Source: Candidatus Dormiibacterota bacterium
Lineage (GTDB): Bacteria > Chloroflexota > Dormibacteria > CF-121
Length of the DNA stretch: 64,000 nt
Direction: 5' to 3'
Assembly: GCA_035544955.1 (NCBI GenBank)
Contig: DASZZN010000009.1
Location: 62,001 to 126,000 of the forward strand
The notes beneath the pieces are model-generated. The model worked only from the letters and a program-made list of their open reading frames with translations. It did not search any database and was not told where the DNA came from. Positions 1 through 64,000 of the stretch are shown piece after piece. Made by a program: the position numbers and the translations under genes. The number at the start of each line of letters is the position of its first letter. Position 1 is the stretch's first letter.

Positions 1-1
1 T

Positions 2-922
2 CGGGCCAAGATGGAGAAGGTCACCGGCCCTCGCCGCATGCTCCGCGACTGGGCGCTGCTGACGGGCGCGCTGCGCACCGCGGCGTATGAGCAGCACAAG
101 CCAATGGCCCCCTGGGCGCGGTGGCAGTGGTCGCTGGCCGACAAGCTCGTCTTCTCAAAAATCCGCGAGACATTGGGCTTCGACAAGATCGAGGTCTGCA
201 TCAGCGGCTCGGCTGCCGTCTCACCCGACATGCTCCGTTTCTTCTACGGCCTCGGCATCGAGATCCTGGAGGGCTATGGGCTCACCGAGACCACCGCGCC
301 GGCGACGTTCAACCGACCCGGCGACGCGCGATTCGGCACGGTCGGGCTGCCGTTGCCCGGGGTCGAGATCCGCATCGCCGACGACGGCGAGATCCTGGTC
401 AAGGGCAACAACGTCTTCGAAGGGTATTTCAAGGATCCGAAGACGACCAAGGAGACGCTGGTGGATGGTTGGCTGAAAACCGGCGATATCGGCGAGCTTG
501 ACAGAGACGGCTTTCTGAAGATCACCGACCGCAAGAAGGACTTGTTCAAGACCTCCGGTGGAAAGTATGTCGCGCCAGGCGCGATGGAGACCCAGCTCAG
601 AAGTCGGAGGGGCATTGCCCAGGCGGTAGTGCTTGGCGATCGCCGCCCCTTCGTGGCGGCGTTGTTCACCCTCGACCGCGACGCTCCCGAAGCCATAGGT
701 GGTCCCAACGATCCCGTCGCGCAGCGGCTCGTCGATGAGGCGGTCCAGAGTGTCAACCGGGGCCTATCGCACCCGGAGCAGATCAAGAAGTGGCGCATCC
801 TCGACGGCGACTTCCTGGTCGGCGATGAACTCACGCCCAGCATGAAGGTCAAGCGCAAGCGGATCGCCGAGAAGTACGGCGCCGAGATCGAAGCGATCTA
901 CGCGGAGAAGAAGACCGCCTGA
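2..922 (+). CDS. Long-chain acyl-CoA synthetase (AMP-forming), C-terminal part
   Basis: This gene is cut by the left edge; the frame is open from base 2 and ends with TGA at 920-922. It activates a fatty acid with ATP and CoA to acyl-CoA. Counting from the ATG at 11, the ANL-superfamily motifs appear in order: YGLTETTA (adenine binding), the conserved stretch ending GWLKTGDIG (ATP ribose-binding Asp), the hinge ITDRKKDLFKTSGGKYV, and the C-terminal catalytic-lysine region near SMKVKRKRI. The GGKYVAP hinge is typical of bacterial FadD15-like long-chain fatty-acid ligases. At least half of the N-terminal domain lies outside the window. The next gene is convergent and only 4 nt away, so this is the last gene of its transcript. 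Confidence 0.9.
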   Translation, partial: RAKMEKVTGPRRMLRDWALLTGALRTAAYEQHKPMAPWARWQWSLADKLVFSKIRETLGFDKIEVCISGSAAVSPDMLRFFYGLGIEILEGYGLTETTAPATFNRPGDARFGTVGLPLPGVEIRIADDGEILVKGNNVFEGYFKDPKTTKETLVDGWLKTGDIGELDRDGFLKITDRKKDLFKTSGGKYVAPGAMETQLRSRRGIAQAVVLGDRRPFVAALFTLDRDAPEAIGGPNDPVAQRLVDEAVQSVNRGLSHPEQIKKWRILDGDFLVGDELTPSMKVKRKRIAEKYGAEIEAIYAEKKTA

Positions 923-926
923 CGGG

Positions 927-1766
927 CTACAACCGAAGGAGGATGTCGGGCCGGATGATCGCGGTCAGGCCCAACATCACACAGGCGGCGCCCGCGACGT
1001 AGGAAAGCATGATGCCATGCTGCCACGCTTTCTCCAGGAAGAACACCGCCGCAACGACAGCCATTAATGGCAGGTTCATCAAGCCGAGAACGGCAAGCAC
1101 CGCCATGAGCGCCCCGCATGACCCCGCGCACTGGAGACCGTGTAAGAGTCCGGTGCGCGCCGCGGCAGACGTGCCGACACCGACGTCATGCGAGAGGATG
1201 AAGCTGAGCGGCGACCGACACGCTCGCAAGCAAGCGTTGTTGAGCGGCGTCAGCTGGTATAAGCCCGCGAGGACCACAATGGCCCCACCGAGGCGGGGCA
1301 GCCAGCCGTCCAGCGGGGCGGCGATCGATGATCCAAGAAGCTGGATAACGCCAAACAGGACGACCCCGGCCGCCGTCCAGACCACAAGGTAGCCGACCAC
1401 AAACGCGACTGTCCGGATCTTTCCTTCGCCGCGCGACCGGACGACGCCGGCGTGAGTCAGCACCATCGGTGCCACGGCCGGAAACATCATGGCCACCATC
1501 ATCACGACCCACGTCCCGAGAAAGAGCCCGCCACCCACCATCGCCATCCCGCCCATGGCGGCCATCGAGGCCGCCTGCTGAGCGATCACCAGCCAGGCAG
1601 CGGCGGCAAAGCCGAGCAGCGCGGCAATGATTGCGGTCGCAACGGGGCGCGGCAGAGCGACTTCGGGTGACAGTGTGCCTATCTGTTGGCTCCGTAGTCG
1701 AGTGCTGGCCCCCAGTCTTTGCCTCGACCCTCGGGCGTGCGGTCGAAGACCAACCACAGCGGCCAC
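927..1766 (-). CDS. DUF2182 integral membrane protein
   Basis: Polytopic membrane protein with about six hydrophobic segments. Family hallmarks visible are WVVMMVAMMFPAVAP, the segment YQLTPLNNACLRACRSP, and the GLLHGLQCAGSCG stretch with closely spaced cysteines. The family is often annotated as a predicted metal-binding membrane protein; its substrate is unknown. It is the last gene of the operon with MBL, ArsR, AHSA1 and DUF899 genes. The start is problematic. The first ATG in frame (1766) lies 88 nt inside the DUF899 gene, and the first 28 or so residues read like a shadow of that gene. There is no ATG, GTG or TTG between there and the first membrane segment. An ATA at 1682-1680 overlaps the DUF899 stop (ATAG) and has GGAG 7 nt upstream, making it a candidate non-canonical start. 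Confidence 0.75.
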   Translation of the reverse strand: MAAVVGLRPHARGSRQRLGASTRLRSQQIGTLSPEVALPRPVATAIIAALLGFAAAAWLVIAQQAASMAAMGGMAMVGGGLFLGTWVVMMVAMMFPAVAPMVLTHAGVVRSRGEGKIRTVAFVVGYLVVWTAAGVVLFGVIQLLGSSIAAPLDGWLPRLGGAIVVLAGLYQLTPLNNACLRACRSPLSFILSHDVGVGTSAAARTGLLHGLQCAGSCGALMAVLAVLGLMNLPLMAVVAAVFFLEKAWQHGIMLSYVAGAACVMLGLTAIIRPDILLRL

Positions 1767-2410
1767 ATGAAGTCGACGTGCCGCATGTCCTGGCCGGGGT
1801 CGGGCGCTACCAGGAATAGCTCGCTGCTCCAGAAGTGGTAGATCCTCCCGTCTCGTCGAATAAAGACCGTCGCCATCGGAGTTTGCTCGCCGTCGGGCTC
1901 CTCGGCCTTGTAGTCACGGTTGTAGGTGTTGTTGGCGGAGGAGAGCAGGCGCGCGTGGCGCCAGCCCCGCGACTGCGCGTGGGCGCGGAAGCGCTCGATC
2001 GGCGCCTTCGCGGAGACCGCGAAATTGATCCGCTGGGTGATGTGCGGTACCTCGCCATCGATCGCGTCGATGATCGCCGTGCACGACGGGCAGCCCTCCT
2101 CGAGCGGCAGCCCTTTCTTGCCAGGGATGAACATGTGGCTATAGAGGAACAGAGTGTCCTTGCCCTTCGCGAACAGCTCCGAGAGCCGGACCGATCGTGC
2201 GGAGCTGGTGCCGGCGTCCCACTCCTCGAAGGTGTAGTCGCGCGGCACGAGTCCGCCGAGCGGGAGCTTCCGCCGCTGCGCGGCCACGGCCTCGATCCGC
2301 CGGCGCAGGTCGATCTCCGCCTTCAGGAGTTCGTCGCGCGCCCGGCGGTACTGGTCCGACTCGCCGGGGAAGCGCACCTCGTGCAGCGATTGCTTTACTT
2401 CGGTTGCCAT
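1679..2410 (-). CDS. DUF899 family thioredoxin-like protein
   Basis: 243 residues matching the DUF899 family, thioredoxin-fold proteins without an established substrate. Seen in the sequence: an N-terminal helical LRRRIEAVAAQRRKLP region, then FLYSHMF, a GCPSCTAIID motif that occupies the place of a redox CxxC (residues about 107-110), and a C-terminal HFWSSELF followed by a conserved aromatic region. The cysteine pair suggests a peroxiredoxin- or thiol-type role, which is inference. The gene starts inside the end of the AHSA1 gene (overlap 16 nt), so translational coupling is likely. Genes of this family commonly sit beside ArsR regulators and SRPBCC proteins, as here. Confidence 0.85.
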   Translation of the reverse strand: MATEVKQSLHEVRFPGESDQYRRARDELLKAEIDLRRRIEAVAAQRRKLPLGGLVPRDYTFEEWDAGTSSARSVRLSELFAKGKDTLFLYSHMFIPGKKGLPLEEGCPSCTAIIDAIDGEVPHITQRINFAVSAKAPIERFRAHAQSRGWRHARLLSSANNTYNRDYKAEEPDGEQTPMATVFIRRDGRIYHFWSSELFLVAPDPGQDMRHVDFMWPLWLVFDRTPEGRGKDWGPALDYGANR

Positions 2411-2895
2411 TGCCTGACTCCTTTCTTTCCTATTGATTCCGTGCGTGGCCAGTAACTAACGCCGTGCTCGACATAGAACTTGATGAGGGTCGCCGCTTCG
2501 CCCCAGCCAAGCGAATTCCCTTCGAAGGACTGCCGACCCTTGGCCGTGGGCGCGAAACCGTGTTCCCGGAGGCGCAGCAGCGTGCCACCCGGGCGCTCTT
2601 CGAGGTCGAACTCGACCGTGGTCATCGCATCGGCTGTTTCGCCCCATTGATAGGCGAAGCGCTTTGGTGGAACCACCTCGAGGATGGGGCAGTCCCGATC
2701 AGCGTTGATATCTCGTTCGGCTCCCCACCCGCGCCAACGGAGCGTGAGCCTTCCACCGGGTCGTAGGTCGATCTCGCTCCCGCGCGTCCCCCACCACCCG
2801 TCGAGTCCCTGGGGGGTCGTCAACGCGGTCCACACCTTCTCGCGCGGCGCGCGGATGAACACGCTGTGGCGGATCTCGGGCCCTGATTCGCTCAT
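2395..2895 (-). CDS. SRPBCC/AHSA1-domain protein
   Basis: 166 residues forming one START-like SRPBCC domain of the AHSA1 subfamily. Typical features are the N-terminal IRAPREKVWTALTTPQGL, WWG early in the domain, and the C-terminal helix containing GEAATLIKFYVEHG. These domains bind hydrophobic ligands or act as chaperone-like partners; the ligand here is unknown. The start is the ATG at 2895, which overlaps the stop of the ArsR gene as ATGA. A longer frame upstream is a shadow of that gene. The ArsR and AHSA1 pairing is a widespread module in which the regulator usually represses its own operon. Confidence 0.85.
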   Translation of the reverse strand: MSESGPEIRHSVFIRAPREKVWTALTTPQGLDGWWGTRGSEIDLRPGGRLTLRWRGWGAERDINADRDCPILEVVPPKRFAYQWGETADAMTTVEFDLEERPGGTLLRLREHGFAPTAKGRQSFEGNSLGWGEAATLIKFYVEHGVSYWPRTESIGKKGVRQWQPK

Positions 2896-3200
2896 GACTC
2901 CTCCTCTACGTAGCGCTTGAGCCGCAGCAGACGCTGCTCCCACCGTGCCGAGAGGGTCGTGAGCCAGGCGGTCGCCTCGCCCAGCGGCGCGATCTCCAGG
3001 CGGTAGTGGACCTCACGTCCGTGGCGCTCCTTGGCGACCATGCCCGCGTCCTGGAGCGCGCCAAGGTGTTTTACAAGCGCTTGCCGGGTTACTGGAAATT
3101 TGACGGCAATGCCCGTCGCGGTCGTGGGGCCCATTGCCAGGCGCTCGAGCAGCTGCCGGCGTGTCGGATCCGCGAGCGCGACGAACACCGCGTCATTCAT
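2892..3200 (-). CDS. ArsR-family transcriptional regulator
   Basis: 102 residues with one winged helix-turn-helix domain of the ArsR/SmtB type. ADPTRRQLLERLA, then VTRQALVKHLGALQDAGMV as the recognition helix region, then HYRLEIAPL forming the wing. No cysteine or histidine cluster for metal binding is visible, so this belongs to the non-metal subgroup that is linked to AHSA1 proteins. The ATG at 3200 is preferred over the TTG at 3206. A perfect palindrome begins at this start codon (3199-3222), so autorepression is likely. It heads the AHSA1-DUF899-DUF2182 genes and follows the MBL gene by 45 nt. Confidence 0.88.
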   Translation of the reverse strand: MNDAVFVALADPTRRQLLERLAMGPTTATGIAVKFPVTRQALVKHLGALQDAGMVAKERHGREVHYRLEIAPLGEATAWLTTLSARWEQRLLRLKRYVEEES

Positions 3201-3222
3201 GTGCAACCCAACAGTTGCACAT
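3199..3222. promoter_or_regulatory. Palindromic operator over the arsR start
   Basis: Two perfect 9-bp arms, ATGTGCAAC and GTTGCACAT, are separated by 6 nt. The right-hand end covers the ArsR gene start codon region on the minus strand. Size, symmetry and position fit the binding site of an ArsR dimer that represses its own operon. Binding by the adjacent regulator is inference. Confidence 0.6.
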
Positions 3223-3245
3223 GGGCACGTCGCCTGTCAAATCGG

Positions 3246-3827
3246 CTACCGGATCCGCAGGTAGGGGTTGCCGATCCGCTCGGCGCCGATCGTCGAGTTG
3301 GGGCCGTGGCCGGGATAGACGACCGTATTGTCGGCGAGCGTGAGGAGTTGGCCGTGCAGGCTGAGGAGCATCTGCTGCGGGCTCGAGCCGGGGAGATCGA
3401 CGCGGCCGATCTTTCCCATCAGCAGGGTGTCCCCCGTGAAGACGTGATTGCCGACTTTGAATGACAGCCCACCCGGTGTGTGGCCAGGCGTGGGCAGCAC
3501 CTCGAGCACAAAGTCGCCGAAGGGCATGGTGTCGCCGGCGACGAGGTAACGGTCCGCGGACTTCAACATCGCCGTGGCGTCGGACAGGTGCATCGCGGTC
3601 ACGGCCTGGGTCGCGGCTTTCACCCGCTCCTTGGCGCCGGTATGCCCGGGGTGCCCATGGGTGCAGCAGATCCAGCGCACCGTTAGGCCCTCGAGCTGGC
3701 CGAGGATCTTGGGGGCGTCGTCGCCGGGGTCGATGACCACTGCTTCCTTGGTGTCGGCGGAGGCCACCACGTAGCAGTTGGTGTCCTTCGCACCGACATG
3801 CACCTTCCGGATGGAGAGGCGAGCCAC
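3246..3827 (-). CDS. MBL-fold (GloB-like) protein with an altered metal motif
   Basis: 193 residues of the metallo-beta-lactamase fold, closest in style to small glyoxalase-II-like hydrolases. The motifs are in order: THGHPGH (residues 56-62), TPGHTPGG, FTGDTLL and YPGHGP. In the family the first motif is HxHxDH, where Asp and the last His bind the second metal. Here the Asp position is Gly (residue 61), so one metal ligand and the usual acid/base are missing while the other ligands remain. The start is GTG at 3827. Activity may be altered, mononuclear or lost. It sits upstream of the ArsR gene and divergent to the heme operon. Confidence 0.85.
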   Translation of the reverse strand: MARLSIRKVHVGAKDTNCYVVASADTKEAVVIDPGDDAPKILGQLEGLTVRWICCTHGHPGHTGAKERVKAATQAVTAMHLSDATAMLKSADRYLVAGDTMPFGDFVLEVLPTPGHTPGGLSFKVGNHVFTGDTLLMGKIGRVDLPGSSPQQMLLSLHGQLLTLADNTVVYPGHGPNSTIGAERIGNPYLRIR

Positions 3828-3859
3828 GATTCAAGATTAGTGCGATACCCTTGTACCGG

Positions 3860-4618
3860 ATGGCAGAAGCTCGCCAGGCGGTCAAGTACACCTTCCTCAA
3901 AGTCGAGGCACCCGTTCTCAGCTGGCCCGTCGAGGAGCGGGAGGCCGCCGTTGGCGATTTCACCGACGTGCTCGTGGCCGGTCCGACGGCGGAGGCCCTG
4001 CTCACCTACTCAACGGTCGGGCTCCGCGGCGACTGCGATCTCCTGATCTGGCGGGCGGCCGACACCGTGGCCGCCATCCAGCGGGCGGAGTCGCAATGGC
4101 GGGCCACCCGACTGGGACCCTACTTGCGGGTCGCGCATTCGTTCCTGGCGATGATGCGGCCGTCGCCCTATCTCGGACGCCATAAACACCCCGACCAGGA
4201 AGGGCGCCGGACCCGCCTGAAGCCGGCCGGCGGACGCTACCTCTTCGTCTACCCCATGGTCAAGAAGCGAATCTGGTACCGGCTGCCGTACGAGCGGCGC
4301 AAGGCGATGATGGTCGAGCACTTTGCGATCGGGCACCGCTACCCGCAGGTCAAGATCAATACCGCCTACTCGTTCGGCCTCGACGACCAGGAATTCGTGG
4401 TCGCCTTCGAATGCGACGAGCCCGCCGCCTTCCTCGACCTGGTGATGGAGCTGCGCGAGTCGCAGGCCAGCCGCTATACGGAGCGAGAGACGCCGATCTT
4501 CACCTGCGTCCTGATGCCGCCCGCGGATGCCCTGCAGCTCGCGCTCGGGCTGAGCACAGAGGAGCCGGCGGATGCCAACGACCTTCAGCGGAAGGTCAGC
4601 CTGATCGCGGGCAGATGA
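3860..4618 (+). CDS. chdC: Coproheme decarboxylase (HemQ/ChdC)
   Basis: 252 residues of the chlorite-dismutase-like superfamily, HemQ branch. It converts coproheme to heme b by two oxidative decarboxylations using peroxide. Seen: VYPMVK with the catalytic tyrosine (Tyr131), the block RKAMMVEHF with the likely proximal heme histidine (His154), and SFGLDDQEFVVAFE after it. Family length is about 250. The start ATG at 3860 is preferred over an upstream TTG at 3851. Its stop overlaps the hemE start as ATGA. Together with hemE and the ferrochelatase this indicates the coproporphyrin-dependent heme route of Gram-positive-type bacteria. Confidence 0.92.
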   Translation: MAEARQAVKYTFLKVEAPVLSWPVEEREAAVGDFTDVLVAGPTAEALLTYSTVGLRGDCDLLIWRAADTVAAIQRAESQWRATRLGPYLRVAHSFLAMMRPSPYLGRHKHPDQEGRRTRLKPAGGRYLFVYPMVKKRIWYRLPYERRKAMMVEHFAIGHRYPQVKINTAYSFGLDDQEFVVAFECDEPAAFLDLVMELRESQASRYTERETPIFTCVLMPPADALQLALGLSTEEPADANDLQRKVSLIAGR

Positions 4619-5685
4619 GGACGATCGAGGCCAGCGAACTCGGCCGGCCGGCGGCCGATCGCCTGGCGCCCGCCCTGGTTCGAGCCGCGCGCTGCGAGTT
4701 CGTCGATCGGCGCCCGGTGTGGTTCATGCGCCAGGCCGGCCGATCGTTGCCGGAGTACCGGAAGGTCCGCGAATCTTACGACCTTTTCACCATTTGCAAG
4801 AACCCCGAGCTCTGCGCCGAGGTGACGCTCCAGCCGGTGCGGCGGCTCGGCGTCGACGGCGCCGTCCTCTTCGCCGACATCATGCTGCCCGTAGCCTTCG
4901 GGCTGGGGGTCGAGCTCCAACTGGTGGACGGCGTCGGTCCGGTCGTCGAGCAGCCGATCCGCACGCATGCCGATATAGATAGGTTGCAGGCACGACCGGC
5001 TGGCGAGGCCGTCCCCTTCGTGCTGGAGACGATCAAGCTCTTGCGCCGCGAACTCGATCCCACGGTCGCCGTAATCGGCTTCTCGGGAGCCCCCTTCACG
5101 CTGGCCGGCTACCTGATCGAGGGGAAGCCGTCCCGGGAGTTCCTCCTCACCAAGACCATGATGTATGCGGAGCCTGCCCTCTGGGATGCGCTGATGACGC
5201 GCCTCTCCGGGTTGGTGCTCGACTATCTGCTGGCGCAGGTCGAGGCCGGCGCCCAGGTTGTGCAGGTCTTCGACAGCTGGGTCGGCTGCCTCTCGCCGGC
5301 GGACTACCGCCGCTACGTGATGCCGCACATGACCGGCATCTTCAGCGGGCTGCGGCGCGGTGGCGCCCCCTCGATGCATTTCGCCACCGGCACGGCCGGC
5401 ATCCTTCCATTGATGCGGGAAGCGGGCGGCGACGTCATCGGCCTCGATTGGCGGGTCGACCTGGGCGACGCCTGGCGGGTGGTCGGCTACGACCGCGGAA
5501 TCCAGGGAAACCTGGATCCCGCATTACTGCTGGGGCCCTGGCCCGTGATCGAGGACGGCGCGCGGCGCGTGATCGAGGCCGCGGGCGGCCGGCCGGGACA
5601 CATCTTCAACCTGGGCCACGGCGTGATCCCCGCCAGCCCTGTCGAACACCTGCAGCGACTGGTGGAGTTCGTGCATGCCGCCTAG
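4615..5685 (+). CDS. hemE: Uroporphyrinogen decarboxylase
   Basis: 356 residues. The enzyme removes four acetate carboxyls from uroporphyrinogen III to give coproporphyrinogen III in the cytosol. The N-terminal signature RPVWFMRQAGRSLPEYR carries the conserved substrate-binding Arg residues, followed by FADIMLP, GFSGAPFTLAGY, and the C-terminal GHIFNLGHGV. The start is the ATG at 4615 that overlaps the chdC stop. A longer open frame upstream is a shadow of chdC. The last 11 nt overlap cpfC. Length and motifs are normal. Confidence 0.96.
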   Translation: MRTIEASELGRPAADRLAPALVRAARCEFVDRRPVWFMRQAGRSLPEYRKVRESYDLFTICKNPELCAEVTLQPVRRLGVDGAVLFADIMLPVAFGLGVELQLVDGVGPVVEQPIRTHADIDRLQARPAGEAVPFVLETIKLLRRELDPTVAVIGFSGAPFTLAGYLIEGKPSREFLLTKTMMYAEPALWDALMTRLSGLVLDYLLAQVEAGAQVVQVFDSWVGCLSPADYRRYVMPHMTGIFSGLRRGGAPSMHFATGTAGILPLMREAGGDVIGLDWRVDLGDAWRVVGYDRGIQGNLDPALLLGPWPVIEDGARRVIEAAGGRPGHIFNLGHGVIPASPVEHLQRLVEFVHAA

Positions 5686-6664
5686 GCACACCGCGATCCT
5701 GCTGATGGCGTACGGCAGTCCGAACCGGCTCGAAGACGTGAAACCTTACTTCACCGATATCCGGGGCGGTCGAACGCCGTCCCCGGCGGCGGTCGAGGAG
5801 CTGACGTCGCGCTATCGGCGGGTTGGCGTCCCAACCCCGCTCTTGGCCGTGTCGACGGACCTCGGCCGGCAACTGGAACGGCTCTTGAACCTGGACCCCC
5901 CGAACGACGCGATCTATACGGTGCATCTGGGGATGAAGCACTGGACACCGCGAATCGCGATGGCGATCGACGAGATCGTCGATAGCGGTGCGGATCGGCT
6001 GATCGCCATCGTGCTGGCGCCGCACTTCTCGACGATCAGCACGGGTGGCTACCGGCGCCAGGTCGAGGCCGCCCTGGCCGCCCGCGACTCGTCACCAGTC
6101 ACGCTGGACTTCGTCGAGAGCTGGCACGAGCTGGACGGATACATCCAGGCGGTGGCCGAGAACGTCCGGATGGTCCGCGCGGAGTTCCGCAATCCCGAGG
6201 AGGTGGTGGCGGTCTTCACGGCGCACAGCCTGCCCGCGCGCATCCTCAAGGAAGGTGACCCTTACCAGGAACAGCTGTTGCGTACCTCGGAGCTGGTCGC
6301 CGAGCGTGCCGGCATCGAGCAATGGCGCTTCTCGTACCAGAGTCAGAGTCACACCGGGGAGCCATGGCTCGGCCCGGATCTGGTCGAGACAGTCGAGGAG
6401 CTGGCGGCCCAGGGTCATCGCGCCGTCCTGGTTGCATCGGTGGGCTTCATCGCCGACCATCTCGAGATCTTTTACGACATCGACATCGAGGCTAAGGAGC
6501 GAGCCGATGCGCTCGGAATCGAGCTGCGGCGCACGCCAATGCTCAATGCCGACCCCCGGCTCGCGCAGGCGCTTCATGCGCTGGTCGCGGAGCGGAGCCC
6601 TCACCCTGCCCTTTCCGAACTATCTCCCCGCTCTTTCACGCCGGAGCGGGGCCCCTACGCATGA
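5675..6664 (+). CDS. cpfC: Coproporphyrin III ferrochelatase
   Basis: 329 residues of the ferrochelatase family (often named hemH). In the coproporphyrin-dependent route it inserts iron into coproporphyrin III and passes coproheme to ChdC, which is encoded in the same operon. Motifs: LLMAYGSP at the N-terminus, LAPHFSTISTGGYRR with the metal-site histidine, SYQSQSHTGEPWLGP, and the SVGFIADHLEIFYDID segment with the conserved Glu. The C-terminal 20 or so residues are rich in Ser, Pro and Arg and are encoded by a dispersed repeat (6598-6655), so they are probably an acquired extension. The stop overlaps the ABC gene start as ATGA. No coproporphyrinogen oxidase gene (cgoX) lies nearby. Confidence 0.92.
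   Translation: MPPRHTAILLMAYGSPNRLEDVKPYFTDIRGGRTPSPAAVEELTSRYRRVGVPTPLLAVSTDLGRQLERLLNLDPPNDAIYTVHLGMKHWTPRIAMAIDEIVDSGADRLIAIVLAPHFSTISTGGYRRQVEAALAARDSSPVTLDFVESWHELDGYIQAVAENVRMVRAEFRNPEEVVAVFTAHSLPARILKEGDPYQEQLLRTSELVAERAGIEQWRFSYQSQSHTGEPWLGPDLVETVEELAAQGHRAVLVASVGFIADHLEIFYDIDIEAKERADALGIELRRTPMLNADPRLAQALHALVAERSPHPALSELSPRSFTPERGPYA
6598..6655. repeat. REP-like palindromic repeat inside the end of cpfC
   Basis: The sequence begins with a CCCTCACCCTGCCC run and continues to a hairpin with 8-bp arms, CCCCGCTC at 6626-6633 and GAGCGGGG at 6644-6651. The same CACCC-run plus C-rich/G-rich hairpin layout recurs at 34216-34250 and 41776-41812. This copy codes for the divergent C-terminal tail of the ferrochelatase. 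Confidence 0.5.
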
Positions 6665-8445
6665 TCTTTCTCTCCCGCATGCTGGCGATCACGCGCGGCC
6701 ATCGCGGGTTGCTGTCGATCGCCGTCGTTGGGTCAGTCGTGTACACGGCCCTCAGCGTGCTGCCCGCGTTGATCATCCGGCAGATGCTGACGGTGCTCTC
6801 GCGCCCGTCGCCGGCCGGGACGCTCGTCTTGCTGGGCCTCGCCATGGTGGGCGCCACCGCGCTGATGGCCGTGGCCCGCTACCTCGAGGGCGGCTTCGGT
6901 CATATCGCCGCCTTCAAAGTCCTGCACGACCTGCGGATGCGAATCTATGAACAGCTGCAGCGGCTGTCGATGGGATTTCACACCCGTCAACAATCGGGCA
7001 CCATCGCCGCCAAGGTGATCGGCGACGTCGAGACCATCGAATTCTTCACCGCGCACGCCGGCATCCAATTGATCAGCGCCGCCACGGTCCCGTTCCTGCT
7101 CGGCATCCTGATGCTGCTCTTCAACTGGAAGCTGGCGCTCGTGGCGCTCGCGCCGCTGGCCGTGATCCTGCTCATCCTCGTGGTGTTTCGACGCTCCGCC
7201 TACCAGGCCTTCATGCGCTACCGTGACGAGCTCGGCCGGTTGAACGGGATCATCATCGATTACATCCAGGGCGTTGGGGTGCTGAAAGCGTTTGGGGCGC
7301 TCGGCCACGCGCGGCGCGCGATCGACGAGCGAAGTGACGAGCTCAAGAAGGCGGCGACACGAGCCAACCTGATCCACACGTGGTATTTCTCCGGCGTCGA
7401 GTGGATGGCCGCCATCCCGGTCGCGCTGGTCCTGCTGGTCGGCGGCCTGATGGCCAACGCCGGTCAGCTCGGCATCCCGGACCTGGTGCTGTTCGTCTTC
7501 CTGACGACCCAGCTCTACCGGCCGGTCACCGAGCTCAACCGGCAGCTCGAGGGCCTGCGCAACGCGGAAGCCGCCACCGATCGGATCTTCGAAATTCTGA
7601 ATGCGCCGATCGAGGTCCAGGAGTCGCCGACCGCGCGGGTTCCGAAGGATCCCCGCTACGACATCGTGCTCGATCAGGTGAGCTTCGCCTACGAAACCGG
7701 CCGGCCGGTGCTGCACGACGTCTCGATCGATTTGAAGGAAGGGTCGGTGCTCGCCCTCGTTGGGCCAAGCGGTGCCGGCAAGACGACGGTGGCGAACCTG
7801 ATTGCCCGCTTCTGGGACCCGCAGGAGGGCGCCGTCCGCATCGGCGGCATCGATCTTCGCGAGTTGCCGCTGGACTACGTCCATCGCTCGGTCAGCCTGG
7901 TCTTGCAGGATGTCTTTCTCTTCAACGACACGGTCAAAGCCAACATCAAGGTCGGGAAGCCCGATGCGAGCGACGCGCAGGTGGAGGCGGCGGCGCACGC
8001 GGCGTATGCGCACGAGTTTGTCGAGGAGCTGCCGAAGGGCTACGACACCGTCATAGGGGAACGCGGTGTCAGGTTGTCGGGTGGGCAGAAGCAGCGAATC
8101 TCGATTGCCCGAGCGCTGCTGCACGACGCGCCGATCCTGATCCTGGATGAGGCGACGTCATCCGTGGATCCGGAGGCCGAACACCTGATCCAGGCGGCGC
8201 TCGCCCGCCTCGTCGCGGAGCGGACCGTGCTTGTGATCGCCCATCGGCTGTCCACGATCCGGCAGGCCGGCGAGATCATCGTCCTCGACAAAGGCCGGGT
8301 GGTCCAGCGAGGCCGTCACGATGACCTGGTCGATGCGCCCGGCCTCTATGCGACCCTCTACCGGGCGCAGCAGGTGGCCCGTCGCTGGGACGTGGCGACC
8401 TCCCAGCGCGCCGAAGAAGATCGGCTACCGCAGGCCGTCGAGTAG
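6661..8445 (+). CDS. ABC transporter, fused permease and ATPase
   Basis: 594 residues, a half-transporter of the exporter type. An N-terminal transmembrane domain (about residues 15-300, six predicted helices) is followed by a nucleotide-binding domain with Walker A GPSGAGKTT, Q-loop region, signature LSGGQKQR, Walker B ILILDEATSSVD and the switch histidine in IAHRLST. It would work as a dimer in the cell membrane. Its start overlaps the cpfC stop (ATGA), so it is co-transcribed with heme synthesis genes. A role in moving heme, porphyrin or siderophore is possible but not shown by sequence. Its 3' end overlaps a convergent small gene by 21 nt. Confidence 0.92.
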   Translation: MIFLSRMLAITRGHRGLLSIAVVGSVVYTALSVLPALIIRQMLTVLSRPSPAGTLVLLGLAMVGATALMAVARYLEGGFGHIAAFKVLHDLRMRIYEQLQRLSMGFHTRQQSGTIAAKVIGDVETIEFFTAHAGIQLISAATVPFLLGILMLLFNWKLALVALAPLAVILLILVVFRRSAYQAFMRYRDELGRLNGIIIDYIQGVGVLKAFGALGHARRAIDERSDELKKAATRANLIHTWYFSGVEWMAAIPVALVLLVGGLMANAGQLGIPDLVLFVFLTTQLYRPVTELNRQLEGLRNAEAATDRIFEILNAPIEVQESPTARVPKDPRYDIVLDQVSFAYETGRPVLHDVSIDLKEGSVLALVGPSGAGKTTVANLIARFWDPQEGAVRIGGIDLRELPLDYVHRSVSLVLQDVFLFNDTVKANIKVGKPDASDAQVEAAAHAAYAHEFVEELPKGYDTVIGERGVRLSGGQKQRISIARALLHDAPILILDEATSSVDPEAEHLIQAALARLVAERTVLVIAHRLSTIRQAGEIIVLDKGRVVQRGRHDDLVDAPGLYATLYRAQQVARRWDVATSQRAEEDRLPQAVE

Positions 8446-8739
8446 GAGTTGCCTGAGCGCCTCGAGGCGCTCGAACTCTTCCATGCTGAGCTTCGCCGTG
8501 TTCTTCAGGTTGTGCGGATACTTGATCTTCTGCACGGCGTCGACCAGGGCTTGGACTTGCGCCTCGGTCAGCTGGTACTCGAAGTAGGCGAGTGGCTCCG
8601 GGCGAATCTCGCGATGGATCGGGAGATGATGGATCGGCGCCTGCACCGGCTCCGGATCGGTTTCGGCGAGAACCTCCCGGGCGCTCGAGGTCTCCCGGAA
8701 GAGCTCGGCTGAACCGCTCAGCGAGACCCGCTTAAACAC
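8425..8739 (-). CDS. Small protein downstream of ParA, function unknown
   Basis: 104 residues, not recognised. The GTG start at 8739 overlaps the parA stop by 8 nt, which argues for coupled expression with ParA. The N-terminal half is Ser/Glu/His-rich and probably flexible, with an IHHLPIHREI stretch. The C-terminal half (from LTEAQVQALV to the end) reads as two charged helices with KIKYPHNLKNTAKLS between them. No helix-turn-helix or nuclease motif is clear. A partner or adaptor of ParA is a reasonable guess from position only. The upstream part of the longer open frame is a shadow of parA and is excluded. Confidence 0.65.
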   Translation of the reverse strand: MFKRVSLSGSAELFRETSSAREVLAETDPEPVQAPIHHLPIHREIRPEPLAYFEYQLTEAQVQALVDAVQKIKYPHNLKNTAKLSMEEFERLEALRQLLLDGLR

Positions 8740-9541
8740 GAGAGGCAACGGGCTGCTTCGTCTCGACCGGGGCGGCCGGTGCGCGCTTGATGACCGCCTT
8801 GGCGAGGGTGCGATAGGCGTTCGCACCTTCGGAGCTGCCGGCGTACTGGAGGATCGACATGCCGGCCAGCGGCGTCTCCGCAAACCGGATGCTGTCCTTG
8901 ATGACGACGTCGAAGACGACGTCCCCATACCGCTCGCGAACGAGTTCCAGCACCTCTTGCGAGTGCAGCGTCCTCGACTTGTGAATGGTGGCCAGGATGC
9001 CGCTGATGCGAAGCTGCGGGTTGAGCTTGGCTCGCACCCGCTCGATCGTGTTATGCAGCAGCTGCATGCCCTTCATGCCGAAGTACTCGCACTGCAGTGG
9101 GATGATGACCTCGTTCGAGGCCACCAGCGCGTTGACGCAGAGCAGGCCGAGGGAGGGCGGGCAGTCGATCACCATGAAGTCGTACTCGTCCTGACCGGGT
9201 GCGAGCTTCTCCTTGAGGAACGTTTCGCGGCCCATCTCCGAGACGAGTTGGATCTCCGCGCCGGAGAGCTCGATGTTCGAGGGGATGAAGTCCACGCCGA
9301 GGTTGCTGTGCTTGACGACGTGTCCGAGGGTGACCTGAGGATCGAGGAGCAAGTGATAAAGCGTGAGCTCGATCTGATCGGGCTGCTTGAAGCCCATGTT
9401 GATCGTCAGGTGGCCTTGGGGGTCGAGGTCGATGAGGAGGACTCGCTTCCCGAGTTCAGCGAGCGCGCAACCCAGGTTCACCGCGGTGGTCGTCTTGCCA
9501 ACTCCGCCTTTCTGGTTGGCAATTGCGATGACTCTGCTCAA
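8732..9541 (-). CDS. parA: ParA-family ATPase
   Basis: 269 residues. Deviant Walker A KGGVGKTTTAVNLG near the N-terminus, LLIDLDPQGH (Walker A'), VIDCPPSLG (Walker B) and a C-terminal ParA region. Such ATPases position chromosomes, plasmids or large protein cargos on the nucleoid. The TTG at 9541 is chosen because the protein then begins LSRVIAIANQKGG as family members do; an ATG at 9643 would add 34 unlike residues. No ParB gene is present; the only linked gene is the small protein downstream. This could be a chromosomal ParA that has its partner elsewhere, or an orphan positioning ATPase. Confidence 0.88.
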   Translation of the reverse strand: MSRVIAIANQKGGVGKTTTAVNLGCALAELGKRVLLIDLDPQGHLTINMGFKQPDQIELTLYHLLLDPQVTLGHVVKHSNLGVDFIPSNIELSGAEIQLVSEMGRETFLKEKLAPGQDEYDFMVIDCPPSLGLLCVNALVASNEVIIPLQCEYFGMKGMQLLHNTIERVRAKLNPQLRISGILATIHKSRTLHSQEVLELVRERYGDVVFDVVIKDSIRFAETPLAGMSILQYAGSSEGANAYRTLAKAVIKRAPAAPVETKQPVASRV

Positions 9542-9617
9542 ACGGTGGCTAGACCTCTGTGCTGGAACGTGGCTGCGGCTATTTAACGGCAATAGGGCCA
9601 CGGCGTCAAGCTTGAGC

Positions 9618-9646
9618 TTGTGGATAAGTGTAGGCAATTTCATAAA
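9618..9646 (+). promoter_or_regulatory. Candidate promoter overlapping a DnaA-box-like site
   Basis: TTGTGG at 9618-9623 and CATAAA at 9641-9646 are spaced 17 bp, a plausible weak sigma-70-type promoter for the gene at 9659. The 9-mer TGTGGATAA at 9619-9627 is the exact complement of the classical DnaA box TTATCCACA and covers the -35 element. Only one box is present, so this is not an origin. Confidence 0.35.
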
Positions 9647-9658
9647 CTGAGCGCACCG

Positions 9659-10375
9659 ATGGTTTTCTACGCGCTGGTCGCGACCTTGATTAGCGCTGCA
9701 TTTGCCGGCACGCTGTGGACGCGCTATCGGGCCAAGCCGCGGCCGTACCTGCTCGTGTGGTCCATCGCGCTGGCGATCTACGCCATCGCGGCGTTCACCG
9801 AGGTCATCGGCGCCGCGGGGGGTTGGAGCCCGCTACTCTACCGGACCTACTACTACTTTGGCGGCATTCTGGTCGTCGGCCCGTTGGCACTCGGCACGAT
9901 TTACCTGCTCGCCCCGCGGTACAGCCGACTCGCCCTCTGGATCCTGGTCGTGCTCGCCGGGATAGGCCTGGTCGGGGTGCTGGGTGCGAACCTGCAGGCG
10001 GTCAAGCTCCAGACACACCAGGTTCCCGACGCCGATACGATCCAGGCCCAGGGCGGCCTGTTCAACGTGCTAGCAATCCTGATGGCCGCGATCCTCAGCA
10101 GCGTGGGCAGTGTCATCTTGATTGGGGGCGCGCTTTGGTCGGCGTACGGCGCCTGGCGCAAAGGCGGTGCCCAGTCGCGTCTGGTGGCGAACATCCTCAT
10201 CGCAGCCGGCGCCCTCATCGTGGGCGGCGCGTCGACGCTGACCCGGGTATTCCACATCTACGACTTGTTCTACGTCGGCCAGGCGATTGGCGTCCTGGTG
10301 ATGTTCGGCGGCTTCCTCGCCGCCCAGCGCGCGCCGAGCCGCGCCGCGCAGCTGAAGCCGGCCTCGTCTCGCTGA
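9659..10375 (+). CDS. Polytopic membrane protein, function unknown
   Basis: 238 residues with about seven hydrophobic helices, beginning MVFYALVATLISAAF. The motif TYYYFGGILVVGPLALGT and the closing AIGVLVMFGGFLAAQR are distinctive, but no family is recognised with confidence. No enzyme motif or signal peptide other than the first helix is visible. It is divergent to parA, sharing the control region with the DnaA-box-like site. The ATG at 9659 gives a start just before the first helix; an upstream ATG would add a polar leader derived from the control region. Confidence 0.75.
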   Translation: MVFYALVATLISAAFAGTLWTRYRAKPRPYLLVWSIALAIYAIAAFTEVIGAAGGWSPLLYRTYYYFGGILVVGPLALGTIYLLAPRYSRLALWILVVLAGIGLVGVLGANLQAVKLQTHQVPDADTIQAQGGLFNVLAILMAAILSSVGSVILIGGALWSAYGAWRKGGAQSRLVANILIAAGALIVGGASTLTRVFHIYDLFYVGQAIGVLVMFGGFLAAQRAPSRAAQLKPASSR

Positions 10376-10413
10376 ACTCGGCGGCCAAGCCGCGGACGCA
10401 GGGACTACCATAA

Positions 10414-10433
10414 GTGCGCCGTTGAAACGGCAC
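10414..10433 (+). terminator. Hairpin after the membrane protein gene
   Basis: In the 174-nt gap 10376-10549 a stem CCGTT/AACGG (10419-10423 with 10426-10430) is extended by GTG/CAC with a 2-nt bulge. There is no T-run, so it would be a weak or factor-dependent terminator. Nothing else is seen in the gap apart from the AAGGAGG ribosome-binding site at 10539-10545 of the next gene. Confidence 0.3.
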
Positions 10434-10549
10434 ACCCATGACGCACGCGGGGATCAGCAGCACCTGGTGGGCTTCGACCGACGGACAGCCTCCGCCAGCA
10501 ACCGGCGACGGCCACGCGCCCGACCCGGATGCTCGAACAAGGAGGCTCA

Positions 10550-11869
10550 ATGAAACTCGTCAAGGAATTTCCCGACAGCGATAGCCAGGAGGAGTGGCTG
10601 GCGCGTGAACGCGCCCATCTCTCCCAGGTTCTTTATCGCTACACGCCGCTCGTCATCGATCGCGCGCAGGGCTCCTATCTCTACACGGTCGACGGGCGGC
10701 GGTATCTCGATTTCGCCTCGGGGATCGGAGTCACTAACCTGGGGCACGGCCATCCGGAAGTGGTCAAGGCCGCGCACGAACAGCTCGACAAGCTGATGCA
10801 CATCTCCGTCGTCGCCCACCATCAGCCGGCCATCGAGCTCGCGGAGCGGATCGCTTCGTTGGCGCCGGGCAAGCTCGACAAGGTCTTCTTCGCGAACAGC
10901 GGCGCCGAAGCGGTGGAGGGGGCCATCAAGCTGGCCCGGTACACCACCGGGCGGCCCGGGCTGATCGCCTTCCAGGGCGCGTTCCATGGCCGCACCTATG
11001 GAGCCCTCTCGTTGACCGCCTCGAAGGGCTACTACCGGGAGCGCTACGAACCGCTGCTGCCGGCGGTTTACCACGTGCCCTATCCCTATCCCTATCGCAA
11101 CCCGACTGGCACGGACGAGGCCGCGACGCTGGACTATGTCTTTAGCTTCATCGACGAGATGCTCGACACGCGCGTGCCGCCAAAGAACGTCGCCGCCTTC
11201 ATCGTCGAGCCGGTGTTGGGTGAAGGGGGGTATGTCGTTCCGCCGCCGGCGTTCATGCCGCGGCTGCGAACCCTATGCGACCGGCACGGCATCCTGCTGA
11301 TCGCCGATGAGGTGCAATCGGGCTACGGCCGTACCGGCAGGATGTTCGCCTGCGAGCACAGCGGTGTCGTTCCGGACATCATGACGCTGGCCAAGTCCAT
11401 CGCCTCCGGCCTGCCACTGAGTGCCGTGGTCGCCACCTCGAAGCTCATGGACCAGTGGGAACCGGCCGCGCACGGCTCGACCTTCGGCGGTAATCCAGTC
11501 TCGTGCGCCGCCGGTATCGCGACCCTCGACGTCATCAAGCGCGAGCATGTCCTGGAGAACGCGACCGACAAAGGTGCGCAACTGATCAGCCGGCTGCGCG
11601 AGCTGCAGCGGCGGACGCCGTCGATCGGCGAGGTCCGCGGCCTTGGGCTGATGGTCGGTATCGAGTTGGTCAAGCAGGATGGGTCCCCCGACAAGGACCT
11701 GCAGAAGAAGATCCGGAAGGTGTGCCTCGATTCCGGGATGGTCGTCTTGAGCTGCGGCCCGCACGACAACGTCCTGCGCTTGATACCGCCGCTCAATATT
11801 TCGCAAGCCGAGCTCGACGAGGGATGGGAGATCTTGAATGGGGCGTTTCAGGAGGTGGCAGCAGCATGA
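10550..11869 (+). CDS. Class III aminotransferase (4-aminobutyrate/putrescine type)
   Basis: 439 residues of the PLP fold-type I, class III family. It would move an omega-amino group, most likely from 4-aminobutyrate or a similar diamine product, to 2-oxoglutarate. Seen: NSGAEAVEGAIKLAR, FHGRTYGALS, the PLP-contact LIADEVQSGYGRTG, and the Schiff-base lysine in LAKSIASGLP, then GSTFGGNP. A strong AAGGAGG site 4 nt before the ATG fixes the start. The stop overlaps the aldehyde dehydrogenase start (ATGA). The pair resembles gabT-gabD, and the agmatinase-family gene downstream suggests agmatine, putrescine and 4-aminobutyrate breakdown. Exact substrate cannot be told from sequence. Confidence 0.88.
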   Translation: MKLVKEFPDSDSQEEWLARERAHLSQVLYRYTPLVIDRAQGSYLYTVDGRRYLDFASGIGVTNLGHGHPEVVKAAHEQLDKLMHISVVAHHQPAIELAERIASLAPGKLDKVFFANSGAEAVEGAIKLARYTTGRPGLIAFQGAFHGRTYGALSLTASKGYYRERYEPLLPAVYHVPYPYPYRNPTGTDEAATLDYVFSFIDEMLDTRVPPKNVAAFIVEPVLGEGGYVVPPPAFMPRLRTLCDRHGILLIADEVQSGYGRTGRMFACEHSGVVPDIMTLAKSIASGLPLSAVVATSKLMDQWEPAAHGSTFGGNPVSCAAGIATLDVIKREHVLENATDKGAQLISRLRELQRRTPSIGEVRGLGLMVGIELVKQDGSPDKDLQKKIRKVCLDSGMVVLSCGPHDNVLRLIPPLNISQAELDEGWEILNGAFQEVAAA

Positions 11870-13383
11870 GCCAGACGATGACGAGCGAGCGGGGCCAGAG
11901 GACGGACGCGAAGACCTATAAGAACTACATCGGCGGCCACTGGGTGGAGTCGAAAAGCGGGCGGACCTTTACCTCGACCAACCCGGCGCACAAGGACCAG
12001 GTGCTGGGCGTGATGCAGGCGTCGAACGCGGACGACGTGAACGCCGCCATCGAGGCCGCCGTGAAAGCATTTCCCGGTTGGCGGCATACGCCGGCGCCGG
12101 TCCGGGGCGAGATCGTCCTCAAGGCCGCCTTGATCATCGAGGCGCGCAAAGAAGAGTTGGCGCGGCTGATGACCCAGGAGATGGGCAAGGTCCTCAAAGA
12201 GGCCCGTGGTGACGTGCAGGAAGCGATCGACATGGGCAAGTACGCGGCGGGCCTGGGCCGTCATCCGCATGGAGAGACTGTGCCGTCGGAGCTGCGGAAC
12301 AAGTGGGCCATGACGGCGCGGGTTCCGCTCGGCGTGGTCGCCTGCATCACGCCCTGGAACTTTCCGATGGCGATCCCCTCGTGGAAGATCTTTCCGGCGT
12401 TGATGGCGGGCAATTCCGTGGTGTTCAAGCCGGCCTCCGACACGCCCATCGTCGCCACCAAGCTGGTCGAGATCCTCGAGGAGGCGGGACTGCCCGGCGG
12501 GGTGCTGAATCTCGTCACCGGCAGCGGGAAGGACGTGGGCGACGTGCTGGTCAAGGATCCGCGGGTCCAGGGCATCTCGTTTACCGGCTCGACCGACGCG
12601 GGCCGGCACATCGCCGAAATCGCCGGCCGCAACCTGAAGCGGCTGGGCCTGGAGCTGGGCGGCAAGAACGCGATCGTCGTCCTCGATGACGCGGACCTGC
12701 CGTTGGCCGTCGACGGCGCGGTGTGGGCCGCCTTCGGAACATCCGGCCAGCGCTGCACGGCGGCCTCGCGGCTGATCGTCGACAGGAAAGTCGCGAGCGA
12801 GTTCATCGACCTCCTGCAGGAGCGCGCCGCCAAGATGAAAGTCGGCGACGGCCTGCAGCCGGACACCGACATGGGTCCGGTGATCAACGAGGCCGCGCTC
12901 AAGAAGGTCCATGAGTACACCGAGATCGGCAAGAAGGAGCATGCGCGGCTGGTGCACGGCGGCGACTTCGCCGGGAGTGAGGGCTGGTTCTACCGGCCCA
13001 CGATTTTCGCCGACGGCAAGAAGGAGATGCGCATGGCGCAGGAGGAGATCTTCGGTCCCTCCACGCTCGTCCTGCCGGTCAGCAACCTCGAGGAAGCGCT
13101 CGAGGTGGCGAATTCCACCCAGTACGGATTGTCGATGTCGATTTACACCAACGACCTGCGCAAGGCCTTCCACGCCATGGAAGAGATGCAGTCCGGCATC
13201 GTCTACGTCAACGCGCCGACGATCGGCGCGGAGATCCAGCTCCCCTTTGGCGGCGTGAAGAACACCGGCAACGGTCATCGCGAGGCCGGCACGGTGGCCC
13301 TCGACGAATTCACGGAGTGGAAGACGATCTACGTCGATTACAGCGGCCGGCTGCAGCGGGCCCAGATCGATACGGGGGAATAA
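11866..13383 (+). CDS. Aldehyde dehydrogenase (succinate-semialdehyde type)
   Basis: 505 residues of the NAD(P)-dependent ALDH superfamily. ITPWNFPMAIPSWKI, VVFKPASDTP, the catalytic Glu in LGLELGGKN, the catalytic Cys in SGQRCTAASR, and EEIFGPS are all intact. It oxidises an aldehyde to the acid; next to the class III aminotransferase the likely substrate is succinate semialdehyde or a related omega-aldehyde. The ATG at 11866 overlaps the upstream stop and has GGAGG 10 nt before it; a longer frame from 11503 is a shadow. The C-terminus borders directly on the hydrolase gene. Confidence 0.92.
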   Translation: MSQTMTSERGQRTDAKTYKNYIGGHWVESKSGRTFTSTNPAHKDQVLGVMQASNADDVNAAIEAAVKAFPGWRHTPAPVRGEIVLKAALIIEARKEELARLMTQEMGKVLKEARGDVQEAIDMGKYAAGLGRHPHGETVPSELRNKWAMTARVPLGVVACITPWNFPMAIPSWKIFPALMAGNSVVFKPASDTPIVATKLVEILEEAGLPGGVLNLVTGSGKDVGDVLVKDPRVQGISFTGSTDAGRHIAEIAGRNLKRLGLELGGKNAIVVLDDADLPLAVDGAVWAAFGTSGQRCTAASRLIVDRKVASEFIDLLQERAAKMKVGDGLQPDTDMGPVINEAALKKVHEYTEIGKKEHARLVHGGDFAGSEGWFYRPTIFADGKKEMRMAQEEIFGPSTLVLPVSNLEEALEVANSTQYGLSMSIYTNDLRKAFHAMEEMQSGIVYVNAPTIGAEIQLPFGGVKNTGNGHREAGTVALDEFTEWKTIYVDYSGRLQRAQIDTGE

Positions 13384-14210
13384 GCACCGCGGTCAGCGCG
13401 CAGAACATCCAGTACATCGACGTCGGGCAGCGGAGGGTTCGGTACCTCGACCAGGGATCGGGCCATCCGCTGCTTCTCTGTCATGGGTTCATCGGCTCGC
13501 TCGAGAACTTCCATACATGGGGCCCGGCGTTCAGCGGCCATCGGCGGGTGTTGATCCCCGACCTGCCCGGATGCGGTGAGACGGCGGCCGGCAATCCACC
13601 ATTCACGGTAGCCACCCACGCGGAGTTCCTCCGCGCCTTCGCGGAGCGGCTGGGACTCGAGGAGCACGATGTCGGCGGCATCTGCCTGGGGGCGACGGTT
13701 GCCCTCGAGTACGCGTCCCGCTTCCCGGACCGGATTGCGCGGCTCGTCTTGCACACGCCGATCTACTCGCCGCAGACGCTGCGGTCGGCGTTCAAGCGAC
13801 AGGTTGCCGCCTTCACCGCCGCCCCTGTCTTCTGGTCGGTCGACCGGCTGCGCCGCAACCGAATGGTGTCAGATCTCTATAAGCGGTTCCTGGTTGAAGG
13901 CCCCGGCGTCGACCCCTACGATGCGCAGGTGAACTTCGACAATCAGGTGCGGGCCGACGGGCGCGCCGCCCGCCAGTGGTTGCGTGACGGGATCACCCGC
14001 GACTATCGCGACTTCCTCAAGGGTTGGCGCAAACCGGCCCTCGTCGTCGTCGCAGCTGACGACCGCACTGTCGACGTCAATGCCATCCGCAACCTGCGCG
14101 ATTTGATGCCGCAAGCCCAGGTCCGGGTGATCGAATCGGCGGGGCATGGGTGGACGCCAACCTTGATTGCCGCACAGGTCGAGGCCATTTCCGCGTTTCT
14201 CAAGACGTGA
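13317..14210 (+). CDS. Alpha/beta hydrolase with a cysteine nucleophile elbow
   Basis: An alpha/beta-hydrolase fold protein: HGFIGSLENF (oxyanion region), the nucleophile elbow GICLGA, an Asp in VVAADDRTVD and His in SAGHGWTP. The nucleophile position is Cys (TGC at 13683-13685) where most relatives have Ser. Cys is known in dienelactone hydrolase-like enzymes, so it may still be active. The start is uncertain. The GTG at 13317 lies 67 nt inside the dehydrogenase gene and gives an unlikely leader. An ATA at 13380-13382, overlapping the dehydrogenase stop as ATAA, would give 276 residues with a normal N-terminus. The stop overlaps the next gene as GTGA. Confidence 0.85.
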   Translation: MEDDLRRLQRPAAAGPDRYGGISTAVSAQNIQYIDVGQRRVRYLDQGSGHPLLLCHGFIGSLENFHTWGPAFSGHRRVLIPDLPGCGETAAGNPPFTVATHAEFLRAFAERLGLEEHDVGGICLGATVALEYASRFPDRIARLVLHTPIYSPQTLRSAFKRQVAAFTAAPVFWSVDRLRRNRMVSDLYKRFLVEGPGVDPYDAQVNFDNQVRADGRAARQWLRDGITRDYRDFLKGWRKPALVVVAADDRTVDVNAIRNLRDLMPQAQVRVIESAGHGWTPTLIAAQVEAISAFLKT

Positions 14211-15118
14211 GCGAACATTTTTTCAACACCGCCGGGCTCGAGCCGTGGGGTGGCCTCAAACGACCGGCGCCGGGGATCCGGCCCGATGTTCGAATCCTGG
14301 GCGTGCCCATGGATCGGGGTTCTCTCTACCGTCCGGGTGCGGCCAAGGCGCCGGCCGAGCTGCGAAAGCTGTCCGCGATCTTCGCCCCAGTCAGCGAGCA
14401 CGCTGAGCTCTTCGACACGGTCACCATCCAGGACGATGGCGACCTGACGCTGGTCGACGGCGACATGGGCGCCAATGTCGACGCGGTCGCCGCGGCAATC
14501 GAAAAAACGCCCACGGGCACGCTGCCGCTCGTGCTTGGGGGCGACCACACCACCGTCAGCCCGACGTTGATCGCCCAGCAACGCCGCCTCAATGGACGGC
14601 TCAGCATCCTCTACATCGACGCGCATCCGGACCTGAATGACTCCTCTCGCCATACCCGCTGGTCGAATGGCTGCGCCCTGCGGCGAGGGCTCGAGCTCGG
14701 TCAGATCGATCCCAGGAAGGTGATGCTGCTGGGCTGCCGCGACTACGACTGGGAAGAGGTGGAGTTCATTCGCAAGATGGGCGTCACCTTGGTCACCGCC
14801 GCGACCGCGCATCGCTGGACGGGCTCCCAGCTGGCGGACGAAATCGGCTCACGCATCGGCAGCGACGCGCTGCATATCTCGCTCGACATCGACTCACTCG
14901 ACCCCTCGATCGCACCGGGGACCGGCGTTCCCTCCGCCGGCGGGCTCACCTCGCGCGAGCTGCTCGACTTCCTTCACCAGCTGCGCGGCGTGCGGCTTGC
15001 CGGGCTCGACGTCGATGAAGTCGCGCCGCCGCTCGACGTCGGGCACGTCACGAGCCTGGCGGCGCTCAAGTTCATCTTCGAGTACCTCGGGATGGTGAAG
15101 CTCGGAAGAACGGCCTGA
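14207..15118 (+). CDS. Agmatinase/arginase-family ureohydrolase
   Basis: 303 residues. The binuclear manganese site is complete: GGDHTTVSP, DAHPDLND, and SLDIDSLDPSIAPGTG. The family hydrolyses guanidino compounds such as agmatine, guanidinobutyrate or arginine to urea and an amine. The GTG at 14207 overlaps the hydrolase stop; upstream residues in the longer frame are a shadow. With the aminotransferase and aldehyde dehydrogenase of the same operon, agmatine to putrescine to 4-aminobutyrate is a coherent path, although formiminoglutamate or guanidinobutyrate cannot be excluded. Confidence 0.88.
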   Translation: MSEHFFNTAGLEPWGGLKRPAPGIRPDVRILGVPMDRGSLYRPGAAKAPAELRKLSAIFAPVSEHAELFDTVTIQDDGDLTLVDGDMGANVDAVAAAIEKTPTGTLPLVLGGDHTTVSPTLIAQQRRLNGRLSILYIDAHPDLNDSSRHTRWSNGCALRRGLELGQIDPRKVMLLGCRDYDWEEVEFIRKMGVTLVTAATAHRWTGSQLADEIGSRIGSDALHISLDIDSLDPSIAPGTGVPSAGGLTSRELLDFLHQLRGVRLAGLDVDEVAPPLDVGHVTSLAALKFIFEYLGMVKLGRTA

Positions 15119-15140
15119 TGTAGTCATCGTCGGCGCTGGC

Positions 15141-16244
15141 GTGATGGGCTGCAGCCTCGCCTTTTACCTGTCTTTAGCGGGGCGGCGCGTGATGGTGATC
15201 GACCGCAGCCGGATCGGCCAGGGTGCGACGGCGGCCTGCGCGGGCGGGATCCGCGCCCAGTTCTCGACCGAGATCAACATCCGGATCGGGATCGAGGCTA
15301 AGCGCCTGCTGGCGCGCTTTGTCCAGGAGACCGGGCAGCGCGCCGACTTCCGTCAAGTTGGCTACCTCTTTCTGCTGACAACCGACGAGGAGCGCTTGCA
15401 CTTCCACGACGCGGTCGAGCTGCAGCGCGCCTGCGGCCTCGATGACGTGGTCGAGCTCGCACCCTCCGCGGCGCGGGCCCTGGTGGCGGGACTCCAAACC
15501 GACGACCTGTGCGGGGCGACTTTCTGTCCCAGTGACGGCCTCGCGGGTCCGAACGAGGTGACCTACGGATTCGCGAACGCCGCCCGGCGGCTGGGTGCCG
15601 TCATCCGGGAGGACACGCCGGTCGAGGCGTTCTTGATGTCCGGTGGGACGGTGACGGGCGTGCGGACCCCGTCCGGCGAGATCGAATGCCCGCAGACCGT
15701 GATTTGCGCGGGGCCGTGGTCGAGCCCCGTGGGTGCGATGCTCGGATTGCACCTCCCGATCGTCCCTTCGCGCCGCCAGGTCTTCGTCACCGAGCCGTTT
15801 ACCGGCATCCGTCGCGACAGCCCGATGACAATCGACTTTCACACCTCCTTCTACTTCCATCCCGAGGGCGATGGTGTGCTCTTTGGCATGAGCGACCCGG
15901 CGACGCCCCCCGGCGACGACACGCGCGTGGACTGGTCGTTCCTCGACCGCATCACGGCGGCGGCCCAGCGACGCTGGCCCCCGCTGCTGGAGGCGCGCGT
16001 CAAAACCGCCTGGGCCGGGCTCTACGAGAACACGCCCGATTTCCAACCGCTGATCGGGCCGCTCCAAGCGGGCCTCTGGATTGCGTCCGGCTTTTCCGGA
16101 CACGGGTTCATGATGGCGCCGGTGGTGGGCAAATGGCTGGCGGGCTGGATCGCCGACGGCGCGCCGCCCGCCGACCTCAGCGCGTTTGCCCCGGACCGGT
16201 TTGCCGCCGGCGCCACCGTCGAACCCGAGCGCAACGTGGTGTAA
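15141..16244 (+). CDS. FAD-dependent oxidoreductase (DAO family), start not intact
   Basis: A D-amino-acid/sarcosine-oxidase-type flavoprotein that would oxidise an amine or N-methyl amino acid. The FAD-binding motif reads VIVGAGVMGCSLAFYL, then GATAACAGGIRAQF, and near the C-terminus FSGHGFMMAPVVGKWLAGWI. The first canonical start (GTG 15141) falls inside the motif and removes its first half. The coding frame clearly continues back to about 15117 with no ATG, GTG or TTG before a stop at 15096. An ATG at 15118 overlaps the upstream stop, the usual arrangement here, but is out of frame by one base and is followed at once by TAG. A one-base deletion after it, or a non-canonical start, would explain this. 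The stop overlaps the next ATG (TAATG). Confidence 0.82.
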   Translation: MMGCSLAFYLSLAGRRVMVIDRSRIGQGATAACAGGIRAQFSTEINIRIGIEAKRLLARFVQETGQRADFRQVGYLFLLTTDEERLHFHDAVELQRACGLDDVVELAPSAARALVAGLQTDDLCGATFCPSDGLAGPNEVTYGFANAARRLGAVIREDTPVEAFLMSGGTVTGVRTPSGEIECPQTVICAGPWSSPVGAMLGLHLPIVPSRRQVFVTEPFTGIRRDSPMTIDFHTSFYFHPEGDGVLFGMSDPATPPGDDTRVDWSFLDRITAAAQRRWPPLLEARVKTAWAGLYENTPDFQPLIGPLQAGLWIASGFSGHGFMMAPVVGKWLAGWIADGAPPADLSAFAPDRFAAGATVEPERNVV

Positions 16245-17116
16245 TGAGCCTCGCTTTGCGTCGTGGCGTCCTCCTCCTCGTCATCGGCGGCATGTTGAGT
16301 GCCTGCACGGCGCCGGCGGTCTCGCTACCCTTCTCGGAACCGGCGGCGGCGGTCGTCGATGGGCACACCATTTCGATGAAGTCCTACCAGGCGCGACTCG
16401 AGGTGAGCCGTCATCGCGATCCGTTCTCGGGCATCCCGGAAGCCATTCCCAGCCCCATCCCCACCCAACGGCTCGAGACGTTCACCATCGAGCAACTCGT
16501 GCGCGAGGAGATCGTCCGGCAGGAGGCAGAGAAGCGAGGTATCAGCGTCGGGAACGGCGCGGTCGATTCGCGCATCGCCGCGCTCAAAGTTAAGTCCGGC
16601 ACGACGTCCTTCAGCGCCGCTCTGCAACGCAACGGCTTCACCAGCGACAGCTTCCGTTCCTATCAAGGCGCCCTGCTGATCGAGGTCGCGCTGCTCCACG
16701 CCATGGCGAAGGACCGGGCTGACTCCGCCGCCCGCGAGCTCACGGCCGGTCAGGCATTCGCCTCGGTGGCGGCCCGCTGGAGCGATGACAGCGGAACCTC
16801 CACCCGAGGTGGTGATGCGGGCTGGCTGCGCCCCGTCGACATCCCGGAGGCGCCGCTCGCGGCCGCCGTGCAATCGCTCGCCGCCGGAAGTGTGACCGGC
16901 ATCATCCCCACCAACCGGGGCTACACGATCGCCACCGTGCTCGAGCGTCGCAGCGACGAGGTGCATCTTGCCGTCATCCTGGTGCTCGCTCCGGTGGTGG
17001 ATCTCTACAGTCCTCAGGGCACGCCGTCCTGGTTCACAAAGTTCATCGATGACCGTGAGGCGGCGCTGCGGCGCGCCGGGAAGATCGAGCTCAAGGTCGG
17101 CGCGCGTGCCGGATGA
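16244..17116 (+). CDS. Parvulin-type peptidyl-prolyl isomerase lipoprotein
   Basis: 290 residues beginning with a lipoprotein signal (MLSAC, lipid-modified Cys at about 21). A SurA/PrsA-like N-terminal region (AVVDGHTISMKSYQARL, then QLVREEIVRQEAEKRGI) is followed by a PpiC-type domain near LTAGQAFASVAARWSDD and GGDAGWLRP. It would help fold exported proteins at the outer face of the membrane. Its start overlaps the oxidoreductase stop. The long frame upstream in this phase is a shadow. The isomerase domain is shorter than in PrsA, and catalytic competence cannot be judged. Confidence 0.82.
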   Translation: MSLALRRGVLLLVIGGMLSACTAPAVSLPFSEPAAAVVDGHTISMKSYQARLEVSRHRDPFSGIPEAIPSPIPTQRLETFTIEQLVREEIVRQEAEKRGISVGNGAVDSRIAALKVKSGTTSFSAALQRNGFTSDSFRSYQGALLIEVALLHAMAKDRADSAARELTAGQAFASVAARWSDDSGTSTRGGDAGWLRPVDIPEAPLAAAVQSLAAGSVTGIIPTNRGYTIATVLERRSDEVHLAVILVLAPVVDLYSPQGTPSWFTKFIDDREAALRRAGKIELKVGARAG

Positions 17117-17693
17117 GGGCGAGCGCTGGCGCGTCTTTCTGGCGATCGAGGTTCCGGGAACCGTCCGCGAGGCGCTGACCGGGCCGCTCGCCGCGCTTGA
17201 GCCGCTCCGTGACGTCGTTCGGATCAACGCCATCGAACGAATCCACCTGACGGCCCATTTTCTCGGTCACCTTCCGCGCAGCGATGTCGAGCAACTCCAG
17301 CCCGCGCTGGCCCCGGTCGTCGGGCGACATCAACGCTTTCGCCTGACGGCGGAGGGCGTCGGCGCCTTTCCCGATATCCGGCGCCCGCGCGTGCTCTGGG
17401 CTGGCATCGCGGGCGCCGATCTGCCGAAGCTGATCGCCATGCAGGCGGAACTGGGGGAGACGCTGCGGAATGCGAGCGTAACCGTCGAAGACCGCTTCAA
17501 TGCTCACCTCACCTTGGGCCGGGTCCGCCGGCCGCTGAGGGCGCCTGAACGTGAGGTGCTGGTTGGCTGGTCCACGCAGTGGGCTAGGGCGGCCTTCGGC
17601 GACATTCCCGTGCAACAAGTCCGGCTGATGCGCAGCCAACTTGGCGGTGGGCCACCGAAATACACGACCGTGGCGACATTCGATCTACAATAG
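17106..17693 (+). CDS. thpR: RNA 2',3'-cyclic phosphodiesterase (LigT/ThpR)
   Basis: 195 residues of the 2H phosphoesterase family. Both catalytic HxTx motifs are present: HLTA in RIHLTAHFLG and HLTL in FNAHLTLGRVRR. The enzyme opens 2',3'-cyclic phosphates on RNA ends. The GTG at 17106 gives the normal N-terminus (RWRVFLAIEVP) and overlaps the lipoprotein gene by 11 nt. It is followed directly by a tRNA gene. Confidence 0.9.
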   Translation: MPDEGERWRVFLAIEVPGTVREALTGPLAALEPLRDVVRINAIERIHLTAHFLGHLPRSDVEQLQPALAPVVGRHQRFRLTAEGVGAFPDIRRPRVLWAGIAGADLPKLIAMQAELGETLRNASVTVEDRFNAHLTLGRVRRPLRAPEREVLVGWSTQWARAAFGDIPVQQVRLMRSQLGGGPPKYTTVATFDLQ

Positions 17694-17707
17694 GGCCTCT
17701 CCGCGAT

Positions 17708-17781
17708 GCGCCCATAGCTCAGCCTGGATAGAGCACCGGGCTACGGACCCGGGTGCGGGGGTTCAAATCCTCCTGGGCGCA
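17708..17781 (+). tRNA. tRNA-Arg(ACG)
   Basis: Complete cloverleaf: acceptor GCGCCCA with TGGGCGC, D-stem GCTC/GAGC, anticodon loop CTACGGA (anticodon ACG), T-loop TTCAAAT. The 3' CCA is not encoded. A run of six T follows at once (17782-17787), which probably ends the transcript. Confidence 0.95.
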
Positions 17782-17825
17782 TTTTTTCTCGCCGCGCGGC
17801 AGAACCGCGCTTATGATTCGACGCG

Positions 17826-18842
17826 ATGCCGCGCGCGGTGCGAACCGACATCGTCCAACCGGACGGCCGGCACGTGTACCTCTACGGCGACTTCGAGCCC
17901 GCGCCAGCCGGCTACCGGGCGCCGGCGATGCCCAATGGTGTCTATCAGCGGCGCTGGAATCCGTTGCGGCGCGAGTGGGTGCTGGTGGCCGCATCACGGC
18001 AGGCGCGCACCTTTTTACCGGACCGCGCCGACTGCCCGCTCTGCGCATCGGGACCGGAGCACTCCAGCGAGATTCCGGCGGCGCGGTTTGAGGCCGCGGT
18101 TTTCGAGAATCGCTTTCCCTCCATGGTGCCCTGGCCGCCGGCGGGCGGCCTCTGCGAAGTGGTGGTCTATACCGCAGCGCACGACGGATCGTTCGCGACG
18201 CTGGCGTCGGCGGAGCTGGATCGTCTGGCCGAGGTCTGGACCGATCGCTACCGGGCCCTCACGGCTCGCCGGGGCATCAAGTACGTCTTCATCTTCGAGA
18301 ACCGCGGTGAGCAGGTCGGGGTAACGCTGAACCACCCTCACGGGCAGATCTATGGCTATCCGTTCGTCCCGCCGGTGGCGGCGACCGAACTGGGCCGGCA
18401 CGCCGGTGGATGTCTCCAATGCCGTGTGATCCGGGATGAGATAACCGCAAAACGTCGCATCCTGATCAATGAGGGCAGCATCGTCGCCTACGTCCCCGAG
18501 GCCGCGCGCTGGCCGTACGAGGTCCACGTCGCGACGCGCGCCCATCGGGCCGCCCTTCCGGACGTTCCGCCCGCCGGTCGCCGGGCAATCCTGACGGCGA
18601 TGCAGCGCGTCACGCGCGCCTACGACCGCCTCTTCGAGCTTCCGATGCCGTACATGATGTCGATGCACCAGTCGCCCGGGGAGGTTTCCGCACAGGCGCA
18701 CCTGCATGTCGAGTTCTATCCGATCCTGCGCGACCGGGGGCGACTCAAGTACCTGGCGGGGTCCGAATCGGGGGCCGGCGTCTTCATCAACGACACGCTC
18801 GCGGAGGAATCGGCGGATCGGCTGCGCAGCGTGCTCGAGTAG
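17826..18842 (+). CDS. galT: Galactose-1-phosphate uridylyltransferase
   Basis: 338 residues. It transfers UMP between UDP-glucose and galactose-1-phosphate in the Leloir pathway. The active-site HPHGQ is present in NHPHGQIY, as are two zinc-type cysteine pairs, CPLC and CLQC, and the second HIT-like stretch HLHVEFYP. Start is ATG at 17826, 44 nt after the tRNA. No other galactose genes are adjacent, so it may act as a more general nucleotide-sugar transferase. Confidence 0.92.
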   Translation: MPRAVRTDIVQPDGRHVYLYGDFEPAPAGYRAPAMPNGVYQRRWNPLRREWVLVAASRQARTFLPDRADCPLCASGPEHSSEIPAARFEAAVFENRFPSMVPWPPAGGLCEVVVYTAAHDGSFATLASAELDRLAEVWTDRYRALTARRGIKYVFIFENRGEQVGVTLNHPHGQIYGYPFVPPVAATELGRHAGGCLQCRVIRDEITAKRRILINEGSIVAYVPEAARWPYEVHVATRAHRAALPDVPPAGRRAILTAMQRVTRAYDRLFELPMPYMMSMHQSPGEVSAQAHLHVEFYPILRDRGRLKYLAGSESGAGVFINDTLAEESADRLRSVLE

Positions 18843-18868
18843 CGGCTCGGTAGCAATCGTGCCACGCC

Positions 18869-18895
18869 CAACGTAGGCAGGGGATCCCTACGTTG
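18869..18895. repeat. Perfect 9-bp inverted repeat after galT
   Basis: CAACGTAGG and CCTACGTTG are separated by 9 nt, in the 61-nt gap between galT and the next gene. There is no T-run. It could be a terminator stem for galT or an operator for the gene starting at 18904. Confidence 0.45.
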
Positions 18896-18903
18896 CTCTA
18901 GAC

Positions 18904-19278
18904 GTGGATCTGCTTCGTGGGGGCCTCAGCTTGTTTGCCCTGCTCAATGCCGCGGGTTGGGCGGCCCTGGCGGCGGCCTGGGCCTTCCGTCCGGACTGGG
19001 CGGAGCGGCTGCCGCTGGAGCTCGGCACCCACGAGCGCTATCTGAAGGCCGCCCCCAAATGGGCGCGGCTCGCCGCCTCCCTTACGGGGTTCTGGACGTT
19101 GGCAGCCGCGCTCTACCTGACCGCCGGCCACAACACCAGCCCATTCATCGTCATCCCGCTCTTTACGGCCGCCGCGGCCTGTCTGATCGTTGCCATCGTC
19201 GCCGCCGGAGCCGTCTTTGGTGCCGTCCGGCCCGACCCCCTACCGGTCTCGCTGGAGGGCAGCGAGCAGCCGCTCTAA
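18904..19278 (+). CDS. Small membrane protein, function unknown
   Basis: 124 residues with three or four hydrophobic helices (LFALLNAAGWAALAAAWAF, then LAASLTGFWTLAAALYLT, then FIVIPLFTAAAACLIVAIV). Not recognised. The GTG at 18904 lies 8 nt after the inverted repeat. The 3' end overlaps a convergent small gene by 39 nt. Codon use and GC match the neighbours. Confidence 0.65.
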   Translation: MDLLRGGLSLFALLNAAGWAALAAAWAFRPDWAERLPLELGTHERYLKAAPKWARLAASLTGFWTLAAALYLTAGHNTSPFIVIPLFTAAAACLIVAIVAAGAVFGAVRPDPLPVSLEGSEQPL

Positions 19279-19443
19279 CCGCCCGGCCGCCTCATTCAGG
19301 TCCCGCGTAATCGAGGTCAGCTCCGTGGAGGCGCCGGCCTGCAGCTCGCCCGACTGCGCCAGCTGCGATAGGCGGTATCCGGCGCCCATCACGGTGTTTT
19401 TGAGCCTTCGAAGCTGCTCCTCGGTGGCCGAGAGCTCAGGCAT
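19240..19443 (-). CDS. Small coiled-coil protein after psuG
   Basis: 67 residues, almost entirely charged helix with heptad-like leucines (ATEEQLRRLKNTVMGAG, then LNEAAGRLERLLAALQ). The ATG lies 8 nt inside the psuG stop region, so it would be translated with psuG. No family recognised. Its 3' end overlaps the convergent membrane protein gene. A real gene is supported by composition and coupling, not by homology. Confidence 0.5.
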   Translation of the reverse strand: MPELSATEEQLRRLKNTVMGAGYRLSQLAQSGELQAGASTELTSITRDLNEAAGRLERLLAALQRDR

Positions 19444-20314
19444 CGCGGATGAGGGCGGCAGCCACCAGGGCGGCCAGTGCGGCGTTGCGCTCGAGCAGAG
19501 CGACGTTGGCGCGAATGACGCGATCGCCGAGGCGAGCCTGCAGCCGGCTCAGCTCTGCTGGCGTTCGGACCGGCCCGCGGGCCGTCGTCGCCTCGTCTCC
19601 GGCCAGCTCCGACCGCGGGATCGCAAGGTCGCCCGCCAGTGGCTGGCAGATGACTACCCCAGATCCGCCAAGCTCCCAGTGCCCGGCGAGAATCGCGACC
19701 AACTCGTCCACCGTCTCGACACGGACCGGTACCCGAAGGCCGGCGGAGCTAGCGAGGAAACCCGCGAGCAATGACGACCGCCAACCGATCACCGGTACGC
19801 CCAGGGTCTCGAGCCGTTCGAGCGTGGCTCCCGCGTCAAGCGTCGATTTCGGCCCGGCACAGACGACGCACACCGGTTGCCGGCCGAGCTCGGTAAGGTC
19901 GGACGACACGTCCTCGCCGTCTCCCGGATGGACTCCGCCGATGCCGCCTGTGCTCACAACCCGGATCCCGGAGCGCGCCGCGGCGACGATGGTCGCGGCG
20001 ACCGTCGTACCGCCAAAGCCGGGGCTCGCCAGCGCCGCGGCAAGGTTCCAGGGCGAGACCTTGACGGCATCACCTCGCTCCGCCAGGGCGGCGCACTCAG
20101 CGAGTGTCAGGCCAATTCGCAGAGTCCCGTCGAAAACCGCCACGACGGCGGGCATCGCGCCGGCCTTCTCGCAGGCGTCCCACTGGCTCCGGACCGCGTC
20201 TATCGCCGCGGCTTTGGGCAAGCCGTGCGTGATCACCGCCGACTCGAGGGCAACGACCGGTGCGCTAGCGGCGATCGCCTCAGAAACCGCGCGCGCGATG
20301 ACGAGGCGGCTCAT
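19436..20314 (-). CDS. psuG: Pseudouridine-5'-phosphate glycosidase
   Basis: 292 residues. The enzyme splits pseudouridine 5'-phosphate into uracil and ribose 5-phosphate (reversible). Signature stretches: VALESAVITHGLP, GTTVAATI, STGGIGGVHPGD, then VCVVCAGPKSTLD carrying the conserved lysine, and LGVPVIGWRSS. Length is normal (about 300). The usual kinase partner psuK is not next to it. The ATG at 20314 lies 37 nt from tRNA-Leu on the other strand. Confidence 0.92.
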   Translation of the reverse strand: MSRLVIARAVSEAIAASAPVVALESAVITHGLPKAAAIDAVRSQWDACEKAGAMPAVVAVFDGTLRIGLTLAECAALAERGDAVKVSPWNLAAALASPGFGGTTVAATIVAAARSGIRVVSTGGIGGVHPGDGEDVSSDLTELGRQPVCVVCAGPKSTLDAGATLERLETLGVPVIGWRSSLLAGFLASSAGLRVPVRVETVDELVAILAGHWELGGSGVVICQPLAGDLAIPRSELAGDEATTARGPVRTPAELSRLQARLGDRVIRANVALLERNAALAALVAAALIRDA

Positions 20315-20351
20315 GGCAGGTCATGTTACGTGGGTATATTTGGTGCTGCCT

Positions 20352-20433
20352 GCGGGCGTAGCCGAACTGGTACAGGCGCACGGCTTAGGACCGTGTGGCG
20401 CAAGCCATGGAGGTTCGAGTCCTCTCGCCCGCA
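20352..20433 (+). tRNA. tRNA-Leu(TAG)
   Basis: Type II tRNA: acceptor GCGGGCG with CGCCCGC, anticodon loop CTTAGGA (anticodon TAG), long variable arm TGGC-GCAA-GCCA, T-loop TTCGAGT. The 3' CCA is not encoded. Confidence 0.95.
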
Positions 20434-20439
20434 CGAGCC

Positions 20440-20468
20440 TTGACAGCCACAGCGGACGGGTGTATTGC
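20440..20468 (+). promoter_or_regulatory. Candidate sigma-70 promoter for the secreted protein
   Basis: A perfect -35 TTGACA (20440-20445) is followed after 17 bp by a weaker -10 TATTGC (20463-20468) with TG immediately before it. It lies 74 nt upstream of the ATG at 20542, just after tRNA-Leu. Confidence 0.5.
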
Positions 20469-20541
20469 TGGAGCGTCTGCGCCGTGTACCATCCGCCGCG
20501 CAGACGCTGGTTGGCCGGAATGGGAAGAGGAGGGATTGGCG

Positions 20542-21027
20542 ATGGGAGCCAAGAGCAGCCGTTTGATCGTGCTGGTGCTGAACTTATTGGCCCTTGGACT
20601 GCTGGCGACGTCTGCCTACGCGGACGATCCGACCGTACGCATCCCGGGCGGCTGCCCAACCGGGAAGGTCTCGGTACCAGCGGGCGGGTCGCTGACACTG
20701 GTGTCGGGATGGGCAATGGCCACACGCGGCAACACGCAAGCCTTCGCGAACGCTGCGACCGGGGTCATGACGATCGATGGGCAGCCGGTGACGGCCGTGC
20801 AGTCCGACGTCTTTCCGCTGCCGGTTGACTTTGAGCCATTCGATGCCTGGCGTGTCCAGTGGTCGTACACGACCACCGGGCTCGCTGTGGGACAGAGCAT
20901 CGTGGTCACCTTCACCATCGTGCTGGCTCATCAAGTCGCAGACCATGAGCTTGGACGGGGCAAGCCCATCATCCTTCCGGCGGGGCAACTGTTCCCGCCC
21001 ATCACCTGCACCGTGACGGGCATCTGA
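20542..21027 (+). CDS. Secreted protein with signal peptide, function unknown
   Basis: 161 residues. A signal peptide is clear (positive MGAKSSR, hydrophobic LIVLVLNLLALGLLAT, likely cut after SAYA). The mature part is beta-rich with several Val/Thr/Ser strands (GSLTLVSGWAM, QSIVVTFTIVLAHQV) and two cysteines (GGCPTG near the start, ITCTVTG at the end) that could form a disulfide. No family recognised. The GAGGAGGG site just before the ATG and the promoter upstream fix the start. A hairpin follows the stop. Confidence 0.75.
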   Translation: MGAKSSRLIVLVLNLLALGLLATSAYADDPTVRIPGGCPTGKVSVPAGGSLTLVSGWAMATRGNTQAFANAATGVMTIDGQPVTAVQSDVFPLPVDFEPFDAWRVQWSYTTTGLAVGQSIVVTFTIVLAHQVADHELGRGKPIILPAGQLFPPITCTVTGI

Positions 21028-21035
21028 CTCACGAA

Positions 21036-21060
21036 AGGGCCGTCCCTATGGGCCGGCCCT
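21036..21060 (+). terminator. Hairpin after the secreted protein gene
   Basis: Arms AGGGCCG (21036-21042) and CGGCCCT (21054-21060) begin 8 nt after the stop codon. No T-run follows, so termination may be factor-dependent. Confidence 0.5.
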
Positions 21061-21132
21061 CCCTAGCCTGAGCCCAAGCGGCTAGCACCGCGGCCGAGGA
21101 TGGGCCCCCCTCTCGCAGATAGTTCGGTTTCG

Positions 21133-21138
21133 TATAAT
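21133..21138 (+). promoter_or_regulatory. Candidate -10 element of the marR-MFS operon
   Basis: An exact TATAAT stands 15 nt before the ATG at 21154, so transcription would start only a few bases before translation. No convincing -35 is seen at 16-18 bp. It argues against the upstream ATG at 21100 as the start. Confidence 0.4.
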
Positions 21139-21153
21139 GCGGTTTGGGACTTT

Positions 21154-21588
21154 ATGGCGAAACCGCAGCCTGAGGCCGGCCGCCGCGTGCTCCGAGAATT
21201 GGAACGCCTCGGGCAGCGATCGGGCCGCTACGTGCAGCAGCGTCTTGCTCAGCTCGACGTAACCGACCTGGAGGTTCATGTCCTCTGGCACCTCCGAAAA
21301 GGCGGCCAGACGCCAGCCGATCTACTGCGCGCTTTCGGTATCCAGCCGTCGACGCTTACGGGAGTACTCGACCGGCTCGAAACGCGTGGGCTGATCAAAC
21401 GCTCGCGCCATCCCACCGATCGACGCTCCCTACTCCTGGTGCTAACGCCTGCGGGTCAGCGGGCCGCGATGACGGTCCGCCAGGTGCTCGACGGGTTCGA
21501 AGCGGAGGTGCGCGGGCGGGTTGGCGCTGCCGACCTCGCGGGATTCTTCGCCGTGGCTGCTGCCGTCGACGAAGTCATCGATGCCTGA
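21154..21588 (+). CDS. MarR-family transcriptional regulator
   Basis: 144 residues with a winged helix-turn-helix: LDVTDLEVHVLWHLRKGG, then IQPSTLTGVLDRLETRGLI (recognition helix) and RSRHPTDRRSLLLVLTPAG (wing). MarR proteins bind DNA as dimers and release on binding small ligands. The stop region overlaps the MFS gene start by 8 nt, the usual arrangement of a regulator with the efflux pump it controls. Confidence 0.88.
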   Translation: MAKPQPEAGRRVLRELERLGQRSGRYVQQRLAQLDVTDLEVHVLWHLRKGGQTPADLLRAFGIQPSTLTGVLDRLETRGLIKRSRHPTDRRSLLLVLTPAGQRAAMTVRQVLDGFEAEVRGRVGAADLAGFFAVAAAVDEVIDA

Positions 21589-22804
21589 CCGCGGCTTCAG
21601 AAACCTCTGGCTCGCGACCTCGGTGAGCCAGCTTGGCACGCAGGTGAGCGAGCTCGCCATCCCGTTCATTGCGATTACAACCCTGCACGCCGCGCCCTTC
21701 GAAATCGGTGTCCTGAACGCGGTGCAATTCCTGCCGATTCTCCTGTTGAGCCTGGTGGTCGGGGTGTGGGTCGATCGCCTGCGTCGTCGACCGGTGCTGA
21801 TCGCGAGCGACCTCGCCCGGGCGTTCATCCTTTTCTCGATTCCCGCGGCGGCCATCTGGCACGTTCTGTCGCTGCCGCAGCTCTACGTCGTGGGCTTCCT
21901 GGTGGGCTCGTTCACGGTGCTGTTCGACGTCGCCTACCAGTCGTACCTGCCGGCAGTCGTCGATCGCGACCAGTTCATCATGGCCAACAGTCGGTTACAG
22001 GTCAGCGAGCAGGGCGCCTCGGTCATCGGTCCCGCACTGGGCGGCTCACTGATCAGCCTGCTCACCGGCCCCATCGCGGTCGCCATCGACGCGGTCAGCT
22101 ACATGGCCTCGGCAGGGTTGCTGCTCCGCATCCGCCGAAAAGAACCGGCCCCGGTGCGAACCGAAGCCGAGGTGGGTGTCCGCCGCGAGATCGCCGATGG
22201 TCTACGGTTCGTCTGGCGGCAGCCGATCCTGCTGGCGATGGCGATGACCGCCGGCTTGATGCAATTATTCGGGCGGATGGTCTTCGCCGTCCTGCTCCTC
22301 TACCTCGTTCGCGAGGTTGGGCTTGGTGCGGGCGCCGTGGGGACGATCTTCTCTCTCGGGAGCGTCGGCTTCGTGGTCGGCGCGCTCATCGCGGGTCGCG
22401 TCAGCGCCGCCCTCGGGGTTGGCCGCACTATCGGCGTCGCCGCGGTGCTGGCCTCCGCCAGCCCACTCCTCTACGCCTTCGGCCCACGAGCGCTCGCCGG
22501 GCCCCTGGTTGCTGCTGGCTTTTTCCTTTATGGCGTCGCCGCGGTGGTCTGGACCGTCAACAACCTGAGCCTGCGACAGGCGATCACGCCTCCGGCGTTG
22601 CTCGGCCGTGCGAACGCGTCCATGCGCCTGCTTGGCTGGGGAGCGATCCCCGTCGGAAGCGTGATTGGTGGCCTCCTGGGTGGCGCCATCGGCCTCCGGC
22701 AGACGATCGTACTTGCGGCGCTGGGGTCGTTGCTGGCCTCACTGCCAGTCTGGCTCTCGCCGCTTCCACGTTTGCGCGAGCTTCCGCAGCCGTCCCCCGT
22801 GTAG
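21581..22804 (+). CDS. MFS transporter, drug-efflux type
   Basis: 407 residues with about twelve helices. The MFS A-like motif GVWVDRLRRRPVLIASD follows helix 2, and helix 5 has VIGPALGGSLISLLTG. The pattern resembles the EntS/MacAB-independent drug-efflux branch of MFS. It lies in the inner membrane and uses the proton gradient. Coupled to the MarR gene by overlap. Substrate unknown. A longer start at 21521 is a shadow of marR. Confidence 0.88.
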   Translation: MPDRGFRNLWLATSVSQLGTQVSELAIPFIAITTLHAAPFEIGVLNAVQFLPILLLSLVVGVWVDRLRRRPVLIASDLARAFILFSIPAAAIWHVLSLPQLYVVGFLVGSFTVLFDVAYQSYLPAVVDRDQFIMANSRLQVSEQGASVIGPALGGSLISLLTGPIAVAIDAVSYMASAGLLLRIRRKEPAPVRTEAEVGVRREIADGLRFVWRQPILLAMAMTAGLMQLFGRMVFAVLLLYLVREVGLGAGAVGTIFSLGSVGFVVGALIAGRVSAALGVGRTIGVAAVLASASPLLYAFGPRALAGPLVAAGFFLYGVAAVVWTVNNLSLRQAITPPALLGRANASMRLLGWGAIPVGSVIGGLLGGAIGLRQTIVLAALGSLLASLPVWLSPLPRLRELPQPSPV

Positions 22805-22810
22805 CCCGCG

Positions 22811-23005
22811 CTACTCGCGGTGCGGCCGGTCGGCGTTACGTGAACGTCGAATCGACCGTCGTCGGCGGCGCTGCCACCAGACGGAAAGCACGATGAGCAC
22901 GCCCGCGATGATGAACGCGATGAGGATGTTGCCGAGGAAATCCCAAATCGACCTGCAACCTGTGCAGTGGCCGCCGCTTGGAAGGAGCCGGGACGCCGCC
23001 GTCAC
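22811..23005 (-). CDS. Small single-pass membrane protein
   Basis: 64 residues: a short N-terminal part with CTGC, one membrane helix (ILIAFIIAGVLIVLSVWW) and a strongly basic tail (QRRRRRSIRRSR) that would stay in the cytoplasm. No family recognised. It is convergent with the MFS gene and divergent to tig, with 76 nt between the starts. Confidence 0.45.
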   Translation of the reverse strand: MTAASRLLPSGGHCTGCRSIWDFLGNILIAFIIAGVLIVLSVWWQRRRRRSIRRSRNADRPHRE

Positions 23006-23081
23006 CGGTCGAGTCTATCGTCCAGTTGGGTCGTCCACTCGGCCGTTTGCGAATTTGCGGCGAACTGGTAGCGTAAAACCC

Positions 23082-24479
23082 GTGGCCGCGGTCAAAGTCG
23101 ATACCGAGCGTAAACCTGGCTCGCAGGTCATTCTTTCGGTGGAAGTCGATGCCGACCAGGTCTCGCGATCGATCGACCAGGCCTATGGCCGGCTGGCGCC
23201 GCGAGTCCGAATTGCGGGCTTCCGGCCGGGCAAGGCGCCGCGACCGATGGTCGAGCGGGAGATCGGCTGGCCGGCGCTCCGCCAGGAGGCCCTTGACTTG
23301 ATCCTTCCAACCGCGTACAACTCAGCGCTCGACGAGGCCGGCCTCGATCCGATCGACGTGCCTCGCGTCGAGGTGCAACAGTTCGACCGCGGCCAGCCGA
23401 TGAAATTCACGGCAACCGTCTCGATCAAGCCCGAGATCACGCTCAAGGACTACAAGGACATCAGGGTCCCCCGTCCGCGCAGCGAGATCGGCGACAAGGA
23501 GGTCGACGAGGCCCTGGAGCGGTTGCGCGCGCGGTTCGCCGAGCTGCATGCTGTCGAGCGGCCGGTGCAGGCCGGCGATTTTCTAACGATCGATACCCAC
23601 ATCATCAAATCCGGGGCGGTGCTGATCGGCGAAAGCGAGACCGAGGCGCTGCTCGAGGTCGATAAGGATCGGCTGATCACTGGCCTTGCCGAAGGTCTGC
23701 TGGGGCAGGCGCCGGGCGAGACCCGTGACATCGCGCTGACGCTCCCGGCCGACTACCCCAAGAAAGATCTGGCCGGCCAGAACGTCGCTTTTCGCATAAC
23801 CGTGAAGACGATCAAGGAACGCCGGCTGCCCCCGCTGGATGACGAGCTGGCCAAGCAGGTCGGACGAGGTCAGACGTTTGACGAGCTCCGGCAGGAGGTC
23901 CACGACGAGCTGCAGGAGGCGGCACACCAGGCCGACGAACAGCGTTTCGAGAACGATGTGCTCAAAGCGCTGGAGGAGCGGATGGAGGCAGAGGTCCCTG
24001 AGGCGCTCATCGAGCGCGAGGTCTCACGCCGCATCAGGGAGCTGGAGGTTCGCTTGCAGGAGTCAGGCGTGAAGATGGAGCGGTATCTCGAGTACACGAA
24101 CACCTCGACGGAGGTGCTCAAGGCGGAGCAGCGCCCCGCAGCGGTGCAGAAGGTTCGGCTCGAGCTCGCTCTGGAAACGGTCGCCGAGCGCGAGGGCGTA
24201 ACAGTGTCCGACGCCGAGGTGGACGAGGCGGTCGCCAACGCCCTGGCCGAGGAGGATCACGCCGGTCATCGGCACGGGGACCTGCGCACCGCCGACCCGG
24301 TGCGGGCCTACTTCCGGCACCAGCTTTTGATGCGGAAGACCATTGACTATTTGAGCAGTGTGGCAGCCCCAGAACCTTCCGATACAATGGAGCCGCCCTC
24401 GGAAGCGAAAGAGCTGGAGAGTGCGGGGAAATCGGCGTCGGGCGGAGAGAAGCGGACCCGGCAGAAGAAAGGACGCTGA
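23082..24479 (+). CDS. tig: Trigger factor
   Basis: 465 residues. Ribosome-bound chaperone and prolyl isomerase. The ribosome-binding signature appears as GFRPGKAPRPMVER near residue 45, followed by an FKBP-type isomerase domain (about 150-245, including VQAGDFLTIDTHI) and a long helical C-terminal domain. The GTG at 23082 gives the standard N-terminus; the open frame upstream is not conserved. The tail after residue 430 is acidic then basic and low in complexity. The order tig-clpP-clpX is conserved in bacteria. Confidence 0.95.
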   Translation: MAAVKVDTERKPGSQVILSVEVDADQVSRSIDQAYGRLAPRVRIAGFRPGKAPRPMVEREIGWPALRQEALDLILPTAYNSALDEAGLDPIDVPRVEVQQFDRGQPMKFTATVSIKPEITLKDYKDIRVPRPRSEIGDKEVDEALERLRARFAELHAVERPVQAGDFLTIDTHIIKSGAVLIGESETEALLEVDKDRLITGLAEGLLGQAPGETRDIALTLPADYPKKDLAGQNVAFRITVKTIKERRLPPLDDELAKQVGRGQTFDELRQEVHDELQEAAHQADEQRFENDVLKALEERMEAEVPEALIEREVSRRIRELEVRLQESGVKMERYLEYTNTSTEVLKAEQRPAAVQKVRLELALETVAEREGVTVSDAEVDEAVANALAEEDHAGHRHGDLRTADPVRAYFRHQLLMRKTIDYLSSVAAPEPSDTMEPPSEAKELESAGKSASGGEKRTRQKKGR

Positions 24480-24535
24480 CCGAATGCGTATTCAAAAGTG
24501 AGTACGCGGAAGACTGGATTGTAAGAATTGGACCC

Positions 24536-24541
24536 TATAAT
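24536..24541 (+). promoter_or_regulatory. Candidate -10 element before clpP
   Basis: Exact TATAAT 20 nt before the ATG at 24561. No clear -35. If used, transcription starts within the AGGAGAG ribosome-binding site region, so the leader would be very short. Confidence 0.3.
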
Positions 24542-24560
24542 GACGACAGGAGAGCCAGGC

Positions 24561-25282
24561 ATGAATTTCGAACGGCTCAGCCGGCGTCCCGAAGCCCTCA
24601 TCCCCATGGTCATCGAGACCACCAACCGCGGTGAGCGCGCCTTCGACATCTACTCCCGGCTACTCAAGGACCGCATCATCTTCATCGGCACTCCCATCGA
24701 CGACCAGGTCGCCAACGTCGTCATGGCGCAGCTGCTCTTCCTCGCCTCGGAAGACCCCGACAAGGACATCAACATCTACATCAACAGCCCGGGTGGCGTC
24801 GTGACCGCCGGGCTGGCGATCTACGACACGATGCGCTACGTCAGCCCCAGGGTTTCCACCGTCTGCATGGGCCTGGCCGCCAGCATGGCGACCGTGCTCC
24901 TCGCCGGCGGCACCAAGGGGATGCGCTTCGCGCTGCCCAACACCCGGATCTTGATCCACCAGCCGTCGGGTGGATTCCAGGGCCAGGCCTCGGACATCCA
25001 GATTCACGCCATGGAGATCCTGCGCATTCGCAAGACCCTCAACGACATCCTGGCGCAGCACACCGGCCAGCCGATCGAGAAGATCGAGCGCGACACCGAG
25101 CGCGACTTCTTCATGAGTGCCGAAGAAGCCAAGGGCTACGGCATCATCGACGACATCATCCTCAGCACCGCCCGCCCGAGCGACCCCGCCGCCAAGGATG
25201 GCCGTCTCGAGCTGAGCACCGCCGGCAGTGGCCGGCCGGATCCGCGGCCCGAACCCGAACGGGAAGGTCCCAAGACGTCCCG

Positions 25283-25286
<4 letters not shown>
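24561..25286 (+). CDS. clpP: ClpP protease subunit
   Basis: 241 residues. Serine peptidase forming the 14-subunit chamber that works with ClpX. Catalytic Ser108 in GLAASMA and His133 in ILIHQPSGG, with the acidic residue in the [17 protein letters not shown] region. The AGGAGAG site (24548-24554) 6 nt before the ATG at 24561 supports this start over the ATG at 24540. A proline- and glycine-rich tail of about 30 residues after ILSTARPSD is longer than usual. The stop overlaps clpX as ATGA. Confidence 0.96.
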
Positions 25287-26554
<1,268 letters not shown>

Positions 26555-26561
26555 GACGATC

Positions 26562-29003
26562 TTGTCGACTGTGACCGGCGGGCCGGCCACCATCCAGCTA
26601 GCGCTCCTCCCCCTGAAGAACGTCGTTCTCTTTCCCCACATGATCGTGCCCCTCTATGTCGGGCGGGAACGATCGATCAACGCGCTCGAGGCCGCGATGG
26701 GGCAGGGCAAGCAGGTGTTCATCTGCACCCAGCGCCAGGCCGATTGCGAGGACCCGAAGCAGGAGGACCTCTATCGCGTCGGGGTGATCGGCGAGGTGGT
26801 GCAGATGCTCAAGCTGCCCGATGGCACCATCAAAGTCCTGATCGAGGGGTCATCACGGGCGGTGATCGAACGATTTATCGAGACCGAACCGCACCTCCGG
26901 GTAGAGGTCGCCTTGCTGGACGAGGACTTCCTGCCCTCGCCCGAGCTGGAGGGCCTGATGCGTGGTGTGGTCGACCTCTTTGACCGCTACGTCGAACTCG
27001 ACAAGAAAGTGCCGCCAGAGGTCAACCTCACCGTGCGCGGCGTCGAGGATGCCGGCCGGATGGCGGACATCGTGGCCTCCAACCTGGGCATCGGCGTGAC
27101 CGACAAGCAGGACGTGCTGGAGACCTTCCAGATGAACGCGCGCCTCGAGAAACTCTCGACCGTTTTGCAGCGGGAGATCGAGATCCTCGACATGGACCGC
27201 ACCATCCGGCAGCGCGTGCGGCAGCAGATCGACCGGCGGCAGAAGGAGTTCTACCTCAAGGAGCAGATGCGCGTCATCCAGGAAGAGCTGGGTGGGGAAG
27301 AGGCGCATCCGACCGAGCTCGACGAGTTGCGCGAACACGTCAGGACGCTAGAGCTGGCCGACGCGATCGAAGAGCGCCTTCTCAAGGACGTCGACCGCCT
27401 GGAGCGGATGCCGCCCGGCTCGCCGGAGATCTCGGTGCTGCATAGCTACCTCGACCTTGTCGTCTCCCTTCCCTGGCACGCGTCCAGCGAGGACGTCACC
27501 GACCTGCGTGCGGCCGAGAGGGTGCTTGACGAGGATCATCACGGCCTGCGAAAGATCAAGGAGCGCATCCTGGAATTCCTGGCCGTGCGCCAGCTGACGA
27601 AGTCGCCCAAGGGGCCAATCCTCTGCTTCATCGGGCCGCCCGGCGTGGGGAAGACGAGCCTTGGCCGCTCGATCGCCCGCGCGCTCGGGCGGAAATTCGT
27701 TCGCGTGTCGCTGGGCGGCGTGTCCGACGAGGCCGAGATCCGCGGGCACCGGAGGACGTACGTCGGCTCGATGCCGGGGCGGATCATCAAGGGCCTGCGC
27801 GAGGCCGGTACCCGCAATCCGGTGTTCCTGCTGGATGAGATCGACAAGATGTCATCGGATTTTCGAGGGGATCCCGCCTCGGCGATGCTCGAGGTCCTTG
27901 ACCCGGAACAGAACAAGCACTTCTCGGATCACTACCTGGAAATCCCCTTCGATCTTTCGGAAGTCCTGTTCATTACCACGGCAAACGTCTACTACTCCAT
28001 CCCGAGGCCGCTGCTCGATCGGATGGAGGTGATCAACCTCCCGGGCTACACCGCCGAGGAGAAGATGGTGATCGCGCGCGAGTTCCTGATCCCCAAGCAG
28101 CTCGCCGATCACGGCCTGACCGAGAAGCATATCGAAATCACCAGGCCGGCGGTCTCCACGATGATCAACCGGTACACGAGCGAGGCAGGCGTCCGCAACC
28201 TGGAACGCTCGATCGCCGGCGTGTGCCGGAAGGTCGCGCGCGAGGTCGTCAAGGGCAAGACCCGCCGGATGACGATCGCGCCGAGCCGGCTGGATGACCT
28301 GCTCGGGCCGCCCCGGTACAAGCCCGACGAGGGGCACAAGGAGCCGCTGGTGGGCGTCGCCAACGGGCTCGCCTGGACCGAGGTTGGCGGCGTGCTGCTG
28401 ACGATCGAGGTGATCACTATGCCGGGCAAGGGCAACCTGAATCTCACCGGGCAGATGGGCGATGTAATGCAGGAGTCGGCGCGGGCCGCGCTGTCGTATG
28501 CGCGATCGAATGCCGAGGCACTCGGCATCCCGGTCGATTTCCGCGACAAGCTCGACCTGCACATCCACATCCCCAAGGGGGCGATCCCCAAGGACGGGCC
28601 CTCGGCGGGGATCTCGATTGCGCTCGCCATCATCTCCGCGCTGTCGCAGCGACCGATCCGGTCAGACGTCGCGCTCACCGGCGAGATCACGCTGCGCGGT
28701 CGAGTGCTCCCCATCGGCGGGCTCAAAGAGAAAGTCCTGGCCGCCCACCGCATTGGCATTCGCACCGTTCTCTTGCCGGAGGACAACGAGGCCGACCTGG
28801 CCGACATCCCCGTCGATATCCGCAAGCGCCTGTCCTTCAAGTTCGTCAAGACCATGGACGAAGTCATCGCCGAGGCGCTGCTGCCGAGGACAGGGACAAT
28901 CCTGCTGCCCGAACTGACGCAGCCTGCGGGCGTCGAAGAGGCGGCGGCCGCGAACGCCGACGAACGGCCACGATCCGATGCGCCGCGCCAGCCGTCTCTC
29001 TAG
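26562..29003 (+). CDS. lon: Lon protease, first copy
   Basis: 813 residues. ATP-dependent serine protease for damaged and regulatory proteins. An N-terminal substrate domain (LPLKNVVLFPHMIVPLYVGR), Walker [10 protein letters not shown] at about 355, the sensor regions, and the protease domain with catalytic Ser681 in PKDGPSAG and Lys724 in GGLKEK. The TTG at 26562 follows AGGA by 5 nt; a GTG at 26571 is the alternative. The gene continues the clpP-clpX transcript. A second lon lies at 57848. Confidence 0.95.
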   Translation: MSTVTGGPATIQLALLPLKNVVLFPHMIVPLYVGRERSINALEAAMGQGKQVFICTQRQADCEDPKQEDLYRVGVIGEVVQMLKLPDGTIKVLIEGSSRAVIERFIETEPHLRVEVALLDEDFLPSPELEGLMRGVVDLFDRYVELDKKVPPEVNLTVRGVEDAGRMADIVASNLGIGVTDKQDVLETFQMNARLEKLSTVLQREIEILDMDRTIRQRVRQQIDRRQKEFYLKEQMRVIQEELGGEEAHPTELDELREHVRTLELADAIEERLLKDVDRLERMPPGSPEISVLHSYLDLVVSLPWHASSEDVTDLRAAERVLDEDHHGLRKIKERILEFLAVRQLTKSPKGPILCFIGPPGVGKTSLGRSIARALGRKFVRVSLGGVSDEAEIRGHRRTYVGSMPGRIIKGLREAGTRNPVFLLDEIDKMSSDFRGDPASAMLEVLDPEQNKHFSDHYLEIPFDLSEVLFITTANVYYSIPRPLLDRMEVINLPGYTAEEKMVIAREFLIPKQLADHGLTEKHIEITRPAVSTMINRYTSEAGVRNLERSIAGVCRKVAREVVKGKTRRMTIAPSRLDDLLGPPRYKPDEGHKEPLVGVANGLAWTEVGGVLLTIEVITMPGKGNLNLTGQMGDVMQESARAALSYARSNAEALGIPVDFRDKLDLHIHIPKGAIPKDGPSAGISIALAIISALSQRPIRSDVALTGEITLRGRVLPIGGLKEKVLAAHRIGIRTVLLPEDNEADLADIPVDIRKRLSFKFVKTMDEVIAEALLPRTGTILLPELTQPAGVEEAAAANADERPRSDAPRQPSL

Positions 29004-29073
29004 CGAAGTCACCGAACCACGTTCGCGCAAGGGTTGGGGTGCCGCCCCGGTCATTCAGTTATTAAGATCGGCC

Positions 29074-29612
29074 GTGGGAAGACTGTCGAAACGCAAACGG
29101 TTGCTGGCTGTCGGGTTGGGCCTCATCGTCCTCGCCTGCAGCGGCCTGGCGCTGGGCCACAAGCTCGGGGAACGGTGCGGCGGCTGGTCCGGACGCGACG
29201 CTAACGGCTTGCCCCTCGGCAGCGTCACAGTTCGGGACCTCGAGACTCACCCGGAGTTCGCCCTCTACTATCCGGGAGCGAGCGTGATCGACCACGGCGG
29301 CATTGACGAGCAGGATTCGTTTCTGGGTCGTCCGGGCTCGGCTTACACGACCAGCGTCCTTGAACGTCTGACAGTGCAGATCGCGTCTATGCCTGGTATC
29401 AAACCTGGCTTACCGCGCACGGCTGGAAGACTGCCGAGATGCTGCAGAGCACCGCAGAACTCTCCGTCCAGGGATGGAAGCGTGGGTCCCGGGAGGTCAT
29501 GCTCGTGTCAATTCTGGACCCGGAGCGCTGGCAAACTGCCTTCCAGAACACCATTCCATCAGGCCAAACGATCGTCCGGACCCGGTACGGCATTTACCCG
29601 GTCGGTGGATAG
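29074..29612 (+). pseudogene. Frameshifted membrane-anchored protein gene
   Basis: From a GTG at 29074 one frame encodes a basic start, a hydrophobic segment (LLAVGLGLIVLACSGLALG) and a region with PEFALYYPGASVID. After about 29365 that frame turns into Arg/Ser-rich nonsense. The -1 frame then opens with ADRVYAWYQTWLTAHGWK and runs to TAG at 29610-29612 with normal composition (PERWQTAFQNTIPSGQTIV). The two halves read as one secreted or membrane-anchored protein of about 178 residues broken by a single-base loss (or equivalent) between 29361 and 29376. No slippery heptamer is seen, so a mutation or sequence error is more likely than programmed shifting. Function unknown. Confidence 0.65.
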
Positions 29613-29669
29613 TCGGTCGGCACGGCGACGCCGCTAGGAGCACGACCGGCCTTTAAACTGTTGCGCACC

Positions 29670-32273
29670 ATGGAGACGCGGTATGACCCGAAGATTGTCG
29701 AGCAGCGCTGGTACGACGCCTGGGAGCAGCGCGGCTACTTCAAGGCGCGGGAGAGCCTGACCGGCAAAACCTTCACGATCTCGATGCCGCCGCCCAACAT
29801 CACGGGTGACCTGCACATGGGGCACGCGATGTACACGCTGCAGGATGTGCTGGTCCGCTGGCACCGTATGCTCGGCGACGCCGCGCTCTGGGTGCCGGGC
29901 ACGGATCACGCCGCGATCGCCACGCAGAACGTCTTGGAAAAGCAGCTCGCGAAGAAAGGGACGTCCAAGGAAGCGATCGGTCGCCAGGCCTGGGACAAGC
30001 TCGTGCAGGAGTGGTACGACACCACCGGCCACACCATCCTGCAGCAGATGCGCCGCCTCGGCTTCTCAGCCGATTGGTCGCGCATCCGCTTCACCATGGA
30101 CCCGGCCTACGTGGAGGCGATCCGCTACGTCTTCGTCCAGCTGTGGAAAGAAGGGCTGATCTATCGCGGTCCCCGGATCGTCAACTGGTGCCCGCGTGAC
30201 CAGAGTGCGATTTCCGACCTCGAAGTGCAGTACGAAGAAGAGGACGGCCATCTCTATTACCTGGACTACCCGGTCGATGGGGGCGGCACGATCCCGGTCG
30301 CCACGGCGCGCCCGGAAACGATGGTGGGCGACACCGGGGTTGCTGTCCACCCAGACGACTGGCGCTACAAAGACTTGATCGGTAAGTCCGTCATGCTGCC
30401 GATCGTCTTCCGCCGGGTGCCGATCGTCGCCGACGAGGCCGTCGACCAGGAATTCGGCACCGGCGCGGTCAAGGTCACGCCCGGGCACGACGCCACCGAC
30501 TATGACATCGGGGAGCGGCATCATCTGCCGGTCCTCAGCATCCTGAGCCTGGACGGCCGGATGAACATCCCGGAGGTCCCGCAGCTCCATGGCCTCAGGG
30601 TCGCGGAGGCGCGCGATCGGACCGTCGAGATGTTGCGCGCCGAGGGCGCTTTGCAGAAGGTCGAGCCCTACCGCCACTCGGTCGGCCACTGCGACCGCTG
30701 CGGGGCGGTCATCGAGCCGATCGTGTCGGCCCAATGGTGGGTGCGGATGCAACCGCTGGCGGGGCCGGCGATCGCGGTGGCGGAAATGGACGCTCTGCGC
30801 TTCCACCCCGAGCGCTGGCGCGAGCAGTACCTGCGCTGGATGCGCAATATCCGGGATTGGAACATTTCCCGCCAGCTCTGGCTCGGCCACCGGATTCCGG
30901 TGTGGACCTGCGCCAACGGGCACGCGGTCGCCTACCTCAAGGACCCGCAGCAATGCGAGCAGTGCGGCGACCGCCATCTCAGCCAGGACCCCGACGTGCT
31001 CGATACCTGGTTCTCGTCATCGCTCTGGCCCTTCGTCACGCTCGGCTGGCCGTCGGACACGGAAGATCTGCGCCACTTCTATCCGACGCAGGTGCTCGAC
31101 ACCGCGCGCGACATCCTCTACCTCTGGGTGGCCCGCATGGTCTTCATGAGCCTGCATTTTCTGCACGTCGTGCCCTTCTCGGACGTCCTGATCCACGGCA
31201 CGGTGCTGGCGCCCGACGGCCGGCGCATGAGCAAGTCGCTCGGGACCGGCGTCGATCCGCTCGAGATGATCGAGCGGTACGGCGCGGATGCGACCCGCGC
31301 CTGGACCGCGTACTTCGGCACCGGCGGCCAGGACATCCGCTTCTCCGAGGAAAAGATCAAGTCCTACCAGCTCTTCGCGAACAAACTCTGGAACGCGACC
31401 CGGCTGCTGGCGGCGAAACTGCCCGACGGCGCACCGGTGATGCCGATCGACGAGGCGACGCTCGAGCCGGCGGATACCTGGATCCTCGGACGGCTCAGCG
31501 CGGTCACCCGGTTGGTCACCGAATCATTCCAACGTTTCGAGTTCGGCCCGGCGATCGATGTGCTCTACGAGTTCACCTGGCACGAGTTTGCCGACGATTA
31601 CCTCGAATTGATCAAGCCACGGCTGCAAGCTGCCGATGCCTCGACGGCGACGGCCCTGGCGGTCGCGGTCAACGTGCTGGAGACCACCCTCAGGTTGCTG
31701 CATCCGATCATGCCGTTCGTGACCGAAGAGCTCTGGCAGCGGCTGCCGCACGAGGGCGAGACGATCATGTACGCGGCCTGGCCGTTGGCCGACGAGACGA
31801 TCGAAGATCGCGGGTTGATAGAGGAGATGGCGCACCTGCTCGAGGTGGTGCGGGCGGTTCGCAACGTGCGTCAGGCATCGGAGCAAAAACCACGGCGGCA
31901 GCCAGCCGAGGTGACCTCGGCGCGGCGCCTGCTGACGGAACCGGTCGGCCGCGCCTACCTGGCCACGCTGGCCCGGCTGGAGCTCGATGGCAAGCTACCC
32001 GAGGGCATGCCACAGTCAGTGGTGGTCGTCGGCGATACGACGGTGCGTCTCGGGCTCCCCGGCGCTGGCGGGGTCGAGACGGAGCGCCTTCAGGCCGAAC
32101 TGCAGAAGAAACTGCGCGAGATCGAGTCGATCGAGGCGAAGCTGAACAACCCGGACTTCACGGAGAAAGCCCCCAAGGCGGTCGTCGAGCGGGAGCGCGC
32201 CCGGCTCGCCCAGGCCCGGCAGGCCGCCGCCGGGCTACGGGCCCTATTGGGTGAAACCGGCGAATTAGGGTAA
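29670..32273 (+). CDS. valS: Valyl-tRNA synthetase
   Basis: 867 residues. Class Ia synthetase that charges tRNA-Val. The HIGH motif reads HMGH in PPPNITGDLHMGHA, and KMSKS reads RMSKS in GRRMSKSLGTG. The editing domain (CP1) lies between, with TARPETMVGDT. A C-terminal coiled coil (from LQAELQKKLREIESIEAKL) is typical. The ATG at 29670 is preferred to the TTG at 29661. No T-box leader is seen in the 57 nt upstream. Confidence 0.96.
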   Translation: METRYDPKIVEQRWYDAWEQRGYFKARESLTGKTFTISMPPPNITGDLHMGHAMYTLQDVLVRWHRMLGDAALWVPGTDHAAIATQNVLEKQLAKKGTSKEAIGRQAWDKLVQEWYDTTGHTILQQMRRLGFSADWSRIRFTMDPAYVEAIRYVFVQLWKEGLIYRGPRIVNWCPRDQSAISDLEVQYEEEDGHLYYLDYPVDGGGTIPVATARPETMVGDTGVAVHPDDWRYKDLIGKSVMLPIVFRRVPIVADEAVDQEFGTGAVKVTPGHDATDYDIGERHHLPVLSILSLDGRMNIPEVPQLHGLRVAEARDRTVEMLRAEGALQKVEPYRHSVGHCDRCGAVIEPIVSAQWWVRMQPLAGPAIAVAEMDALRFHPERWREQYLRWMRNIRDWNISRQLWLGHRIPVWTCANGHAVAYLKDPQQCEQCGDRHLSQDPDVLDTWFSSSLWPFVTLGWPSDTEDLRHFYPTQVLDTARDILYLWVARMVFMSLHFLHVVPFSDVLIHGTVLAPDGRRMSKSLGTGVDPLEMIERYGADATRAWTAYFGTGGQDIRFSEEKIKSYQLFANKLWNATRLLAAKLPDGAPVMPIDEATLEPADTWILGRLSAVTRLVTESFQRFEFGPAIDVLYEFTWHEFADDYLELIKPRLQAADASTATALAVAVNVLETTLRLLHPIMPFVTEELWQRLPHEGETIMYAAWPLADETIEDRGLIEEMAHLLEVVRAVRNVRQASEQKPRRQPAEVTSARRLLTEPVGRAYLATLARLELDGKLPEGMPQSVVVVGDTTVRLGLPGAGGVETERLQAELQKKLREIESIEAKLNNPDFTEKAPKAVVERERARLAQARQAAAGLRALLGETGELG

Positions 32274-32313
32274 GGTATCGGAAGTCAAATTCTGTGAGTG
32301 CTGAGGAGGCGCA

Positions 32314-32784
32314 TTGCCGAATCTAACGTCGCTGAAACCGCTGCTCTTTATCGTCATCTTTTACCTGCTGGCGTTCTGGCTGAGCCTCTCCTACTGGGCG
32401 TTCCGCGACGCGCGGGAGCGCTCGAACAGCGTGCTGTTCCATGTGTTCGCCACCGGCCTCTCGCTGGTGCTGCCGATTTTCGGGCTGTTCATCTACATGA
32501 TCATCCGGCCACCGCTGACGATGGCCGAGCGCCGTGCGTTGGAGCTCGAGACCCAAGCGTTGTCCGAGCCGGGCGGCCCGGCGCGCGAGCTGCGGCCTTG
32601 CCCCAGCTGTGGCGAGCCGATCGACTCCCAGTACGTCCTCTGCCCGCACTGCAAGACGCAGTTCAGCAAACTCTGCCCGCGCTGCAACAAGCAGCTCAAG
32701 CTGGGGTGGAGCGTCTGCCCCTACTGCGCCGAAGAGGTCCCACTCCAGGGTGGGGCCGTCCCCACGCCGCGCATCGCTCGCTAG
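32314..32784 (+). CDS. Membrane protein with double zinc ribbon
   Basis: 156 residues. Two N-terminal membrane helices (LLFIVIFYLLAFWLSLSYW and VFATGLSLVLPIFGLFIYMII) are followed by a cytoplasmic tail with four CxxC pairs: CPSC, CPHC, CPRC and CPYC, forming two zinc ribbons of the DZANK type. Such tails bind proteins or nucleic acids; no specific role is known. The TTG start at 32314 is supported by GAGGAGG 4 nt upstream. It precedes the two large membrane proteins. Confidence 0.8.
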   Translation: MPNLTSLKPLLFIVIFYLLAFWLSLSYWAFRDARERSNSVLFHVFATGLSLVLPIFGLFIYMIIRPPLTMAERRALELETQALSEPGGPARELRPCPSCGEPIDSQYVLCPHCKTQFSKLCPRCNKQLKLGWSVCPYCAEEVPLQGGAVPTPRIAR

Positions 32785-32804
32785 TTAGCTTGAGCTAGGC
32801 AACC

Positions 32805-34364
32805 ATGCCGCTTGCGGCGCAGGCGCTGCTCCCATTTCTCGCTCTGTTGGGTGCGTCGGCCATTATTCAGCGCCGGCCGCGCCACAAGTCCAACGGCTGG
32901 ATCGCCGTGGCCGCGACGGGCACCGCCGGAATCATCGCCATGGTCGAGCTGGTGCAGCTCGCGCCCGGCGAGCACGTTGATGTTCCTTACCTGACGACGT
33001 TTCCCTATGCCGACCTCGCCGTCCGGCTCGACGGGCTCTCGCTGGCGTTTGCCAGCGTCACCTTGATCACCGCGGCGTTGCTGATGCTGGCGCGACTGGG
33101 GCTGCGCGGTGATCGCCGCGAGCCCTGGTTTGGCTGGCTGCTGACCAGCGCTGCCGCGTGCGCGGTGATCTTCGCCCACAACCTGCTCCTGGTCTACATC
33201 GCGCTCCAGCTGCTCACCCTCGCCTGGAGCGGGGCAGTTGACGAGACGGCGCGCCGGCGCCGCGGCCTTCGTCTCGCTGTCCAGGTCGCGGACATCGGGC
33301 TGCTGCTGGCGGCCGCCAGCGCGATTCAGTCGGTCGGAACCAGCGCCTTCTCGGGCGTGCCGTCCGATACCTTCGGGCTCGCGACCTTTGTCCTCGTGCT
33401 GCTGCCGGTTGCCGTGCGGGTCGTGGCGTTGGCGCTAACCACGGGTGGCCCGCAGGCGACGGTGGCTTTCGAGCCCGCTATCGCCTGGGTCGCACCCGCG
33501 GGGTACCTGCTGATGCGCATGCTGGCCCTGATGGGCGGCCGGCTCCCCGACCGCCCGACGGCGGTCGCGCTCTTCGCGGTCGGCGCGCTGGTGGCGCTCG
33601 GGTTTGCGGGCCTTGCGCTCCTCGAGCGACCGGGCCCACGACTCGCCGCGCTGGTGCTCGTCGCTCAGGCGGGCCTCGCCCTGGCGTTCTCGACCGGTAG
33701 CGACCCGCTCATGACGGTCGCCTGCACCTGGCTGTGGCTGCTGCTCGTCCCGCTCGCGGGGCTTGCCAGCGTCCGGGTTGCGACCGGATCGGCCGCGGAG
33801 GGACTCACCATGCTCAACCTCGCCATGATCCCGGGAAGCGTCGCGTTCATCGGGTTATGGCTCGGCGGCCTCGCGCTCAACGCCCGGGGGCTGCTCTTCG
33901 CGATGATCCTGGTCCTGCTGGCGGTGGGCCTCGCGGCGATCGCGACGCTCCGCCGGATGGTGCCGTTACGATCGGCCCGCCTCGAGATCGCCGCGGGATG
34001 GGGTGCCGGACTCTTGCTGATCGCCGCCTTTCCACTTGTCGTAATGGACCACCTCGTCGTGCCGGCTGCGGCGACCGTCCGGCTGGTCCCTCGCGGAACC
34101 GTGGCGACGAGTCTGTTCGGGCTCGTCGCCGGTGGTGGGACCTGGCCGGCGTTCGTCGTGTCGCTTGCGCTCGTGCTGGGCTTCGGGGTCGCGGTGTGGG
34201 GGCTTCGCCTCAAAGCCCACACCCAACCCTCCTCCAGAGGGGGAGGGCATTTTGTGGCGTGGACATTGCCCGGCGTGTCGTTGCCGTCGGTGCCGGAATG
34301 GACTCGCTTCCTGCTCTGGGGCGCCTTCGGCATCGCGGTCTTCAACGTCCTGACGCGCTCATGA
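32805..34364 (+). CDS. Degenerate NuoL/M/N-like membrane protein
   Basis: 519 residues with about fourteen helices. The region VRLDGLSLAFASVTLITAAL, then a helix pair ending NLLLVYIALQLLTLAWS, matches the layout of proton-pumping antiporter-like subunits (NuoL/M/N, Mrp, hydrogenase-4). However, the helix-5 glutamate found as LYxxxEL in those subunits is Gln here (ALQLL), and the helix-7 lysine region reads RVVALALTTGGP without an obvious Lys. The key pumping residues therefore appear lost. A Pro/Gly-rich insertion near residue 475 is encoded by a dispersed repeat. The stop overlaps the next membrane gene (ATGA). No other complex I gene is nearby. Confidence 0.6.
   Translation: MPLAAQALLPFLALLGASAIIQRRPRHKSNGWIAVAATGTAGIIAMVELVQLAPGEHVDVPYLTTFPYADLAVRLDGLSLAFASVTLITAALLMLARLGLRGDRREPWFGWLLTSAAACAVIFAHNLLLVYIALQLLTLAWSGAVDETARRRRGLRLAVQVADIGLLLAAASAIQSVGTSAFSGVPSDTFGLATFVLVLLPVAVRVVALALTTGGPQATVAFEPAIAWVAPAGYLLMRMLALMGGRLPDRPTAVALFAVGALVALGFAGLALLERPGPRLAALVLVAQAGLALAFSTGSDPLMTVACTWLWLLLVPLAGLASVRVATGSAAEGLTMLNLAMIPGSVAFIGLWLGGLALNARGLLFAMILVLLAVGLAAIATLRRMVPLRSARLEIAAGWGAGLLLIAAFPLVVMDHLVVPAAATVRLVPRGTVATSLFGLVAGGGTWPAFVVSLALVLGFGVAVWGLRLKAHTQPSSRGGGHFVAWTLPGVSLPSVPEWTRFLLWGAFGIAVFNVLTRS
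34216..34250. repeat. REP-like palindromic repeat inside a membrane protein gene
   Basis: CCCACACCCAACCCTCC leads into a hairpin whose arms CCCTCCTCC and GGGGGAGGG are separated by AGA (one T-G wobble). It encodes the hydrophilic AHTQPSSRGGGH segment, out of character for the surrounding helices. It shares its layout with the copies at 6598-6655 and 41776-41812. Confidence 0.5.
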
Positions 34365-35929
34365 TCGTGTACCTGCCGGCGGCGCTGTTTCTCGTCAGCC
34401 TGCTGGTGGCCTACGGCAGTGCCGGGCCCCGGCGACAGGTGGCGACCATCGGCACGGTGCTGGCGGCCGCCTGGTCGCTGCTGCTGCTGGTCGACCCCGG
34501 TTCGGCCACATGGGCGATCGGACCGATCGTCGCGACTGTGCTGCTGCCACGCCCGGGTCAGCGCGTCAACTCGAGCTTCGAAGGATTGACACGGCGTGTC
34601 ATCTCCATCGCCCTGGCATTGCTGATCGCCATCTTCCTGGCCTCGCGGTTGCCGGTTGGCGAGAACCCGCTCTTGCTCAGCGCGGTGCCCTGGTTCCTCG
34701 GCGCGCTGGGCGCCGCCTGGTTTACCAGCCCGATCGACCAGCCCGAGCGGCTGCAGGGCCAGGTGCTGATGGTGGCGGCCGCGGCAGCCGTCATCCTCGC
34801 CGCCGTTCCAGCCGGACCGCTCACCGCAGGCGTGGCCGGAGCCATGGCGCTGATGCCGCTCGCCGGCGAGCGCTGGCGTCTGCCGGGCGCGCTCCGGTTA
34901 CCGGTGAGCGTTGGGCTACTCGGGCTCGCCGGCGCCGCGGCCGTGGTGGCCATTGTCGGTACGTCGATCGCCCGCGTCGCCCTCTTCGACCTGTCGGTCA
35001 ACGTGAGCGGGGCGATCCTGCTCGCCATCGCCGTCTTACTGGTCGCCGGTGCGGCCATCGCGCCGGTCGGCTTCGAGTGGGCGGCGCTGCTGGGGGTCCT
35101 GGCCGTGAGCGCGTCGGCGCCCAGCCTGCGTTGGGCGGCCCTGGGGGCGCTGATCGCGGTGGCCACGGTGCTGGTGAGGGACGCGGAACACCCGGCCTGG
35201 CTGGCCTTCGGCGTTCTTGGCCTTATTCCGGTGCTGCAGGGACTGGCGACGCCGGCCTGGAGCGGCCGAGTGCAGGCCGTGGCGCTCGCGCTTGGGCTCG
35301 TGCTCATGGTGCTGGCCTCACGAGGCGGGATGCTCCGGGTGCTCGTGCTCCCCGCCACCGGGTTTCTCGTCATCCTGACCCTCGGCGCTGTGACTCCGCC
35401 GAACCTCGTTCGGTTCCAGTGGATCGCAGCGCTCGCCACCGCGCTGTTGGTGTCGCGGATGGTGCTCGCCTGGCTCATCGACAGGAGTGGACGTGCGGAG
35501 ATCGTGCGCGACCAGCTGCTCTTCGCCCTGCTCCTGCTCGCGATCAGTGCACGTGACTCGCTGGGGCTCGGTGCGCTCGCCGCCGCGCTGCTGCTCGTCG
35601 ACCTCGCGATCGTCCGGATCGAGGCCATGCCCGAGCGATGGTCGGGGACGGCCGCCCGGCTGGTGCTACTCGCCCGCTCCAGCTGGCCACCGGCCGTGAC
35701 CTTCGCGGGAGCCGCGATCGCCGTCATCGCCGCCCTGCAAGCCAGCCTGGTCCTCGGCTTGCTGGCCGCCCTGGTGCTCGCCGGGCTTCAGCTGGCGCCG
35801 CTCCTCGACCGCCATGCGCTGACGCCTGCGCTGGAGCGGCCCCGTTCGGCATTGGGATGGGTCGGTCCGGCGCTGTCGATCGCCTGTGGCGTCGCGCCTG
35901 CCCTGCTGCTGCGCATGCTGCGGCTCTGA
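34361..35929 (+). CDS. Large polytopic membrane protein, function unknown
   Basis: 522 residues with about sixteen hydrophobic segments, very rich in Ala, Leu and Val. The ATG at 34361 overlaps the stop of the NuoL/M/N-like gene, so the two are produced together and may form one complex. No motif of a known transporter or enzyme is clear. Charged residues within helices are few (IARVALFDLSV, LIDRSGRAEIVRDQLLF). It ends 16 nt before maf. A longer frame upstream is a shadow of the partner gene. Confidence 0.7.
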   Translation: MIVYLPAALFLVSLLVAYGSAGPRRQVATIGTVLAAAWSLLLLVDPGSATWAIGPIVATVLLPRPGQRVNSSFEGLTRRVISIALALLIAIFLASRLPVGENPLLLSAVPWFLGALGAAWFTSPIDQPERLQGQVLMVAAAAAVILAAVPAGPLTAGVAGAMALMPLAGERWRLPGALRLPVSVGLLGLAGAAAVVAIVGTSIARVALFDLSVNVSGAILLAIAVLLVAGAAIAPVGFEWAALLGVLAVSASAPSLRWAALGALIAVATVLVRDAEHPAWLAFGVLGLIPVLQGLATPAWSGRVQAVALALGLVLMVLASRGGMLRVLVLPATGFLVILTLGAVTPPNLVRFQWIAALATALLVSRMVLAWLIDRSGRAEIVRDQLLFALLLLAISARDSLGLGALAAALLLVDLAIVRIEAMPERWSGTAARLVLLARSSWPPAVTFAGAAIAVIAALQASLVLGLLAALVLAGLQLAPLLDRHALTPALERPRSALGWVGPALSIACGVAPALLLRMLRL

Positions 35930-35945
35930 CCCGGGGAGCAATTTC

Positions 35946-36620
35946 GTGCGACCCCTCGTGCTCGCGTCGACGTCCCCGAGGCGGATCGAGATCCTCACGC
36001 GGTTGGGCATCGCGTTTCGGGCCGTGCCGCCGGGGATCGAGGAGCGGCCGCCGGTGCCGCTCGGCCCGCTCCGCTACGTCGCCTGGGCTGCAGCCGAGAA
36101 GGCCAATGCGGTCGCGAGGCGAATGCCAGGGGCACTCGTGGTCGCGGCGGATACCGAAGTCGTCCGCGATCGCCGCATCTATGGGAAACCCGGCGACCGC
36201 CGCGAGGCGGCCGCCTTCCTGCGGTCACTCTCCGGACGCCGTCACCAGGTCTACACCGCGGTTCATGTCATCGACGGACATACCGGACGCCAGGCTCAGG
36301 GGATCTCGCGGACGGATGTCACAATGCGTGAACTTTCGCCGCGCGTGATCGCGGCCTATGTCCGCACCGGAGAGGCGCAGGATAAGGCCGGTGCCTACGC
36401 TATACAGGGCAAGGGCCAACGGCTGGTCGAATCGATCCGCGGGCCCTACGACAACGTCGTTGGGATGCCGATGCGCCTGCTGACACGGTTGCTGGGCGAA
36501 TGTGGGATCCCGCTTCCGCTGAGGAGTCCGGATGAGCCCAAGGTCACTCAAGAACGCCGCAAACGCTCTCGCCGTCAGCCTGCTGCTCAGCCCGCTGCTG
36601 CTGGCCGCATGCACCGGTAG
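35946..36620 (+). CDS. maf: Maf-like nucleotide pyrophosphatase
   Basis: 224 residues. House-cleaning enzyme that hydrolyses non-canonical or modified nucleoside triphosphates. The signature STSPRR is at the N-terminus, with AADTEVV, YGKPGDRREA and the segment GAYAIQGKG (conserved QGKG) following. The GTG at 35946 is supported by GGGGAG 7 nt upstream. The conserved domain ends near GIPLPL; the last 32 residues are encoded by the first 89 nt of the next gene and look like read-through of an ancestral stop. Relatives act on dTTP/UTP or on 7-methyl-GTP; which one is not decided here. Confidence 0.88.
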   Translation: MRPLVLASTSPRRIEILTRLGIAFRAVPPGIEERPPVPLGPLRYVAWAAAEKANAVARRMPGALVVAADTEVVRDRRIYGKPGDRREAAAFLRSLSGRRHQVYTAVHVIDGHTGRQAQGISRTDVTMRELSPRVIAAYVRTGEAQDKAGAYAIQGKGQRLVESIRGPYDNVVGMPMRLLTRLLGECGIPLPLRSPDEPKVTQERRKRSRRQPAAQPAAAGRMHR

Positions 36621-37872
36621 CGAAAGCTCGCGGCTGGTCATCACGCAGAGCACAGATGCCCCCACCGGCGGCGACCACAAAGGGCACCTCGCGCCCGGGG
36701 TCTTCACGGGCATCACCCTCTCGATCCGCAATACCGGCGCCGGCGCAGCTCGCGGGTTGGTCGTCGAAGACGTCCTGCCGGCCGGGTTTCATTACTACGA
36801 GCTGACGACCCTCGGCGGCAATGCCATCCGCACCGCCAGCAGTGATCCGGCGTCCAAGGGTAACCCGTCGTGGGGAACGTGGACGATCCCCGCGGGCAAC
36901 GGCAACACGATCAGCGCCCTCGTTCTCAGCTTCACGGTGCAGGTGGCGTTGAACCCAGGCGATTACAAGAATCAGGTCAAGATCACGACCGCAGTCCCCG
37001 GGGAGGTCGACCAGGGCGATCCGGTCGCGCTCGTCGTCGAGCCGCGGCCTTCGCTGACCCTCACCGCGGCGGCCACCGCCGGCCAGGTCCTGACGGGCGG
37101 CATGGCAACCTATGTCATCTCGGTCGCGAACGTCGGCTCGGCGGTCGCGAAACGCGTCGTGGTCTCGGTGAGCCTGGCGCCCGGCTTCCTCTACAGCGCG
37201 ACCACCAACTATGAAGGCAACGGGATCCGGGTGGCGACGGTCGATCCACCGGCGAACAGCCTTCTCCCACTCTGGTCGTCGTGGGATATCCCGGGGGCGA
37301 GCAATGGAGTGCCGGGCCTGCTGCGGCTCACGTTTCAGGCCCGGGTCTTGCCGGCCGTCGCGCCGGGACTGTACAACCTGACGGCGGCGGTCACCAGCTC
37401 CGCCGATGTTCCACCGCAGACGATTGGGAACACCGCGCCCGTTTCGGTCGGCAAGGGGAGCAAACTGCCCGTCACGATGACGGTCGCGCCGACCGCCCCG
37501 TACGCCGCCCAGAGCGGCACCGTCACGTACGTCATCACCCTGGAGAACGACAGCAACGACGCGGCCCAGGCGGTGACGGTGACCGACACCTTGCCGCAGG
37601 GCTTTACCTACCTGACGACCAACAGCATCGCGATCAGCGGGAAGCCCACCGGCTCGCGGCTCCAGCCGGCGGCTGGTTCGGCGACGCCGCAGTGGGGCCC
37701 GTTTGTCGTTCCCGCCGGCGGCTTCAATGGCGCCATCCTGGTGATCACCTTCACGGCGAAGGTCAACAGCGCCGCGCTCGGGGCGCACGCCAACGTCGTC
37801 TCCGGGAACAGCAGCAACGCCCAGATCACGGGCGGGTCAGACCAGTCGCCTGTCATGGTCACAGCGGGCTAG
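36532..37872 (+). CDS. Lipoprotein with three DUF11-type repeats
   Basis: 446 residues. Lipoprotein signal ending LLLAAC (lipid Cys at about 25). Three similar beta-sandwich repeats follow (about 45-165, 170-300 and 310-440), each with an NTGxxxARxVVVxDxLPxGF-like core: ARGLVVEDVLPAGFHY, AKRVVVSVSLAPGFLY, and AQAVTVTDTLPQGFTY. DUF11 repeats are common in adhesive or structural surface proteins. It starts 89 nt inside maf, an unusually long same-strand overlap. Confidence 0.82.
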   Translation: MSPRSLKNAANALAVSLLLSPLLLAACTGSESSRLVITQSTDAPTGGDHKGHLAPGVFTGITLSIRNTGAGAARGLVVEDVLPAGFHYYELTTLGGNAIRTASSDPASKGNPSWGTWTIPAGNGNTISALVLSFTVQVALNPGDYKNQVKITTAVPGEVDQGDPVALVVEPRPSLTLTAAATAGQVLTGGMATYVISVANVGSAVAKRVVVSVSLAPGFLYSATTNYEGNGIRVATVDPPANSLLPLWSSWDIPGASNGVPGLLRLTFQARVLPAVAPGLYNLTAAVTSSADVPPQTIGNTAPVSVGKGSKLPVTMTVAPTAPYAAQSGTVTYVITLENDSNDAAQAVTVTDTLPQGFTYLTTNSIAISGKPTGSRLQPAAGSATPQWGPFVVPAGGFNGAILVITFTAKVNSAALGAHANVVSGNSSNAQITGGSDQSPVMVTAG

Positions 37873-37922
37873 CGGCGCTTCCGCGGTTTGGTCAGCGTGT
37901 CGGTTTGGGAGAATGAGGGGCA

Positions 37923-38597
37923 GTGTCCAGAACCCAGCGGGAGCTGAAGGCGCTCCGGCAGCAGCAACGGGAAGAGGCGGCGGCGCGCCAGCGCGCTCGT
38001 GACCGCCGAAACCTGTTCATCATCGGCGGCGTCCTCGGCACCGCCGCGCTCGCCATCCTGATCGTCGCGCTCGCCCTCAATCACGCGGCCCAGGTGACGA
38101 GTCAGAACCGACTACCGTTCCACGCGGTCAGCACCACGCAGGGGCAGCCGGTCGCGGATGAGGGCCGAACGCACGTGGACCCGTCCACGAGTCCGACCTA
38201 CCAGTCGTATCCGCCCGCCTCCGGGCCGCACTATTCCGCTGCGGGCATCGCCCCCGTCCCCTGGCAGACGATCGCGACCTCCAGCACCCCGCTGGTCGAA
38301 GGCCAGTACATCCACAACCTCGAGCACGGCGGGATCGCCATCCTCTACAACTGCCCGACGGGCGCCGACTGCACCACGCTCCAGAATTCGCTCGAGAACT
38401 ACGTCCGCAACCTGGCGCCGGCCGAACCGGCGTTCAACGAGGTGAAAGTCGTGCTGACCCCCTATAGCAGGGGGATGACGCGGAAGGTGGCCCTGGTTGC
38501 GTGGGACTACATCGAGTTCCTGGACGTCTACGATCAGGCGGCGATCACCCAGTTCTACGAGAACCACGTCAACAAGGGGCCGGAGAACATCGCCTAG
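37923..38597 (+). CDS. DUF3105 membrane-anchored protein
   Basis: 224 residues. A basic, coiled-coil-like N-terminus (TQRELKALRQQQREEAAARQ) precedes one membrane helix (LFIIGGVLGTAALAILIVAL). The extracellular part has the DUF3105 hallmarks: GRTHVDPSTSPTY, SYPPASGPHYS, and YIHNLEHGGIAILYNCP with conserved His and Cys. The family is widespread in Actinomycetota and Chloroflexota and has no known function. The start is GTG at 37923; rplU follows 38 nt after the stop. Confidence 0.85.
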   Translation: MSRTQRELKALRQQQREEAAARQRARDRRNLFIIGGVLGTAALAILIVALALNHAAQVTSQNRLPFHAVSTTQGQPVADEGRTHVDPSTSPTYQSYPPASGPHYSAAGIAPVPWQTIATSSTPLVEGQYIHNLEHGGIAILYNCPTGADCTTLQNSLENYVRNLAPAEPAFNEVKVVLTPYSRGMTRKVALVAWDYIEFLDVYDQAAITQFYENHVNKGPENIA

Positions 38598-38614
38598 TGC
38601 TAAACTACGGAGTC

Positions 38615-38628
38615 GCGCCCGGGGGCGC
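38615..38628 (+). promoter_or_regulatory. Hairpin in the rplU leader
   Basis: A perfect palindrome GCGCCC-GG-GGGCGC stands 7 nt before the rplU ATG, in the 38-nt leader. It could affect ribosome access or be part of autogenous control. A TAAACT at 38601-38606 could serve as a -10. Confidence 0.3.
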
Positions 38629-38635
38629 TTTATCC

Positions 38636-39079
38636 ATGTTTGCCATCGTAGCCACCAGCGGAAAGCAGTTCCGAGTGTCGGAGGGCGATCGAATCGTCGT
38701 CGATCGCGTGTCCGCCAACGTCGGCGAGACGGTGCGCCTGGACTCGGTCTTGCTGGTGGGCGGCGATGGCGGGCCGATGGTGGGCATGCCCTTCGTGTCC
38801 GGCGCCGCGGTCGAGGCGACGGTGGTCTCGCACCGGTCCGGCGACAAGATCATCGTGTTCAAGTTCGAGGCTCGCAAGCGGAAGCGGCGCAAGACCGGGC
38901 ACCGGCAGCAACTCTCCGAGCTCCGCATCGGCGCCATCCGGGCCCCCGACGGCAAGAGCGGCGAGCGGCCGGCGGCGAATGGCCCTCCCGCGTCGACGGA
39001 GCGGCCGGCGAGCGCGAAGCCGGCACCGAAAGCCCGCAAACCCGCAGCGGCGCCCGCAGTAAAGACCACGCAGGAGTAA
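38636..39079 (+). CDS. rplU: Ribosomal protein L21 with a C-terminal extension
   Basis: 147 residues. The L21 core (MFAIVATSGKQFRVSEGD to FEARKRKRRKTGHRQQLSELRI) is complete in about 102 residues. A further 45 residues rich in Ala, Pro and Lys follow, ending APAVKTTQE; most L21 proteins lack this. The start is ATG at 38636, with the upstream frame being a shadow of the DUF3105 gene. First gene of the rplU-rpmA-obgE set. Confidence 0.94.
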   Translation: MFAIVATSGKQFRVSEGDRIVVDRVSANVGETVRLDSVLLVGGDGGPMVGMPFVSGAAVEATVVSHRSGDKIIVFKFEARKRKRRKTGHRQQLSELRIGAIRAPDGKSGERPAANGPPASTERPASAKPAPKARKPAAAPAVKTTQE

Positions 39080-39082
39080 GAC

Positions 39083-39343
39083 ATGGCACACAAGAAAGGC
39101 GCAGGGAGCTCACGCAACGGACGCGACAGTGTCGGCCAGCGGCTGGGCATGAAGACGGGCGCGGGTCAGGCGGTGAACGCCGGCACCATCCTGCTTCGCC
39201 AGCGAGGCACGGCGATCTTTCCCGGGACCAATGTTGGCATGGGCCGCGATCACACGCTGTTCGCGCTGGTCGACGGCGTGGTCCGCTTCGAGCGAACTGG
39301 TCACGGACGCAAGAAAGTCTCCGTCCTCGCGCAAGCCGTCTAG
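39083..39343 (+). CDS. rpmA: Ribosomal protein L27
   Basis: 86 residues. Begins [16 protein letters not shown], the exposed N-terminus that reaches the peptidyl transferase centre, with no cleavable extension of the Firmicutes type. Core [15 protein letters not shown] is intact. It starts 3 nt after the rplU stop, in the usual L21-L27 pair. Confidence 0.97.
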
Positions 39344-39417
39344 CCGGTCGAGCTAACGGTCGCCCGGCCCGGCCGGGCTGACACGGCTCGGATCATGCCG
39401 CTGGCAGGGTCGTCCTG

Positions 39418-40698
39418 ATGTTCACGGACCGGGTCAAGATCTTCGTCAAGGGCGGCGACGGTGGCGCCGGTGCCTTGAGCTTCCGCCGCGAGAAGTTCGT
39501 GCCGCGGGGCGGCCCCGACGGCGGGAACGGCGGCCGGGGCGGCAATGTCATCCTCGAGGTCTCGCGGCAGGTTAACTCCTTGCAGGACTATCGCTTCAAG
39601 CATCACTTCCCCGCGGGCCGCGGCGGCCGCGGCGGTGGCAGCCGGCGGCACGGAAAGGACGCCATCGATATCGTCCTTCCGGTTCCTCCGGGGACCCTGG
39701 TCAAGGATGAGGAGGGAAAAACCATCGCTGACCTGGTCGCCCAGGGGCAGCGCCTCGTCGTCGGCAAGGGCGGGCGAGGTGGCCGTGGCAACGCCAGCTT
39801 CAAGACGTCCACCCGCCAGACGCCACGCTTCGCCGAGCTGGGCGAGCCTGGGCAGTCCACCTGGCTCTGGCTGGAACTACGGCTGATCGCGGATATCGGC
39901 CTGCTCGGGCTGCCGAACGCCGGCAAATCGACGCTCCTCTCCGCCGCGAGCGCCGCCAAACCGAAGATCGCCGACTATCCCTTTACGACCCTCGAGCCGG
40001 TGCTCGGCGTCGTGGAGCTCGCCGAGGACGCCACCTTCGTCATGGCGGACCTTCCCGGACTGATCGAGGGTGCGCACGCCGGGGCGGGCCTCGGCCTGCA
40101 GTTCCTTCGGCATGTGGATCGCACCCGCGTGCTGATCCACGTCATCGATGCCGCCGCCGGCGATCAGCACCAGTTGTGGAGCGACTACCAGCAGGTGCGG
40201 ACTGAGCTCAAGAAATACAGCGCGGCGCTGGCGCGCCGCCCGCACCTGGTGGCGCTGAACAAGATGGACGCCGTCACGGACGGGTCGGAGGTCCTCGCCT
40301 TTCGACAGCGCCTGGTGAAGCTTCGCCGGCGCACCTTCCCGATTTCGGCCGCCACCGGTGACGGGGTTCAGGACTTGCTCTGGGCGGCGTGGCGCATGCT
40401 CGAGAAGCGCAAGGGTGAACCGGCGCCGCAACCGTTGCCCGCGCTCAAGGTCTATCGCGGTCCCACCTCCGCCGAACCGTTCACGATCGAGCCGGTCGAG
40501 GGTGGGTTCCTGGTCTCCGGCGACCAGCTCGAGCGACTGCTGGCCATGACCGACATGACCAATCCCGAGGGACTGGCGCATTTCCAGCGCATGCTCGATC
40601 GCTGGGGTTTGAACGACGCGCTGGCGCGCCACGGTGCCCACGGCGGGGAGATGGTGAGAATTTCCGACGTGGAGTTTGTCTACGATCCGCAACGCTGA
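39418..40698 (+). CDS. obgE: GTPase ObgE/CgtA
   Basis: 426 residues. GTPase required for large ribosomal subunit assembly. The N-terminal Obg domain has the glycine-rich repeats (GGDGGAGALSFRREKF, GGPDGGNGGRGGNV). The G domain has GLPNAGKSTLL (G1), DYPFTTLEP (G2), DLPGLIEG (G3) and NKMD (G4). A C-terminal OCT domain (EPFTIEPVEGGFLVSG) is present. The 3' end overlaps nadD by 23 nt. Confidence 0.96.
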   Translation: MFTDRVKIFVKGGDGGAGALSFRREKFVPRGGPDGGNGGRGGNVILEVSRQVNSLQDYRFKHHFPAGRGGRGGGSRRHGKDAIDIVLPVPPGTLVKDEEGKTIADLVAQGQRLVVGKGGRGGRGNASFKTSTRQTPRFAELGEPGQSTWLWLELRLIADIGLLGLPNAGKSTLLSAASAAKPKIADYPFTTLEPVLGVVELAEDATFVMADLPGLIEGAHAGAGLGLQFLRHVDRTRVLIHVIDAAAGDQHQLWSDYQQVRTELKKYSAALARRPHLVALNKMDAVTDGSEVLAFRQRLVKLRRRTFPISAATGDGVQDLLWAAWRMLEKRKGEPAPQPLPALKVYRGPTSAEPFTIEPVEGGFLVSGDQLERLLAMTDMTNPEGLAHFQRMLDRWGLNDALARHGAHGGEMVRISDVEFVYDPQR

Positions 40699-41308
40699 CA
40701 TCGGCATTTTGGGCGGGACCTTCGACCCCGTGCACAACGGTCACCTCGCCGCGGCCCGCCAGCTGCGAGGTGTCGCGGACCTCGATCAGATCTGGTTGAT
40801 GCCCAATGCGACGCCCCCTCATCGCACCGCGGCGCCGGCCGCGCCCGCGCCGGATCGAATGTGCATGGTGGAGCTGGCGGTCGCCGGCCATGATGGGCTG
40901 GTTCCTTCCCACATCGAGCTGGACCGCGGCGGTGTCTCCTACACGATCGATACCGTTCGCGAGCTCGCGCGTGCGTATCCAGGTCAACGATTCGTGCTGC
41001 TTGTTGGATCCGATGCCGCACTGCAGATCCGCACCTGGCACGAAGCCGAGGAGCTGCTCGATACCGCGAGTTTCGTGATCTTCAACCGGCCCGAGACCGC
41101 GCTCGCGCCGCAGACACTGCACGAGCTGGGGTTTGCGCCCGCCCGCACCCGGATCGTCCATCTCGACACGCCCGCGATCGCCGCCCATCAGGTTCGCGAT
41201 CGCCTTGCGCGCGGGGCTCCGATCGAAGACCTGGTGCCGTCCGCCGTGGCCGATTACATCCGCAACCATGCGCTCTACCGCGGCCCCGGTGTAGAAAGGC
41301 GAGCGTAA
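40676..41308 (+). CDS. nadD: Nicotinate-nucleotide adenylyltransferase
   Basis: 210 residues. Makes deamido-NAD from nicotinate mononucleotide and ATP. GILGGTFDPVHNGHL carries the nucleotidyltransferase HxGH motif; SYTIDTVRELA and FVLLVGSDA follow, and the C-terminal region has the ISSTxIR-like site altered to AAHQVRDRLARG. The TTG at 40676 is the only canonical start in a suitable place, overlapping obgE; GGAG lies just before it with spacing shorter than ideal. Confidence 0.93.
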   Translation: MSTIRNADIGILGGTFDPVHNGHLAAARQLRGVADLDQIWLMPNATPPHRTAAPAAPAPDRMCMVELAVAGHDGLVPSHIELDRGGVSYTIDTVRELARAYPGQRFVLLVGSDAALQIRTWHEAEELLDTASFVIFNRPETALAPQTLHELGFAPARTRIVHLDTPAIAAHQVRDRLARGAPIEDLVPSAVADYIRNHALYRGPGVERRA

Positions 41309-41328
41309 CAATTGCGATAATTACGTCG

Positions 41329-41772
41329 GTGACCCCCCTTCAGCTCAGCCGGCTCATCGTGAACGCGGCTGCCGATAAGAAGGCTCGGGGCATCGTCCGG
41401 CTCGACATCCGGCAGAAAAGCTCGATCGCGGATTACTTCGTCATCTGCGAGGGCGACACGGACCGACAGGTGCGCGCGATCACCGACTCGATCGTGGGGG
41501 CCTGCCAGGTGAAGGGCGTGCGGCCGTTGCGCACAGCCGGCTACGACGACGGATCCTGGGTCGTCCTCGACTATGCCAGCGTGATCGTGCACGTGTTCCT
41601 TCCGGGCGAACGCTCCTACTACGATCTCGAGTCCCTCTGGAAACCGCCGGCGAAGGCCGCCTCGCCCGCGCCTGCCGCCAAGAACGGCGCGAAGAAGGCC
41701 CCCGCGAAAGAGCGCGCGCGCCCCAAGGCCAAACCGACCCGTCCCTCTCGACGCCGCATCCGAACGGCCTAG
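41329..41772 (+). CDS. rsfS: Ribosomal silencing factor RsfS with a basic tail
   Basis: 147 residues. RsfS binds L14 and blocks subunit joining in starvation. The core is normal (ADYFVICEGDTDRQVRAITDSI, then DYASVIVHVFLPGERSYYDLESLW). About 40 extra residues rich in Ala, Lys, Pro and Arg follow. The GTG start at 41329 is 20 nt after nadD. The gene order obgE-nadD-rsfS is conserved. Confidence 0.94.
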   Translation: MTPLQLSRLIVNAAADKKARGIVRLDIRQKSSIADYFVICEGDTDRQVRAITDSIVGACQVKGVRPLRTAGYDDGSWVVLDYASVIVHVFLPGERSYYDLESLWKPPAKAASPAPAAKNGAKKAPAKERARPKAKPTRPSRRRIRTA

Positions 41773-41775
41773 CGC

Positions 41776-41812
41776 CGCCCCCACCCTGCCCTCCCCCGCA
41801 AGCGGGGGGAGT
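41776..41812. repeat. REP-like palindromic repeat between rsfS and the PucR gene
   Basis: A CCGCCCCCACCCTGCCC run leads to a hairpin CCCCCGC (41793-41799) with GCGGGGG (41802-41808), loop of two A. It shares layout with copies at 6598-6655 and 34216-34250. The rest of the 130-nt gap holds a GATAAT-like element near 41857, a possible -10 for the next gene. Confidence 0.5.
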
Positions 41813-41902
41813 GTATGCGTTTGTGCGCCGCGTCTTAATGGCGCCCTCAGCGCTGTGGGATAATATCGCTCGTCGCGCTGCCGTAGGGCGCGGCGCACGA
41901 AG

Positions 41903-43525
41903 ATGGCCCCCACCAAATCGGCCGCTCCGCCGCACCCCCATGTCACAGTGGACGATGTGTGGCGCGGCGCCCTACCCAAGGAGACCGAGCTCGTGGCTGG
42001 GGCCGCCGGCAGCCGCCGCGAGGTCGTCTGGTGCACGGCGCTCCGGGCCCGCTCGCCGGCGTTCACCCCGCTTCGCGGCGGAGAGTTGCTTCTCATCAAT
42101 CCGCAGGTGCTGACCGCCGTTGATCCGCGCCTCACGCTCGCCCGCCTGCTCGACTCGCTGGCGGGGCAGGGCGTGGCCGGGGCGGCGGTCCTCGGTCGCG
42201 TGTCCCCCGAGGCGCGTCGCGCAGCCGACGCCCACGGGCTGCCGCTGTTTTCGTTGCCGGCGACTATGCCGCTCGATCAGGTGGAGCAGCAGGTCCTGCG
42301 CTTCATCGTCGACCGCCGAGCCGAGCTGCACGAGCGCGCGCAGGATTTGCATCGCCAGCTGAGTGAGCTCGCGATGGCGGGACGCGGACTGCCTGCACTG
42401 CTGGCGCGGCTCCATGAGCTGACCGGCGTGCCGGTCGTGCTCGAGCGCGATTCCACCGTCGACTACGTCGGAACCGGTCGACTCTCCGAGAGTACGTCGG
42501 CCGCCATTGCCAAGGAACGCCCGGCGCTGGAGGAATGGTTGCGGGAGGTCCCGCTCAGCGCCTTCGATCCGCCGGTCGCGGTGCGGCCGCTGAACGAGGG
42601 TCAGGCGCGCCTGGTCGCACCCATCCTGGTGCAGGGCAGCATTGCGGGGTTTCTCTCATTGCTCGGCTCGGACGGCGAGCTGGGGGAGATGCATCGGCTG
42701 GCGGTGGGCCGCGCCGCGCACGCCTGTGCCATCGAGCTGGTTCGTGCTCGCGCCGCCCGTGATGCCCGTGACGAGGTCGAGGAAGAGCTGCTCGACGTGC
42801 TGACCGCGGGGCGGCCAGGTTCGCAGCAAGCGGCTGGCGAACGGGCGAAACGCAAAGGGTTTGACGTCGATGCGCCCTACCTGGTCATCGCCGCCGAGCC
42901 CGCGGAGCCCGGCCGCGCGCCAAAGATCCGCGCGGCGTGGGAACGTCACCTGGCCACCATGCGGACCAGTGCGCTGGTGCGTGAGCGGGGCGAGTCAACA
43001 CTGGCGCTGGTCAGCCTTGCGGGCCGGCGCGCACTTGACCCCAAAGCCCTGATCGAGCAGCTGCATCGCGCGGCCCGCGCCGTCGGCGGCCCGGTCGCGC
43101 TCGGCTACGGTGCGGTCCGCACCGGGACGGCCGAGATCGCCAGCGGCGCACGCGAGGCCGAGCAGGCCTTGACGATGGGCCGGCGCCTCTTTGGACCCGA
43201 CAGCGCGACCGCGTTCAAGAACCTGGGCCTCTACCGGCTGCTCTACGCGCTGCAGCCGCTGCCGGAGTTACGGCAATTTCGCGACGACGCGCTGGCGCGG
43301 CTGGGAGCAAAGGATCGCCGCGGCGTGCTGCTCCAAACGCTCGGCGCCTACCTCGCGACCAATGGCAGTCCGACCGATGCGGCGGACCGCCTGCACCTCC
43401 ATCGCAACACGGTGCTCTACCGGCTGGGCCGCATCGAGGATCTGCTCGGGGTCGACCTGCGCAACGCCGAAGTGCGGCTCGCGCTGCATCTGGCGCTCAA
43501 GATCGGCGACGTCCTCGAGGCTTAG
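41903..43525 (+). CDS. PucR-family transcriptional regulator
   Basis: 540 residues. The N-terminal PucR/PurC-regulatory domain (about 12-135, including LLINPQVLTAVDP and GLPLFSLPA) is followed by a middle GAF-like part, a degenerate GGDEF-like part, and the C-terminal HTH_30 DNA-binding domain with LATNGSPTDAADRLHLHRNT. Such regulators respond to purine or amino-acid related signals and often control transport or catabolic genes. It is transcribed toward the terpene operon and ends 26 nt before its last gene, so it is not clearly the regulator of that operon. Confidence 0.88.
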   Translation: MAPTKSAAPPHPHVTVDDVWRGALPKETELVAGAAGSRREVVWCTALRARSPAFTPLRGGELLLINPQVLTAVDPRLTLARLLDSLAGQGVAGAAVLGRVSPEARRAADAHGLPLFSLPATMPLDQVEQQVLRFIVDRRAELHERAQDLHRQLSELAMAGRGLPALLARLHELTGVPVVLERDSTVDYVGTGRLSESTSAAIAKERPALEEWLREVPLSAFDPPVAVRPLNEGQARLVAPILVQGSIAGFLSLLGSDGELGEMHRLAVGRAAHACAIELVRARAARDARDEVEEELLDVLTAGRPGSQQAAGERAKRKGFDVDAPYLVIAAEPAEPGRAPKIRAAWERHLATMRTSALVRERGESTLALVSLAGRRALDPKALIEQLHRAARAVGGPVALGYGAVRTGTAEIASGAREAEQALTMGRRLFGPDSATAFKNLGLYRLLYALQPLPELRQFRDDALARLGAKDRRGVLLQTLGAYLATNGSPTDAADRLHLHRNTVLYRLGRIEDLLGVDLRNAEVRLALHLALKIGDVLEA

Positions 43526-43551
43526 CGCACGCCCGACGAAGACGGCGCGCT

Positions 43552-44316
43552 TTATTTCGGATGGGTGCGAATGACGTCAGGGATCTGTGGTACCGGCGGC
43601 GGCGGACCGACAACGGGAGCTGGTCCGGCACCGAGTGCGGAGAGGACGGCCGCGGCCATCGCCGCGTGCCCCTGGTCACCGGGATGGAACCAGTCGGCAC
43701 GGCCGAGATAACTCGACCCACCGTCCTGGCCGTGGAATACGTTGACCGCGTAGAAGCCATCCAGGCTGACGAACGTCCCACCGTGCCGGACGCACACCTG
43801 CTCGATGATCGCGTCGATGCTCGTGGATGGCAGCCAGCTGCCGATGCAGAGCACGCGCGTGTGCGGCGCCGTGACCGCACTCACGATCGTCTCGTACTGC
43901 GACGCGAACACGTCCGGCGGCGTGTTGAAGCCGACATCATTCGTGCCCAGCTCGATCGTCACCAAAGCCGGGTGGGCAGCGGTGACGGCGCCCAGCTGCG
44001 GGATCGCCCAGGCGGCCTTCGCGCCGCTGCGCGCCACGAGGGTAAGCGTCATCCCCAGCTTGTCGGCGACCAGCGCGGGAAACGTTCCGTCCTGCGCGGT
44101 CGCGAAACGGCCGGCGCTGATGCTGTCGCCCAGGGCGACGTAGACCTTCCCCTGGAGGCCCTCGTTGTCGGTTCCCGCATGCACGCCGATGACCTCACTC
44201 GGTGCCATCACGGGACCCCTCACGGCCGGCTGCCCGATGGCGAGAACGAATAGCAATGCCCAAACTAGATATGTCACGACCCTCGGGGTACGCGCCGGTA
44301 TAGCCGCTGACCCCAT
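43552..44316 (-). CDS. SGNH/GDSL hydrolase with an N-terminal anchor
   Basis: 254 residues from the ATG at 44316. An N-terminal hydrophobic segment (VVTYLVWALLFVLAIG) targets it to or through the membrane. The SGNH catalytic blocks are present: ALGDSISAG (Ser), a Gly in block II, ELGTNDVGF (Asn), and DWFHPGDQGH (Asp and His). It would be an extracytoplasmic esterase or deacylase. A proline-rich tail ends the protein. It is the last gene on the minus strand after the polyprenyl synthase (64 nt apart), so it may act on the terpene product or be a bystander. GGAGG lies very close to the ATG, so the start could also be the ATG at 44349. Confidence 0.82.
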   Translation of the reverse strand: MGSAAIPARTPRVVTYLVWALLFVLAIGQPAVRGPVMAPSEVIGVHAGTDNEGLQGKVYVALGDSISAGRFATAQDGTFPALVADKLGMTLTLVARSGAKAAWAIPQLGAVTAAHPALVTIELGTNDVGFNTPPDVFASQYETIVSAVTAPHTRVLCIGSWLPSTSIDAIIEQVCVRHGGTFVSLDGFYAVNVFHGQDGGSSYLGRADWFHPGDQGHAAMAAAVLSALGAGPAPVVGPPPPVPQIPDVIRTHPK

Positions 44317-44380
44317 CCTCCTCCGACCATTGTGCCAGCCGCGGCCCATGCGCTGCCCCCTAAAACGTCGCTCACGCCGC

Positions 44381-45421
44381 CTAAACCAGTCCCGACTCCA
44401 GGGTGGTGACCATCTCGGCCAGGGCACGGACGGCCCAGTTGGGACGGTCGGTCATGCCGAAAAGCTGCAATCGGGCTTCGGCGAGGTGCTCGGCCGCCTG
44501 CCGGCGGCAAATGCCCTGGGCGCTGGCCTGGGTGATGATGGCGCGCGCCGTCTCCATCTCGGCGGCGGTGAACCGGGCTCGGGTGAGCAGCGCCCGCAGC
44601 ACGCGCCGGTTGCCGGCCGCCCCGCCTTTGAGTGCGACCAGCGTCGGTAGCGTCTTCTTCCCGTTCTTCAAGTCGCTGCCGACCGCCTTGCCGGTTTGCG
44701 AGCTCGAGCCCCAGACACCGAGCATGTCGTCGATCACCTGGAATGCGACGCCAAGGTGGTAGCCGAACTTGCCGGCTTTGTCGAGCGACTCGTCGCCCAC
44801 GCCCGCCGCCAGTCCGCCCAGCCGGGCCGAGCACTCGAAAAGCGCCGCCGTCTTGAGGCCGATCATCTCCAGGTACTCGTCGACTGAGACGTCGACGCGC
44901 TGTTCGAACTGCAGGTCGATCACCTGGCCGCGACAGAGGGCGAGCATCGCCTCGGAAAGCAGCGAGAGCGCCGGTCGCGTGCGGTCGGCATAGCGTGCGG
45001 GCAGCAGGTCGACAACGGCCCGGGTGACGAGCGCCTCCAGCGCCGCGCCCGCGTTGATCGCCTGGCCCAGCCCCCAGACCTTCCAGACCGATGGCCGGCC
45101 GCGACGAAGCTCATCGCGGTCCTGGACGTCGTCGAAGACTAACGAGAAGTTGTGCACAAGTTCGACGGCGACGGCCGCCCACAGCGCGTCCGCGTAGCGT
45201 CGCCCGAACGCCTCGCAGGTGAGCAACGCGATGTTTGCCCGCAGCCGCTTGCCAGGGCGGTCGCCGGATTTGCGCAAGCCGAGGTGGTACTGCACCATCT
45301 CGGTCAGGAGCGAGCTCTGACTCGAGCCGGCCCGCTGCGAGAGGCGCGAAAGTTCGCGGTCGAGCGCCTGGTTCATCGCCTGCAGGCGATCGGTGCGGCT
45401 GGCGAAGCTCTTGGTCTTCAC
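44381..45421 (-). CDS. Short-chain polyprenyl diphosphate synthase (GGPP type)
   Basis: 346 residues. Condenses isopentenyl diphosphate with allylic diphosphates. The first Asp-rich motif is DDVQD (97-101) in LVFDDVQDRDELRRGRPS. The second is DDMLG (231-235) in FQVIDDMLGVWG, with the usual GKAVGSDLKNGKKTLPT after it. Product length cannot be read safely, but the class II and class I cyclases in the same operon suggest C20 geranylgeranyl diphosphate. It starts 4 nt after the fni stop, so the operon is tightly packed. Confidence 0.88.
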   Translation of the reverse strand: MKTKSFASRTDRLQAMNQALDRELSRLSQRAGSSQSSLLTEMVQYHLGLRKSGDRPGKRLRANIALLTCEAFGRRYADALWAAVAVELVHNFSLVFDDVQDRDELRRGRPSVWKVWGLGQAINAGAALEALVTRAVVDLLPARYADRTRPALSLLSEAMLALCRGQVIDLQFEQRVDVSVDEYLEMIGLKTAALFECSARLGGLAAGVGDESLDKAGKFGYHLGVAFQVIDDMLGVWGSSSQTGKAVGSDLKNGKKTLPTLVALKGGAAGNRRVLRALLTRARFTAAEMETARAIITQASAQGICRRQAAEHLAEARLQLFGMTDRPNWAVRALAEMVTTLESGLV

Positions 45422-45425
45422 GCCA

Positions 45426-46475
45426 TCATCGAGCTTCCGTGGGTGGGTTGGCCTTGAGGGCGGCGATGGTGGGTGCCCCGGCGCAGAACATGGCGACGCG
45501 TAGCTGCCAGGCGAAGCCGTCCAGCAGTCGCCGTACCGACTCTTCGCCCTCCGAAGCCGCAGCGAGGACGGCGTGGGCGAAACCGGTCAGGTCCGCCCCC
45601 AGTCCGATCGCCTTGGCGGCATCGAGACCGTGATGCAGTCCGCCGCTGGCGATCAGCGGCAACCGCGGTGCCGCGCGGTGCGTCGCGACCAGCGCCTCGG
45701 CCGTCGGGATGCCCCACTCGGAGAAGGCGAGGGCGAGCTCGACTTCCTCGGGTCGCTCGCGCCGAAAGGCCTCCACCCGGGCGAAGCTGGTGCCGCCCAG
45801 GCCGGCCACGTCGATGGCGGCGACGCCGGCTTTCGCCAGCAGCGTCGCGGTTTGCTCCGAGATGCCACAGCCGACTTCTTTCACGATCACCGGAACGGGC
45901 AGCTCCTGGCATAACATGGCGATCTTCTCGATCAATCCCTTGAAGTTGTGGTCGCCTTCCGGCTGCAGCGCCTCCTGCAGCGGGTTGAGATGCAGCACCA
46001 GGGCATCGGCCCCGATCATCTCGATCGCTTCCAGGCACTGTTCCTTGCGCATGCCGTAGTTCAGCTGGACGGCGCCGAGGTTGGCGAAGAGCAGGACGTC
46101 GGGGGCGACGCTACGGACCTGGTAGGTGGGGCGGAGGTCCTTGTGGGTCAGCCCGGCACGCTGGGAGCCGACGCCGAAGGCAATCCCGACGGTCTGCGCG
46201 ACCAGCGCCAGCCGGCGGTTGATGTCGCCGGCGGCCTGCGCGCCACCGGTCATGCTGGAGATCAGGAAGGGGAGCTTGAGCGGTTTGCCCAGAAAGCTCG
46301 TGGTGGTGTCGATCGCGTCCAGGTCAAGGTCCGGGAGCGCCTGGTGGGTGAAGGCGAAGCGCTCGAAGCCGGCGCCGCGCGTCGACTGGACGGAGGCCTC
46401 GAGTGATAACCGCAGATGTTCGAGCTTGCGCTGCGCGATGCGAGAGACCGGATGGCCGTTCGCGTCCAGCGCCAT
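45426..46475 (-). CDS. fni: Type II isopentenyl diphosphate isomerase
   Basis: 349 residues. FMN-dependent enzyme that interconverts isopentenyl and dimethylallyl diphosphate. R-K-x-E-H near the N-terminus (RKLEHLRL), PFLISSMTGG, VLHLNPLQEALQPEGD (conserved Asn, Gln, Glu), and GLGGTSFARVE are typical. Length fits the family. It supplies the C5 starter for the polyprenyl synthase directly downstream, and it starts 3 nt after the GGDEF/HD-GYP gene stop. Confidence 0.94.
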   Translation of the reverse strand: MALDANGHPVSRIAQRKLEHLRLSLEASVQSTRGAGFERFAFTHQALPDLDLDAIDTTTSFLGKPLKLPFLISSMTGGAQAAGDINRRLALVAQTVGIAFGVGSQRAGLTHKDLRPTYQVRSVAPDVLLFANLGAVQLNYGMRKEQCLEAIEMIGADALVLHLNPLQEALQPEGDHNFKGLIEKIAMLCQELPVPVIVKEVGCGISEQTATLLAKAGVAAIDVAGLGGTSFARVEAFRRERPEEVELALAFSEWGIPTAEALVATHRAAPRLPLIASGGLHHGLDAAKAIGLGADLTGFAHAVLAAASEGEESVRRLLDGFAWQLRVAMFCAGAPTIAALKANPPTEAR

Positions 46476-46478
46476 GGG

Positions 46479-48905
46479 CTAGCTCGCGGCCGCCGTGGCG
46501 TCTGGCGTGCCGGGGTGATCGTCGTGCACGTCGGCCTCGAGAGCGTCCGGGTTCTCCGCCTGGCGCTTGCGCATCATCTGGATGAAGTAGTCGACGATGA
46601 TCGGGTCGAACTGCGTGCCCTTGCCGGCCTCCAGTTGCGCGAGCGCGAACTCCGGCGTGCGCCGCTGGCGATAGGGCCGCGTCGACGTCATCGCGTGATA
46701 GGCGTCGCAGACGGAGACGATGCGGGCATGCAGCGGGATGTTCTGACCCGCCAACCCGTCCGGGTAACCGCTGCCGTCGTACCACTCGTGGTGATGCAAG
46801 ACGACGTTCAGGATCTGGCGGAAGGCCTTGATCGGCTGCAGGATGCGCGCGCCCAGGATTGGGTGCATGCGCATGATCAGCTTCTCGTCCTCGTCGAGCT
46901 TGCCTTCTTTGAGGAGCACCTTGTCGACGACGCCGATCTTGCCGACGTCATGCAGAATCGCCGCCAGGCGCAGCTGGTTCTTGTGTGCCCCCGAGAGCTG
47001 CAGCATGTCGCCCAGGTCTTCGGCCAGCTTGGCCACCGACTGCGAGTGGCCGCTGGTATAGGGGTCCTTGGCGTCGATCGACGCCGCGAGCGCGTTGAGC
47101 GCCTCCAGCGTCGCCTCGCTGTTGGGCGACAGCATGCCTTCGGCGAGCTCTTCCAGGTGGCTCGAGTTGGCGATCTGGCCAAGCCGTTTCTCGAGCGTCG
47201 CGACCATGCCGGGACCGACCGTGTCGGCGCTCGCCAGCTGCGCCACGACTTCGCTGAGGACCGAGTCCAGGGCGGCGACGCTTTCCAGCTCGCAGGCGCC
47301 ACAGATGCAGTTGCGGCCACGCTTCTTCGCCATGTACATGGCGAGGTCGGCTCGGTTCAGCAGCTCGTCGCGGTTGCGGGCATCCACCGGATAGGTCGCC
47401 CACCCGACCGACGCCGTCAGCGGCGCGAAGATGGTCTTGGGGTTGTACATGAAGACTTTCGAAAGCGTGTCGCAGATCTCCTGCGCCCGGATCGGCGCGG
47501 TCTGGATGTCGACGCCCGGGAGGATGGCGACGAACTCCTCGCCGCCGTAGCGGGTCACGGTGTCCTCGCGTCGCATGGTGGACGAGATCGTCCGCGCGGC
47601 GGCTTTCAACGCTACGTCACCGGCCGCGTGGCCGAAGCTGTCGTTGTAGACCTTGAAGCGGTCGAGGTCGATCATCATCACGGTGATCGAGCCACCGGTG
47701 TCTTTCGTCTTCTCCATCTCTTCGTCGAACCTGGTGTGGAAATAGCGGTGGTTCGGCAGGCCGGTGACCGAGTCGGTGACCGACAGCTTCTGCGCCTGAT
47801 CGAGGGCGTGGGCGTTGCGCATGGCAATGCCGGCACGCTCGGCGAAGGTCAGCATCAGCTCCTGCTCGGTCTGGCGAAGCGGTTGCTCGCGTCCCACGAA
47901 GCCGACGATCATGTCGGCGATCGCGCGCGCGCCGTGGAAGACCGGGATCCGGAACCACATGCCGGGCGGTAGCGGCTTGTGCTCGTTGGGCAAGAGAAGG
48001 TTGGGGTCCGACACCGCGATCACCTGCTCGCCGACCGCCGGCGTCAGGGCCAGGCGAGCCGTGGCCAGGTCGACCCCGGCGTGGTGTTCCTTCAGCTCGG
48101 GCGTCCAGTCGACGTAGAGCATCGAGGCCGGCGGCATCGACTCGTCCTGGCCGATCAAGGGGGGCATCTGCACCTGCATCAGGAAGGCGTCGGCGTTGAG
48201 CAACGAGCGGCCTTTCTCGGCGGTCAGCTGGCAGGTCTGCTCGAACTCGAGGTCCCGGTTCAGCTCGACCGTGACTTCCGACAGCGAGGCATGCGCCCGC
48301 TCCAATTCCTCCTGCAGAGCTCGCTCCGCGCGCCGGGCGCGGTCGCCGACGAAACCGACGAAGATGCCGGTCAGGGCGACAAAGCCGGTGCGCATCGCCA
48401 GGTTGGTGAGGTCGTTCAGCGTCAGCGCCGTGCCCTGGACCGTGTTGCCGTAGTAGACGACGGCGGTGTAGCTGAGCGCAATCGTCAGAACGGCCACGAT
48501 CGCGGCCAGTCCACCGAATCGAACCGCGGTTGTCACGGTCACAACGAAGTAGGCTAAGAAGAACGGCGACGCGAGGCCGCCGGTGACGGCAACGCCACCG
48601 GTCACCAGCAGCACGTCACCGATGGCCGAGATGTAGCCCGCCGTCAGCCATTCCGGCTTGCGCGGCAGCAACACGACGAGGAGAGTCAGGTTGTAGATCG
48701 CGCCCAGGCCGATCAGGGCCAGCAGGGTCACCAGCGACTGGCTGTTGAGGCTGGACGACAGGAAGGGGAGGGCGCCGAGCGAGACGAGAATCGCGAGCCA
48801 GCGGATCCAGATGATGCGCCGCTCCATCTCGATCGCCGACGCATCCGGCCTCCCGGCCTCCGACGGCTTGCGGGCGCCGAGCTTCAGGTTGATGGAGCTG
48901 CTCAT
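46479..48905 (-). CDS. Membrane GGDEF and HD-GYP protein (c-di-GMP metabolism)
   Basis: 808 residues. Order: about six membrane helices (30-195), a coiled linker, a GAF-like sensor (about 220-370), a GGDEF domain with GGEEF at 454-458 and an RxxD inhibitory site (RRED, 445-448), a short CxCxxC cluster (533-538), and a C-terminal HD-GYP domain with HD at 652-653 and HHEWYDGSGYPDG near 705-716. It should both make and break cyclic di-GMP, or switch between them. The start is the ATG at 48905, 8 nt after the terpene synthase stop; a longer frame to 49550 is a shadow of that gene. Its position between terpene genes is unusual. The cysteine cluster could bind metal or sense redox state, which is speculative. 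Confidence 0.93.
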   Translation of the reverse strand: MSSSINLKLGARKPSEAGRPDASAIEMERRIIWIRWLAILVSLGALPFLSSSLNSQSLVTLLALIGLGAIYNLTLLVVLLPRKPEWLTAGYISAIGDVLLVTGGVAVTGGLASPFFLAYFVVTVTTAVRFGGLAAIVAVLTIALSYTAVVYYGNTVQGTALTLNDLTNLAMRTGFVALTGIFVGFVGDRARRAERALQEELERAHASLSEVTVELNRDLEFEQTCQLTAEKGRSLLNADAFLMQVQMPPLIGQDESMPPASMLYVDWTPELKEHHAGVDLATARLALTPAVGEQVIAVSDPNLLLPNEHKPLPPGMWFRIPVFHGARAIADMIVGFVGREQPLRQTEQELMLTFAERAGIAMRNAHALDQAQKLSVTDSVTGLPNHRYFHTRFDEEMEKTKDTGGSITVMMIDLDRFKVYNDSFGHAAGDVALKAAARTISSTMRREDTVTRYGGEEFVAILPGVDIQTAPIRAQEICDTLSKVFMYNPKTIFAPLTASVGWATYPVDARNRDELLNRADLAMYMAKKRGRNCICGACELESVAALDSVLSEVVAQLASADTVGPGMVATLEKRLGQIANSSHLEELAEGMLSPNSEATLEALNALAASIDAKDPYTSGHSQSVAKLAEDLGDMLQLSGAHKNQLRLAAILHDVGKIGVVDKVLLKEGKLDEDEKLIMRMHPILGARILQPIKAFRQILNVVLHHHEWYDGSGYPDGLAGQNIPLHARIVSVCDAYHAMTSTRPYRQRRTPEFALAQLEAGKGTQFDPIIVDYFIQMMRKRQAENPDALEADVHDDHPGTPDATAAAS

Positions 48906-48913
48906 GGATCCGG

Positions 48914-49831
48914 TTAGCTTGCCTTCAGCACCCGTTCGGGCCGGCCCTGGCTGTGGCGGCCACCGGGAGCTTCGTAGAAGTCGAGTAGGACCTGCGTGCT
49001 GTCGATCAGGTGGCTGAGAAATTGCTGCGTGATGCCGGTCCGGCGCTCGCGCGCGATGGCCTTCTTCAGCTGCTCGAACTCTTCTTCCATCAAGTGATGG
49101 ACGGCGTCGCGGGCGCTCTCCAATGTCCGCTCGGCGGACCCGCCAAAGATCAGGTCGACCGAGTTGAAGCGGCCCTGCGCCGATTCGCGCTCGTGCGTGC
49201 GCAGGTCGTTCGCCAGCCGCACCACGCGCGCAGCCTGGCAGATGTGGCCGAAGATCCGGTTCTTCAGTTCTTGCGAGACGTCCTGGTAGGAAAACGCCAG
49301 GATCGAGACTTGCACGATGGGGAAGGAGCTGCTGTACATGCCGTTCGCCAGGTAGGCGTCGAGCGTGACGCGCTCCTTGTGCTTGAGCCAGTGGTTCTCC
49401 TGGAGCATCGTCCAGATCGATTTCTCCCAGACCAGCCGGCGCATGGCGGTCCATTCCTCGGGGACTTCGTCTTCGCGGAACTGCTCCTCGATCTTGCCCG
49501 CCACCGTGGCGTTGACAAGGGGCATCTGGCTCAGATCGCGGTTCGGCCACAGCAAGAAGTTCTGGCAGACCCGGCGGTAGTCGGCCAGGTCGAGCTCGGG
49601 ATGTTCCTCTTCCAGATAGTCGTCGATGTAGACGATGTACGCCATCGTCCGCGCCAGCGTGAGGGCTTGCTCGAAGCTCGCGCTCGGATGCAGCAGCACG
49701 GCGGCGCGGCAGACCTCGCCCAGCATGTCATCCCCTCGCGGGTTCGCGTCGACCAGATGGCGCACGACCAGGCCTTCGTCGGCCTGCCGCATCAGATTCT
49801 CTTTGAGCTTGTTAATTCGCCGGTCTAGCAT
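48914..49831 (-). CDS. Class I terpene synthase (diterpene synthase type)
   Basis: 305 residues. It has the two metal-binding motifs of class I cyclases at the usual spacing: an Asp-rich DDYLEE (70-75) in YIVYIDDYLEEE, and an NSE-type NDLRTHERE (208-216, N208, T212, E216). Such enzymes ionise a diphosphate to start cyclisation. Beside a class II cyclase, the likely substrate is the copalyl-type diphosphate it makes, as in bacterial ent-kaurene pathways. The ATG at 49831 lies 20 nt inside the end of the class II gene, so the two are translationally coupled. It could in principle be a head-to-head (phytoene-like) synthase, but the NSE motif argues against that. Confidence 0.8.
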   Translation of the reverse strand: MLDRRINKLKENLMRQADEGLVVRHLVDANPRGDDMLGEVCRAAVLLHPSASFEQALTLARTMAYIVYIDDYLEEEHPELDLADYRRVCQNFLLWPNRDLSQMPLVNATVAGKIEEQFREDEVPEEWTAMRRLVWEKSIWTMLQENHWLKHKERVTLDAYLANGMYSSSFPIVQVSILAFSYQDVSQELKNRIFGHICQAARVVRLANDLRTHERESAQGRFNSVDLIFGGSAERTLESARDAVHHLMEEEFEQLKKAIARERRTGITQQFLSHLIDSTQVLLDFYEAPGGRHSQGRPERVLKAS

Positions 49832-51266
49832 GTTCGCTCCTCGCGAGCAGGATCTGGGCCGAGAGCACGGCTGAACGGACAACCTGGGTTGGCCCGTAGA
49901 GCGTCTTGCCGACCCACATAGGAATGACGGGTTCGCCCTCCGTTTCATGTAGGTAGGCGGCAGCCCGGCGGAGTTGCTCTTTGATCTCGGACCGGAATTC
50001 GGCAGGTGCCAGCATGAGGGCCTGCACCGCGTAGGCGGTCTCTTCCGGGGTGCCCTGTTTGAACCAGCCCCAGGAGCCGTCCTCCCGCTGGGTCTTCGAA
50101 AGCCAGGCGAAGGCCGGTAGGCAGAGATCGGGTGCCGACGTGGTGAGCGCGAAGACGGCGTGGGCGGTGGCATAGAAGGGGGATCCATGCCACTTGTCGA
50201 CCCAGTGGTCGCCGTCTACGCGCGCATCACGCAGGTACTTGACGACTTTCTGTTGAATCACGTGCTGGCGGGGGAAGGGGGGAGCGACCTGGAGCACCTC
50301 GAGGATATGGGCGTTGGCCGTTACAGAAGCGTCACGCTCGAGCGGAAACGTGAAGAAGAAATTCACGCCCTCGAACGGCCGGAGTGGCCCGGCCGAGATC
50401 GGGAAGCCGTAGCGATGCAACACGCTGAGCGTCAGCGCCGTGTCATCCGAGTCGGGCCGCAGTCCATGCATTGACACCCCGACGCCGTCGTCGGTGAGCG
50501 CCTGCGCGAGGTAGCGCACGAGCGGCTGCGCTTCCGCCGGGCGCTGGTCGGCGCGGGCCAGGTTGTAGAGCACCCAGGCGATCTCGAAGACCTCGAAGGG
50601 CGCGACGGTCGGCAGGCTGCCGTCGCCCCGATTGCGCAGCAACATGGCGATGTACTCGTTCGCCTGCTCGTCGCGGGTCTTGAGCATGAAGTAGGCGGTC
50701 GCCGAGGGCGAGTTCGCGAAGGAGCCGTTGGCGGAGAGTTGCTTCCGGGCGGCCTCGATGTCCAGCCGGTTGCCCAGGTATTCGAGCGAGTGCAGTAAGG
50801 GCGTCGCCACGTTGTAGACGAGCCGGGGCGGGATGTGCCCGATCTTCGCGTCCCTCTGGGCGGAGATTCCCATGAACCGCTCGTACGGTAGTGGCAGCTC
50901 GCGAAGCTTGGCCGCGTCGAGCATCGCCGGCAGCACCAGCTCGAAGCCGGCCAGGTCGGGGCCCGTCTGCCAGTTGCCGGTATCTTCGTGGACGAAGCGA
51001 AGCGCCTTGACGCGTGCCCGGTGGGCGGCACCGTCCTGGAGGTTCTGCGGCAGGTCGACCAGCGCGACCAGCGCGCTCAGGGTCGAAACTAGCTTGTCCT
51101 TGGGAATCGGCAGCGCCGTTCCGAAGCTTCCATCCGCGTTCTGGCTGCGGAGCAGCCAGCCCAGCGTCTGGGGATAGGCCATGGCATTGGGATCGTTCGG
51201 CTCGCGCAGGCGGGCGACGAACGCCGTGTCGTAGGCCGCCGCCGAGATCTCGCCCTGCTGGAGCAA
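49812..51266 (-). CDS. Class II diterpene cyclase (copalyl diphosphate synthase type)
   Basis: 484 residues from a TTG at 51266. It protonates and cyclises an allylic diphosphate such as geranylgeranyl diphosphate while keeping the diphosphate. The catalytic DxDD reads DSDD (272-275) in GLRPDSDDTALT. SAAAYDTAFVAR near the N-terminus and WVGKTLYGPTQVVRSAV near the C-terminus are hallmarks of bacterial copalyl-diphosphate synthases. Repeats QNADGSFG and QREDGSWGW are of the terpene-cyclase QW type. The frame stays open and protein-like upstream to 51404 (ELPLPAATRQLLALLQ), but no ATG, GTG or TTG is there; ATT at 51377 or ATC at 51353 are the only AUN codons. The TTG cuts through a conserved helix, so the real start is probably upstream. 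First gene of the operon. Confidence 0.85.
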   Translation of the reverse strand: MLQQGEISAAAYDTAFVARLREPNDPNAMAYPQTLGWLLRSQNADGSFGTALPIPKDKLVSTLSALVALVDLPQNLQDGAAHRARVKALRFVHEDTGNWQTGPDLAGFELVLPAMLDAAKLRELPLPYERFMGISAQRDAKIGHIPPRLVYNVATPLLHSLEYLGNRLDIEAARKQLSANGSFANSPSATAYFMLKTRDEQANEYIAMLLRNRGDGSLPTVAPFEVFEIAWVLYNLARADQRPAEAQPLVRYLAQALTDDGVGVSMHGLRPDSDDTALTLSVLHRYGFPISAGPLRPFEGVNFFFTFPLERDASVTANAHILEVLQVAPPFPRQHVIQQKVVKYLRDARVDGDHWVDKWHGSPFYATAHAVFALTTSAPDLCLPAFAWLSKTQREDGSWGWFKQGTPEETAYAVQALMLAPAEFRSEIKEQLRRAAAYLHETEGEPVIPMWVGKTLYGPTQVVRSAVLSAQILLARSEHARPAN

Positions 51267-51505
51267 GGCCAGCAGCTGGCGGGTGGCGGCCGGTAACGGC
51301 AGTTCACCCGGCCGTGGCAGAACGTCCTTGGTTGTGGAGTGGACGTCGTTGATTTCCGTAGTCGCGACCCCCTTAATGGCGCTTGCGGTGCGCCTACCCG
51401 GAGGCTACTGCCGGCCCGTTGCGGGATACGTTGCGGTACGGCGTCACGGGGCCGTATCGCCGGTGACAGGCCCATGACCCTGGAAAGCGGTCCGCGTTCC
51501 GGGCG

Positions 51506-52813
51506 TTGTCCGAATACGGGTCTTGCGGGACGGGGCCCGAAGAGAGGGACGGGTTGTTTCGGCCGAAGGTGTTATCGGGCGGGCTGGACCGGCGCGCCAA
51601 CTGCATGGTGTTGGTTCACGGCGCCTACACGGCGGCCAACCTGCTCGCCGGGACGTTCCTCTCCATCTTTCTCTGGCGGGCGAGCCATGACCTGGCGCCG
51701 ATCGCCGTCTACAGCGGCCTGAGCGCGCTCATGATTCCCGCGGCGTTCCTCGCCAATGGCCTGCTCTGGCGGGGCTTGGGCGCCGGCGCCTTGATCCGGT
51801 TGGGCCTCTTTGGCTGTGGCCTCTCCTACCTGGTGATCCTGATGTTGGGAAACGACGCCCCGCACTGGGTCGTCGTCCTGGGCCTCCTTCGGGGCGTGGC
51901 CGAAGGTTTCTACTGGTCCGGCTTCCACCTGGTCACCTACGACACGACCTCGGACCGGGACCGGGACCGCTACTTCGGCGCCCAGGCGACGGCCAGCTTG
52001 TTCCTGACCGCGACGCTCCCGCCGGCCGCCGGCGCGATCATCGTGGCGGGTACCCACGTGGGCGGGGCCTACCGCGGCTACCAGCTGGTCTTCGCGCTGT
52101 CCACCGTGGTGCTGATGGCGGCCATGGTGCTGGCCGGGCAATTGCCCTCGTCGGCGAGGCCGCGGCTGTCGCTCCGCCGGGTCGCCACCCTGGCGCGCCG
52201 CAACCCCGACTGGCGCTGGGTGACCCGCGCGCGGCTCGCGGACGGCTTCACCGGGAGCCTGGTCGGGCTGGTACTGACGATCTTGATGTTTCTCGTGCTC
52301 AAGAACGAGCAGCAGGTCGGCAACTTCAACGGCTTGATGGGACTGCTGGGTGTCGGCATCAGCCTGGGGCTGGCGGCGTTCATGAAGCCGCGGCACCGGA
52401 TTGCCTGCGCCCTGGTCGGCGGCGCGCTGCTGGTGCTCTCGACCTTCTTGTTGCCGCTGTATCTGACCGCCTGGGCGATCGTTGGATTCGGGTTACTGCG
52501 CGCCATCGGTGGCCCGCTGCACGGCAACGCGCTCGCGCCCGTGGCGCTGCAGGTGATCGACCGCGATCCGACGCCACAGTTGATGCGCTACGACTACATC
52601 GTTCACCAGGAGCTGTGCCTGGGGATCGGGCGCGTGCTCAGCATCGGCTGTTTCCTGTTGCTGGCCGCGCCCATGAACCAGATGCTGCTGGCCCGCATCG
52701 TCGTCGCCGTCGCCGGCGCCGCCCCGATCCTGATCTGGGCCTCCTTTGCCCGTATCCCCCGGTTGCCGCCTGCCACGGATGCCGAAAACCGAGTGCTTCC
52801 GGCCGCGGCGTGA
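51506..52813 (+). CDS. MFS transporter divergent to the terpene operon
   Basis: 435 residues with about twelve helices. The loop after helix 4 is SGFHLVTYDTTSDRDRDRYFG, a recognisable pattern of a Bacillus YqgE-like MFS branch. The TTG at 51506 is used; the first helix starts near residue 35, so the true start could be a later codon such as ATG at 51605. It shares its promoter region (51405-51505) with the terpene operon and is a candidate exporter of its product. Substrate unknown. Confidence 0.8.
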   Translation: MSEYGSCGTGPEERDGLFRPKVLSGGLDRRANCMVLVHGAYTAANLLAGTFLSIFLWRASHDLAPIAVYSGLSALMIPAAFLANGLLWRGLGAGALIRLGLFGCGLSYLVILMLGNDAPHWVVVLGLLRGVAEGFYWSGFHLVTYDTTSDRDRDRYFGAQATASLFLTATLPPAAGAIIVAGTHVGGAYRGYQLVFALSTVVLMAAMVLAGQLPSSARPRLSLRRVATLARRNPDWRWVTRARLADGFTGSLVGLVLTILMFLVLKNEQQVGNFNGLMGLLGVGISLGLAAFMKPRHRIACALVGGALLVLSTFLLPLYLTAWAIVGFGLLRAIGGPLHGNALAPVALQVIDRDPTPQLMRYDYIVHQELCLGIGRVLSIGCFLLLAAPMNQMLLARIVVAVAGAAPILIWASFARIPRLPPATDAENRVLPAAA

Positions 52814-52826
52814 CCGAGGACCGATA

Positions 52827-52971
52827 GGGGGCAAACCGTTAGGTCGCTCGTAAGGTCGACCCGGTAACGACGCGGGCACAAGTCGAGGGGAGTCGAAGGG
52901 CTGGGCGCCCTCGTAATGCCTACCGAAACGGCTTAGCGCGTTTAGTGAGGTAGCGGGGCACCCACGCGTGG
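52827..52971 (+). promoter_or_regulatory. Structured 5' leader of the flp pilin gene
   Basis: The 175-nt gap before the pilin gene is unusually rich in nested stems: GTTAGGTCG (52838-52846) with CGACC-CGG-TAAC (52857-52868); GGGCA (52874-52878) with TGCCT (52917-52921) around CGAGGG/CCCTCG; CTACC (52920-52924) with GGTAG (52949-52953); and the palindrome CCACGCGTGG (52962-52971). GGGGGCAAACC at the 5' end and GGTAGCGGGG at the 3' end recall parts of the cyclic di-GMP-I riboswitch, but the spacing between them is about twice that of the consensus. It is best called a structured leader of unknown type. Confidence 0.4.
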
Positions 52972-52988
52972 TGACCGGAGCACAAACA

Positions 52989-53237
52989 ATGAACCAGTTG
53001 TTGCGCAAAAAGGCGACCCGTAAGGGCCAGTCGATGGTCGAGTACGCGATCATCCTGGTTCTGGTCGCCTGCGTCTGCATCGCTGTGATCGCCACCACTG
53101 GCAACCAGGTCGTGCTCACCTTCCAGGACATCGAGGAGACGCTCCTGAACCCAAGCGACCCCGGCGCGGCCGCGGTCTACACCTGCCCCGACGGAACCCC
53201 GGCCGTGCTGCACGGTCACAAGTACCACTGCCAGTAG
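52989..53237 (+). CDS. Flp/Fap-type pilin
   Basis: 82 residues. Class III signal: basic leader, cleavage after Gly13 in KGQSMVEYA with Glu at +5, then a hydrophobic stretch (AIILVLVACVCIAVIA). It would assemble into a tad-type pilus at the cell surface. The C-terminus carries CxxG-x4-L-x-GHKYxC with Cys66 and Cys81, nearly identical in spacing to the tail of the second pilin at 62466-62753. Start is ATG at 52989. No tad assembly genes are in the window. Long structured leader upstream. Confidence 0.88.
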   Translation: MNQLLRKKATRKGQSMVEYAIILVLVACVCIAVIATTGNQVVLTFQDIEETLLNPSDPGAAAVYTCPDGTPAVLHGHKYHCQ

Positions 53238-53265
53238 CTCGACCTGGGTGGTAGAGCTGTGTGGA

Positions 53266-53341
53266 TGGTGGAGCGAAAGAGACTCGAACTCTCGACCTCC
53301 GCAATGCGAGTGCGGCGCTCTGCCAGCTGAGCTATCGCCCC
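53266..53341 (-). tRNA. tRNA-Ala(CGC)
   Basis: Acceptor GGGGCGA with TCGCTCC (one G-T pair), D-stem GCTC/GAGC, anticodon loop CTCGCAT (anticodon CGC), T-loop TTCGAGT. The 3' CCA is encoded (53268-53266), unlike in the Arg and Leu tRNAs of this window. Confidence 0.94.
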
Positions 53342-53410
53342 GCGGAATTATAGGACCGGGCCCAACCAGCTATTCATAACCATCGAGCCGACGATCGCGT
53401 TAAGGGCGTC

Positions 53411-54619
53411 GTGACGCTTCGCATGGCGGCCGTCATTGCGCTGGCCCTCGCCAACGTCGCGTGCGGGAGCATGGCTCAAACGCCGACGACGAAGCCCACG
53501 CCAACGCCTTCGGCAAGCGCATCGACGGGAACATCCTCGACTGCCTCGCCGACGACCAGTACCTCGGCAGGAAGGATGCCATCGCTCGGCATACTGGTCG
53601 CCTTTTCCAATGGCACCGGTCCGCAGAGCGCGGGCTACGATCTGACGCTGGTCGCCGCCGACGGCAAAGTGTCAGCCAAGGTGCATGCGGCGGTCCGATC
53701 GTTTATCCATACGCCAGGCAACGGACCGGGCGCGGCGGCGTACGACCTGCCGGAGGTCAGCCCGTCGAGTTCCCGCGTCTATTACCTCGATGGCGACCGC
53801 GATGTTCGCTACATCCGCCCAAATGGATCCGGCGGTTTGGCCGCCCGGTTGCCCGGTACCACCATCGCCCACGCGACCTTTGCGGTGTCGCCGGATGATC
53901 GACGGATTGCGGTGTCGATCCTGGATTACGCCTCGTCTCCCCCGACGCTGCGTCTCTATGTCGAGGACCTCGGAGGCGGAAATCACGCCGAGATCTTCTC
54001 GTCCAAAAGTGCTTGGGTCTGGCCGGTCGGCTGGCATCAGGGCAAGCTAGTCCTGGCGGCGACCAGCTCTCCACCTTTCACCCAGCAAGGCATTTCCTGG
54101 AATCCATACAGCGCCCCGGAATATCACCTCGTCAACGCCGCTGATGCCACGCGGCTCGCGACCATGGGCAGCGGTGAGGTCCCGAGTGGCTGTCAGCCGG
54201 TCGGGGCGCTGACGGCGGCCGGAACCGCTTGCTATCAGCGGACCGCCACTGCCGGGGGAGCCGGCTACTTCACCACGATCGACTGGACTGGAAAACTCGG
54301 ATCACGGCGAGTGATGACCGACACCGAGGGGATGGCCGCGGTCTCTCCGAGTGGCGGCTCCGTCGCCGGCTGCTGCGATCCTGGCGGAACAGCGTGGATT
54401 GACGGTGGCGGCGGCAGGTTCTCGAGCCAGCTGCACGGCTCCCCGCAGGATTGGCCGTGCTTCATCGACGACGCGAACATCCTCTTTGGGTTCCTCTATC
54501 CGGCGCCCGGCCAGCACCCCCAGATCGTGAATGCCCGGAGGAACATGGACGGCATGGTGCCGATTCTGGTGCCGGCAAGCGGGTTCTGCGCTGGGGTCTT
54601 CCCGGCGGCGCTCGATTAG
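53411..54619 (+). CDS. Lipoprotein with a beta-propeller-like domain
   Basis: 402 residues from a GTG at 53411. Lipoprotein signal ends LANVAC (Cys18). A Thr/Ser/Pro-rich linker (about 20-55) leads to a domain with repeated WD40/PD40-like blades such as AAYDLPEVSPSSSRVYYLD, FAVSPDDRRIAVSILD and AAVSPSGGSVAG. Two CC/CxxxxC clusters occur near the C-terminus. Function unknown; exposed sensor or binding protein is plausible. Its stop overlaps the convergent lipoprotein gene by 4 nt. Confidence 0.8.
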   Translation: MTLRMAAVIALALANVACGSMAQTPTTKPTPTPSASASTGTSSTASPTTSTSAGRMPSLGILVAFSNGTGPQSAGYDLTLVAADGKVSAKVHAAVRSFIHTPGNGPGAAAYDLPEVSPSSSRVYYLDGDRDVRYIRPNGSGGLAARLPGTTIAHATFAVSPDDRRIAVSILDYASSPPTLRLYVEDLGGGNHAEIFSSKSAWVWPVGWHQGKLVLAATSSPPFTQQGISWNPYSAPEYHLVNAADATRLATMGSGEVPSGCQPVGALTAAGTACYQRTATAGGAGYFTTIDWTGKLGSRRVMTDTEGMAAVSPSGGSVAGCCDPGGTAWIDGGGGRFSSQLHGSPQDWPCFIDDANILFGFLYPAPGQHPQIVNARRNMDGMVPILVPASGFCAGVFPAALD

Positions 54620-55779
54620 AAGTTCGAGCTGGTGGCGGGCCAGACCGAAACCGGGCTGTCAACGATGCTCGGCGACTCGCTATGGTCGGACAGGTCGTAG
54701 ACGAGTGGCTGGTTCCCGCCCGATCCGCAGGGACCGGGGCTTTCCGACTTGAACCACAGCTGTCTCGCGTTGAGAAACGCCGGCAGCGTCCGATTCCCAT
54801 TTCCAATCTGGAGAGGGCGACTGGCCGGTGGCAGGTCGAGCAGCGACACGGTATGGAGATCGTTCTTCTCCTGCACGGCAAATGCAACATGCAGCCCATC
54901 CGATGAGATCGTCGGGTAGTCCCACGAGACGCCCGGAAGAAAATTCTGCGGGCCGCTTGCTGATGTCCAGTTCCAGATGTTCGCATCCTTGCGGTAATAG
55001 AGCGTTTCCGACGTGGATGACCAAACCGCAAACGCTGGTTGGGCGCCGCTCGACCAGGGACGCGAGTCCGGTGCGAGGCGAAGGGCGACTTTGTCGCCTT
55101 CCAGGACGAGCAGGCTGTTCAGGTTCGGGATGGGCTGGTCGAGGATGAAGAGATGCTTCCCCGATCGTGAATAGCCGGCAATCTTTGAATCATCGGGGCC
55201 GCCGCAGCGACCACCGTGGGGATTCGGCAGCGACGCGACCACCTTATCGCCGGTATGGGTTGTCAGGTGGATCTGGTCGGTGTTGGCCGCGAGGTCGGCG
55301 CTCAGCCAGGCGACGGTGCCAAGGTCCGGTGCGATCGCCAAGAAGGTCGCGACCTGAGTTCCCGGTAACTGGAACCAGTGGATGCGAACTTGCGGGAGAT
55401 CAACAACCGCGTAGAGATTGGAGCCACTCGGGACAATGACGTGCTGGGCGTCAATCAGCACGAGCCCGTACTGGGTCTTTCCAAACGAACAGGCCGTCAC
55501 CGGCTGGGCGATGTCCGCATAGTCGCGGAGGACGGTCGTCCCGCCGTGCAGCTGGACAATGGCGACGGAGTCGGAGACACCGATCGACCGGCTGCAGGTA
55601 ATCCCCAGACCGACGGCCGGCGGCTGGGCCGGAGGTAGCAGGTCGAATACGGCCGTAGTGCTTGATACGCTCGGAACTGGCATGGCGGAGCCGCTCGTCC
55701 GGGGCGGACTCGTACTCGCTGGGGGTCCGCCACAGGCGGTCAGGCTCAACACCACTAGGAGGGCCACAAAGCGGGTCAC
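54616..55779 (-). CDS. Second beta-propeller-like lipoprotein
   Basis: 387 residues from a GTG at 55779, chosen so that the lipoprotein signal (VTRFVALLVVLSLTAC) starts the protein; an ATG at 55872 would add a 31-residue leader. After a Ser/Pro-rich linker, blade-like repeats follow (AIAPDLGTVAWLSAD, GYSRSGKHLFILD, ISSDGLHVAFAVQ). Similar in plan to the neighbour at 53411 and tail to tail with it. Cys residues pair near CSRS/CSFG and GRCGG. Function unknown. Confidence 0.78.
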   Translation of the reverse strand: MTRFVALLVVLSLTACGGPPASTSPPRTSGSAMPVPSVSSTTAVFDLLPPAQPPAVGLGITCSRSIGVSDSVAIVQLHGGTTVLRDYADIAQPVTACSFGKTQYGLVLIDAQHVIVPSGSNLYAVVDLPQVRIHWFQLPGTQVATFLAIAPDLGTVAWLSADLAANTDQIHLTTHTGDKVVASLPNPHGGRCGGPDDSKIAGYSRSGKHLFILDQPIPNLNSLLVLEGDKVALRLAPDSRPWSSGAQPAFAVWSSTSETLYYRKDANIWNWTSASGPQNFLPGVSWDYPTISSDGLHVAFAVQEKNDLHTVSLLDLPPASRPLQIGNGNRTLPAFLNARQLWFKSESPGPCGSGGNQPLVYDLSDHSESPSIVDSPVSVWPATSSNF

Positions 55780-55896
55780 TGGATGTAGGTGCAACGGGGC
55801 TTGCCCGGCGGGAGTTACTGGCCGACCGCGTTGACCGAAGGCTTTGCCTGATCGAATTTGTTTCATTCTCATGAGGCGCAGATAGACTAGCCCTAT

Positions 55897-57843
55897 ATGG
55901 CGCTCAGGCCCGACCAGAAGCCACCCGCGCAGACCCCGAAAAGCCCCCGTCCGACGGGATCCTGGCTTCGTCTTGCCCTCCTCGGCGGTCTCGGCCTGTA
56001 CTTCGTGATCCTGCTGTCCCCCGTGCTCAGCCGCCTCGGCGGGCCGGCCCGGGTCGACCTCAGCTACTCGCAGCTGATCGCGGAGATCGATAGCGGCAAG
56101 GTGGCCGACATCACGATCCAGGGCCAGAGCGCGCAGGGTGACCTGAAGGAGACCTTCACCAACAACGGGGTCACCAACACCCAGTTCACGGCGACCCTGC
56201 CGGACAACGTCGCCTTGCCCGACTCGTCCTTCTTCGCAGCTCTAAAGAGCAACGGCGTCGCGACCACGCTCAAGCCCGATACGGGCGGCCTCGGCAGCAC
56301 GCTGCTGTATTTCCTGCCGTTCATCGCCCTGATCGCGATCTGGATCTGGTTCATGCGACGGAGCGGTCAAGCGGCGCAGGGCATTTTCAGCTTTGGCCGC
56401 AGCCGCGCCCGCCTCCAGGATCCGGCCACCCCCAAGACGACGTTCCACGACGTGGCTGGGGTGGAGCAGGCGCAGTTCGAGTTGCAAGAGATGGTTGATT
56501 TCTTGCGCGACCCGCAGAAGTTCCAAAAGCTCGGCGGCCGCATGCCCAAGGGCGTCTTGCTGATCGGCCCGCCGGGGACCGGGAAGACGCTGCTCGCGCG
56601 TGCCATCGCCGGTGAGGCGGGCGTGCCCTTCTTCAGCATCTCGGCCTCGGAGTTCGTCGAGATGTTCGTCGGCGTCGGCGCGTCCCGCGTCCGCAGCCTC
56701 TTCGAAGACGCCAAGAAGCACTCGCCCTCGGTGATCTTCGTCGACGAGCTCGATGCCGTCGGTCGCCAGCGCGGCGCCGGCCTCGGCGGCGGCAACGACG
56801 AGCGGGAGCAGACGCTGAACCAGTTACTGGTCGAAATGGACGGCTTCGACCAGCGCGAAGCGGTCGTCGTCGTCGCTGCCTCGAACCGCGCCGACGTTCT
56901 CGATCCGGCCCTGCTTCGGCCCGGCCGGTTTGACCGGCGCGTGGTTGTCGACCGGCCCGATCGTCGCGGCCGCGCCGCCATCTTGAAAGTGCACACGCGC
57001 AGCGTGCCCCTGGCCTCGGACGTCGACCTGGAGATCATCGCCCGCTCGACACCAGGCCTGGTCGGAGCCGACCTCGCCAACCTTGTCAACGAGGCGGCGC
57101 TGCACGCGTCGCGCACCAGCAAGACGAGCGTCGCCATGGAAGACTTCGAAGAGTCATTCGATCGCGTGGTCCTCGGGTCGGAGCGAAAGATTTATCTGAG
57201 CGAGGCGGAGCGTCGCGTGATTGCGTACCACGAGTCGGGCCACGCCCTGGTCGCCTGGTATCAGCCCCAGTCAGATCCGGTCCACAAGATCACGATCGTC
57301 CCGCGCGGCATGGCGCTCGGCGTCACCCAATCGATCCCGACGGACGATCGGCACAACCTGTCCGAGGAGTATCTCGAGGCACGCATTGCGATGGCCCTGG
57401 GCGGACGCGCCGCCGAACAGCTGGGACTCGGATCGATCACGACCGGCGCGCAGAACGACCTGGAGACAGCTACCGAACTGGCGCGGCACATGGTCATCAG
57501 CTGGGGCATGAGCAAGAAGATGGGGCTGTTTTCATTCGACGATTCGCCGCAGGCCGTGTTCCTCGGCCGCGAGCTGGCCGGCAGCCCGCACATCAGTCAG
57601 CGGACGGCGGGGATCATCGACGAGGAAGTGACCCGTCTGCTCCAAGAGGGCTACGACGCGGCGGAGACCATCCTGACCGCAAACCGGGCCAAGCTGGACA
57701 CGCTGGCCGCGGCCCTCATGCAAGAGGAAGTCCTCGACGAAGACCAGATCGCGCGGCTGATCGGGCCGCGCGCCCTCGAAGGGGGCATTGCGTCGCCCAA
57801 GGCCTGGAAAGCTGCCGTCAACGACGCCGGCGAGCAGGTCTGA
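55897..57843 (+). CDS. ftsH: FtsH membrane metalloprotease
   Basis: 648 residues. Two membrane helices (about 27-45 and 133-152) flank the periplasmic part. AAA+ domain: Walker [12 protein letters not shown], Walker [12 protein letters not shown], second region of homology with RPGRFDRR. Zinc site HESGH at 445-449. It degrades membrane and cytosolic proteins as a hexamer. Start ATG at 55897; lon follows 4 nt after the stop, so the two proteases form one transcript. Confidence 0.96.
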
Positions 57844-57847
57844 GGCC

Positions 57848-60274
57848 ATGGCGCAAAAGATCGCTGACCCTCCCGCACAAGACGCGCCGCCGCCAGACAA
57901 ATCGCTGCGGCGGCTCCCGCTCGTGCCCCTGCGCGACGACGTCGTCTTTCCCAAGCTGATCGTGCCCCTTTCCGTGGGCCGCCGGACGTCGATTGCGGCG
58001 ATCACGGCCGCGATGGACAAGGACAAGCAGGTGCTGCTGGTCGCGCAGAAGGACCCACAGGTCGACGACACGGTCGAGCAAGACCTGTACCCCATCGGCA
58101 CGATTGCGGAAATCAACGGCATGCGACAGACGCCTGCCGGTGTCCAGATGCTGGTCGCCGGCGCCCAGCGGGCGCGCATCGTCCGCTACGTGCAGTTCAA
58201 GCCGTTCATCGAAGTCGAGATCGAAGTCCTGGTCGACCAGGTGGGTGAGGGCCTCGAGATGGAGGCCCACATGCGTTCCGTCAAGAGTCTCTACGAGAAG
58301 TACGTTGAGTCTGGCGCGGGGGTCGCCCCCGAGGTGGCAGCCACGGTGTCGAAAACGGATGATCCCGTTTATCTCGCCGACCTGGTGTCGGCGGCCCCGG
58401 ACCAGACGCTCGAGCAAAAGCAGCACATGCTGGAGACGCCCAACGTGCTCGAGCGGCTGAGACTTCTGGCGTTGTTTCTCAGCAAGCAGGTCGAGATCCT
58501 CGAGCTCAAAGCGAAGATCCAAAACGAAGTCCAGAGCACGATCGGCAAGCTCCAGCGGGATCAGATCCTGCGCGAGCAACTCAAGGCCATTCGCAAAGAG
58601 CTCGGCGAAGACGAAGAGGGCGCCGAGCTGCATGGCCTGCGCGAAAAGATCGAGGCCGCCGGGATGCCGGACGCCGTGAAGGAGCGCGGCCTCAAGGAGA
58701 TCGACCGGATGCAGAGCATTCCGGCGGCCTCCCCCGAGGTCGGCATTATTCGAACGTACGTCGACTGGCTGATCGCCCTGCCCTGGGGGCCACCGCCTGG
58801 CGAGACGTGGGATATCAAGGTGGCCGCGAAAGTCCTCGACGAGGATCACTATGGCGTCGAAAAAATCAAAGAACGGATCCTGGAATACATGGCGGTCCGC
58901 CAGCGCTCGCAGAGCCTGCGGTCGCCGATCCTCTGTTTTGTCGGCCCGCCTGGCGTTGGCAAGACCAGCCTGGGTAAGTCGATTGCCCGGGCCCTCGGCC
59001 GCAAGTTCGTGAGGCTCTCGCTTGGCGGCATCCACGATGAAGCCGAGATCCGCGGCCATCGGCGAACCTACATCGGCGCCATGCCAGGGCGGATTCTGCA
59101 ACAGATGAAAGTCGCCGGCGCGCGCAACCCGGTGTTCATGCTGGATGAAGTCGATAAGGTCGGCGCCGACTGGCGCGGCGATCCCTCGTCAGCGCTGCTC
59201 GAAGTGCTCGATCCCGAACAAAACAAAGACTTCTCGGATCACTATCTCGAAGTCCCCTATGACCTGTCCCAGGTGCTGTTCATCACGACGGCCAACGTCG
59301 TCGACACGATCATCGCCCCGCTTCGTGACCGCATGGAGATCATCCGGCTTCCCGGGTACACGGAAGACGAAAAGATGCATATCGCCCAGCAGTTCCTCGT
59401 GCCGCGCCAGCTGCGCGAGCACGGCCTGACGGACGAGAACCTGGAAGTGCCCGAGCCGACCCTGCGCTTATTGATTCGCGAGTACACGCACGAAGCCGGG
59501 GTACGGAACCTGGACCGCGAGATCGCCAACATCGCCCGTAAGATTCCTCGTCGCATCGCCGAGGGCCAAACCGAAAAAGTCCTCGTCGAGCCGGGTGACG
59601 TGATGGGCTACCTGGGGCCGCCGCGCTTCGAGTTCGGCGTCGCCGAGCTGGAAGATCAGGTCGGTGCCGTCACCGGTGTGGCCGTCAACGAATATGGTGG
59701 AGATGTCATGACGGTCGAGGCGATCTTGATGCAAGGGCGTGGTGAGTTCGCACTGACGGGGCAGATCGGCAAGGTCATGGAGGAGTCGGCGCGTGCTGCC
59801 GTCAGCTACGCGCGGTCGCACGCGCTCGAGCTTGGGTTGAAGCCCGGCTTCTTCGAGGATCATTTCTTCCACATCCATGTGCCGGCCGGCGCCATCCCCA
59901 AGGATGGTCCCTCGGCGGGCATCACGATGGCGACGGCCGTTGTGTCGGCGCTCACCGGCCGGCCCGTCCGCCGCGAGGTGGCGATGACCGGCGAGATCAC
60001 GCTACGCGGCAAAGTGCTGCCCATCGGCGGGCTCAAAGAGAAGCTGCTGGCCGCGCATCGGGCCGGCATCAAGATCTTCATCCTGCCTGAGAAAAATCGC
60101 AAAGACCTCCACGAAGTGCCCGAAGAAGTCAAGAACTCGATGGAGCTCGTTTTGGTCAAGCACGTCGACGAGGTGCTGGACAAGGCGCTGCTGCCGGCAG
60201 CCACGCGGCCGCCGACACCCGGCCTTGGGTTCCGGCGACCGCTCGCCGACTCCCAGCCTGGCACGGTCAACTAG
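57848..60274 (+). CDS. lon: Lon protease, second copy
   Basis: 808 residues. All Lon features are present: N-terminal domain [20 protein letters not shown], Walker [12 protein letters not shown], and the protease dyad Ser689 in PKDGPSAG and Lys732 in GGLKEK. It is clearly related to the first lon at 26562 but diverged in the N-terminal domain and C-terminal tail. The start ATG at 57848 is 4 nt after ftsH; a longer frame is a shadow. Having two full-length Lon enzymes, one with ClpXP and one with FtsH, suggests divided substrates. Confidence 0.95.
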
Positions 60275-60275
60275 C

Positions 60276-60812
60276 TTGCTGGGCCGCTGGCCCTGGTTGG
60301 TGATGTTGTTACTGCTGGCCGGATGCAGCCTGCAGCCCGACGTCTCGCAGGCGGCGCCCAACGGCCGGGTGGGCGCGGCGGCACCGAGCCTTTCCGGCCA
60401 GGCGCTGGATGGAACGGCGCTGACTGTCGACTTCAAGGCGTCGAGCACGGTTCTGGTGTTCTGGGCCGCCTGGTGCGGGCCCTGTCGGAAGGAGCAGCCG
60501 GGGTTGAACACGCTGGCCGCGCGATACGCCGGCCAGGGCATCAAGTTCTACGGCGTCGACATGCTGGACCACGACCGGGCGCTCGCCCGCGCCTTTGTTG
60601 CCGAATTCAACGTCCCGTATCCCAGCCTCTATGACGACTCTGGGAGCCTGACGGCGGCATACGAAGTTGACTCGCCGCCGTCGTTCGTGCTGGTTGACCG
60701 TGGTGGCATCGTCGTCGCTCGCTATCCGGGGGAGGCCTCGCAGGCGCAGCTGGCGAACTTAATCGATCAGAAGCTGGCTACTTCGTCCGGCGCTGCCACC
60801 GCGTCGCCTTGA
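60276..60812 (+). CDS. TlpA/ResA-like thioredoxin lipoprotein
   Basis: 178 residues. Lipoprotein signal with LLLLAGC, then a thioredoxin domain with the redox motif WCGPCRKE in VFWAAWCGPCRKE and the cis-Pro region SPPSFVLVD. Extracytoplasmic disulfide reductase, often for cytochrome c maturation or oxidative protein folding. The TTG at 60276 lies 1 nt after the lon stop. Its 3' end overlaps the convergent bS22-like gene by 35 nt. Confidence 0.88.
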   Translation: MLGRWPWLVMLLLLAGCSLQPDVSQAAPNGRVGAAAPSLSGQALDGTALTVDFKASSTVLVFWAAWCGPCRKEQPGLNTLAARYAGQGIKFYGVDMLDHDRALARAFVAEFNVPYPSLYDDSGSLTAAYEVDSPPSFVLVDRGGIVVARYPGEASQAQLANLIDQKLATSSGAATASP

Positions 60813-60873
60813 GCATCTTCTTGTGCTTGTGTTTGCGCATTTTCTTCCTGCGCTTCTTGATTACCGAGCCCAA
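60778..60873 (-). CDS. bS22/AURKAIP1-COX24-type small ribosomal protein
   Basis: 31 residues, found by reading the gap directly. From a TTG at 60873-60871 the protein begins MGSVIKKRRKKMRKHKHKK and ends QRRTK, with the stop at 60780-60778. This basic KKRRKKM-core matches the tiny actinobacterial proteins annotated as AURKAIP1/COX24 domain, identified as ribosomal protein bS22 in mycobacteria (mS38 relatives). It lies antisense to the end of the TlpA-like gene. No strong ribosome-binding site is visible, but near-identity to the family over its whole length makes it convincing. Confidence 0.8.
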   Translation of the reverse strand: MGSVIKKRRKKMRKHKHKKMLKATRWQRRTK

Positions 60874-60963
60874 TCGGCCCGCCCAGTGAAAGCTCGCATG
60901 TGCCGGAACATTGTAAGGGAACTTGGGGTTTAGACTAGTGCAGGGCAGCGAAGCTCAGCAACC

Positions 60964-62118
60964 ATGACTGAAGCCGTAATCGTTGACGCGGTCCGCACGG
61001 CCATCGGCCGGCGCAGCGGCAAGCTGAGCCCGGTCCGGCCGGACGATCTGCTGGCGCTTACCCTCCGGGAGCTGGTCACCCGTGCTGGGGTGGACCCAGC
61101 GCTGGTGGACGACGTCATCGCCGGCTGCGTGACCCAAACCGGCGAGCAGGGCATGAATATCGCCCGCGCCGCGGCCTTGATCGCGGGTTTCCCGATCGAA
61201 GTCCCGGGGACGACGGTGAATCGCTTCTGTGGCTCCGGCCAGCAAGCGGTAAACTTCGCCGCCCAGGGCGTCCTGTCCGGTGCCCAGGACATCGTCATCG
61301 GCGCCGGCGTCGAAAACATGTCGCGGGTGCCCATGGGTTCCGACGCGTTCGGCCCAGGCGAGGGCCCGGTGAGCCCCAAGCTCATGGATCTCTACGAGAT
61401 CATCCCGCAGGGGAATTCCGCCGAAATGATCGCCAAGAAGTGGGGCTTCTCGCGAGAGCAACTCGACGAGTTTGCCCTTCAGAGTCACGTCAAGGCCGGC
61501 CAGGCGATCCAGGAAGGCCGGTTCACGCGCGAGATCTTCCCGGTCCAGGTCAGGCAGAACGGCAGCAGCTATGAATTTGCCGTAGACGAGGGCGTGCGGA
61601 TCCCACCGTCGAGAGAAAAAATGGCGCAGTTGAAGCCGTCGTTCCAGGAGGACGGCGTCGTGACCGCCGGCAACTCCAGCCAGATCAGCGACGGCGCCGC
61701 GGCGGTGCTGATCATGACAAGAGAAAAGGCCAAGGAGCTCGGACTCAAGCCGCGGGCGCGCATCGTGGCGCAGGCGATCGTGGGCTCAGAGCCGACGATC
61801 ATGCTGACCGGTCCCATCCCCGCAACCCAGAAAGTCCTCAAGAAGGCGGGGTTGCAGCTGAAGGATATCGACCTGTTCGAAGTCAACGAGGCCTTTGCCC
61901 CGGTCGTGCTGGCATGGCAGCACGAGACCGGCGCCGACATGGAGAAAGTCAACTACAACGGCGGCGCGATTGCCCTGGGACATCCCCTGGGGGCCAGCGG
62001 CGCGCGGCTCATCACGACGCTCCTGCACGAACTGGAGCGGCAGGATGCCCGATACGGGCTGAGCACGATGTGCATCGGCTACGGAATGGGCATCGCCACG
62101 GTCGTGGAACGCCTCTAA
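60964..62118 (+). CDS. Acetyl-CoA acetyltransferase (thiolase)
   Basis: 384 residues. Catalytic Cys in [34 protein letters not shown] with the catalytic His, and the second active Cys in CIGYGMG. The family either condenses two acetyl-CoA units or cleaves 3-oxoacyl-CoA. No mevalonate genes are near; the fni isomerase suggests only that isoprenoid carbon flow matters here. A beta-oxidation or ketone-body role is equally likely. Start ATG at 60964. Confidence 0.92.
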
Positions 62119-62172
62119 CGCTCGCATCGCACTAAAGCGCGGCTCGCGTGGGCCGGCGGGCCCGGAGAGGCT

Positions 62173-62490
62173 CTAGCTCGTCTGATCGCGCCGATCGGGA
62201 AAGGTGATCGGCTGGCTCTGTCGGCGACGTTCGACGACACCGCTGAGCACGAAGAGGAAGATCACCTGCACGAGAAAGTAGAGCGCGACGATCAGGTCGA
62301 TCACGGTGGTCAGGCTCCCGCCCGTTTCGCGCATGTTGCCCACTGCGAGACCGAAGAAGAGGAACGAGCATAAGTACGTAATCAGCGCGATGGCGTAGAT
62401 CGCGTTTTTCCAGATCTGTCGGTTGGCCAGCAGCCGGTTGAGCCCGCGCGGAGCGGCCTCGTAGCTCAATTGTCTTGTCTGCATTTCCAT
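62173..62490 (-). CDS. Two-helix membrane protein paired with the pilin
   Basis: 105 residues with two strong membrane helices (AIYAIALITYLCSFLFFGLAV and TVIDLIVALYFLVQVIFLFVL). Not recognised. Starts 25 nt inside the end of the pilin gene, so it is co-expressed with the pilin. It might help pilus assembly or be an unrelated small membrane protein. Confidence 0.7.
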   Translation of the reverse strand: MEMQTRQLSYEAAPRGLNRLLANRQIWKNAIYAIALITYLCSFLFFGLAVGNMRETGGSLTTVIDLIVALYFLVQVIFLFVLSGVVERRRQSQPITFPDRRDQTS

Positions 62491-62753
62491 TTGTGGCCTC
62501 TCAGCTCACTGTGCTGCCCGGACTCACACGAGCCGGCGCCCGGCGTAACGCCCGGGCTGAGGATGGTTGTCCCGTCGGGCGCGAGCGTGGAGGTATCGGT
62601 GAGGTGGTTGAACTCGTAAGTGACGTCGTTGAAGGCACCCTGGAGCTGGGCGCCCGCCAGGATGACAACGGCGAATGTGATGGTGGCCAGCAAGACCATG
62701 AGAAATGCATATTCGATTAGCGCCTGGCCAGACTGTCTCCGCCGTCTCTTCAT
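62466..62753 (-). CDS. Second Flp/Fap-type pilin
   Basis: 95 residues. Basic leader MKRRRRQSG, cleavage after Gly9 in SGQALIEYA with Glu at +5, hydrophobic AFLMVLLATITFAVVIL. The mature part is polar, and the C-terminus carries CxxG-x4-L-x-GHKWxC with Cys76 and Cys91 (14 residues between), the same motif as the first pilin. ATG at 62753. The upstream gap (62754-62838) holds no clear structured leader like that of the first pilin. Confidence 0.88.
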   Translation of the reverse strand: MKRRRRQSGQALIEYAFLMVLLATITFAVVILAGAQLQGAFNDVTYEFNHLTDTSTLAPDGTTILSPGVTPGAGSCESGQHSELRGHKWKCRQDN

Positions 62754-62838
62754 GACTTAGAACGACGGTAGCACCGGTTTCCAGCCGAACCATCCGCCGT
62801 TCGGACCTAATTGAGGCGCGCGCAACTAACGGTTGCCG

Positions 62839-63342
62839 TTACGACAGTCGATCGAAGCCGGCACGCAGCTGCTGATAGCTGACCGTAAGGCTTTCGTTAA
62901 GGAGTTTTGTGTCGGCGACGATGGGCATGAAGTTCGTGTCGCCGTCCCACCGTGGCACCACGTGCTGATGAACATGGTCGGCGACGCCCGCCCCGGCCGT
63001 CTTGCCGGCGTTGATGCCGAGGTTGAAGCCCTGCGGCGAAAGCACCTGCCGCAACACACGAAGTGCGCGTTGCGTCAACGCCATCACCTCGTTCGCGGTG
63101 GCAGCCGGCAGGTCTTCGATACTCGCAAGATGCGCGTTGGGCGCAATCATCAGATGTCCGTTGTTGTACGGGTAGCGATTCAGGATCGCCAGGGCCAGCT
63201 CGCCGCGGGCGACCACTAGAAGCTCGGCATCGTGCGATCCATCGGCGGCGGCCGCCTCGCAGAAGAAGCAGCCCAAGGGTTTGGGCCCCTTGATGAACTC
63301 CATTCGCCAGGGCGCCCACAGGTGCTGCATCGTCTGCATCAT
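62839..63342 (-). CDS. HIT-family hydrolase
   Basis: 167 residues. The histidine triad reads HVHQHVVPRW near residue 124, and CFFCEA near the N-terminus forms one half of a zinc site, as in AP4A-phosphorylase-like HIT proteins. NRYPYNNGHLMIAPNAH is also conserved. It would hydrolyse or phosphorolyse adenine dinucleotides or nucleotidyl amides. Starts with ATG at 63342 or the ATG five codons later. Next to tRNA-Ala and leuS. Confidence 0.92.
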   Translation of the reverse strand: MMQTMQHLWAPWRMEFIKGPKPLGCFFCEAAAADGSHDAELLVVARGELALAILNRYPYNNGHLMIAPNAHLASIEDLPAATANEVMALTQRALRVLRQVLSPQGFNLGINAGKTAGAGVADHVHQHVVPRWDGDTNFMPIVADTKLLNESLTVSYQQLRAGFDRLS

Positions 63343-63389
63343 AGGGCGCGTTCTCCCGGATTTTGCGACGACAGTTACACAAAAACGTG

Positions 63390-63395
63390 TATACT
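63390..63395 (+). promoter_or_regulatory. Candidate -10 element before tRNA-Ala(GGC)
   Basis: TATACT stands 74 nt before the tRNA. A TTGCGA at 63363-63368 is too far (21 bp) for a good -35, so only the -10 is supported. Confidence 0.3.
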
Positions 63396-63468
63396 ACTGG
63401 GGTGGCGTTTGCGAGCGCTGCTCTCGATCCGAAGAGTTCGCTAAACTTGACCCTCGACCCGCGCATGT

Positions 63469-63544
63469 GGGGCCGTGGCGCAGCTGGGAGCGCGATTGCA
63501 TGGCATGCAATAGGTCACGAGTTCGAATCTCGTCGGCTCCACCA
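63469..63544 (+). tRNA. tRNA-Ala(GGC)
   Basis: Acceptor GGGGCCG with CGGCTCC, anticodon stem ATTGC/GCAAT with loop ATGGCAT (anticodon GGC), T-loop TTCGAAT. The 3' CCA is encoded (63542-63544). With tRNA-Ala(CGC) at 53266 it reads most Ala codons used here. leuS starts 13 nt downstream, so the two are probably co-transcribed. Confidence 0.95.
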
Positions 63545-63557
63545 CTCCTTTACTGAC

Positions 63558-64000
63558 ATGGCCAGAACTGTCACTCCCGTCTACGATCCGCAGGCGATCG
63601 AGCCCAAGTGGCGCGAGGCCTGGAAGAAGGCAGGCCTCTTTCGGGTCACCGAGGACTCGAGCAAGGCGAAGTTCTACAACCTGGTCATGTTCCCCTACCC
63701 CTCAGGGCCGTTGCACATGGGGCACTTCCGAAACTATGTGATCGGCGACGCCTTTGCCCGCTACAAAGTCATGCGCGGCTTCAATGTGCTGAACCCGTTT
63801 GGTTGGGACGCGTTTGGTCTCCCTGCGGAGAACGCCGCCATCCAGAGCGGCATCCCGCCGAGGGTGTCGATCGAAGGCAACATTGCCATCTCCAAGCACG
63901 AGCTCGAGATCATGGGCGTCCTCTATGCCTGGGAGCGCGAGGTCACCACCTGCAACGAGGACTACTACCGCTGGACCCAGTGGCTCTTCCTGAAATTCAT
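63558..64000 (+). CDS. leuS: Leucyl-tRNA synthetase, N-terminal part
   Basis: The first 147 residues; the gene runs off the right edge. HMGH motif in [16 protein letters not shown], followed by [22 protein letters not shown], both typical of bacterial LeuRS. Start ATG at 63558. No T-box leader; the tRNA lies directly upstream. Confidence 0.96.

Follow-up and report, generated by a model that had tools for sequence, protein, structure and literature searches.

Diterpene genes of bacteria are commonly interpreted as clusters for antibiotics or hormone mimics. The terpentetriene pair of Kitasatospora (Tpn2/Tpn3, Cyc1/Cyc2) includes Tpn2 (6vpt), the closest solved relative of the class II cyclase described here, and to our knowledge no sensor is known for that pair. 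Within the Chloroflexota, Herpetosiphon aurantiacus carries a cluster for O-methylkolavelool (Nakano 2015, as cited in PMC9440906 and described in PMC4902038); this product, a diterpene alcohol bearing an O-methyl group, was detected by GC-MS (PMC4902038). The gibberellin operon of rhizobia contains overlapping CPS and KS genes for ent-kaurene (PMC11469919). In the CqsA-CqsS system of Vibrio and the LqsA-LqsS system of Legionella, the gene for a signal synthase lies near the gene for its membrane sensor (PMC5289986).

From a Chloroflexota soil bacterium we analysed a 64,000-nucleotide stretch of DNA, called the window below, in which six genes lie in series on the minus strand and encode a class II cyclase, a class I terpene synthase, a membrane sensor, a type II isopentenyl diphosphate isomerase (IDI), a polyprenyl diphosphate synthase and a GDSL/SGNH hydrolase (Table 1). 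As in the rhizobial CPS/KS pair, the class II gene precedes and overlaps the class I gene, here by 20 nt, and a similar two-step chemistry is expected. Unlike the rhizobial gibberellin operon, this operon contains no P450 gene and does contain a type II IDI and a membrane sensor. As in the Herpetosiphon cluster, the class II gene adjoins a gene for a second diterpene synthase. One family of loci in our survey (f23), which its gene content (class II, Rv3378c-like and methyltransferase-like genes) suggests is that of Herpetosiphon, has a 7TM histidine kinase-receiver hybrid next door. That cluster differs from the window in that its second enzyme is Rv3378c-like, a methyltransferase is present and the output is a kinase rather than c-di-GMP. 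The nearest analogue in working is CqsA-CqsS/LqsA-LqsS, where the sensor gene likewise lies near the synthase gene and the self-made molecule is hydrophobic, as is predicted for the window. In those systems, in contrast to the c-di-GMP output of the window, the molecule is an alpha-hydroxyketone, the synthase is unrelated and the output is a phosphorelay.

Table 1. Features of the diterpene locus, in window coordinates.
Feature	Position	Strand	Length	Motifs, models and remarks
Class II diterpene cyclase	49812..51359	-	515 aa from putative ACG 51359, 484 aa from TTG 51266	DSDD
Class I terpene synthase	48914..49831	-	305 aa	DDxxE and NDxxTxxxE; PF19086
Membrane sensor	46479..48905	-	808 aa	6 TM, signalling helix, GAF fold, GGDEF, HD-GYP
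Type II isopentenyl diphosphate isomerase	45426..46475	-	349 aa	TIGR02151
Short-chain polyprenyl diphosphate synthase, GGPP synthase-like	44381..45421	-	346 aa	PF00348, E 5e-65
GDSL/SGNH hydrolase	43552..44349	-		PF13472, E 2.3e-21; start uncertain, ATG 44349 or GTG 44427
Divergent MFS transporter	51506..52813	+		PF07690, E 1.1e-10
Conserved leader of class II gene	51357..51430 (element start approximate)	-		18- and 15-sequence alignments

The intergenic gaps are 8 nt between class I and sensor, 3 nt between sensor and IDI and 4 nt between IDI and polyprenyl synthase. The original prediction gave these spacings correctly but left unmentioned the 808-aa gene between class I and IDI; since this gene sits between the 8 and 3 nt gaps, the IDI gene is not immediately 3' of the class I gene. 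Its view of the locus as a self-sufficient diterpene operon stands as far as the class II/class I pair, the dedicated IDI and GGPP-type synthase and the lack of P450s are concerned, but it is incomplete. With a membrane GGDEF-HD-GYP gene in the middle, the locus is therefore a biosynthesis-plus-signalling operon. The sensor and the enzymes are probably on the same transcript; a consensus promoter scan found no sigma-70 sites.

The same order was found, to the limits of the contigs, in the same-family genomes examined, which are soil MAGs named 'Chloroflexi bacterium CF_nn': the MFS gene, then class II, class I, sensor, IDI, GGPP synthase and SGNH, then PucR. Comparison of the window with one relative indicated purifying selection (dN/dS 0.06-0.17), with values of 0.06 for class I, 0.08 for both the sensor and the GGPP synthase, 0.12 for class II and 0.17 for SGNH. 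Because the order recurs under purifying selection, the arrangement is not due to chance, and the retained layout together with the low dN/dS makes the sensor a standing member of the operon.

The enzyme assignments proposed originally for these genes were all borne out. The class II protein has the DxDD motif (RPDSDDTA, with DSDD at residues 272-275) and invariant columns. A search of the PDB returned Tpn2 as the closest enzyme, matched end to end (E 7e-64), together with CPS-type enzymes (bacterial CPS 5bp8, E 1e-41). Squalene-hopene cyclases gave weak partial matches (18-33 bits) compared with these full-length ones, and we reject that assignment. The class I protein matches Pfam Terpene_syn_C_2 (PF19086, 60 bits, E 2.6e-16) and PF03936 (E 5.8e-14), and its metal motifs IDDYLEEE and NDLRTHERE are retained among orthologues. 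Kinship of this protein with phytoene or squalene synthases had been named beforehand as a refuting outcome; no match to such families was found in Pfam, that candidate is rejected, and the protein is a true terpene synthase.

The IDI scored 406 bits against TIGR02151, above the equivalog cut-off of 281, and GcpE, of the MEP pathway, is present elsewhere in the genome. The polyprenyl synthase scored 220 bits against PF00348 and has a DDVQD motif without insertion, preceded at -5 by a Phe, which we take to be the archaeal GGPP synthase pattern. Its nearest NCBIfam models are mostly GGPP-type, all matched below cut-off, and its PDB matches are 3nf2 (a putative polyprenyl synthetase) and 1wy0 (a GGPP synthetase). 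Judging from family membership, the IDI and polyprenyl synthase would supply GGPP, the class II enzyme would protonate and cyclise it to a bicyclic diphosphate, with FPP as a possible alternative substrate, and the class I enzyme would ionise this diphosphate to give a diterpene olefin or alcohol.

The two flanking genes, the divergent MFS gene and the terminal SGNH hydrolase gene, are also where the original prediction placed them. The MFS gene keeps its divergent position throughout the loci of the family, and a diterpene locus of Thermoplasmata has an MFS gene too, as does that of Ferroacidibacillus (the latter judged from sequence alone); a role in transport is therefore plausible. The SGNH hydrolase, a candidate member of the operon, has a hydrophobic N-terminus and is kept within the family, was not seen outside it, and is the least constrained gene of the set.

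The beginning of the class II gene is unusual. Among 18 aligned sequences the orthologues share no ATG, GTG or TTG in this frame, and several have none whatsoever upstream of the catalytic domain. The orthologues do not share the TTG listed as the start, so it is an unlikely start and the listing is probably wrong. An ACG at window position 51359 is invariant and has a Shine-Dalgarno-like AAGGGGG just 5' of it. The leader consists of a CGGCAGTAGCCTC block, a short GGCGC..GCGCC inverted repeat, the AAGGGGG and the invariant ACGGA; in the 18-sequence alignment the GGGGG run and the ACGGA a few nucleotides on are invariant or nearly so. Putative initiation at the ACG is the simplest reading and, if true, would mean that the first cyclase is poorly translated. 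In three relatives the class II frame is broken, and these breaks may be assembly errors.

The gene that had been overlooked encodes a protein with six membrane helices, a long signalling helix, a GAF-like domain, a GGDEF domain (PF00990, 147 bits, E 4.8e-43) and an HD-GYP domain (HD_5, PF13487, 132 bits, E 3e-38). The AlphaFold2 model (mean pLDDT 79) has the six helices, and in a Foldseek search its GAF part matched the GAF domains of DosS/DosT. Both the window protein and its close orthologues contain the RRED I-site (within RRED-x5-GGEEF), HDVGK and HHEWYDGSGYP, and by these motifs both the diguanylate cyclase site, with its I-site, and the HD-GYP phosphodiesterase site look intact. The genome contains 17 GGDEF domains and one MshEN domain, and a search of it found no PilZ receptor.

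We surveyed class II relatives in 400 genomes of the phylum and 80 named loci from the GTDB collection by calling ORFs and scanning them with purpose-built profiles. The locus set came from a Chloroflexota query, ORF calls were simple and many of the genomes are MAGs. Sixty-two distinct loci were well flanked, with at least 2.5 kb on each side of the class II gene. We found that 45 of the 62 had a multi-TM histidine kinase or GGDEF protein encoded on the same strand no more than three genes away, compared with 0 of 180 genes taken from these loci at a distance of at least six genes (Fisher p 4e-35). Random regions likewise gave 0 of 204 genes with such a sensor, counted within two genes as against three at the class II loci. 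The survey profiles were built partly from the same loci and the control sets are small, but the contrast is large. When 6TM-STAS proteins (five loci) and a TM-GAF-GAF protein (one) were added, the count rose to 51 of 62. Eight of the remaining 11 loci are actinomycete, Streptomyces or Sorangium (myxobacterial), class II genes beside which no such sensor was seen in the survey; one (L119) carries its kinase on the opposite strand, and at two (L052 and L102) no sensor gene adjoins the class II gene.

Of 67 sensors, 40 are encoded by the gene directly downstream, and for 30 of these the two genes overlap or lie no more than 30 nt apart; an overlap or a gap of 3-4 nt recurs among the loci. The association spans three phyla (Chloroflexota, Bacillota and the Rubrobacteraceae) and several arrangements. 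A Thermobaculum locus has class II, class I and TM-GGDEF-HD-GYP genes; Ferroacidibacillus organovorans (including SLC66) and one Bacillota MAG have class II, TM-GGDEF-HD-GYP and GGPP synthase genes in series; in Rubrobacteraceae the class II gene is followed by TM-GGDEF-EAL. Caldilineaceae-type loci run class I, class II, receiver and TM-histidine kinase, and most Anaerolineae loci have a second synthase, class II and a TM-histidine kinase, often with a receiver. We presume these second synthases to be Rv3378c-like; database models gave no confirmation of the label. A 6TM-STAS protein adjoins class II in families f15 and f53. The link to a sensor was seen with both kinds of second enzyme, canonical class I and Rv3378c-like, and two Bacillota loci have no class I gene nearby. 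A functional link between diterpene synthesis and the membrane sensor is thus well supported. In the open-access papers searched we found no earlier report of such an association.

By sequence, the input modules of the membrane sensors can be sorted into three groups, A, B and a small C. Group A comprises the window family, Thermobaculum, Bacillota and several Chloroflexota kinases, with histidine kinase or GGDEF-HD-GYP outputs, and group B comprises Anaerolineae kinases, Herpetosiphon-like hybrid kinases and Rubrobacteraceae GGDEF-EAL proteins, with HK, HK-REC or GGDEF-EAL outputs. Outputs vary within both groups. Mapped onto the class II tree, c-di-GMP output requires at least 5 changes and HK output at least 10. 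Module B, which weakly resembles MASE6, is present in 20 of the 400 phylum genomes and is nearly confined to diterpene loci: among its best 14 matches, 11 adjoin class II, a twelfth (G367) lies beside an Rv3378c-like gene in a genome that gave no class II match, and two are orphans. Foldseek found no PDB match to module B with E < 0.001. The structure models of A and B have the same succession of six helices; common ancestry of the two groups was unsupported by profile comparison (probability 4.8%).

On balance we lean towards the reading that the operon makes a cyclised diterpenoid together with a sensor that most likely perceives it, with c-di-GMP as the output. The hydrophobic product would enter the membrane, with the MFS protein as a possible exporter, and would bind or alter the sensor's six-helix input domain, and the GGDEF-HD-GYP protein would respond by raising or lowering c-di-GMP. 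Related loci would fill this role with sensors whose outputs are histidine kinase, GGDEF-EAL or STAS domains. We infer that the product is the ligand because class II chemistry and a multi-pass membrane input stay constant across three input groups, at least four output types and two unrelated kinds of second enzyme. Counting against this reading are the negative PilZ search of the genome, the actinomycete, Streptomyces and Sorangium class II genes beside which no such sensor was seen, and the two Bacillota loci that have no class I gene nearby.

Chief among the alternatives is a sensor that reads quinone redox, oxygen (through its GAF domain) or membrane state and governs the timing or amount of diterpenoid, so that the genes travel together by co-regulation. 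Module A bears a weak resemblance to 6TM_PilS of Pfam, where 6 of its 18 members give weak matches (best E 6.6e-5) and the window input domain, at 13.8 bits, did not reach the cut-off of 27, and also resembles RegB-family kinases (ActS/PrrB/RegB model, E 2e-5). It contains a GGxxSPF segment, which we take to recall the RegB quinone motif, and the DosS/DosT-like GAF fold also favours this rival. Module A is less exclusive than B, with 5 of its 11 best extra-family matches adjoining class II and most weaker relatives elsewhere. Since it is weakly PilS/RegB-like and similar modules occur away from diterpene genes, its ligand could be something else. We nevertheless consider such control of production unlikely, as the window outputs are c-di-GMP enzymes that lack a DNA-binding part, kinases accompanied by a lone receiver are present in many loci, and the variety of inputs and outputs around one enzyme is easier to explain with the product as the common factor.

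Alternatively, the diterpenoid might be a bulk membrane lipid, short-hopanoid-like, and the sensor might monitor membrane composition or fluidity. This would fit a lipophilic product and a multi-TM sensor that lacks a large outer domain, and the dedicated IDI and GGPP-type synthase suggest flux. The second enzymes, however, differ among loci (canonical class I, Rv3378c-like or none), and the O-methylated alcohol of Herpetosiphon is not evidently a structural lipid (PMC4902038), which makes a bulk lipid improbable. That this is an ordinary specialised-metabolite cluster with the sensor gene as a passenger is very hard to credit: sensor genes are common in bacteria and actinomycete diterpene clusters occur without any, but 0 of 384 pooled control genes compare with 45 of 62 class II loci, the overlaps and 3-4 nt gaps recur, the pairing is found in Chloroflexota, Bacillota and Rubrobacteraceae, and the sensor is under strong purifying selection.

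Returning to perception of the product, the adjacency of such genes to membrane sensors in three phyla raises the possibility that the cell reads its own terpenoid as a signal. More tentatively, Chloroflexota and some Bacillota and Actinomycetota may use self-made cyclic diterpenoids as signals. Dedicated multi-pass receptors would relay these into two-component, c-di-GMP or STAS partner-switch pathways, and the window would represent the c-di-GMP version. Such signals, if true, would be a bacterial counterpart of the diterpenoid hormones of plants. Many environmental bacteria would then use diterpenoids for signalling within or between cells, c-di-GMP signalling would gain an input of known chemistry, and the class II cyclases of Anaerolineae, many of them uncharacterised, would have a role.

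No ATG, GTG or TTG codon was common to the 18 class II cyclase sequences that were aligned. Judged from sequence, a conserved ACG codon behind AAGGGGG seems to be the start of the class II gene in the window and its orthologues. Immediately 5' of this ACG, the block CGGCAGTAGCCTC is conserved, and an inverted repeat (GGCGC..GCGCC) lies there too. Beside the diterpene operon, the position of a PucR/CdaR-type regulator is kept across the window's family.

Coordinates of features in the window and at related loci
Feature	Location	Position	Strand	Content
Class II leader	Window	51357-51430	-	Also in orthologues L033-L040, L073-L087
PucR/CdaR-type regulator	Window	41903-43525	+	Convergent with end of diterpene operon
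L091	Ferroacidibacillus organovorans SLC66	7770-14295		Consecutive genes
L138	Thermoplasmata MAG	6770-10157		Class II homologue, then MFS and Rv3378c-like genes
L179	G011:C462	914-4485		Rv3378c-like gene, 521-aa protein, then module B membrane protein

In the named Bacillota strain (L091) the row comprises a class II cyclase, a TM-GGDEF-HD-GYP protein and a GGPP synthase, together with a transporter whose sequence resembles that of MFS proteins; no class I gene was seen near the cyclase within this locus. Operons of Rv3378c-like, class II, histidine kinase and receiver genes are widespread in Anaerolineae (L046-L060, L097-L149), often with a 4TM protein of ~195 aa and a ~350-aa protein upstream. 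The 521-aa protein of L179 resembles radical SAM enzymes of the B12-binding kind, and through it a tailoring step is possible there.

Class II homologues also occur in archaeal MAGs (L138, L092, L126), and these could be binning errors or genuine archaeal diterpene loci. At L051, L062, L063, L065 and L069 the class II cyclase has as its neighbour a membrane protein that combines six helices with a STAS domain, which suggests a partner-switch output at these loci.
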